Below are positions 1 to 33,897 of a DNA stretch of 33,897 bases, piece by piece. Source of the DNA: Verrucomicrobiota bacterium. Lineage in GTDB: Bacteria > Verrucomicrobiota > Verrucomicrobiia > Chthoniobacterales > SZAS-18. Made by a program: the position numbers and the translations under genes. Location: assembly GCA_025353105.1 (NCBI GenBank), contig JANXRG010000016.1, positions 1 through 33,897 on the forward strand, written 5' to 3'. The notes below the pieces were generated by a model. It was not told where the DNA came from. It made no database searches and was given only the letters and a program-made list of their open reading frames with translations. Each line of letters opens with the position of its first letter. Within the stretch, counting starts at the first letter, position 1.

Positions 1-11
1 CCCCGATGGGG

Positions 12-1472
12 TCACGCCGTTTTCAAAATACCAATCAACTCATCGAGCGAAACTGTCGCGATACTCGAGGCGAAGTCGCTCATCGCGTACGGAATGATCA
101 CCTCGCCGTTGTGGATCAGCGAACCGCAGGAATAGACGACATTCGGGACGTAGCCTTCGCGCTCGTTTTCGTTCGGCTTGATGAGCGGTTCTTCCAGCCG
201 GCCAATCACGCGCGCGGGATTTTCCAAATCGAGCAGGATCGCGCCGATGCAATATTTCCGCATCGGGCCGACGCCGTGAGTGATGACCAGCCAGCCCGCT
301 TCCGTTTCGATCGGCGACCCACAGTTGCCGATCTTCACCGCTTCCCACGGGTGACACGGCCGGCGCAAGATCCGCGGTTCGCTCCAGAAATGCGGATTGT
401 CGGAGAACAAGAGGAAAAGGTTCTCGTCATCCTGACGGGAAATCATCGCGTAGCGGCCATCGATGCGGCGGGGAAAGAAGGCCATGCCTTTGTTTTGCAC
501 GGCCCGGCCATTGAGCGTGAGCGCCCGGAAGTTCAGGAAATCGGAGGTCTCCAGGAGCTGCGGGAGGATGGCCCGCCCGTTGTAGGCGGTATAGGTGGCG
601 TAGTAGATGACCGATCCATCGTCCTCGACGAAGCGGACGAATCGCGCGTCCTCCATGCCGTTGCTTTCATTCGAGGAAACCGGAAAGATAATGCGCTCGG
701 ACATGCTGGTGGTCGGAGCAAAATTGACCTCGTAGTTTGACTCGGCCAGCCAGCGCACGCATTCCAGAGTCCGCTGGAACTCGCGCGGCAGCGGCCCCAG
801 TTTATCGGCCGCGTGGCGCATCGCGGCTTCGAGTTCAGTGAGCGTGAAGGCGCTGCCCAGGGATCGCATCACCCCCGTGGACCAGTCATTCTCGAAACCC
901 ATTTCCATCAGCTTGTGGAGAAAGACGCTCTTGCGATATGTCGGGTTCGGGTTCAGCACCGGCGCCGTGACGAAACGCGAGGGTTCTTCAATCGTCATGG
1001 CGTGATCGGCATGGATCGTCCCGGCGCGAAACTCAATCGACGAGATATGCCCCTCGCCCGTCGCGCGCAGGCTGAGAATGAAACGGAGTTCGCCTTCCGC
1101 GAGACCCGATTGGTCCGGGTGCGGTACGATCGAAGGGTTGAAGAGCGCCGCGGATTCGAGCGCGTATTCGCCGGAAAAAAGCGCGCCGATGTAGAGCTGG
1201 CGCGCCTCGGAAAGCGGAAGGCCGGTGAAGACGTGAGTCTGCACGCGCGCGAAATTACGGCGCCAAACGGACCGAAGATCCTGGTGCCGATCACTGAAGT
1301 CTGCGGTGACCGCAGCGAGCTGCTCCTCGGTTTCGGATTCGCTGAGCGAAAGAGCCCGTCCCAGGATATTGACGATCCTTGCCGGGTCGGAGGGAGCGAA
1401 CGGACGGACCAGCACCCGGGCGCTGTTGGGCCGCAGAGTGATCCCCGTCGGACGAAGGGTCACGCCGCGCAT
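12..1472 (-). CDS. GH130 family glycosidase/phosphorylase (beta-mannoside type)
   Basis: Predicted enzyme of glycoside hydrolase family 130, whose known members cleave or phosphorolyse beta-mannosides. The core of the five-bladed propeller starts near residue 240. Seen in the sequence are the family's acidic motif in the form GMEDARF (the Asp is the expected general acid; EDPR is commoner), the late THGVG motif and the YVPNVVY segment. The N-terminal ~200 residues are an extension typical of the longer, ~490-residue GH130 proteins. I chose ATG at 1472 because the reading frame upstream of it runs through the end of the glycosyltransferase gene; that start overlaps the neighbour's stop by 13 nt, which points to translational coupling in one operon. 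The product has 486 residues, no signal peptide and is probably cytoplasmic. Phosphorylase versus hydrolase and the exact substrate cannot be told from the sequence. Confidence 0.85.
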   Translation of the reverse strand: MRGVTLRPTGITLRPNSARVLVRPFAPSDPARIVNILGRALSLSESETEEQLAAVTADFSDRHQDLRSVWRRNFARVQTHVFTGLPLSEARQLYIGALFSGEYALESAALFNPSIVPHPDQSGLAEGELRFILSLRATGEGHISSIEFRAGTIHADHAMTIEEPSRFVTAPVLNPNPTYRKSVFLHKLMEMGFENDWSTGVMRSLGSAFTLTELEAAMRHAADKLGPLPREFQRTLECVRWLAESNYEVNFAPTTSMSERIIFPVSSNESNGMEDARFVRFVEDDGSVIYYATYTAYNGRAILPQLLETSDFLNFRALTLNGRAVQNKGMAFFPRRIDGRYAMISRQDDENLFLLFSDNPHFWSEPRILRRPCHPWEAVKIGNCGSPIETEAGWLVITHGVGPMRKYCIGAILLDLENPARVIGRLEEPLIKPNENEREGYVPNVVYSCGSLIHNGEVIIPYAMSDFASSIATVSLDELIGILKTA

Positions 1473-3742
1473 GATTGGACAATCTCGATTTGACCGTGCG
1501 TGGCGCGGGCGATTTCGGCGCGGGAGAGGTAGAATGCGAGGCTCGATTCGGCGCCTTGGTTTTGATTCAGGTGGTCCTGCAGCAACGCATCGCGACAACC
1601 ACCGGTCGTGGGATCGTAGAGGGACTGACCAAGGTCGTTGCGGCCCAGGAACCATTCGAAGCAGCGGTGCGCCGCTTGTTCCCAATACTCGTCGCGCGTG
1701 ACGGCGAAGGCTTCAAGACAGGCCGAGATCATCGAGTGGGCTTCGAGCGGCTGTTGATCGAAACGCGCCCTCTCCCCGCCCTGCTGCCAAAAACCGTGGC
1801 ATCCGATGGGCGCGAAGTGACCGCCTTCCGCGGTCTGCGCCTCCAGTAACCAGCGCAAGGAGGACAGGCCAATTTCGAGCATCTCGTCCTGCGACGTCCA
1901 ATGGCCGCTGAGGATCAGCGCGTGAGAAAGTTTGGCGTTGTCGTAGGTGGCGATCCGCTCGAACCACTGCCAGCCCGGAGAAGAATTCACGTGAAACAGT
2001 CCGACGAGTTGGCCGGCCAGAACATCGCGCATCTGGCTGACCACGCGATCGCCGGAAAACGTGCGGAGATATTCGTGAATGGCGAGCAACGCGAACGCCC
2101 ACGCGCGCGGAGAACTGAATCGCGCGACCGGCGGAAGCCCGCGCTGAAAAAGCAGGGCGCATAGGTTGCGATGACCCTGATCTCGCGAACGTCCGATCGC
2201 GGTGCCGACGGCCCACAGCGCCCGCGCGTGACTGTCCTCGGAACCGGCCCGCTCGATCCATTCGCGGTGATGGTTCATGAAATTGCGGAACCGGCACGTG
2301 TTGGCATCGAATGCATACCAAAGAAAAGCGAGGTAACTGCTCGCGAGCCGATCGATCTTTGGTTCCGAGCCGGCCATTTCCTGCAGCAGCACGGTCAGGA
2401 TGTACGCCCGCGCGTTGTCATCGGTGCAATAACCCTCGTGGTAGTTGGGTACGTTGTAGATGGCATGCTGAAAAATGCCCGTGTGATCACTCATTTTGAT
2501 GAGGTGATCGAGCTTCAGCGGCGGAAAGGGGTAGTTCGCATTCTCGGTCATGCGCACGGCCAAAGTCTCGACCGAGGGCACGCTGAGGCCGGCGCGAGCG
2601 CGCTCGAAACTCTCCATGTAACGCCGTGCAACCACCGGCCAAATCATTTCCCGACCGGCCTTCCACGCGCGCTTGCGCATCGCCGTCATGAGCGTGGGGT
2701 TTGAGAGAAAAAAATTCACGCCTTCCGCGATGGACTGCGAATCGCGGAACGGCACGAGCACCCCCCGTTCGCCCGCCAGCAATTCCTGGGCATGCCAATA
2801 CGGCGAGGAAATGACCGCTTTCCCGGCCCCGAACGTGTAGGCCAGCGTGCCGGAGGTGACCTGCGCTTCATTGAGATACGGAGTGACGTAAATATCGGCG
2901 GCCCCGATGAATTCCTTCAGTTCCTCCAAGGTGACGAAGCGGTTGTGGAAAATCACCTGGTCCGCGACGCCCCGCTCCACGGCGAGCCGTTCCAGCTTTC
3001 GCCGATAGGCCTCGCCCTCGTGCGCGAGCCGATGAGGATGGGTTGCGCCGAGCACCAGATAAACAATGTTCGGATTTCGGGAGAGGATGGCCGGCAGCGC
3101 GTCGATGACGTACTCGATGCCTTTGTTCGGCGAGAGCAGCCCGAAGGTCAGCAGAACCGTCTTGCCCTCGACGCCAAAGACATCCTTAAAGAAATTTGAA
3201 TCGATAAACGGCATGTCGATCACGCCGTGCGGGATCAGATCGATCTTTGCCGGATCCACGCCGTAGATGGTCTCCAGCATGTTTCGCCCTCGATCCGCCA
3301 TGACGATAAAGCGATTGGAGAGCAGATCGAGTTGCTCCATGACAAATCGCTGATCGGCGTTCGGCTCGCTTAGCACCGTGTGCAGCGTCGTCACCACCGG
3401 CATCCGGACCTCGCGCAGAAATGCGAGCAAATGGCTGCCGGCCGCGCCCCCGTAAATTCCAAACTCGTGTTGGACGGAAACGATCTCGACGTTGTTAATG
3501 TTAAGGAACTCGGCCGCCCGGCGGTAGGAGGCGATCTCCTGTTCGTCGATTTCAAACCTCACCCGGGCTGGGTAATCGTAGCCCTCCGGCCGGTCATTGA
3601 CCGATCCGACGATGCATTGAGTCGCCGGAAATTCCGCGGCGACGGCCTCACAGATGTCCGCCGTAAACGTGGCGATGCCGCACCGACGCGGGACGTAATC
3701 GCCAAGGAAGGCGATGTTTTTGGTATTGGGCATTGGGTCCAT
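1460..3742 (-). CDS. GT4-type glycosyltransferase with C-terminal helical domain
   Basis: Retaining glycosyltransferase of the GT-B fold. Residues 1-400 are GT4-like: the N-terminal strand and glycine loop (FLGDYVPRRCGIATF), the hinge (FGLLSPNKGIEYV) and the donor-site region (PYLNEAQVTSGTLAYTFGAGKAVI). Residues ~410-760 are a separate helix-rich domain with repeated aromatic segments (e.g. TDDNARAYIL, WQWFERIATYDNAKL, HGFWQQGG) that resembles an alpha/alpha toroid as found in sugar-processing enzymes. The 760-residue length is about double that of a plain GT4 enzyme, so this is a natural fusion. Two ATGs are possible, at 3742 and 3733; the second gives the more usual N-terminus, and neither has a clear ribosome site. 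It overlaps the downstream GH130 gene. Together the two suggest making and trimming a mannose-containing oligosaccharide, but donor and acceptor are unknown. Confidence 0.85.
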   Translation of the reverse strand: MDPMPNTKNIAFLGDYVPRRCGIATFTADICEAVAAEFPATQCIVGSVNDRPEGYDYPARVRFEIDEQEIASYRRAAEFLNINNVEIVSVQHEFGIYGGAAGSHLLAFLREVRMPVVTTLHTVLSEPNADQRFVMEQLDLLSNRFIVMADRGRNMLETIYGVDPAKIDLIPHGVIDMPFIDSNFFKDVFGVEGKTVLLTFGLLSPNKGIEYVIDALPAILSRNPNIVYLVLGATHPHRLAHEGEAYRRKLERLAVERGVADQVIFHNRFVTLEELKEFIGAADIYVTPYLNEAQVTSGTLAYTFGAGKAVISSPYWHAQELLAGERGVLVPFRDSQSIAEGVNFFLSNPTLMTAMRKRAWKAGREMIWPVVARRYMESFERARAGLSVPSVETLAVRMTENANYPFPPLKLDHLIKMSDHTGIFQHAIYNVPNYHEGYCTDDNARAYILTVLLQEMAGSEPKIDRLASSYLAFLWYAFDANTCRFRNFMNHHREWIERAGSEDSHARALWAVGTAIGRSRDQGHRNLCALLFQRGLPPVARFSSPRAWAFALLAIHEYLRTFSGDRVVSQMRDVLAGQLVGLFHVNSSPGWQWFERIATYDNAKLSHALILSGHWTSQDEMLEIGLSSLRWLLEAQTAEGGHFAPIGCHGFWQQGGERARFDQQPLEAHSMISACLEAFAVTRDEYWEQAAHRCFEWFLGRNDLGQSLYDPTTGGCRDALLQDHLNQNQGAESSLAFYLSRAEIARATHGQIEIVQSCAA

Positions 3743-3940
3743 CGCTACGAAGGTCGCGCGATTTCGGCCGCCTCATGACGGCAGTGGCTGTCTACTTGTG
3801 CACGATGCCGCAAGCAGCCCTGAACGAAACAACTGACCTTCCGGCTGGCAACCGGTTTGGTCAATGGGGTCAACTACGTATGCGGGAGCGTCGCTCCGCT
3901 CCGAATGACGAACGATCGAAGCCCCGGTGGGGCGTCGGAT

Positions 3941-3970
3941 GGTAGCCGGCGGTGAAAGCCACCGGCTACC
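3941..3970. repeat. Imperfect inverted repeat (hairpin)
   Basis: The arms GGTAGCCGGCGG and CCACCGGCTACC are complementary at 11 of 12 positions, with a loop of about 6 nt. It lies in the middle of a gene-free stretch and far from both neighbouring start codons. It could be a REP-like dispersed palindrome; there is no T-run to make it a terminator. Confidence 0.55.
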
Positions 3971-4164
3971 GCAGATTCATGCCGATTTCCGCAGGGATTG
4001 ATTCGGGTGGCGTTTGGAAGTGAAGTGCCAAACCGCATTCCCCTCCATTTCCTCGGTTCCCATCTGTCGAAGCCCTTTCTTCGTGTCCTTCGGGCCTCCT
4101 TGGCAAGATTGGCCGCCGACGGGGGGCTCGATTTTGTCGCTGACAAAAGGGCTCGGCACTTACC

Positions 4165-4193
4165 TTGACACCCGGCGGGTCCGCATTTACCTA
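4165..4193 (+). promoter_or_regulatory. Candidate sigma-70 promoter of rplI-dnaB
   Basis: A perfect -35 hexamer TTGACA (4165-4170) is followed after 17 nt by TACCTA (or TACCTAT), a weak -10 match. Transcription would start near 4200, about 45 nt before the rplI ATG. The 10-bp inverted repeat at 4172-4206 encloses the proposed -10 box. Confidence 0.45.
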
Positions 4194-4206
4194 TCCGACC
4201 CGCCGG
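4172..4206 (+). promoter_or_regulatory. Perfect 10-bp inverted repeat upstream of rplI
   Basis: CCGGCGGGTC (4172-4181) and GACCCGCCGG (4197-4206) are exact reverse complements around a 15-nt AT-richer spacer, followed directly by TTTT. On the plus strand this has the look of a small intrinsic terminator or attenuator; as DNA it could be an operator around the -10 box. Which one applies depends on where the transcript really starts. Confidence 0.5.
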
Positions 4207-4244
4207 TTTTCGGCGGCCGTACCGACCCATTTCCCCGTCCCGCC

Positions 4245-4769
4245 ATGGCCTTCCAGCAAGTCATTCTCACCAGCCACCTGCCCAACCTTGGAAGCGAGGC
4301 GGATGTGGTCAAAGTCCGGGCGGGTTATGCGCGCAATTTCCTTTTCCCCCGCGGGCTCGCCTACGAGGTGACCCCGGCCTCCCTGCGCAAGCTCAATTCC
4401 CTGAAGGCGAAACGCGCCGAGCGGGAAGCCAACGATCTCAACGACGCGCAGGAACAGGCCGGCAAGATCAACAAGATCAAGCTGACGATGGTCCTCGAGA
4501 CCGGCGCGACCGGCAAAGCCTTCGGGTCGATCTCGGTGCGTGACATCGAGGAACGCCTCGCGAAGGATTTCCAGGGGCTGAAGATCGAGAAGCACATGAT
4601 CCAACTCGACAAGCCGATCAAGGAAACGGGCGAGCACGAGATTCCCGTGCGCCTGCATCCGGAGGTCATGGCCACCTTCAAGGTCATCGCCCAGCCGAGC
4701 TCGGCGGGCGACGAGCGGGCCGACGAGGCCGCGGCCGACAAGAAGCGCGCGGTAAAGCGCAAGAGCTGA
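4245..4769 (+). CDS. rplI: 50S ribosomal protein L9
   Basis: Structural protein of the large ribosomal subunit that binds 23S rRNA through its N-terminal domain. The N-terminal domain is clear: a strand leading into GSEADVVKVRAGYARNFLFP, the L9 signature, then the long connecting helix rich in Lys, Glu and Ala (residues ~45-85) and a C-terminal domain ending near residue 148. A charged tail of about 25 residues (GDERADEAAADKKRAVKRKS) makes the protein 174 residues, longer than the usual ~148. An in-frame upstream extension to 4014 exists but the family's conserved start is at ATG 4245. No Shine-Dalgarno is visible. dnaB follows 49 nt downstream on the same strand, the usual pairing. Confidence 0.95.
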   Translation: MAFQQVILTSHLPNLGSEADVVKVRAGYARNFLFPRGLAYEVTPASLRKLNSLKAKRAEREANDLNDAQEQAGKINKIKLTMVLETGATGKAFGSISVRDIEERLAKDFQGLKIEKHMIQLDKPIKETGEHEIPVRLHPEVMATFKVIAQPSSAGDERADEAAADKKRAVKRKS

Positions 4770-4818
4770 GGCCGAGCCGCGGTCCGGTAGTCGCCGCGAC
4801 CCAAACCATCTGATTCCC

Positions 4819-6282
4819 ATGCCCACCGCGCAGCCCGAACGGTCTGAGGCGGAAGGCAAATCCCGCCCGGCGCGGCGGGAACATGCGGAACGCTCGGCCC
4901 CGCAACGGGCGTCAACGTCGCCAGCCGCCGCGGGCGACTCGCACCGCCTGCCGCCGCACAGCATGGAGGCCGAGCAGGGCCTGCTGGGCTCGATCCTCAT
5001 CTCCCCCGACGAATGGATCGATCGTGCGGTGGAGCAATTAAGCGAGCGCGCGTTCTTTCATCCGCCGCACCAGACGCTTTTCGCGCTCGTGGTGGAGCTG
5101 AAGAACAAGGGCGTGCCGATCGACTTCATCACGCTGACACAGAACCTGCGCGACCGCGGCCAGCTCGAATTGATTGGCGGGCCGGCCGCGATCAGCAATC
5201 TCTACACGTTTACGCCGACGTCGGCCAACGCCTCACATTACCTCGAGATCGTCCGCGAGAAGTATATCCTGCGGCAAATCATCAGCACGTGCACCGAGTG
5301 CGCCTCGATGTCGTACGACACGGGCGAGGAAGTGGGCTCGCTGCTCGACGACGTGGAGCGGCGCGTGCTGGCCATCGCCGAGAGCCGGCACCGGGCGGCG
5401 ATCCCGGCGATGAAAGATCGGGTGCTCAAGGCGATCGAGAGCATCGAGCAACTGTACGAGCGAAAAGGTTCGACGACGGGGCTGTCGACCGGCTTCAAGG
5501 ATCTCGACCGGATGACGAGCGGCCTGCACGGCTCGGAGATGATCGTCATTGCGGCGCGTCCGTCGATGGGCAAGACGGCGCTCGCAATGAACATCGCCGA
5601 GCACGTGGCAGTGGAGGGCAAGCATCCGGTGGCGGTCTTCAGCCTGGAAATGAGCGCGCAATCGCTCGTGCAGCGGCTGCTGTGCTCGCGCGCGCGGGTG
5701 AGCATGTCGAAGATCCGTGACGGCTTCCTGTCCGAGCGCGATTTTCCGCAGCTCACGAGCGCGGCTTCGAAGCTGGCGGAAAGCCTGATCTTCATCGACG
5801 ACACGGCCGGCCTGAGCATTCTCGAGCTGCGCGCGAAGGCCCGGCGGCTGAAGAACATTCACGACATCAAGCTCGTGGTGGTGGACTATTTGCAATTGCT
5901 GCGGTCGCCGAGCCGGCGGGCCCAGGAAAACCGCCAGATCGAAATCGCGGAGATCAGCGCGGGCCTGAAGGCGCTTTCGAAGGAACTCGACGTGCCGATC
6001 CTGGTCCTCGCGCAGCTCAACCGCCAGCCCGAGGCGCGCACCGGCGGCAAACCGCGCCTGAGCGATTTGCGCGAATCGGGCAGCATCGAACAGGACGCAG
6101 ACGTCGTGGCGCTCCTCGTGCGCTCGGAGTACTACGCGGATGACGATGACGACAAGGCGGAGAAGGCAGGCGAGGCGGAGTTAATCATCGCCAAGCAGCG
6201 CAACGGTCCGACCGGAGAGATAAAACTGACGTTCCTCAAGGAATTCACCCGGTTCGAGGATCGCGCGAGCGACACCGCGTAG
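4819..6282 (+). CDS. dnaB: Replicative DNA helicase DnaB
   Basis: Hexameric ATP-driven helicase that opens the replication fork. Residues ~48-150 are the N-terminal collar domain (MEAEQGLLGSILIS onward) and ~185-480 the RecA-like motor: Walker A AARPSMGKTALA near residue 250, Walker B VVVDYLQLL near 355, and the DnaB motif SDLRESGSIEQDADVV near 415. The C-terminus carries the usual GPTGEIKLTF element. The 487-residue protein has an extra, low-complexity N-terminal segment of about 45 residues, rich in Arg, Glu and Pro, with the string PERSEAEGKSR. Gene order rplI-dnaB is common in bacteria. The gene converges on phoU. Confidence 0.97.
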   Translation: MPTAQPERSEAEGKSRPARREHAERSAPQRASTSPAAAGDSHRLPPHSMEAEQGLLGSILISPDEWIDRAVEQLSERAFFHPPHQTLFALVVELKNKGVPIDFITLTQNLRDRGQLELIGGPAAISNLYTFTPTSANASHYLEIVREKYILRQIISTCTECASMSYDTGEEVGSLLDDVERRVLAIAESRHRAAIPAMKDRVLKAIESIEQLYERKGSTTGLSTGFKDLDRMTSGLHGSEMIVIAARPSMGKTALAMNIAEHVAVEGKHPVAVFSLEMSAQSLVQRLLCSRARVSMSKIRDGFLSERDFPQLTSAASKLAESLIFIDDTAGLSILELRAKARRLKNIHDIKLVVVDYLQLLRSPSRRAQENRQIEIAEISAGLKALSKELDVPILVLAQLNRQPEARTGGKPRLSDLRESGSIEQDADVVALLVRSEYYADDDDDKAEKAGEAELIIAKQRNGPTGEIKLTFLKEFTRFEDRASDTA

Positions 6283-6347
6283 AATGCCGAATGGCGAACG
6301 AAGGATGGGATGGCGACAGGCAGATGAAGGCGGACCCCGTCTCCCCA

Positions 6348-6375
6348 AATCTGAAATCCGCAATCTGAAATTCCG
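6348..6375. repeat. Short imperfect tandem repeat in dnaB-phoU gap
   Basis: Two adjacent units, AATCTGAAATCCG and AATCTGAAATTCCG, separated by one base, lie in the 99-bp gap between the convergent dnaB and phoU genes. Degenerate runs of this kind are often seen between genes in Verrucomicrobiota assemblies. No convincing terminator hairpin was found in the gap. Confidence 0.5.
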
Positions 6376-6381
6376 GCCCCG

Positions 6382-7062
6382 CTACACCTTGATCGGATTG
6401 GAATGCCGCGTGTCCTCGGCGGACTTCGCGAAGATCGCGTCCTCGGCAATGTTCGTGGCGTGATCCCCCACCCGCTCGAGCGAACGGGCGATCAAAATTA
6501 AATTCAGGTAGCCGCGCAATTGCTCCGTCTGCTTGGGCATCGCCTCGGTCAGCTGATTGGCAATGTCCTTGTTCATGCGATCCAACTGCTTGTCGCGCGG
6601 CTTGAGCGCCCCCGCGATCTCCATGTCGCCATCCGTAAACGCACGCAGGCTGTCCTTCAGCATCGCCTTCGCCTCCGCGTACATGGGTTCCAGGGACTTC
6701 GCCTCCGGCAGCGCCGGATGCGCATTCAACTTCTTCACGCGCCGCGCGATGTTCACGGCCGCGTCGCCGACGCGCTCCAGATTATTGCTCAGTTTCATCG
6801 TCGCAATCACCTGCCGGAAATCCGAGGCGACCGGCTGAAATCGGATGAGCACATCGTAGCCGTCCTTATCCACGGTCTTTTCGAGCGTGTCGATCTCCTC
6901 GTCATCCGCAATCACGACATTGCAGCGATCGGAGTCGCGCTCGAAGAGACCCGTCATCGCATTATCGAGGCTGCGTTCGGTCAGGCTCGCCATCATGAGC
7001 ACCGTGTTCCGAAGGTTGGTCAGGGCTTGATCGAAGCTGTGAAGAGTGTGGGACTGCGGCAT
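6382..7062 (-). CDS. phoU: Phosphate transport regulator PhoU
   Basis: Negative regulator that links the Pst transporter to the PhoR/PhoB two-component system and restrains phosphate uptake. The 226-residue product has two PhoU three-helix domains (residues ~20-105 and ~120-210), each with the family's metal-binding helix; the second contains RSLERVGDHATNIAED and the first NNLERVGDAAVNIARR, both the E-R-x-x-D-x-x-x-N pattern. I chose ATG 7062 (MPQSHTLHSF, the usual PhoU beginning); a TTG at 7116 would lengthen it by 18 residues and overlap pstB. It is the last gene of the pst operon, 46 nt after pstB. Confidence 0.95.
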   Translation of the reverse strand: MPQSHTLHSFDQALTNLRNTVLMMASLTERSLDNAMTGLFERDSDRCNVVIADDEEIDTLEKTVDKDGYDVLIRFQPVASDFRQVIATMKLSNNLERVGDAAVNIARRVKKLNAHPALPEAKSLEPMYAEAKAMLKDSLRAFTDGDMEIAGALKPRDKQLDRMNKDIANQLTEAMPKQTEQLRGYLNLILIARSLERVGDHATNIAEDAIFAKSAEDTRHSNPIKV

Positions 7063-7108
7063 GGCTGGGAAATTTGGAGTGACAGTAAGTCCGCGGGTTG
7101 GCGGCGAA

Positions 7109-7957
7109 TCAGCCAAAACGGCCGGTGATGTAGTCTTCGGTTTGTTGCTGGGAAGGATTGCCGAAAATCTTTTCCGTCGAGTCCATCTCGATCAGTTTCC
7201 CCATGAAGAGAAACGCCGTTTGCTCGGAACAGCGCGCGGCCTGCTGCATGTTGTGCGTGACGATCACGATGGTGAAGTTTCGCTTAATCTCCTGCATCAA
7301 TTCCTCAATCTTCTGCGTCGCCATCGGATCGAGCGCCGAGCAGGGCTCGTCCATCAAAAGCACCTCGGGTTGCATCGCCACGGCGCGGGCGATGCAAAGC
7401 CGCTGTTGCTGTCCACCCGAAAGGCTGACCCCGGGCTTGTGCAAGTCGTCCTTCACCTCGTCCCAGAGCGCCGCGAGGCGGAGCGATTTTTCCATTTGCT
7501 CGTTCAGGAAGGCCTTGTCGCGAATCCCGTTCAATCGCAGACCCGCGACGACATTGTCCTGGATCGACATCGTGGGGAACGGATTGGATTTCTGGAAAAC
7601 CATGCCGACGCGCCGGCGAACGAAGGCCGGATCGACGGTGGGCGCGTAAAGGTCATCGCCGAAAAGCGTAATATGTCCCTCCAGGCGGGCCGACGGCACG
7701 AGTTCGTGCATCCGATTCAGACAGCGCAGGAAGGTGGACTTTCCGCAACCGCTGGGGCCGATGATGGCGGTGATGCTCTTGGGCCGGACGCCGAGGTTGA
7801 TGTTGAAGAGAACCTGTTTCTCGCCGTACCAGACGCACACATCCTTTGCATCGAAAGCCAGCTGCTCCGCGGTGGTGGATGGTGAGGACATAGCGGCGGG
7901 CGGCGGCGGGGAGGCGTGGGGTGCGGCAGGTGCCCGCGATATTTTGGACGTCGTCAT
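7109..7957 (-). CDS. pstB: Phosphate ABC transporter ATP-binding protein PstB
   Basis: ATPase subunit that powers high-affinity phosphate import through PstA/PstC. Walker [10 protein letters not shown], signature LSGGQQQRL, Walker [14 protein letters not shown] and the switch histidine in [10 protein letters not shown] are all intact. The body from residue ~35 ([17 protein letters not shown]) to the end fits the ~250-residue family. The first ~30 residues are Ala/Pro-rich and may be an over-extension: a second ATG lies at 7891. The gene begins 13 nt after the pstA stop. Confidence 0.96.
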
Positions 7958-7970
7958 GGGACAAAAGCGT

Positions 7971-8834
7971 TCAAGCCTTGTCGCGCGTCAGGAAACGCAC
8001 CGAGATGTTAAGCACAAAAACGAGCGTGACGAGCACAAGCGCTCCCGCCCAAGCCTGGCGGTGATAATCGTCGAACGCCGAGGTCGCGAAGGAATAGATT
8101 TGGAGCGGCAGCGCGGAAATGGGCTGCAAGAGATTGCGATTCCAAAAATTATTGCCAAGCGCCGTGAAGAGAAGGGGGGCGGTCTCGCCCGCCACGCGCG
8201 CGAAGGCCAGGAGCAATGCGGTGATGATCCCCTTGCTCGCCGTCTTGATTACAATCTGGAGAATCACTTTCCAGCGGGCAATCCCCAACGCCAGCGCGGC
8301 CTCTCGGTAACCCTGCGGAACCAGCAACAGAACCTCCTCGGTCGTGCGCAAAATGATGGGAATCATGAGACATCCCAGGGCCACCCCCCCGGCCAGGGCG
8401 GAGTATCCCTTCATCGGGACCACCATCAAGCCGTAGATCACGATCCCCCAAATGATGGACGGCACGCCGTTCAGGATGTCGCTGCTGAAACGAATCCACC
8501 AATTGAGCTTCGGGCCGCCATATTCGGCCAGATAAACGGCGCCAAGAACTCCGATCGGGACGCCGATGAGCGATGCAATGCCGAGCAACGTGAAGGTTCC
8601 GACGATGGCATTGGCCATGCCGCCCCCGAGTTCCCCCGACGGCTTCGGCAATTGGGTGAAGAAATTTCCATTCACCGACTCCGCTCCCTGAATCACGAGA
8701 TAAATGAACACCAGAGCCAGCGGCGTCACGACCAGGATTCCAGCCAGCACGCACAGCGCGGAAACCAGCGCGCTCTTCCCTTTGCGGAATTTGTGGTTGT
8801 CGCCCCACTCGCGAACGGTGCCGTGCGTATTCAT
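7971..8834 (-). CDS. pstA: Phosphate ABC transporter permease PstA
   Basis: Inner-membrane permease that pairs with PstC to form the phosphate channel. The 287-residue product has about six hydrophobic segments, the first at residues ~20-45 ([21 protein letters not shown], split here as seen), and the cytoplasmic EAA loop that docks PstB ([17 protein letters not shown]). The C-terminus ([14 protein letters not shown]) is typical. ATG 8834 gives the standard family length. It follows pstC after 29 nt. Confidence 0.94.
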
Positions 8835-8863
8835 GATAAAATTATTGAGTTGAAGCGGGGAGC

Positions 8864-9850
8864 TCAGGCCAGCTTGCCATGCTTGTTTCCACCGGCCGCC
8901 ACCAACAAAAGCTGGGCAAACAGATTCACGATGACGGTGACGAGAAACAACACCAGGCCGACGGCGAAAAGAGCGCTGAGAAAGGCGTCATCGCTCGCCT
9001 CGGCAAACTGGTTGGCGAGGACCGAGGCCATCGTGTTTCCCGGCGCAAACAGCGATGCCGAAATGCGGGAGGAATTTCCGATGACCATGGTGACCGCCAT
9101 CGTCTCCCCAATGGCGCGGCCCAAGCCCAGGATGATGGCGCCGAAGAGACCGCGCTTGGCGTAGCTGAGGACGGCCACCCGCGTGACTTCCCACTTGGTC
9201 GCGCCCAGCGCGTAGGCGGCTTCCCGCTGCAGGTTCGGCACCGAACTGAGAATCTCGCGCGACACGGACGTGATGATTGGAATGACCATGATGGAGAGGA
9301 TGATCCCTCCGGACAGCATCCCGATCCCGAAGATTGGGCCGCTAAAGAACGGCGTCCAACCCAGCGCCGACTGCAGTCCGGGATAGACGAATTTCGAAAG
9401 GAACGGGATCATCACAAAGATGCCCCAAAGTCCGAGGATGACGCTCGGGATGGCCGCCAGCATCTCGATCAGCGAGGTGAGCGGTTGCCGAAGCCAAAGC
9501 GGCGCCAGTTCCGTCAGGTAGATGGCGGTCGCGATGCTGAGCGGCACCGCAATGAGCAATGCGATGAGCGATGAAAGCAGCGTTCCGTAAATGAACGGAA
9601 GCGCGCCAAATTTCTCCGTCACCGGATTCCAGCTCGACGTCGTCAGGAAGCTGAAGCCAAAGGTCTTGATCGTCGGCCAGGCGCCCACCAGCAACTCGTA
9701 GAGGATCAACCCGATCAGCGCAAAGATTGAAACGGCCATCACCATCGTAAATCGCTCACTGAAGACGTCGCCCGCGCGCGACGGCGCCGGCAGGCGCTGC
9801 CCGACGGTCTTCGACGCGGACGCGGGCGCAGATTCAACAGCGATGGTCAT
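8864..9850 (-). CDS. pstC: Phosphate ABC transporter permease PstC
   Basis: Partner permease of PstA. The product from ATG 9850 (MTIAVESAPASASK) has 328 residues, a membrane anchor at ~35-60 (FTMVMAVSIFALIGLILYEL), five more hydrophobic segments and the EAA docking loop (LQREAAYALGATKWEVT). A further in-frame ATG at 9907 would add 19 residues, but those are read from the arms of the strong hairpin at 9880-9904, so the shorter start is preferred. No Shine-Dalgarno is visible. The gap to the pstS stop is 73 nt. Confidence 0.94.
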   Translation of the reverse strand: MTIAVESAPASASKTVGQRLPAPSRAGDVFSERFTMVMAVSIFALIGLILYELLVGAWPTIKTFGFSFLTTSSWNPVTEKFGALPFIYGTLLSSLIALLIAVPLSIATAIYLTELAPLWLRQPLTSLIEMLAAIPSVILGLWGIFVMIPFLSKFVYPGLQSALGWTPFFSGPIFGIGMLSGGIILSIMVIPIITSVSREILSSVPNLQREAAYALGATKWEVTRVAVLSYAKRGLFGAIILGLGRAIGETMAVTMVIGNSSRISASLFAPGNTMASVLANQFAEASDDAFLSALFAVGLVLFLVTVIVNLFAQLLLVAAGGNKHGKLA

Positions 9851-9879
9851 GTCCGTGGGCGGATGGGGTTTCTGAAATC

Positions 9880-9904
9880 GACCGGGGCGAGAGCCGCCCC
9901 GGTC
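9880..9904 (-). promoter_or_regulatory. Intercistronic hairpin between pstS and pstC
   Basis: The arms GACCGGGGCG and CGCCCCGGTC are perfectly complementary over 10 bp around a 5-nt loop, about 20 nt after the pstS stop. There is no run of U, so it looks like an mRNA-stabilising or partial-attenuation element, which would let the binding protein PstS be made in excess over the membrane subunits. Confidence 0.65.
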
Positions 9905-9923
9905 CATTCAAAATCAAGCGGAC

Positions 9924-10946
9924 CTACTTGGCGACCTTGATTTCAGCGACGCGTTTCGCCACGCGTTCACGGACGGAGGCCGGCAAAGGAGCATAGTCGA
10001 GTGCCTTGGCCGAATCACCACCCTTCGTGACGTACCAATTGAGAAAGTCGACCAGCTTGGCGCCCTTCTTGGCATCCTTTTGGTCGGCGTACACGAGCAG
10101 CCAGGTGGCCCCGCAAATCGGGTACGCGTCCTTCCCGGGCGCATTCACCATCGAGAATCGGAAATCGTCCGGAATCGCCGCCGTCGCGAGAGCCGCCATG
10201 ATGGAATCCAGCGAGGCCTTCACAAACGCGCCGTCCTTGTTCTTCAAATCCGCAAACGACATCTTGTTTTGCAGCGCGTAAATCAGTTCCACGTAGCCAA
10301 TCGCACCGCTGGTCTGCTTGATTTGACCCGCGACGCCGTCGTTGCCCTTGGCGCCCACGCCGCCGGGCCACTCGACTGAAGTGTTCGTGCCGACCTTCTC
10401 CTTGAACGCCGGACTCAACGTGCTGAGATAATCGGTGAAGATATAATTGGTGCCGCTACCGTCCGCGCGATGGACGGAAACAATCGCCAAATCCGGCAGC
10501 ACGACGCCGGGATTCAATTTCGCGATGGCGGGATCGTTCCACTTCGCGATCGTGCCGAGATAAATGTTGGCCAGCGTTTCGCCGTCGAACTTGAGGGCCG
10601 CACTTCCGGGGAGGTTGTAGGAAACCACCACCGCGCCAGCGACCGTTGGGAGGTGCAGAATCTTGCCGGGCGCCTTGGCGAGATCCGCGTCCTTCATCGG
10701 ACCGTCGGAGGCGCCAAAATCCACGGTCTGCGCCAGAATTTGCTTCTGTCCGCCGCCCGACCCAATCGCCTGATAATTGAACTGCGCGGCCGGATCGACT
10801 TTTTGGTATTCCGAGAACCACTTGGTGTAAATCGGATTGGGGAAGGTCGCACCGGCTCCGTTAAGGGTCACCTGCGCCTGCGCTGCCGGCGGAAGAAACG
10901 CCGACAAAGCTACGACAGCAAGGGCGAGAAAGGTTTGATGGGTCAT
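9924..10946 (-). CDS. pstS: Phosphate ABC transporter substrate-binding protein PstS
   Basis: Periplasmic phosphate-binding protein that delivers phosphate to PstCA. Residues 1-25 are a signal peptide ending in AQA, followed at once by the family's first binding strand (VTLNGAGATFPNPIYTKW). Other binding-site segments are IGSGGGQKQI, FGASDGPM and RADGSGTNYIFTDYL, the last including the Arg-Asp pair that holds phosphate. Length 340 residues is normal. The frame is open far upstream, but ATG 10946 is the only start that gives the signal peptide. It is the first gene of the pst operon and has a Pho-box-like site about 70 nt upstream. Confidence 0.96.
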   Translation of the reverse strand: MTHQTFLALAVVALSAFLPPAAQAQVTLNGAGATFPNPIYTKWFSEYQKVDPAAQFNYQAIGSGGGQKQILAQTVDFGASDGPMKDADLAKAPGKILHLPTVAGAVVVSYNLPGSAALKFDGETLANIYLGTIAKWNDPAIAKLNPGVVLPDLAIVSVHRADGSGTNYIFTDYLSTLSPAFKEKVGTNTSVEWPGGVGAKGNDGVAGQIKQTSGAIGYVELIYALQNKMSFADLKNKDGAFVKASLDSIMAALATAAIPDDFRFSMVNAPGKDAYPICGATWLLVYADQKDAKKGAKLVDFLNWYVTKGGDSAKALDYAPLPASVRERVAKRVAEIKVAK

Positions 10947-11014
10947 AGGGTAAATACGGTTGTCCGCGGATGCCGGGAAGTTGTGTGATCGAGCTCCCGG
11001 TCGCAACCCCCCGA

Positions 11015-11032
11015 CCGTAACAAATCTGTCAC
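11015..11032. promoter_or_regulatory. Pho-box-like site upstream of pstS
   Basis: CCGTAAC-AAAT-CTGTCAC consists of two 7-mers separated by 4 nt and resembles the PhoB box (CTGTCAT, 4 nt, CTGTCAC): the second half is exact and the first matches partly. It lies 69 nt before the pstS ATG, a normal position. The consensus strand is the plus strand, opposite to pstS; read on the minus strand it is TGTGACA-GATT-TGTTACG, also a two-fold direct repeat. Confidence 0.5.
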
Positions 11033-11052
11033 AATCGTTTGCGCCAAGGGAT

Positions 11053-12144
11053 TTACTTGACGGAATCCTCAAGCGCAATGTGCCGGAGGGCGTCTCGAAA
11101 GGCCGCCGGTTCCTCAAAGAATGGCCAGTGAGCCGACGCTTCAAACCAGATAATTTCCTTGCCCGCCGGGGCGGCCAGCGCATCGAAGTAGCGCGCAACG
11201 GTGGAAGGCACCGCGACCTTGTCGTGTCGTCCGACGAATAAATACACCGGCGCGCCGATGCGCGGCGCCCGCTGGAAGAGGTTGGTGTCGTAGTAAATCT
11301 CGCGCCACAGCGCCTCATAGCTGAAGGCATATCCCGCCGGGATGCGCGCCAAATCGTTCCAGGAATAATCGGGCGAACGAAGTGCAAGTCGGGCAAACAT
11401 GACCGCCCCCAGGCCGGGATGCTCACGCTCCGCATAGAAACGCACCCAGCGTTCCATCGGTACGCATGACTTCATGTCGGCATGCGGTGGTGGACCGATC
11501 CGGCGCAGATCGCGCAGCGCCGCTTCATTCTGATCCTTCGTCGCGGCGGCCAGTGCGAAGTCGTAACGCGCGCGTTCATTTTCGGGAAAATCGGCGATCT
11601 GTCCCACCCCAATATATGCGTAAAAAAGCTCGGGATGTCGCGAGGCCTCGATCGCGCCAACGATTGAACCCCACGAATGTGCGATCAGGTAACATTTTTC
11701 CCGGCCGAAGCGCTTGAGCACCAGCGAGACGAGCTCGTGCGCATCCGCCACGAATTGCTCGACGCCCATTTCGCCGGCCTGCATCCCCCACCGAAATGAT
11801 TTCCCCGCGCCCCGTTGATCCCAGTGCACGACCACGAAATCCCGCTCAATCTCCCGATCGGCTTGCTCGAAGGGCATCTGCGGAAAGCCGGGCCCACCGT
11901 GCAGCCAGACCAGCAAGGGCTTTTGGCGATCCTGGCCCCGGATCTGAATCCACTGCGGAGAGCCGCCGAGCGTGATGAGCTCAAGGGAATCGATCCCGCT
12001 CCCCGGATCGATGCGGCGGCGGTCCCGTTCCCGCGACTGCGCGATCGCGCGAGCGACGACGATCGTGACCAAGCAGGCCGCCATCGCCGCGCCCGACCAA
12101 ACGGCGATGCGCCGAAGCCGGGAACGGGCGCGCGAACGGTTCAT
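11053..12144 (-). CDS. Alpha/beta hydrolase, proline iminopeptidase-like, membrane-anchored
   Basis: Serine hydrolase of the alpha/beta fold. Residues ~13-35 form a single hydrophobic anchor after a basic N-terminus, so the catalytic domain probably faces the periplasm. The oxyanion motif LHGGPG is at 81-86, WDQRGAGKS at 108-116, the nucleophile elbow AHSWGS has Ser157, and a late Asp (GRHDK) and His (SAHWPFFEE) complete the triad. HGGPG with WDQRG is typical of proline iminopeptidases and close relatives; the real substrate is unknown. Its ATG overlaps the stop of the copper ATPase by 4 nt (ATGA), so the two are co-translated. It is an unusual partner for a metal pump and may simply ride on its transcript. 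Confidence 0.85.
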
Positions 12145-14609
12145 TTTGTCAGCCGCGCGTGTCGGAGGCGAAGCGCATTCGTGATCACGGACACGGAGCT
12201 CAGGCTCATCGCGGCACCGGCAATCATCGGGCTCAACAGCGTGCCGGTGAAAGGATACAACACGCCCGCCGCAATGGGCACGCCGACAAGGTTGTAAACA
12301 AACGCGAAGAACAAGTTTTGCCGAATATTGCCGAGCGTGGCCCGGCTCAGCCGAATGGCCTTGCCGATTCCGCGGAGATCTCCTTTTACGAGCGTGATAC
12401 CCGCACTCTGCATGGCGACATCGGTGCCGGTGCCCATCGCGATGCCCACCTCGGCCTCGCTCAACGCCGGTGCGTCGTTAATGCCATCGCCTGCCATGGC
12501 GACGTGTTCGCCCGCGGAACGCAGGTCTTTCACCTTGGACACTTTTCCATCCGGCTCGACCTCGGCCTCGACGGCATCAAGTCCGAGCGTCTTGGCGACC
12601 GCGTCGGCCGTGCGCCGATTGTCGCCCGTGAGCATGACGATCTTCAGGCCAAGCTCATGCAGCTCCCGAATGGCTTCCGGCGTCGATTCCTTGATCGGGT
12701 CCGCCACGGCGATAACGCCGGCCGGTTTTCCGTCAACGGCGACGAACATCGCGGTCTTTCCAGCTTCCTGCAGCTTGGCCGCGATGGTTTCAAGCGGCTC
12801 AAGACCGCCCACGCCTTCCTGACGAAGAAACGCGGTCTTCCCGACCAGGACGGAGCGTTCGCCCACCTTGCCGGCCACGCCACCGGCGGTGACCGATCGG
12901 AAGTCGGAGACGGCGGTGGGTGAGATCCCCTGGTCGGCGGCCCCGCGAACGATGGCTGCCGCCAGTGGATGTTCGCTGCTCTGCTCCAGCGATGCGGCGA
13001 GCAGCAGCAACTCCTTCGCCTCAAAACCATCCGCTGGCAGCGTGTCCATCAGCCGCGGTTTTCCCTCCGTGAGGGTGCCGGTCTTGTCGATGACGAGCGT
13101 CGTGACCTTTTCCAGGCGTTCGAGGGATTCCGCGCTTTTCACCAAGACACCCTCCTGCGCGCCACGGCCCACTCCGACCATGATCGACATCGGCGTGGCA
13201 AGCCCCAGGGCGCACGGGCAGGCGATGATCAGCACCGCGACCGCGTTCACAATCGCGTGCGCCAGCCGCGGCTCCGGCCCGACCAATATCCAAATGATAA
13301 ACGTGAGCACGGACGCTCCGACCACGAACGGGACAAAAATACCCCCCACCCGGTCCGCAAGACCCTGAATCGGCGCGCGGCTCCTCTGGGCCTCCGCGAC
13401 CATCGCGACGATTTGTCCGAGCATCGAATCGCTGCCGACGCGCTCCGCCCGGACGACAAAACTGCCCGTGCCATTCACCGTGCCGCCCGTCACCTTGTCT
13501 CCGGCCTTCTTTTCCACCGGAAGTGGTTCGCCGGTGATCATTGATTCCTCGACGTTGCTGCGTCCCTCGAGGACCACGCCGTCGACCGGCACCTTGTCCC
13601 CGGGAACGACGCGAAGGCGATCGCCGACCTTCACGCGATCCAGCGAAACTTCTTCGTCGCCCTTTTCGGTGATGAGTCGGGCGGTCGGCGGAGCGAGATT
13701 TAGCAGCGCTTTGATCGCACTACCGGTGCGGCTGCGCGCGCGCAGCTCCAACACCTGCCCGAGGAGCACCAGCACAATGATCACGGCCGCGGCTTCGAAA
13801 TAGATGCCGACTTTCCCGCCCATGTCCGTCGAAGGCGGAAAGAGCCCCGGCGCGAGCATGGCCGCCACGCTGTACACGTAAGCGGCGCCCACGCCGATCG
13901 CGATCAGCGTGAACATATTCAAATGCCACGTCACGATGGATCGCCAACCGCGGACAAAGAACGGGGCCCCGGCCCACAACACGACCGGCGTGGCGAGGAG
14001 GAACTGGCCCCAACGCGACCAATCGCGGTTGGCCCACTCCAGATGACCCAGCGCGGGGATCACGTGCAGCATCGCGACCACGAAGACGGGGAGCGCCAAA
14101 AGGCCGCCGATCCACAGTCGGCGCGTCATGTCGCGCAATTCAGAATCGTCTTCTGGCGCGTCGGCGGCCGGGGCTTTCAATTCCAGCGTCATCCCGCAGA
14201 TGGGGCAGTTCCCCGGATGATCCTGCTCGATCTGCGGATGCATCGGACAGGTGTAGATCACCTTCCTTTCCGCCTTCCACGCTGGGTTGCGCTCGAGGAC
14301 CATTCCGCATTTTGGGCACGAGCCAGGCTTATCGGACGTCACGCCCTCGCACATCGGGCAGAAATATTTTGCCGCCGCCGAGGGTTTCACGTCCGCACTC
14401 GCGTGGTGCGAATGCCCGCCGTTCCTGCCGCCGCAACCGGATGAAGCGGCCGCCTGGTCATCGCCGCAATCCCCCTTCCCGCCCTTGGCCCCCGACCCAA
14501 ATTTTTCCCGGCACGATTCACTGCAAAAAAAGAAGACCTCGTCGTCGCGCGTCGCGCTCAGCGCCGTCTGCTCGTCCACTTGCATTCCGCAGATAGGGTC
14601 CGTCTTCAT
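12141..14609 (-). CDS. copA: Cu(I)-type P1B ATPase with YHS and two CPxC metal-binding domains
   Basis: Membrane pump that uses ATP to move Cu(I) (or Ag(I)) out of the cytoplasm. Seen: a YHS domain at ~1-40 ([22 protein letters not shown]); a Gly/His stretch (GHSHH) at ~65; two related zinc-ribbon-like segments with C-P-M-C/H and C-P-x-C-G-M (residues ~83-150); eight expected membrane segments with the CPC motif (ACPCALG) near 465; actuator TGEP near 360; phosphorylation site DKTGTLTEG near 508; SEHPLAAA; and GDGINDAP near 710. The last helix carries MSLSS, and an earlier one YNLVG, both marks of the Cu(I) subgroup. The classical CxxC ferredoxin-like domain is absent. At 822 residues it fits this subfamily. 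It is first in a two-gene unit with the hydrolase. Confidence 0.94.
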
Positions 14610-14709
14610 AATTGGGCTTAGATGACCAAACCGGTTCGATCGCCTGACAAGTAATTCGAAGCGAATGGTCCGTACCCGCTTGGATATTCATCGGCTGGCG
14701 GTGATATCG

Positions 14710-15201
14710 TCACTTCTTCGCCAGCGCGCGAGAGGAATTGTGGGATACCATGATTCGCCATTTCCCACCCTGCTTGTGCAGGACGCTGCTCGTGACGCCC
14801 TGTCGCTCCACGACTTTCCCATCCGCCTTCACGACGATTCGGTAGACGTACGTCTCGGTGGCAAACGCATAAGGCAGTTCAAGTCGCACCTCGACCTTGT
14901 AGTCGTTAAATTTGAACTCGCTGAATTCGGTGAGTTCGGGCGTGAGATGATGCTCCAAATATGTTAGGTAGTTTCCTTCCACGCCGCCGGTCTCATAGAT
15001 CATGGAATCACGGGTGAAAAATTCCGCGGTTTTTGAGACATCGAGTTTCTCCACTGCGGTCTTGTACGCGTCGAGCACGGCGATGACCGCCGAATTGCCA
15101 CTTGCCGATGCTTTCCCGAGAGCGGATGCCGGCTGCTCGTGCCCCAGTGCGATCGAGCTGACCGCCAGGAGTGCAACGGTCAGAAAGTTTTTCGCGTTCA
15201 T
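14710..15201 (-). CDS. Secreted DUF4440/SnoaL-like protein
   Basis: Small exported protein of the NTF2-like (DUF4440) fold. Residues 1-20 are a signal peptide ending near ALG; the rest has the family's pattern: a first helix (VIAVLDAYKTAVEKLDVSKTA), FFTRDSMIYETGG, and a closing strand ending KWRIMVSHNSSR. It is 163 residues. The start overlaps the stop of the RND pump by 4 nt, so it is the last gene of the efflux operon. The fold is used for many small-molecule binders and enzymes; no catalytic residues can be named. Its position suggests a periplasmic accessory role in metal tolerance, which is inference. Confidence 0.75.
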   Translation of the reverse strand: MNAKNFLTVALLAVSSIALGHEQPASALGKASASGNSAVIAVLDAYKTAVEKLDVSKTAEFFTRDSMIYETGGVEGNYLTYLEHHLTPELTEFSEFKFNDYKVEVRLELPYAFATETYVYRIVVKADGKVVERQGVTSSVLHKQGGKWRIMVSHNSSRALAKK

Positions 15202-18200
15202 GGTTTGGTGGGCATCGTGGCGGAGGCCAGTTCAGTTTCCGGGCGACCGGGGGTGGGAGTCAGCGGGCGGGCGTTCGCGGTTCGCGGAAGGACGACAACG
15301 TCAGCAAACGGATCGGCATTCGCGCGGGCGAGATATTGCTCGCTGGCCTTGCGTCCAAATTTAAAAAAAATCGCGGGTGTGACCGCCATATCGAGAATCG
15401 TCGAACTCACCAGTCCACCCAGGATGACGACCGCCACCGGAAAGAGGATTTCTTTGCCCGGCTGTCCAGAGGAAAGAACGAGCGGGATCAGGGCGAGGCC
15501 GGCCGTGAGCGCGGTCATCGTCACCGGCACCAATCTCTCCAGGGAACCGCGCACCACCATGTGCCGGCTGAAGGTCTCTCCCTCATGCTCCAGCAAATGG
15601 AGGTAGTGCGAAATCATCATGATGGTGTTGCGCGACGCGATCCCCGCCAGCGTGATAAACCCAACCAGCGATGCGATGCTGATTTTCCCGACCATCAGAT
15701 ACGTCAGTGCGAGCCCGCCGACGAACGCGAGGGGAATGTTCAGGAGAATCTGGGCGACGACGACGCCACTGCGAAAATGCGAATAGAGGACGAGGAACAT
15801 CGCCGCCAGCGTGAAGACCGAAAGAATGCCGATGAGTCGGCTGGCCTCTTGCTGGCTCTGAAATTGCCCTTCAAAGGCAATAAAATACCCGCTCGGAAGG
15901 TGGACCTTTTCGGCCACCTTGAGCTGGGCCTCGCGCACCACCGAACCAAGGTCCCGTCCGCTGACATTGGCGGCCACGACAATTCTTCGCTGAACGTTCT
16001 CGCGATTGATGATGTTGGGGCCCTTGCTTTCCTGGATGTCGGCGATCAAGGACAGGGGAATCTTTCTCCCACCCTCTGCATCCACCAAGGTGTGGCGAAA
16101 CGCCTCGACGCTGCTGCGCGCGCTTTCCTGATAGCGAACGAATATATCGTAAGTCTTTTGGCCGTCCAAGACCTGCCCAGCCACCTTGCCGTTGAAGGCG
16201 ACTTCGAGGACCTCGTTGAGTTCGCCGACCTGCACCCCATAAAGGCGCGCTCTTTCGCGATCGACCTGAATGCGCACTTGCGGGATGAGCACCTGTTTTT
16301 CGACCAGTAAATCCACGAGGCCGGACACGCCACGCAACACGCCTTCGACCTCGGCCGCCGCGGCGCGCAGGCCGTCGAGATCGGAGCCGAAAATCTTCAC
16401 CGCGATCTGGGCGTTCACCCCCGAGAGAATATGATCGAGCCGGTGACTGATGGGTTGTCCCACATTGACCACCGTGCCCGGGATCTGCGAGAGCTTGGTC
16501 CGGATTTCATCGAGCACTTCCGGATGTTTTCGATTCGAGGACTTCGCCTTGAAGTCGACATCAATCTCCGTTGAATGGACACCCTCAGCGTGTTCGTCCA
16601 GTTCCGCCCGCCCCGTCCGGCGTCCGACGGACGCAACCTCCGGCACGCCGAGAATGATCTTTTCGGCGATCACTCCGATGCGGTTGGATTCCGCGAGAGA
16701 AGTACCGGGTGCGCTCAGCAGGTTAATGGTGGACGTCCCCTCGTTGAAGGGAGGCAGAAATTCCTTGCCCATCATCGGATAGAGCGCGGCCGCCACGGCC
16801 ACGAGCGCGAGCGCAGCCCCGATCACGATCCAGGGATGGCGCAGCGAGGGTGAGAGAACGAAACGGTCGTCAAAGGACTTAATCCGGCGCACCAACCAGC
16901 CATCTGCTTCGCTGCCGATCCGCTTCATCCCGGGCAGCAAATAGGAGCAAAGGACCGGGATCACCGTGAGGGAGACGATGAACGATGCAATCATCGCGAC
17001 GATCGTCGCGATGCCGATCGGCGCAAATAATCGACCTTCGATTCCGCCCAATCCAAAGAGCGGAACGAAGACGAGGACGACCAGGATCGTGGCAAACAGA
17101 ATCGAGTTTCGCACCTCGCTCGAAGCGTTCGCGATGACGCGCAGCACCGGTCTGGGCGAGGCAGCGTGCCGATTTTCGCGGAGCCGGCGATAAACGTTCT
17201 CCACATCGACAATGGCATCATCCACCACCATGCCGATGGCCACGGCGAGACCGCCGAGCGTCATCGTATTGATCGAGATGCCGGCGAACTTGAAATAAAG
17301 CGCCGTGACCACAAACGACAACGGGATCGCGGTGAGGGTGATCAACGTGGTCCGGAAATTCAGCAGGAAAAGGAACAGGACGATGACGACCATGATCCCG
17401 CCATCGCGAATGGCCTCCTCCACGTTCGTGATCGCCGAGCGGATGAAATTGGCCTGCTTGAACAGGGGTTGAATTTTGACGTCGGGGGGAAGTCCCTTCT
17501 GAATGTCCGATAGTGCCTCCTCCACCCGCTTGGTGAGTAAGATCGTATCGACGCCGGGTTGCTTCTGGACGGACACGATAACGGCGGCGCGCCCGTTGAC
17601 CCCGGCGTCTCCGCGCATGACCTGCCGGCCGAACTTCACCTCAGCCACCTGCCGCAGGAGGACTGGCACCCCGTCTCGCACCGCCACCACCGAGTCGGCA
17701 ATCGCATCGAGCGAAGTCGTACGGCCAATGTTTCGGACCAGTGATTCCTGATTCGCCCCTTCGAGGTAGCCGCCGGCGGTGTTCGTCTGCGAGCGCGCCG
17801 CCGCGTCCTGGACCTGTTTCAAAGTTATGCCATAAGCAGTGAGTTTTTCCGGACTCGCGATAATTTGATACTGCTTCACGCCGCCCCCGATGGGAATGAC
17901 CTGGCTGACTCCCGCGATCGTCAGGAGCCGCTGCCGAATGGTCCAATCCGCAATGGTTCGAAGGTCCATGGGGGCGGTCTTGTCGCCTTCGCTGCTCAAC
18001 CCAATGAGCATAATCTCGCCCATGATCGAGCTGATCGGCCCCATCACCGGGGTCACCCCTTTTGGGAGCTTCTCTCCCGCCAACTGAAGGCGCTCTTGCA
18101 CGAGTTGCCGTGCCCTGAAAATGTCGGTGTTCCAGTCGAACTCAATGAAGACGAGGGAGAGACCGATGCCGGAGTTGGATCGCACCCGCAGGACCCCCGG

Positions 18201-18428
18201 CGCGCCGTTCATCGCGGTTTCCAGCGGGAGCGAGACGAGGGTTTCGACTTCCTCCGGCGCCAGGCCTTCCGCCTCGGAGAGAATCGTCACGGTCGGCCGG
18301 TTGAGATCCGGGAACACGTCCACCGGTAGCTTCACGAGCGTGAATACCCCGTAGATCAGCAACAGGATCGATCCGGCCAGCACAATGAGCCGATTCCGGA
18401 GCGAGAATTCGATCAGCCGATTGAGCAT
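15198..18428 (-). CDS. Heavy-metal efflux RND pump (CusA/CzcA family)
   Basis: Proton-driven inner-membrane pump of the HME subfamily, exporting cations through a periplasmic adaptor and an outer-membrane channel. The 1076-residue protein has the CzcA/CusA beginning (FSLRNRLIVLAGSILLLIYG, then VKLPVDVFPDLN) and two sets of membrane helices around two large periplasmic loops. The fourth helix reads AIGMVVDDAIVDVEN (Asp403, Glu410). CzcA has an Asp where this has the first Ala, as in CusA, but CusA has Ala and Met at the two further acidic positions (404, 408). By eye, two of the three CusA copper-binding methionine positions are not Met. So the ion is uncertain. It starts 15 nt after the adaptor and overlaps the next gene by 4 nt. 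Confidence 0.92.
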   Translation of the reverse strand: MLNRLIEFSLRNRLIVLAGSILLLIYGVFTLVKLPVDVFPDLNRPTVTILSEAEGLAPEEVETLVSLPLETAMNGAPGVLRVRSNSGIGLSLVFIEFDWNTDIFRARQLVQERLQLAGEKLPKGVTPVMGPISSIMGEIMLIGLSSEGDKTAPMDLRTIADWTIRQRLLTIAGVSQVIPIGGGVKQYQIIASPEKLTAYGITLKQVQDAAARSQTNTAGGYLEGANQESLVRNIGRTTSLDAIADSVVAVRDGVPVLLRQVAEVKFGRQVMRGDAGVNGRAAVIVSVQKQPGVDTILLTKRVEEALSDIQKGLPPDVKIQPLFKQANFIRSAITNVEEAIRDGGIMVVIVLFLFLLNFRTTLITLTAIPLSFVVTALYFKFAGISINTMTLGGLAVAIGMVVDDAIVDVENVYRRLRENRHAASPRPVLRVIANASSEVRNSILFATILVVLVFVPLFGLGGIEGRLFAPIGIATIVAMIASFIVSLTVIPVLCSYLLPGMKRIGSEADGWLVRRIKSFDDRFVLSPSLRHPWIVIGAALALVAVAAALYPMMGKEFLPPFNEGTSTINLLSAPGTSLAESNRIGVIAEKIILGVPEVASVGRRTGRAELDEHAEGVHSTEIDVDFKAKSSNRKHPEVLDEIRTKLSQIPGTVVNVGQPISHRLDHILSGVNAQIAVKIFGSDLDGLRAAAAEVEGVLRGVSGLVDLLVEKQVLIPQVRIQVDRERARLYGVQVGELNEVLEVAFNGKVAGQVLDGQKTYDIFVRYQESARSSVEAFRHTLVDAEGGRKIPLSLIADIQESKGPNIINRENVQRRIVVAANVSGRDLGSVVREAQLKVAEKVHLPSGYFIAFEGQFQSQQEASRLIGILSVFTLAAMFLVLYSHFRSGVVVAQILLNIPLAFVGGLALTYLMVGKISIASLVGFITLAGIASRNTIMMISHYLHLLEHEGETFSRHMVVRGSLERLVPVTMTALTAGLALIPLVLSSGQPGKEILFPVAVVILGGLVSSTILDMAVTPAIFFKFGRKASEQYLARANADPFADVVVLPRTANARPLTPTPGRPETELASATMPTKP

Positions 18429-18443
18429 GGCTTGATTTCCTTG

Positions 18444-19610
18444 TTATCGGGGGCGCGACCATGCGGCCGGCCCAGCAGCGCCTTCCTCCGCACTCGGAAT
18501 CTCCTTCCGACTCGAGAGGCGTCGTGAACGCACGAGAAAAACATTCACCGCGATCGATGCGATGAGCGCAATCGCTAAAGCCCATGAATAGACGCGCTGC
18601 CGCCCGCCCGGGGCCCTTTCCGAAGTCGGCGGTGAAACATCATCATCGTGGTCCGCCTTTCCCGATGACTTCGCGGGAGCGACATATTGGAGTTGGTAAT
18701 TGCCGGTGACGACCGCTTTTTCCCCGGGGACGACTCCCTCGATGATCTCGACGTATCGGTCGTCGGAAATTCCGGTTACCACGGACCGCCGCTCAAACAT
18801 CAACGAGTTCTTATCCTGCTCGACGAAGACAAAGAGACTACCGGCGCTTCCGAGCACGGCCGAGCGCGGCACGGCCGCCACCGCGTCACCTTCGGCCGCC
18901 ACGACGGTGATGACCGCTTGAAAATGCGGGCGCAGCTTCAGCTCCGGATTCGCAATTCGCGCCCAAACCCGAACCGTGTGCGTTTCGAGGTCGAGCGATC
19001 CCGCGATGCGCTCGATCTTGCCTTCAAAAACTTCGTCCGGATTCGCCTCCGTGCGGACCCGAACCCTTTGACCCGGACTAATCTGATTCACCTGTCCCTC
19101 AAAGACCCGCGCCTGGGCGTAGACTTCCGTTAGGTCAGCGACCGACAGCAGTTTGGTGTTGGAATCGGTACCGGAGCCGACGAAAACGTCGCGTGAAAGT
19201 ACGACGCCATCAATCGGCGAAACATACTCGGCGCGAGGGGCCGGATTGCCCACCTGCAGACTCTCGACTTCGGCCACCAGCTCTCCTTTCCGGACCGTCT
19301 CTCCATCATTCACCGGAAGCTTGGTTACGCGACCGGCAATGCGGCTGCTGATCACCACGGTGCGATCTGGAATGGCCTGAATCTGTCCGAGGACCAGCAG
19401 TGTCTTTTCGATTTTTCGAATCTCGACTTCCGCTGAGACCAACCCGAGATTCTTCCGTGCCTCAGCGGAAATCGTGACCGGACCGCTGACGATGGTGTCT
19501 GTGTCTCCCGGAGTTTTGTCGTGCCCTTCGTGGGCGCGCAGGGCCGAACCGGAAAGCTGCAAGCCCATCGCCAGACCCATCATTATCAGAAAGCGTCGCG
19601 GAGTCTTCAT
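18444..19610 (-). CDS. RND efflux periplasmic adaptor (CusB/CzcB family)
   Basis: Membrane-fusion protein joining the RND pump to the TolC-like channel. From ATG 19610 it has 388 residues: signal peptide at ~1-25 ending in RAHEG, a short His-containing stretch (HEGHDKTPGD), the barrel-sandwich halves (VVISSRIAGRVTKLPVNDGETVRKGELVAEV and SPIDGVVLSRDVFVGSG), and a beta-barrel region. The helical hairpin is almost missing, as in CzcB-like short adaptors. A hydrophobic segment near the C-terminus (WALAIALIASIAVNVFLV, ~345-365) is unusual and predicts a second membrane anchor. The upstream frame is open to 19700, but that extension would overlap tolC and has no signal. Gap to the channel gene is 31 nt. 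Confidence 0.9.
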   Translation of the reverse strand: MKTPRRFLIMMGLAMGLQLSGSALRAHEGHDKTPGDTDTIVSGPVTISAEARKNLGLVSAEVEIRKIEKTLLVLGQIQAIPDRTVVISSRIAGRVTKLPVNDGETVRKGELVAEVESLQVGNPAPRAEYVSPIDGVVLSRDVFVGSGTDSNTKLLSVADLTEVYAQARVFEGQVNQISPGQRVRVRTEANPDEVFEGKIERIAGSLDLETHTVRVWARIANPELKLRPHFQAVITVVAAEGDAVAAVPRSAVLGSAGSLFVFVEQDKNSLMFERRSVVTGISDDRYVEIIEGVVPGEKAVVTGNYQLQYVAPAKSSGKADHDDDVSPPTSERAPGGRQRVYSWALAIALIASIAVNVFLVRSRRLSSRKEIPSAEEGAAGPAAWSRPR

Positions 19611-19641
19611 GGAGGATTTTCTGGAAGTTCGAACAAAACTT

Positions 19642-20991
19642 TCAGCGCTTGGTTTGCGCCTGGATCGCGGGCCGGCGAAGTCGCAAGAGTTCCGGAGCAA
19701 GCAATCGATTAGAGGCCGTTGCGGTCTGCAGGTCTACCAGCGCCAGGGCGCGGTCGCGCGCCAAATCGACCGCGGCGATCCGCAGCGTCGCGCGTTGGTT
19801 CTGAGATTGCAGGATTTGGGTAAAATCGGCTTTGCCCTCGCGGTAGCCCTGCTGAAGGACCGCCGTGTTCTGGCTGATTAACGGCAGCAGACTGCGCTCA
19901 TACGTTTCGAGAGCCGCTCCGATCCGGGCCGCCCGTTCGCCCGCGACTGCAATCTCGGTCTGCACGCCCAACCGCTGGGCGGAAAGTTGCCCGACGGCGA
20001 GTCTCTCAGCGGATTGTTGTTCGTAGATCTTGCCCTGGTTTTGATTGAAGGCGGGGAGCGGGATGCTCAGTTTGAGACCGAGTGAGCGATCCGTGACGAG
20101 TCCAATGGGAACATCGGACCGCCGGTTCTGGTCGAAACCGAAACTCACCGTGGGATCGCCCCAAGCGACGGAAGAGGCGAGCCGAGCCTCCGCCCGAGCG
20201 CGTTCCGCCGCCAATTCCACCGCCCTCAAGTCCGGCCGGAGCGAATACGCCCGCCGCGGATCGACGGGGGCGCCGAGCGATCCGGCCACGCCCCGCAACG
20301 AACCTTCGATCGAAAGCGGGGTCTGGGGCGCGAGACCCAATTTCTGCTTCAACGCCAGCAAATTTGCTTCGCGATCCGCCTCGAGGAGTCGGATTTCTTG
20401 TTGCAGTTTTTGGGTCTCGATGTTGGCCAGATTCACGTCCACCTGCGAAACTTGGGCCGCCTCGAACCGCTGGCGGGACAGGGTCACCAGCGCATTGGTG
20501 GTTTCGAGCAACTCGCGTCGCGCCGCAATTTGCTCGCTGCCGGCGAGGACCTGGATGAACATGCGCTGCACGTCCCCAATCAAAAGTCGCTCGCGGTTTC
20601 GAATTTCAGCGATGGCGAGCGCGACCTCCACGCGACCCACCGTGCGCGCGTGCTTCAGCCGGCCCGTGATGGGAAAAGCCTGACTTACTGCCAGGGCAAA
20701 TTTTCGCTCACCTTCGTTCTTGAAGGCGCGGTCCGTTTCTCCCGCCAACTCCAGGGAGGGGTTGGGCAGGAGCCCCGCCTGCAGCAGGCGTCCACGGGCC
20801 TTTTCCACTTCATAGTACGCCGCCTTCAGCTCCAGATTGTTCCGCAGCGCGAGCTGCGCTGACGCCTCCATCGTCAGGGCATGACTCCGCGGAATTCCAG
20901 CCCCCGCGATGGTCGCGGCGATAACGACTCCCAACAGATGGCAGAATCGGCGATGACGAGACGAAATGAGAAGCATGAAGCGAGCATCCAC
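19642..20991 (-). CDS. TolC-like outer-membrane efflux channel (CusC/CzcC type)
   Basis: Outer-membrane channel of the tripartite metal efflux system. The 449-residue protein has an N-terminal signal (GVVIAATIAGAGIPRSHA), two copies of the outer-membrane efflux domain (~40-215 and ~235-430) rich in long helices with Arg, Gln and Glu, and the sequence NPSLELAGETD typical of CzcC/CusC. Start choice: GTG at 20991 or ATG at 20976, both before the signal. First gene of the four-gene efflux operon; it diverges from the cnrYXH-like genes, with 110-150 nt between them for shared control. Confidence 0.9.
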   Translation of the reverse strand: MDARFMLLISSRHRRFCHLLGVVIAATIAGAGIPRSHALTMEASAQLALRNNLELKAAYYEVEKARGRLLQAGLLPNPSLELAGETDRAFKNEGERKFALAVSQAFPITGRLKHARTVGRVEVALAIAEIRNRERLLIGDVQRMFIQVLAGSEQIAARRELLETTNALVTLSRQRFEAAQVSQVDVNLANIETQKLQQEIRLLEADREANLLALKQKLGLAPQTPLSIEGSLRGVAGSLGAPVDPRRAYSLRPDLRAVELAAERARAEARLASSVAWGDPTVSFGFDQNRRSDVPIGLVTDRSLGLKLSIPLPAFNQNQGKIYEQQSAERLAVGQLSAQRLGVQTEIAVAGERAARIGAALETYERSLLPLISQNTAVLQQGYREGKADFTQILQSQNQRATLRIAAVDLARDRALALVDLQTATASNRLLAPELLRLRRPAIQAQTKR

Positions 20992-21029
20992 TGGGATCCG
21001 TTGCCCGTTTAACGCTCACAGACGCTGGT

Positions 21030-21042
21030 TTCCCTCAGGGAA
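21030..21042. promoter_or_regulatory. Palindrome in divergent promoter region
   Basis: TTCCCT-C-AGGGAA, a 6-bp perfect inverted repeat around one base, sits in the 138-nt gap between the divergent efflux operon and the sigma-factor operon. It is a candidate operator or part of an ECF promoter, but no -35/-10 pair could be assigned with confidence. Confidence 0.35.
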
Positions 21043-21129
21043 TCTTTCGTCGTATTGCAACCCATTCCTTGCTTGCATCAATCCGGAATGCGGGGGAAGG
21101 CGACCCGTCAGCGTTATAGGGCATTAACC

Positions 21130-21480
21130 ATGAATATCCCAGGCGACCACGATACCCGACTCGACGAGGGCCTGACTGCGCTCGCCCGCCAACCTGTGCC
21201 GGAATGTCCACTGAATCTGAGCGCGATTGTCTGGCGGGAAATCCGCCGTCGCCGGGCCGAGCCCGCAGACGATTGGGTGACAACTCTATTCGAATTCTTC
21301 CGGCGTCCGACCCTGGCCATTCCCGCCTTTGCGTTCGCCATCGCACTCGGAACATTGGTCGGCGCAATGGGTGCCACGAGATCGTCCACCGACATCCGCC
21401 TGGCCCGTCAATCCCTGCATTTGGAAGTCTTCGAGCCGAACGCATCCGGGCTTTCCGCCGTCTTCGCCAGCCAACGATGA
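21130..21480 (+). CDS. Small single-TM protein, CnrY-like anti-sigma candidate
   Basis: 116-residue protein with a cytoplasmic-type N-terminus (residues 1-60, acidic then Arg-rich: WREIRRRRAEP) and one membrane helix at ~61-81 (FAFAIALGTLVGAMG), leaving about 35 residues in the periplasm. I do not recognise a family by sequence. The call rests on layout: it starts an operon whose next genes are a CnrX-like sensor (4-nt ATGA overlap) and an ECF sigma factor, the same order as cnrY-cnrX-cnrH, and the topology equals that of CnrY. ATG 21130 is chosen because an upstream extension to 21055 runs through the probable promoter. Role as anti-sigma is inference. Confidence 0.6.
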   Translation: MNIPGDHDTRLDEGLTALARQPVPECPLNLSAIVWREIRRRRAEPADDWVTTLFEFFRRPTLAIPAFAFAIALGTLVGAMGATRSSTDIRLARQSLHLEVFEPNASGLSAVFASQR

Positions 21481-21929
21481 TTGCCAAACGAAAACTCGGG
21501 GTCGGATATTTTTTTGCGTCGATTGCGGCTGTTGCGATCATCTGCTCCCTGGGCGCGGCGTGGTTTGTTCGAACCAGTTCGCCACGGCGCACGGAGCGTG
21601 AGGCGCACGCGTGGTTGCACGATCATCTTCGTCTCACCGCCGAACAGGAGCGTCGACTGGAGCCGCTGGAAGAGCGCTTTGCGGCAGAGCGGAAGACATA
21701 TCTGGATCAGATTCGGAACGCAAATCGTGACCTCGCTGCAGCGATCAAATCCGAAGGTCGATTCACCCCGAAGATCGAAGCGGCGATCGAACGGATTCAC
21801 CGGGCACAGGTCGAGTTCCAAAAGGCGACCATCCGCCACTGCCTTGAAATGCAGGAGTTCTTGACGCCCGCTCAGTCGAAACAGCTTTTCGAGATTGTGG
21901 CTGACGCCTTGGATCACGATGGTGATTAG
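21477..21929 (+). CDS. CnrX-like periplasmic metal sensor
   Basis: Membrane-anchored periplasmic sensor of the CnrX/Spy/CpxP type. Residues 9-31 form the anchor; the rest is a helical hairpin domain with two LTxxQ motifs (LTAEQ at 53-57, LTPAQ at 129-133). His44, His48, Glu65, His121 and Met125 have the same relative spacing as the Ni/Co ligands of Cupriavidus CnrX (His42, His46, Glu63, His119, Met123), each shifted by two. In that system metal binding makes CnrX release the anti-sigma CnrY and frees the sigma factor. The start overlaps the preceding stop (ATGA). Length 150 residues matches CnrX. Confidence 0.85.
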   Translation: MIAKRKLGVGYFFASIAAVAIICSLGAAWFVRTSSPRRTEREAHAWLHDHLRLTAEQERRLEPLEERFAAERKTYLDQIRNANRDLAAAIKSEGRFTPKIEAAIERIHRAQVEFQKATIRHCLEMQEFLTPAQSKQLFEIVADALDHDGD

Positions 21930-21999
21930 CTGATGCGCCGCAGTTGGGTCACCTTCGCCGTACTTCTGACGCAAATCACGCGTCGGAAATTCCCGTGCC

Positions 22000-22575
22000 A
22001 TGGTGCCTGACGATTCAACCCTCATCCAAAATCTGCAGGCCGGCGACGAGCGAGCTCTTGATGAGATCATGGACCGCTACCAAGAGCCAATATTCGGCTT
22101 TGCTTTTCGTCAGCTGTACGATGCTTCGGCCGCCGCAGACGTGACCCAAGAGACGTTCGTCCGCGTCTATTTGAACCGCGCGCAGTTCAAGCCCACCGGC
22201 ACCTTCCGATCCTGGCTTTATCGCATCGCTTCAAATCTGTGTGTCGACCACATTCGCAAAGCTCGACGTTCACCGACCGCGAATGCCGCGACGAAGCTAG
22301 CGCCTGAACACGGCGGCACGATTCTGGACCGGCTCGAGGCAACGGGGGTCGCTCCCGACGAAGCCGCCGCCCGCTCGGCGGACATCACCGAGTTGAAAGC
22401 GGAAATCGCGTTGCTTCCGCCCGCGCTTCGCGAACCATTGGTGCTCTTTGCATTGGAGGAACGCTCACAGCGGGAATGTGCCGAAATTCTTGGTATTTCG
22501 GCCAAGGCCGTGGAGACCAAGGTGGCGCGGGCAAGAGAGATCCTTCGGCAGCGGCTGACTTCCCGATCGCGTTAG
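22000..22575 (+). CDS. ECF RNA polymerase sigma factor (CnrH-like position)
   Basis: Alternative sigma factor that directs RNA polymerase to a small regulon. The 191-residue protein has region 2 (ALDEIMDRYQEPIFGFAFR, then DVTQETFVRVYLN and FRSWLYRIASNLCVDHIRK) at ~15-90 and region 4 at ~130-185 with a helix-turn-helix (SQRECAEILGISAKAVETK). Between them is a linker. ATG 22000 lies 70 nt after the sensor's stop. By position it is the third gene of the cnrYXH-like unit and should act on the divergent efflux operon and on its own promoter; that is inference from order, not from a recognised promoter. Confidence 0.92.
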   Translation: MVPDDSTLIQNLQAGDERALDEIMDRYQEPIFGFAFRQLYDASAAADVTQETFVRVYLNRAQFKPTGTFRSWLYRIASNLCVDHIRKARRSPTANAATKLAPEHGGTILDRLEATGVAPDEAAARSADITELKAEIALLPPALREPLVLFALEERSQRECAEILGISAKAVETKVARAREILRQRLTSRSR

Positions 22576-22584
22576 AAAATGACC

Positions 22585-22601
22585 TTCTGCCCCCGGCAGA
22601 A
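22585..22601. terminator. Candidate bidirectional terminator hairpin
   Basis: TTCTGCC-CCC-GGCAGAA, a 7-bp perfect stem with a 3-nt loop, lies in the 48-nt gap between the convergent sigma-factor and copB genes. Flanking T/A-runs are short (AAAA on one side), so strength is doubtful. Confidence 0.45.
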
Positions 22602-22623
22602 ATCGGTCTCTCACGCTTGTCCT

Positions 22624-23880
22624 CTAGAACGACACCCGCAGCCCTGCCACGAATGCGACCGCGGTGGCAGGTTCGCCTTCGGCACGCGCCAACGAAGCCG
22701 TCCCGCCATATTTGCGCTGCCAGGAGACGCCGATATAAGGCGAGAAATCCTTCCGAATGTCGTAGCGAAGGCGCAGGCCAAGGTCGGTCTGGTTCATTCC
22801 TTTACGGGTGGAAAACTGCTTGTCCCCCTGCGCTGAAGCCTCGGCCCGGAGACGCGGCTGCAATACGAGACGTTGGGTTAAATAGAGATCGGCCGTGATC
22901 GTTAATTCCGCGGAGACTTCCCCGCGGTCGCTGATGTAGAGGCTCGGTTCGACGTCGAAATTGCCCGGTGCCAATCCCTGAATTCCGAGGACGGCGTAGG
23001 TGCGGGTGTTACGCGCTCGCCCGGGACCCATGACCCCGTTAAATCGCACGCCCGCTTGGAAATCCCAAAACGGCGCGATCAACCGCCCATACAACAGCTG
23101 GAGGTCTCCCTGAACGCCGTTGCCCCGATTGAGCTTCAGATCGCCTTCGGTCTTGACCCAGAGACGATTGTAGTCACCTCCAAACCAACCGACAAAATCC
23201 CAGGTGAAGGTCGCGGGTCCGGAATTGTAAACACGGTATTCGAGCAACTCAAACAGCAAAAAACTATGGGGCATTGAGTCCTCAATCGGCGGCGGCAGCG
23301 ACTTGAGGTCCCCTTCCAGTTCTGCGCGTGGAACCAGTTCGGAGGAGCGGTCGTCGCCTGGCGGCGGCACCCATTTTTGCGGCGGGCCAAGGATTGTCAC
23401 GCCCGGAACGCTCACGCGCGGTGGGCCCAATTCGCCAGCCGGGGCCCTTCCCGGCATCGCACTCATGGCGCCCGTAGCGGGATCCGTGGATTTCGCCGCA
23501 GCCGCTTTGCCAGTTGTCATTCCCGGCATCGCATCCATCGCCTTCCTGGCCGCTGAGTCGGTCGGAATTTTCGGAGCCGGTGTTGCGGCATCGGCGGGGG
23601 TCGGCTTGGTCGCCGGCGTTGACGTAGGCGACGGCGCCATACCCGGCATCGTATCCATCGCCTGCTGGGGAGATGAGGTGGCCGGAACTTTGGGGGTCGG
23701 AGTCGGCGGACCAGCTTCTTGTTTCGGCTTGGCCGCCGGCGTTGGCGTAGGTGCCGGCGCCATTCCCGGCATCCCTTTCATGTCCTCCTGACCCAGCGCA
23801 TCGCCAATCCAGAAATGAACCGCGGTCAAGATGCACACCGTCGCTAGGGCCGCGCGCACGATTGAGATTTCGCGTTTCAT
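22624..23880 (-). CDS. copB: Copper resistance outer-membrane protein CopB
   Basis: Outer-membrane beta-barrel of the CopB family, which works with the CopA oxidase in periplasmic copper tolerance. Residues 1-31 are a signal peptide. Residues ~34-145 are a Pro/Ala/Thr-rich segment with four MPG[M/R] motifs at 37, 78, 118 and 142. From about 180 to the end is the barrel (ELLEYRVYNSGPATFTWDFVGWFGGDYNRLWVKTEG, seen as alternating strands), ending in the aromatic residue Phe expected for outer-membrane insertion (VAGLRVSF). At 418 residues it is longer than most CopB proteins because of the Met-rich repeats. It starts 12 nt after copA, forming one operon. Confidence 0.92.
   Translation of the reverse strand: MKREISIVRAALATVCILTAVHFWIGDALGQEDMKGMPGMAPAPTPTPAAKPKQEAGPPTPTPKVPATSSPQQAMDTMPGMAPSPTSTPATKPTPADAATPAPKIPTDSAARKAMDAMPGMTTGKAAAAKSTDPATGAMSAMPGRAPAGELGPPRVSVPGVTILGPPQKWVPPPGDDRSSELVPRAELEGDLKSLPPPIEDSMPHSFLLFELLEYRVYNSGPATFTWDFVGWFGGDYNRLWVKTEGDLKLNRGNGVQGDLQLLYGRLIAPFWDFQAGVRFNGVMGPGRARNTRTYAVLGIQGLAPGNFDVEPSLYISDRGEVSAELTITADLYLTQRLVLQPRLRAEASAQGDKQFSTRKGMNQTDLGLRLRYDIRKDFSPYIGVSWQRKYGGTASLARAEGEPATAVAFVAGLRVSF
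23446..23781 (-). repeat. Coding repeats with MPGM motifs in CopB
   Basis: Residues 34-145 of CopB contain an internal duplication: the first two units are 41 and 40 residues long, each running MPGMAP - Pro/Thr-rich tract - KVP or KIP - AMD, followed by two shortened units. Unit boundaries are visible also at the DNA level, for example the repeated 'cccggcatcg' near 23522, 23642 and 23454. Methionine-rich motifs of this kind bind Cu(I). Confidence 0.75.
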
Positions 23881-23892
23881 GGGTGAACCTGA

Positions 23893-25713
23893 TCAGGCTT
23901 TGGGTGCGACCGAAACGACGCGAAACATTCCCACTTCCATGTGGTACAACACATGGCAGTGGAAGGCCCATAGACCGGGCGCATCGACGGTGATTTCAAC
24001 CGAGAGTCTCTCGGCGGGTTTAAGGATGACGGTGTGCTTGCGTGGCTTGTTTGCTCCGCGTCCATTGTCGAGTTCCATGAACATCCCGTGCAGATGAAGC
24101 GGGTGCTCCATCATGGTGTCGTTGACCATGGTAAAGCGGAGGCGTTCGCCGTAGTTGAAGCGAATGGGTTCTTTGGCCTCAGAATATTTTTTGCCATCGA
24201 AGGACCACATGTAGCGATTCATGTTTCCGGTGGCGTGAATCTCGATTTCGCGTTCGGGAGGTCGGCGATCGCTGCCCGGTTGGAGACTCTGGAGATCGGT
24301 GTAAACCAGCACGCGCCATGGCATCCCCTCGAGGCCCGTGCCGGGCTCCCCGAGCCGATTTTGCGGTGCCATCGCAACGGACGAGTTCCCGGGACCATGT
24401 TCGTCGGGTCCGTGCACCCAAGGTCCGCTGGCTGCGTTGGCCTCTTTGGCCGGCATCTTCATGCCGGGCATTCCGGGAGCGGGGGCCGGCGGGACCTTCG
24501 CGATGCTCGTTTTCATTCCCGGCATGCCCGCCATTTCGCCACCCGCAGAAGGAGCCGCCGCCGCTCCTGGCGCCTTCATCCCTGGCATGCCCGCCATCCC
24601 GCCGGTCATCGCCATTCCCATGTCCGCCATGGTGCGCACGGGACGCTTCCGCCGTTCGGGAAGAGCCGCCGTCATCCCCGCGCGCGGCGCCAGCGTGCCG
24701 CGCGCGTATCCGCTGCGGTCCATCGTTTCGGCGAAGATGGTGTAGGCGCGGTTTTCCTTTGTTTCAACGAGGACGTCGTAAGTCTCCGCAATGCCAATCC
24801 GGAATTCATCCACCGTCACCGGCTTCACATTCTGTCCATCGGCTTGGACGACGGTCATGCGTAGCCCGGGAATGCGCACATCGAAAAACGTTACTGCCGC
24901 GGTATTGATAAAGCGCAGCCGCACCCGCTCCCCAGGCCGGAAGAGTCCCGTCCAATTTGAGCCGGGCGCGAGGCCGTTCATGAGGAAGGTGAAGTAATGC
25001 CCCGTGATATCGGCAATGTCGGTCGGGTCCATTCGCATCCTGCCCCAGGCCCAACGATCCGCGAGCGCCGCCGGGAGGCCGTCCTTCGCGGCGTCGCTGA
25101 TGAAATCACCGACCGTGCGTCCCTTGTAATTCGAATAAGAGCTCATTCCCTTGAGCTTGTTCATCATCGCGGCGGGATCGCCGGAAAGCCAGTCGCCCAG
25201 CACGACCACATATTCGCGATCGTAATGAAATGGCTCGGGGCCCGCCGGACCGATGATCAGCGGTCCGTAGACCCCGAGCTGCTCCTGCGCCGCGGTGTGG
25301 CTATGATACCAATACGTGCCGTTCTGTCGGACCGGGAAGCGATAGGTAAAGGTCTCTCCGGGGGCGATACCGGGAAAGGTCACGCCCGGCACGCCGTCCA
25401 TTCGATACGGCAGAATCAAGCCGTGCCAATGGATCGAACTCGATTCACCGACGAGTTGATTAGTAACGCGAATCACCGCATCCTGCCCCTCGCGCAAACG
25501 CACGAGCGGACCGGGCACGGTTCCGTTAATCGCGATCGCCGCCGCCCGACGTCCGCCGATTTCGATCGTTTGTCTGCCGATGGTTAGATCGAGCGACCCG
25601 TCAGCGGTGCGAGACGGTTTCCCAGTCCGCGCATACGCTGGAACCAGGTTTTCATAGGCGGCCAACAAACCAGCGGCGGCGGTGAGACGGAGGAAGCGGC
25701 GTCTTGGGATCAT
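23893..25713 (-). CDS. copA: Multicopper oxidase CopA (copper resistance, TAT-exported)
   Basis: Periplasmic copper oxidase that converts Cu(I) to less toxic Cu(II). From ATG 25713 it has 606 residues with a twin-arginine-like signal (RRRFLRLTAAAGLLAAY) and cupredoxin domains. All four copper motifs are visible: HWHG near 94, WYHSH near 137, HPLHLHG near 537 and HCHVLYHMEVGM near 587, the last with the Cys and axial Met of the type 1 centre. Residues ~360-422 are a Met-rich insertion with several GMPGMK units, likely a Cu(I) reservoir. An upstream ATG at 25761 is possible but adds residues before the signal. This is the PcoA/CopA type; the separate P-type ATPase in this window shares the name copA by convention only. 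Confidence 0.94.
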   Translation of the reverse strand: MIPRRRFLRLTAAAGLLAAYENLVPAYARTGKPSRTADGSLDLTIGRQTIEIGGRRAAAIAINGTVPGPLVRLREGQDAVIRVTNQLVGESSSIHWHGLILPYRMDGVPGVTFPGIAPGETFTYRFPVRQNGTYWYHSHTAAQEQLGVYGPLIIGPAGPEPFHYDREYVVVLGDWLSGDPAAMMNKLKGMSSYSNYKGRTVGDFISDAAKDGLPAALADRWAWGRMRMDPTDIADITGHYFTFLMNGLAPGSNWTGLFRPGERVRLRFINTAAVTFFDVRIPGLRMTVVQADGQNVKPVTVDEFRIGIAETYDVLVETKENRAYTIFAETMDRSGYARGTLAPRAGMTAALPERRKRPVRTMADMGMAMTGGMAGMPGMKAPGAAAAPSAGGEMAGMPGMKTSIAKVPPAPAPGMPGMKMPAKEANAASGPWVHGPDEHGPGNSSVAMAPQNRLGEPGTGLEGMPWRVLVYTDLQSLQPGSDRRPPEREIEIHATGNMNRYMWSFDGKKYSEAKEPIRFNYGERLRFTMVNDTMMEHPLHLHGMFMELDNGRGANKPRKHTVILKPAERLSVEITVDAPGLWAFHCHVLYHMEVGMFRVVSVAPKA

Positions 25714-25925
25714 GAGGTTGAGGGGTAAAACGAGGTCGACGGTGGATTCCACCATGAGCACGGCGGGCGCGGGACGAAGACGGCTGAGTAGTCGCTCCTA
25801 TGTTGCGCCGGCCCGACGCCAAATGGTTGCAGCTGCATGATCCTGGCAAAACCGACGGAGCCCCGCCGAACACGCTCTCGTCCTTCCAGTTCGGAAAGCG
25901 CGGGCAGAAATCCTGGATTCCAGTC

Positions 25926-26234
25926 TCAGTGGCCATGTGGCTTTCCGTCGCTCGTCATCATCTCGCCGTCCATGCCCATCATCTCGCCTTCTTTCATCAT
26001 TGCTTTCATACCGTCCTTCATCGTGACGGTGCCGTCCGGAGTCACTTTGGTACCATTCGCCAGGACGACTTCCTTGTCTGCTGGCATGGTCTTGCCGCCC
26101 ATCACCATCAGCACCTTCCCATCTTTCATCATGATGTGATCCTTCATCATCGCTTTATCATCTCCGGCGAAGCCGGTAATCGCGAACGACAGGCTAACAA
26201 TTGCTACCGCTAGGATCTTAATCAGTGTTTTCAT
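25926..26234 (-). CDS. Exported Met-rich DUF6799-like protein
   Basis: 102-residue secreted protein: a signal peptide (MKTLIKILAVAIVSLSFAITGFAG), then three short motifs built on MMKDGK/VLxxGxKVxPDGTV, and a very Met-rich tail (DGMKAMMKEGEMMGMDGEMM) ending in His-Gly-His. The repeating K-D-G units recall the DUF6799 family, which is found next to copper and other metal genes. The protein is likely a periplasmic metal chaperone or buffer. It is the first gene of the copA-copB unit, about 210 nt before copA. The repeat copy at 26285-26367 lies 50 nt before its ATG. Confidence 0.75.
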   Translation of the reverse strand: MKTLIKILAVAIVSLSFAITGFAGDDKAMMKDHIMMKDGKVLMVMGGKTMPADKEVVLANGTKVTPDGTVTMKDGMKAMMKEGEMMGMDGEMMTSDGKPHGH

Positions 26235-26284
26235 TTTGGTTGTTCAATTGGACTTGGCTAACTCTCGGTTGGAGGTGTGCGCGT

Positions 26285-26367
26285 GGCTGCGCTTGATGTT
26301 TTAGTCTCTCGCAACTTCATTCAGCGGTCTACGCATCCGCCCGGAAAAGCTGCGCGTTTTCTCGGAT
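26285..26367. repeat. Copy 1 of conserved upstream repeat (46-bp perfect core)
   Basis: Positions 26322-26367 are identical to 32048-32093 over 46 bp. Toward the downstream gene, positions 26285-26321 match copy 2 at 23 of 37 bases without gaps. Within the core, ATCCG and GAAAA pair with TTTTC and CGGAT across an 8-nt loop and a small internal bulge (26335-26367). The element lies between the end of the RND gene and the DUF6799-like gene. Confidence 0.85.
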
Positions 26368-26460
26368 CACGTGAGGTCAGCACCAAAGGACACCGGCCAT
26401 TTTTTTCCTGCCGGACCTTCCGATGCTCAACGAGCTCCTTGAAGACGCCAATCAGTGCGT

Positions 26461-29400
26461 CTACCCGGTTCCCGCTGGTCGCGTCGTTGATGCTTGGGGA
26501 GGGAGTGCGCGTCTTTCGGCGGCCGTCCGGTTTGCCATGAAATAGAGGACCGGCACGGCCATGCGGCTGATGAGCAGTGAGGCAATCTCGCCGGCCATGA
26601 GCGCGATCGCGAGGCCCTTGAAGATCGGGTCGGCGAGGATGACGCTGGCGCCGACGACAACCGCAAGCGCGGTGAGAAGCATCGGGCGAAAGCGCACGGC
26701 ACCCGCATCGACGACGGCTTCAGCGAGGGGCATGCCCTCGGCCAGACGCTGCTGGATGAAATCAACAAGAATGATCGAGTTGCGCACGACGATGCCCGCG
26801 CCGGCCATGAAGCCGATCATCGATGTGGCGGAGAAAAATGCGCCGAGCAGGCCGTGCGCGGGCAGGATGCCAACGAGCGAAAATGGGATCACAATCATGA
26901 CAATAAGTGGCGTGAGGAAGCTGCGGAACCAGCCGACCATCAACACGTAAATGAGCACGAGAACGGCCGCGAAAGCGGAGCCGAGGTCGCGGAAGACTTC
27001 GATTGTGATATGCCATTCGCCGTCCCACTTGATCGCGGGGCGCGCATCGGTAAACGGCTGCACCGCGTTGAAGATTTGCAGCGGCGTGCCGTCGCCGCCG
27101 AACGCGCGGGTGTCGAGCTTCGCCAGTGCGTCATTCATTTTCCCGATCGCGTAGACGGGGCTTTCAATCGCGCCGGCGACGTCGCCAATGACGTAGGTCA
27201 CAGGCATCAGGTTTTTGTGGTAGATGCTCTTCTCAGTGACCGTTTGCTCGACGCGCACCAGTTCGCGCAATGGGATGAGGGGCGCGACGCCGGTCGCGCC
27301 GGGCTCGGGCAGCGCATTGGCATCGCCGGAGCGGACGCGCAGCGCGAGCAATTCGTCGGGGGTGGTGCGCGCGGAGCGAGGCAGCTCCAGCATGATGTTC
27401 ACATCCTCCTTCTCGCGCGGCAGGTGGAGCAGGTCGACGGATTCACCGCCGACCGCGATGCGCAGCGTCTGTGAAATCGTCTCGGCGCTGATGCCGTGCA
27501 AGGCGGCCTTCTCCTTGTCGATGACAAAGCGCACCTTCGGCTGATCGGCCTCGACGTACCAGTCCACGTCCACGACACCCGGCGTGCTCTTAAAAATGTC
27601 GCGAACCTTGCGCGCGAGCGCGTGGCGGTTCGTCTCGTTCGGGCCGTAGATCTCGGCGACGAGCGTTTGCAGGACGGGCGGGCCGGGTGGCACCTCGGCG
27701 ACGGCGACGCGTGCGTCGAAACGGGCGGCGATCTCGGCGAGGCGGGGACGGACGCGCTTCGCGATGTCGTGGCTCTGCGCCTTGCGGTCGTCCTTCGAGA
27801 CGAGATTCACCTGGATGTCAGCGACATTGGCGCCCCGGCGCAGGAAATAGTGGCGCACGAGTCCGTTGAAATTGAAGGGCGACGCGACCCCGGCGTAAAT
27901 CTGGTAATCGGTGACTTCTGTTTCCAGGCGCACCGCCGCGGCGATCTCGCGCGCGGCCTGGGTCGTGCGCTCGAGCGAGCTACCCTCGGGCAGGTTCAGG
28001 ATCACCTGGAACTCACTCTTGTTGTCGAACGGCAGCATTTTCACCTTCACCCAGCCGAGCGCGACGGTGACCATCGCCCCGAGCAACAGCGCGGTGATCG
28101 AAGCGAGGAAAAGCCAGCGCCAGCGCGCCTCTGCGATCATCGGTCCCATCACCCGGTGATACAGTCGCGTGAAGAAATCCTCCTGGTGCCCGGAGTGGCT
28201 CTGCGGGCCAGTGGCTGCGGCGCCTCCGGTGAGTCGCGAATATTTTTTGCCCCAACGCAGGATGCGGATCGAAGCCCATGGTGTGACGATAAAGGCGATG
28301 GCCAGCGACCAGCCCATCGCGGTGCCGGCGCCAATCGGAATCGGTCGCATGTAAGGCCCCATCAACCCGCCGACAAAGGCCATCGGCAACACGGCGGCGA
28401 TGACGGCGAAGGTCGCGAGGATCGTCGGGTTGCCGACTTCGCTCACCGCGGCCACGGCGATCGCGGACCAGCTTCGGCCCCGGTTTTGCGGGAGATGAAA
28501 ATGCCGGACGATATTCTCGACCACGACAATCGCGTCATCGACAAGGATGCCGATGCTGAAGATCAGCGCAAAGAGCGTGATGCGGTTGAGCGTGAAGCCG
28601 AGCAGGTAGAAGACGAGCAGCGTGAGCGCGAGCGTGGCCGGGATGGCGAGGGCGACAACGACCGACTCGCGCCAACCGAGCGTCAGCGCAATGAGCAGCG
28701 AAACGCCGAACACGGCGATGCCCATGTGTCGCAGCAGTTCGTTGGACTTCTCCGCCGCGGTCTCGCCGTAGTGACGCGTGATGGCGACGCCGATGTCTCG
28801 CGGGATGACGGTGCCTTCGAGCGTCTCGACTTTGCGCAGCACGTCCTCCGCGACGGAAATCGCATTCGCGCCGGGGCGCTTGGCGATACTAAGCGTGACG
28901 GCGGGCTCCTCATCCGGCGCCGATGCGCGCGCGGCCCCGTGGCCGAAGAATGTGTAATTCGACGGCTCCTCCGCGCCGTCCACGATTTCCGCAACCTCGC
29001 GCAGATAGACGGGCCGACCGCCGAAGACGCCAACGACCACGTTGCCGACGTCCTCCGCGCTCGCGAGAAAGCCGCCGGTTTCGATGACCACCTCCTGATT
29101 GTTCGTCGTGAGGCCGCCCGAGCGATACTGGCGGTTTCCCTGCTGGAGCATTGGCACGAGGCCGGCGGCGCTGAGATTGCGCGAGGCAAGGCGTACGGGA
29201 TCGAGCAGCGCGCGCACCTGACGCCGCGCGCCGCCGATGATTGTCGTCTCCGCGACGAGCGGCACGGCTTTTACCGCGTCGTCCACCTCCGCCACGAGAC
29301 GCCGCAGCGTGAGATGGTCGTAGCGGGCGCTGTGGAAGGTGAGAGCGAGGATCGGCACGTCGTCGATGGACTTCGGCTTCACCAGCGGCGAGGCGACGCC

Positions 29401-29796
29401 GTGGGGGATGCGATCGAAGTTCGAACGCAACTTCTCCGTGAGCGCAACGAGGCTCGCCTGCGGATCGGAACCGACCTTGAACCGCACGATGACGAGACTC
29501 TCGCTGTCGCGCGAGGTGGAGTAGATGTATTCGACGCCCGGGATTTCCCAGAGCAGCTTCTCCATCGGTCGCGTCGCGCGCTCCTCGACTTCCTTCGCCG
29601 TGAAGCCAGCCATGTTCACCATCACATCGACCATCGGCACCTTGATCTGCGGCTCCTCCTCGCGTGGCAGCAAAAGGAGGGCGGCGATGCCCAGAAGGAC
29701 CGCGGCAACGATGATGAGCGGTGTGAGCTTCGAGTCGATGAACGCGTGGGCGACGCGACCGGCGACCCCGCGCGGCGGCGAAACGTCCGCGCTCAT
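26461..29796 (-). CDS. RND efflux pump, HAE-like (second system)
   Basis: Proton-driven RND pump of 1111 residues, unrelated in detail to the pump at 15198. It begins with a short cytoplasmic tail and the first helix ([20 protein letters not shown]), then the periplasmic loop. The fourth helix has [15 protein letters not shown], with Asp420-Asp421 as in drug-efflux (AcrB-type) and related pumps, rather than the HME signature. The N-terminal [20 protein letters not shown] is typical of a group often found with DUF2892 and adaptor lipoproteins. The C-terminus is hydrophobic then Pro-rich. It overlaps its adaptor gene by 4 nt. Substrate unknown; the surroundings argue for metals or thiol-reactive stress. 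Confidence 0.9.
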
Positions 29797-30815
29797 GGCT
29801 TCAGCGTGATCGGTAGGCCGTCGCGCAATTGATTGGCACCGTCGATGACGACGCTCTCACCGGAGTCGATCCCGGAGATGACCTCGACTTCATCGTCCGT
29901 GCGCTTACCGGTGCGGACGATGCGGAGCTGGGCGTGATTGTTGACGGTGACAAAGACGGTCTCCATTTGTCCGCGCGCGATGAGCGCGGCGGCGGGCACC
30001 CGGATCGTATGACTCTCGCCGGTCGCGACCCACACGCGACCGAACTCGCCGCTGCGGGTGCCATCGGTCGGCGGCAGGTCGAGCTTGACGAGGAAAGTGC
30101 GGCTCGCGGATTCGGCGACGGGCGCGATCTCGACGACCGTGCCTTCGATCGGTCTCGGTACGGCACTGACGCGCACGGGCAGCTTGGCGCCGAGCTTCAC
30201 GTTGCCGATGAGCGACTCCGGCACGTCGGCCTCAAAGCGGAGCGCGCTCGGGTCTTCCATTTCGGCAACCGGTTTGCCGGGCGCGGCGAGGTCGCCGACA
30301 TCGGCGAGTTTGCGCGTAACTACCCCGTTGAAGGGCGCGAGAACCTTCGTGTAACCGAGCATCGTCTCCGTTTCCTTGACCGCCCCAACGGCAACCCGTT
30401 CGCGCGCTTGGACGCCATCGAACTCGGCCTGCGTGGTGACCTTCTTGGTGAGCAGTTCGCGTGCACGTTCGAGGTCGCGCGTCGCCTGCTCGCGCACGGC
30501 GAGCGCCTGGTCGAGCTTCGCCTGAATCTCGCGGGAATCGAGCTGCGCGATCAGGTCGCCCACTCGCAACGTTTGCCCCGGCGTAACGAGCAGCGCCTCG
30601 ATCCGACCGCTCACCTTCGCCTCGATCGCCGCGCGCAACTTCGCCCGCACGGTGCCGACGACCTGCTCGCTGGAGGGCCGGGGTTTCTGCTCGACGACCG
30701 CGACGCGCACGGCGACAGCGGGTCGTGCTTCGGGCGCATTGCTTACTTTTTTCGAATGACACGCGGCGAGTGCGCAGGCGGCCGCGACGGTGGCAAGCGA
30801 ACGCGGAAGCTTCAT
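29793..30815 (-). CDS. RND periplasmic adaptor lipoprotein (second system)
   Basis: 340-residue membrane-fusion protein. Residues 1-19 are a lipoprotein signal with lipobox LAAC (Cys19). It has the lipoyl-type halves ([29 protein letters not shown] and [23 protein letters not shown]), a helical hairpin of about 60 residues between them (~95-155), and the beta-barrel. Its stop overlaps the pump start by ATGA, and its own ATG overlaps the stop of the DUF2892 gene by 4 nt, so all three are translationally coupled. No TolC partner is encoded nearby; the channel at 19642 or another would be needed. Confidence 0.9.
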
Positions 30816-31039
30816 CGGACCTTAGCGTGACGCGTGTCGCAAGGTTCGCCATCCCGGCCGACGCCCAGCTTGCGGAGAATGCGCTCGAGCGGGCAGAAGC
30901 CGGTGAAAGCGGTCTGGAAGAGGTTGAGGCCGACGAACGCCGCGAGGAGCAGCCAGCGTTGGTCCACCCAATATCCGAGGGCGAGGCCGGTGAGAACGAG
31001 CGTGCCGGCGACGAGGAAGACGATGTTTGGGATTTTCAT
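30812..31039 (-). CDS. DUF2892 inner-membrane protein (YgaP-like)
   Basis: 75-residue protein with two membrane helices (NIVFLVAGTLVLTGLALGYW and WLLLAAFVGLNLFQTAFTG) and the family's GFCPLERILRKLG motif, whose Cys is conserved in DUF2892. Members are often fused or linked to rhodanese domains and to sulfide or metal genes. ATG 31039 is the only reasonable start. It is the first gene of the coupled DUF2892-adaptor-pump unit. Confidence 0.9.
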   Translation of the reverse strand: MKIPNIVFLVAGTLVLTGLALGYWVDQRWLLLAAFVGLNLFQTAFTGFCPLERILRKLGVGRDGEPCDTRHAKVR

Positions 31040-31146
31040 AAGGCTCTTCCGTGCGTTCGGAACCTTGGTCCCAATGGACCACTGTAGTCGAGAAATCCCC
31101 CGCGCTCACCCGCCGTTGCGGTTTTCGGTCGAGTACATCGGGCCAT

Positions 31147-31530
31147 TCAGCCGGCCGCGTCCTTCATGATTTTGAAAATCGTGTCCTCCACTTCCTGCGC
31201 CACCTCCTTCAGTTGCGGCGCGTTGAACATCGCGAGAAGAATGGTTGGTTTCAATGTCGCCAGAATGGTTTTACCGCTCTCTTCGTAAATGGAGATGCGG
31301 CAGGGCAGTGCGGTGGAGACGCTCATGTCCTGGTCGAGCACCTTCTTTGCTTGTTGCGGCTGGCAGACCTCAAAGATCAGACATTCGCGGCCGAACTCCA
31401 CTCCCTTCTTCGTCATCGTTTCCCTGAGGTTGTGCACCTGCATGACGCCAAAGTGATGGGCTTGGACGGCGGCCTGCAAGGCAGCCGCAACCTCACTGAC
31501 GGTTTTTTCAGTCGTTAATTTGATCAACAT
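31147..31530 (-). CDS. DUF302 family protein
   Basis: 127-residue soluble protein of the DUF302 family (alpha/beta, ~100-residue core): MLIKLTTEKTVSEVAAALQA, then HHFGVMQVHNL, the CLIFEVCQPQQAKKVL segment with two Cys, and LPCRISIYEESGKTIL. It is typical of proteins found beside redox and metal genes; function unknown. I chose ATG 31530, the usual DUF302 beginning; a GTG at 31557 is also open. The gap of 107 nt to the DUF2892 gene holds nothing that I recognise. Confidence 0.85.
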   Translation of the reverse strand: MLIKLTTEKTVSEVAAALQAAVQAHHFGVMQVHNLRETMTKKGVEFGRECLIFEVCQPQQAKKVLDQDMSVSTALPCRISIYEESGKTILATLKPTILLAMFNAPQLKEVAQEVEDTIFKIMKDAAG

Positions 31531-31581
31531 AGGTTGCTTTCTCGTTTCAGAGCTCACTTTGTAGCCGCGTTGAGCGCTGAA

Positions 31582-31707
31582 TCATTTCTGAGACAACTTG
31601 CTGATCACGACGACCAGCAAGACTACCACCAGGGTGCCGATCACCGTCCAGACCCACATTCCTCCGCTCCCCCATCCATTCATCCATCCGTCAGTTTGGT
31701 TCATCAT
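31582..31707 (-). CDS. 41-residue membrane protein, Met/Trp/Gly-rich N-terminus
   Basis: Short reading frame too small for standard gene lists. ATG-ATG at 31707, 42 codons. The N-terminal ~17 residues are rich in Met, Trp and Gly (DGWMNGWGSGGMW), followed by one membrane helix of ~20 residues (VIGTLVVVLLVVVI) and a short Ser/Lys tail. Such tiny single-TM proteins with an M/W/G-rich head are common beside copper and DUF302 genes, and are often annotated as hypothetical. It lies between the Cys-rich and DUF302 genes on the same strand. No Shine-Dalgarno is seen; the call rests on composition, helix and context. Confidence 0.65.
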   Translation of the reverse strand: MMNQTDGWMNGWGSGGMWVWTVIGTLVVVLLVVVISKLSQK

Positions 31708-31776
31708 AGCGAGTGCTTGGTGCCGCGGCAATCCGCCGCGCCGGGTGAAGGCAAATCAAGTTTCATCGAGCAGCCA

Positions 31777-31980
31777 TCACTTCTTCGGGGCGTCCTTCTC
31801 CTTCTTGTCGCAGCAGGGCGCGCATTTATCTTGGCCGCACTTCTCGCAACAGTCGCCGCCCTGGGTGCAACAGGTGCCGCATTCTTTGGTCGCCTTCATT
31901 TTCTTGGGTGCGTCCTGCGCCCACACAGGCAAAGCGGAAACGGCGAGTGCGAAGATGGCGAGTTTGAGGGTAGTTTTCAT
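31777..31980 (-). CDS. Exported cysteine-rich metal-binding-type protein
   Basis: 67-residue protein: signal peptide MKTTLKLAIFALAVSALPVWAQ (split at ~21) and a mature part of about 45 residues with nine cysteines at 34, 37, 38, 44, 45, 48, 53, 56 and 57, arranged ECGTCC, CCEKC, CAPCC, surrounded by Lys and Asp/Glu. The layout resembles a periplasmic metallothionein-like binder, not a known family. I chose ATG 31980; an upstream ATG at 32022 is in frame but removes the signal from the terminus and runs into the conserved repeat block. Candidate metal buffer; function inferred from composition. Confidence 0.75.
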   Translation of the reverse strand: MKTTLKLAIFALAVSALPVWAQDAPKKMKATKECGTCCTQGGDCCEKCGQDKCAPCCDKKEKDAPKK

Positions 31981-32010
31981 GGTCGAACGGTCTGTGAATA
32001 TTGAGCAAAG

Positions 32011-32093
32011 GGCTGCTCTCATTGTTTCACCGTCACGACACTTGACCCAGCGGTCTACGCATCCGCCCGGAAAAGCTGCGCGTTTTCTCGGAT
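32011..32093. repeat. Copy 2 of conserved upstream repeat (46-bp perfect core)
   Basis: Identical to copy 1 over 32048-32093, with weaker similarity over 32011-32047. It lies between the GH130 stop (32135) and the cysteine-rich gene, 30 nt before the chosen ATG. Same orientation relative to the downstream minus-strand gene as copy 1. The hairpin-forming part is 32061-32093. Confidence 0.85.
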
Positions 32094-32134
32094 TGCGCGG
32101 TCCCGCGATTTTACTCGAGGCTTCTCTTCGTCAC

Positions 32135-33280
32135 TCAATGGCTCGGTGGTTCTTCATGGAACTCACCGCTTGCCGCTGCCGGAAGATAATCTGGCAAATC
32201 GAGTCGTGCCACGCCGATGCGGTTATCCGCCATGCCGTAGTACACGTCGAAGCGTCCCGGCAAACCCAGGTCATCCCGCCGGTCAATCGCGGTTGGAAAG
32301 ACGACATTGGGCACGATGCCCTCGCGCTCTTTGCTCAGTTCTGGCGTCAAGACCGGCTCCGGCGATCGATAGCGGATCAAGTGAGGATGTTTCTCGTCCA
32401 GCAAGAGGAGCCCCGCTGAGTAGGTCAGCCGGCCGGCCGAATCAGGCTTGTGCAACGTCTCACACACCCCGTGGTAGAGGAACAGCCATCCCTGCGGAGT
32501 CAGGATCGGCGGAGTGCCGCCGCCGATTTTCAACTGCTCCCAAGCCGCGACCGGACACGCCAGCCGCCGGTGCAAACCGAAGTGGCAGAGGTGATGATGT
32601 TCATCGCAGACCTCATGGACCAAAGAGTGATAGGATATCCAGATGCTCTCTCGAAGGATATCCATCACGCGGGGAAACCCGCAGTGAAGTTTTTCGTCCG
32701 GCCCGGTGCCGGGAAAGAGCGGACGATGGATGAGCGCCATGGCAGGCTGTCCGTCCGGATCGGGGATGGCGACAGGAAAGAGCACCGCGTCTTTGTTGGC
32801 GACATCATTGAAATCCACCCCCTCGTAGGGCTGGAAGGTCGCCAGGCCCAATCGCTCCCAATGAAACAAATCTTCCGACATGGCCATCGCGATGCGAGGT
32901 CCTCGCGTTGAAAGCGCCGTGTAGGTCATCACATACCGCTGCAACGGCTCGAGGAAAGTGATGCGCGGATCCTCGCAACCGCCGCCGTCGGGCCGGAGTT
33001 CGTAATCCGCCTGAGGCTCCAGCGCGATGCCCAATCGTTCGACCCCCACCGGGTCGCCGGTCTCGCTAAAGCGCACCCGCGCGATGCCGATTCGCGAGTA
33101 GTTGCCCCGCGCCACCAGTCGGGGAAAGAGATAGAGTTGCCCGTCGCGACCGCGCGCCGACGCCGGATTCAACACCCCTTCCACCTCCATTAAATTGCCC
33201 GGCTCCGGCTCCATTACCAAGCCGAGGCGCTGCAATCCCGCGGGGTGCCTCGCGTTTTGCAACTCTCTTGTCAATTTCAT
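32135..33280 (-). CDS. GH130 family glycosidase/phosphorylase (second)
   Basis: 381-residue enzyme of GH130, shorter than the one at 12 and lacking its N-terminal extension. The propeller begins with RHPAGLQRLG and the blades show MEVEGVLNPASA, GGCEDPRITFL (with the general-acid Asp), KIGGGTPPI, GWLFLYHGVCE and IVPNVVFPT. Start at ATG 33280 (MKLTRELQNA); an upstream ATG at 33304 and an open frame to 33454 exist, but the latter overlaps the cytochrome gene. Substrate, probably a beta-mannoside, and hydrolase versus phosphorylase remain open. Neighbours are the Cys-rich gene below and a cytochrome c above; no glycosyltransferase is adjacent here. Confidence 0.85.
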   Translation of the reverse strand: MKLTRELQNARHPAGLQRLGLVMEPEPGNLMEVEGVLNPASARGRDGQLYLFPRLVARGNYSRIGIARVRFSETGDPVGVERLGIALEPQADYELRPDGGGCEDPRITFLEPLQRYVMTYTALSTRGPRIAMAMSEDLFHWERLGLATFQPYEGVDFNDVANKDAVLFPVAIPDPDGQPAMALIHRPLFPGTGPDEKLHCGFPRVMDILRESIWISYHSLVHEVCDEHHHLCHFGLHRRLACPVAAWEQLKIGGGTPPILTPQGWLFLYHGVCETLHKPDSAGRLTYSAGLLLLDEKHPHLIRYRSPEPVLTPELSKEREGIVPNVVFPTAIDRRDDLGLPGRFDVYYGMADNRIGVARLDLPDYLPAAASGEFHEEPPSH

Positions 33281-33341
33281 GATCGGTTTGCTTTCCTGGA
33301 ACATCGGAGAGGTGAACACCGTCTTAGCGCCACGGTCATGC

Positions 33342-33897
33342 TCAATGATGCTTGTAGTAGCCAACTCCCTTGATGTCGTTCCACGCGGTCGTTTGATGGC
33401 AGAGAAAGCATTGGTTGACCTTCGCATTCGGCTGTCCGCAGATTGCTTGGTCAATCATCTGGAAGTGCATCATGTAATGACTCGGCGGCGCTTGATGGCA
33501 CTGGGCGCACGACTGGGAAGCCGGCGACGGGTGGCGAAATTCCGGGACCGTCCATTTCGTGGTCTCGTGGCAGGAAGCGCAGTCGGACCCAAAAAGGCCA
33601 ACGTGTTGGTCCTTCGTTCCGTGGCACGTTGCGCAATTGAGCAGCGACTCATAACGCTGGAGCTGCGGCGCGATCGGTGACCGGTCACTTTGTTTGAGCC
33701 AGACGACGAGGGCATTGTGCTCCTGATCCCGCGCGGGAGACGCGCTTTGGTCCTGCCGCAAGCCGATGCGCGCCAGGGCGACGTGATCCATTTTCGTCGT
33801 GCGCGGGACCCGACCCTGGTGTTCGAGATGGCAGGCAGCGCACGCGGCGATGTCGGCGTGAAACGCGCTCGGCTGGCGTTGGAGGACGGCCTTGTTG
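33342..33897 (-). CDS. Multihaem cytochrome c, 5' end outside the window
   Basis: Partial gene: the frame is open from 33342 to the right edge and no start is seen. The internal ATG at 33791 is not the start, because the frame upstream of it carries a further haem motif, CAACHLEHQGR. Five haem-binding motifs are visible in order: CAACH, CATCH, CASCH, CAQCH and CFLCH, with extra His residues for axial ligands. The C-HLEHQGR context is typical of cytochrome c3-family multihaem proteins. Such proteins carry electrons in the periplasm. The C-terminus ends GYYKHH. The gene precedes the GH130 gene on the same strand by about 60 nt. Signal peptide and total haem count are outside the view. Confidence 0.88.
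   Translation of the reverse strand, partial: NKAVLQRQPSAFHADIAACAACHLEHQGRVPRTTKMDHVALARIGLRQDQSASPARDQEHNALVVWLKQSDRSPIAPQLQRYESLLNCATCHGTKDQHVGLFGSDCASCHETTKWTVPEFRHPSPASQSCAQCHQAPPSHYMMHFQMIDQAICGQPNAKVNQCFLCHQTTAWNDIKGVGYYKHH

Follow-up and report, generated by a model that had tools for sequence, protein, structure and literature searches.

The window analysed here, a stretch of 33,897 bases from a member of the order Chthoniobacterales (Verrucomicrobiota), very probably encodes a metal switch of the CnrYXH type. This assignment is based on the homology and the metal ligands of a CnrX-type periplasmic sensor (X), on the gene order Y-X-H, in which X lies between a putative anti-sigma factor (Y) and an extracytoplasmic function (ECF) sigma factor (H), and on an ECF-type promoter located before an efflux operon. 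The host, in whose genome a 16S search had no hit and whose order is taken from the same-order Chthoniobacterales MAG VE2, is non-proteobacterial, as an earlier sequence-only reading of the window had suspected. The explanation that we favour, with fair confidence, is that the switch drives the efflux operon and responds to copper or to copper and nickel.

X is a protein of 150 aa encoded at 21477–21929 (+), and was assigned from its sequence, its fold and the conservation of its ligands. Translation of the ORF places His44 (codon 21606–21608, +), His48 (21618–21620, +), Glu65 (21669–21671, +), His121 (21837–21839, +) and Met125 (21849–21851, +) at the positions equivalent to H42, H46, E63, H119 and M123 of CnrX from Cupriavidus metallidurans CH34, translated from pMOL28. 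The sequence-only reading had proposed that all five CnrX ligands are kept at exact spacing, and this was borne out by an alignment to the solved CnrX and NccX sequences that is gapless over residues 42–145, with all five ligands offset by +2. As the alignment is gapless, the shift reflects homology rather than a coincidence of motifs. The best match to X among PDB sequences (phmmer) was NccX (4clv, 8e-14), with CnrX (3zg1) at 2.7e-13. The NccYXH system of strain 31A has a homologous X in which the ligands are kept, but it belongs to a Ni/Co/Cd determinant with an NccA pump and its sensor carries Glu at the position of His108 of the window protein. Identity of X to CnrX is 31–33 %, the same range as that of H to CnrH. 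The two LTxxQ motifs claimed previously are present, as LTAEQ (residues 53–57) and LTPAQ (129–133), and X matches the Pfam family LTXXQ at threshold.

Ninety-eight distinct homologues of X were gathered by similarity, many of them from Brevundimonas and Sphingomonas, and the exact HHEHM set was found in 89. Relatives on genome contigs were recovered with a closer alignment, a scan with the single protein having returned none and a first alignment having been too diverse. The DNA patterns behind the largest set of homologues held none of the five ligand residues. All five ligand columns were invariant or near-invariant across the family; among 45 non-redundant homologues (<70 % mutual identity) they took conservation ranks 2, 5, 6, 7 and 9 of 150, in a ranking where the search patterns inflate the columns near 112–116 and 128–136, and the probability of five given columns falling within the top nine of 150 by chance is about 2e-7. 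Together with the gapless phmmer alignment, this column conservation excludes a chance match of the ligands. The position of Met125 was occupied by Ile in two same-genus copies and by Leu in one same-order copy. The two same-genus Y-X pairs with Ile (L007 and L017) also have Leu or Ser at residue 108; their neighbours are CnrA/NccA-type pumps, and the sigma gene follows the pump gene. Three distant X-like sequences (L014, L015 and L016), each adjoining an H gene, are without the five-ligand site and have C-x3-C in its place, perhaps for a different ligand or signal. In a tree of X, many forks of which were unresolved, the window protein clustered with the same-genus copies amid verrucomicrobial sequences. 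One record labelled as a Pseudanabaena plasmid (L066) sat within the Brevundimonas loci by gene content and tree, and is likely to be contamination.

An AlphaFold2 model of X (30 sequences, pLDDT 88.8) comprised one long N-terminal helix (residues 3–34) with a hydrophobic mid-part, in agreement with the single anchor helix claimed earlier, followed by a four-helix periplasmic hairpin. Foldseek ranked Ni-bound CnrX at the top (TM 0.86 on the target, 1.8 Å) and all of the top 15 matches were CnrX or NccX; the CnrX structures matched included Ni, Co, Zn and Cu forms, the copper form being 3EPV. Backbone superposition of the model on Ni-bound CnrX gave 1.7–2.0 Å, so that in structure prediction and superposition, the comparison that the sequence-only reading had put forward as a check, CnrX was the best match at the level of the backbone. 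CnrX was also ranked first by VIA-align (Z 12.7 over 105 residues, model 43–148 on CnrX 42–146), a method in which unrelated helical bundles reached Z-scores of up to 10.5; on its own this match of folds is therefore not a strong one, but it becomes strong when joined with the sequence and the ligand register. The proposal that X is instead a periplasmic protein with no part in signalling, a chaperone or metal buffer resembling Spy, CpxP and ZraP, which would fit the threshold Pfam match, the two LTxxQ motifs and the helical fold held in common with those proteins, is very improbable, given a far stronger match to CnrX/NccX in both sequence and fold (Foldseek E-values of about 1e-6 for CnrX versus 0.2–0.75 for Spy/CpxP/ZraP, which rule out a Spy/CpxP chaperone as nearest kin), a predicted membrane anchor in place of a free periplasmic form, and the Y-X-H gene order with its sigma-type promoters. 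X is therefore more than a generic Spy/CpxP match, as had been argued from the sequence.

The order Y-X-H (21130–22575) is that of cnrYXH and is repeated at most of the homologous loci within the phylum; in a same-genus genome, H is placed after the pump and not after X. Y (21130–21480, +; 116 aa) is a putative membrane anti-sigma factor by its CnrY-like position and size. It has one hydrophobic membrane helix and a conserved C-terminal tail, and its stop codon overlaps the start of X by 4 bases. H (22000–22575, +) is an ECF sigma factor with sigma-70 regions 2 and 4 and is 31 % identical to CnrH (E 1e-18), although SigW ranked above CnrH in one comparison, which gives no ground for grouping H with CnrH in preference to the remaining ECF families. 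Profiles of Y built without CnrY had no detectable similarity to CnrY, which counts against a CnrYXH-type explanation but is weak evidence for such short, fast-evolving proteins. An initial profile match to CnrY was circular, since CnrY sat in the alignment, and was gone once it had been removed. Compared with CnrYXH of CH34, the window has the same gene order, an ECF sigma factor, a sensor homologous over the whole periplasmic domain and the same promoter type (GAGGG-N17-CGTW) before efflux genes; it differs in the modest identity of X and H and the dissimilar Y, in a divergent efflux operon with a NieA-type rather than a CnrA-type pump, in His108 where CnrX has Glu106, in the copper genes alongside and in its verrucomicrobial host. 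Elsewhere in the same genome (contig C90, about 28845–29219), a Spy-like protein of family PF13801 that lacks the ligands (L002) lies beside another ECF sigma factor, and these are possibly a second sensor–sigma pair.

A promoter motif was found in the verrucomicrobial loci without reference to CH34: of 23 loci of the verrucomicrobial type, 15 carried GAGGG-N16/N17-CGTT ahead of Y, compared with three or fewer in shuffles. The promoter from which H is predicted to transcribe the divergent efflux operon (CTGAGGGA-N15-GCGTTAAA; 21008–21038, −) has the core GAGGG-N17-CGTT, laid out as in the mapped cnrC promoter. It was the window's best site when scored with a weight matrix from whose training the window had been left out (23.5, with the next site at 14.4 and a maximum of 20.6 in 40 shuffles). 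The exact form TGAGGG-N16/17-CGTTA has two matches in the 3.7-Mb genome, the second of which (contig C15) lies among unrelated genes and is likely to be a chance match. As judged from these sequence patterns, control of the resistance-nodulation-division (RND) operon by the sigma-H promoter is quite probable. The predicted promoter of Y-X-H itself (TGCGGG-N17-CGTT; 21089–21115, +) is a GCGGG variant, as in the same-genus copy, and falls outside the twelve best weight-matrix sites, a point against the overall explanation; autocontrol of Y-X-H from this variant is a weaker prediction than control of the operon. In CH34, the motif precedes cnrC, with CGTA 9 bases ahead of the mapped start at 54660, and a close variant precedes cnrY, 9 bases ahead of the start at 53286; both starts have been mapped, and that of cnrY has also been discussed as RpoD-dependent (PMC9045368).

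The motif was also counted across all loci, as GAGGG-N15/17-CGT[AT] within about 300 bases upstream; some 3 % is expected for this count, and the loci are not independent. It was found before Y in 25 of 29 cases, before the outer-membrane efflux gene in six of 12, and before copC (49/60), copA (31/72) and Cu-ATPase genes (10/40), with frequencies of ≤2 % upstream of copB, copD, CusA and CusB genes. No sigma-type promoter was found before 13 cnrC-like genes outside CH34. With the weight matrix, copA of the window had no sigma-H site above noise and none was found for copB, and sigma-H control of the window's copAB was rejected.

The efflux operon, transcribed divergently from Y-X-H, begins with an outer-membrane efflux protein (OMF; 19642–20991, −; an ATG at 20976 is the likelier start) and a periplasmic adaptor (MFP; 18444–19700, −; an ATG at about 19610 is likelier). 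These are followed by a heavy-metal RND permease (15198–18428, −) and a SnoaL/NTF2-like secreted protein (14710–15201, −), the RND stop and the SnoaL start sharing 4 bases. A P1B ATPase of the copper type, containing HMBD and YHS domains (12141–14609, −), begins 100 bases after the SnoaL gene and probably belongs to the same operon. The permease was classed by comparison with CnrA, NccA and CusA and by motifs, CzcA not having turned up in the parts of pMOL30 covered; it is without the DFG-DGA-VEN signature of CnrA/NccA-type pumps and is instead of the NieA type, with the TM4 sequence AIGMVVDDAIVDVEN and the motifs HAEGVH (aa 613–618) and HRLDH (aa 662–666). Both motifs are shared with NieA of Cupriavidus neocaledonicus (nieIC cep nieBA; HME5 or a proposed class 6), which differs in having been described without Y-X-H and in having a proposed nickel role. 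NieA-type pumps also lie beside Y-X-H in three Opitutae loci (Opitutaceae), in a Nevskiales MAG and in others; other Y-X-H relatives pair with CusA-type or CnrA-type pumps. On plasmids, relatives of the window pump lie amid copper-type genes (DUF305, DUF411, a multicopper oxidase and a four-helix copper protein). The SnoaL/NTF2-like secreted protein joins NieA-type pumps in several phyla (L085, L086 and L153, the last a Hymenobacter plasmid) and accompanies a Cu-ATPase in Sphingopyxis (L045).

On the other side of Y-X-H, the neighbouring genes encode CopB, a copper-resistance outer-membrane protein (22624–23880, −), and CopA, a copper-resistance multicopper oxidase (23893–25761, −). Downstream of these copper genes there is a second RND pump with its adaptor, of a different class (26461–30815, −). 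An 83-base direct repeat (26285–26367 and 32011–32093; 83 % identity, with no mismatch over the final 45 bases) occurs upstream of two small secreted proteins, one Met-rich (25926–26234) and one Cys-rich (31777–32022, −); the latter contains CGTCC, CCEKCG and CAPCCD and is possibly metal-binding.

By analogy with CnrYXH (PMC7689651), X would be anchored in the inner membrane, probably as a dimer in the periplasm, and would bind a metal ion through His44, His48, Glu65, His121 and Met125. Occupation of the site would alter the contact between X and Y, such that the one-helix anti-sigma factor releases H. RNA polymerase carrying H would then transcribe from GAGGG-N16/17-CGTT promoters, and its targets would be the OMF-MFP-RND-SnoaL operon, presumably with the Cu-ATPase, and, as a less well supported target, Y-X-H itself.

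The sequence-only reading had concluded that X has a true metal-sensing role, likely for nickel or cobalt. The homology to CnrX/NccX and the ligand register uphold the first part of this conclusion; the second does not follow, as the same ligands are found in the sensors of copAB clusters. In Sphingomonadales and Caulobacterales, a five-ligand sensor lies directly ahead of copA-copB, and relatives in Sphingobium yanoikuyae have Y-X-H directly before copAB. Among alphaproteobacterial sensors labelled as belonging to copAB clusters, His-His-Glu-His was present in 59 of 59, and in 58 of these together with Met. These systems, annotated as ‘periplasmic heavy metal sensor’, share with the window the five ligands, His108, the gene order and the promoter type (GAGGG-N15/16-CGTA), but their targets are copA, copB, copC and Cu-ATPases, whereas the supported site in the window precedes the RND operon. 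Since the ligand set is common to sensors of copper genes, the ligands alone cannot decide between copper and nickel. With copA of the window lacking a promoter site above noise, the link to copper within the window comes from the Cu-ATPase that closes the efflux operon and from the neighbourhood, in which copper genes predominate. Copper is also favoured by the copper-bound CnrX structure 3EPV and by the induction of cnr by copper in CH34 (PMC7563307). An ECF sigma factor is likewise tied to copper defence in Myxococcus xanthus, but this factor, CorE, works without X and Y and detects the metal through a Cys-rich extension at its own C-terminus (PMC10141476). A literature search on CnrX with copper yielded nothing useful. 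Copper, either alone or together with nickel, is the likeliest physiological metal, with nickel/cobalt alone as the main alternative; two or three readings are in play, nickel/cobalt among them, with copper slightly ahead, and on balance we lean towards copper as a true effector of the switch.

Should the switch instead sense nickel and/or cobalt, the efflux operon would be a nickel pump and the nearby copper genes would be independently regulated. This is rather unlikely, but nickel stays in consideration because the pump has NieA-type motifs proposed for nickel. The five-ligand set and its register are identical to those of CnrX; HAEGVH and HRLDH have been read as nickel-binding in NieA, a proposal made without experiment (PMC7060636); the same pump type accompanies Y-X-H in the Opitutae, Nevskiales and other loci; and the window's copA has no sigma-H site. 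The pump motifs also tell against the copper-leaning explanation, as does the pairing of same-genus Y-X genes with a CnrA/NccA-type pump where Met125 is replaced by Ile. Against nickel or cobalt alone, HME5 pumps also include the copper-associated CopA of Synechocystis (PMC7060636), relatives of the pump lie amid copper-type genes, five-ligand sensors elsewhere lie ahead of copper genes that have this type of promoter, and the efflux operon appears to continue into the Cu-ATPase.

It is similarly doubtful that X responds without distinction to Cu(II), Ni(II) and Co(II) in a broad divalent-metal stress switch whose regulon is general metal efflux. In CH34, copper brings about full induction of the whole cnr cluster (PMC7563307), although this effect could be indirect. 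In Sphingobium strain ba1, copA, copB and copC are induced by nickel, which was left unexplained there (PMC5557971), and the presence of Y-X-H before copAB in the S. yanoikuyae relatives would supply a link, on the assumption that strain ba1 has the sensor. Structures of CnrX are available for its Ni, Co, Zn and Cu forms, but its site can discriminate, as Met123 is not recruited when Zn is bound and Zn does not act as an effector (PMC7689651).

Residue 108 of X provides a lead on selectivity. His108 (codon 21798–21800) corresponds to Glu106 in CnrX and to Glu in NccX. It was present in all eight sensors from NieA-type contexts, in 59 of 59 from copAB contexts and in nine of 10 from CusA contexts, and the position was occupied by Glu, Leu or Ser beside CnrA/NccA-type pumps. 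As a mark of selectivity it is a lead only, having been spotted post hoc in two lineages, and helix geometry would place it about 20 Å from the five-ligand site.

The five-ligand set may not be a signature of nickel or cobalt. We suggest, tentatively, that together with His108 it forms copper (or copper/nickel) sensors across Alphaproteobacteria and Verrucomicrobiota, which would drive copper-resistance genes from a CnrH-type promoter. If the set does serve copper, selectivity would be set beyond the first coordination shell; the solved structures found for this sensor family are those of Cupriavidus Cnr and Ncc only. For annotation, nickel or cobalt should not be called from the ligands alone. 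The Y-X-H module occurs, with its type of promoter preserved, in Verrucomicrobiota and Pseudomonadota at the least, and its partners vary, from pumps of the NieA, CusA or CnrA type to CopAB. How one five-residue site serves copper, nickel and cobalt is thus a testable question, the answer to which may explain the induction of copABC by nickel in Sphingobium and of cnr by copper in Cupriavidus.
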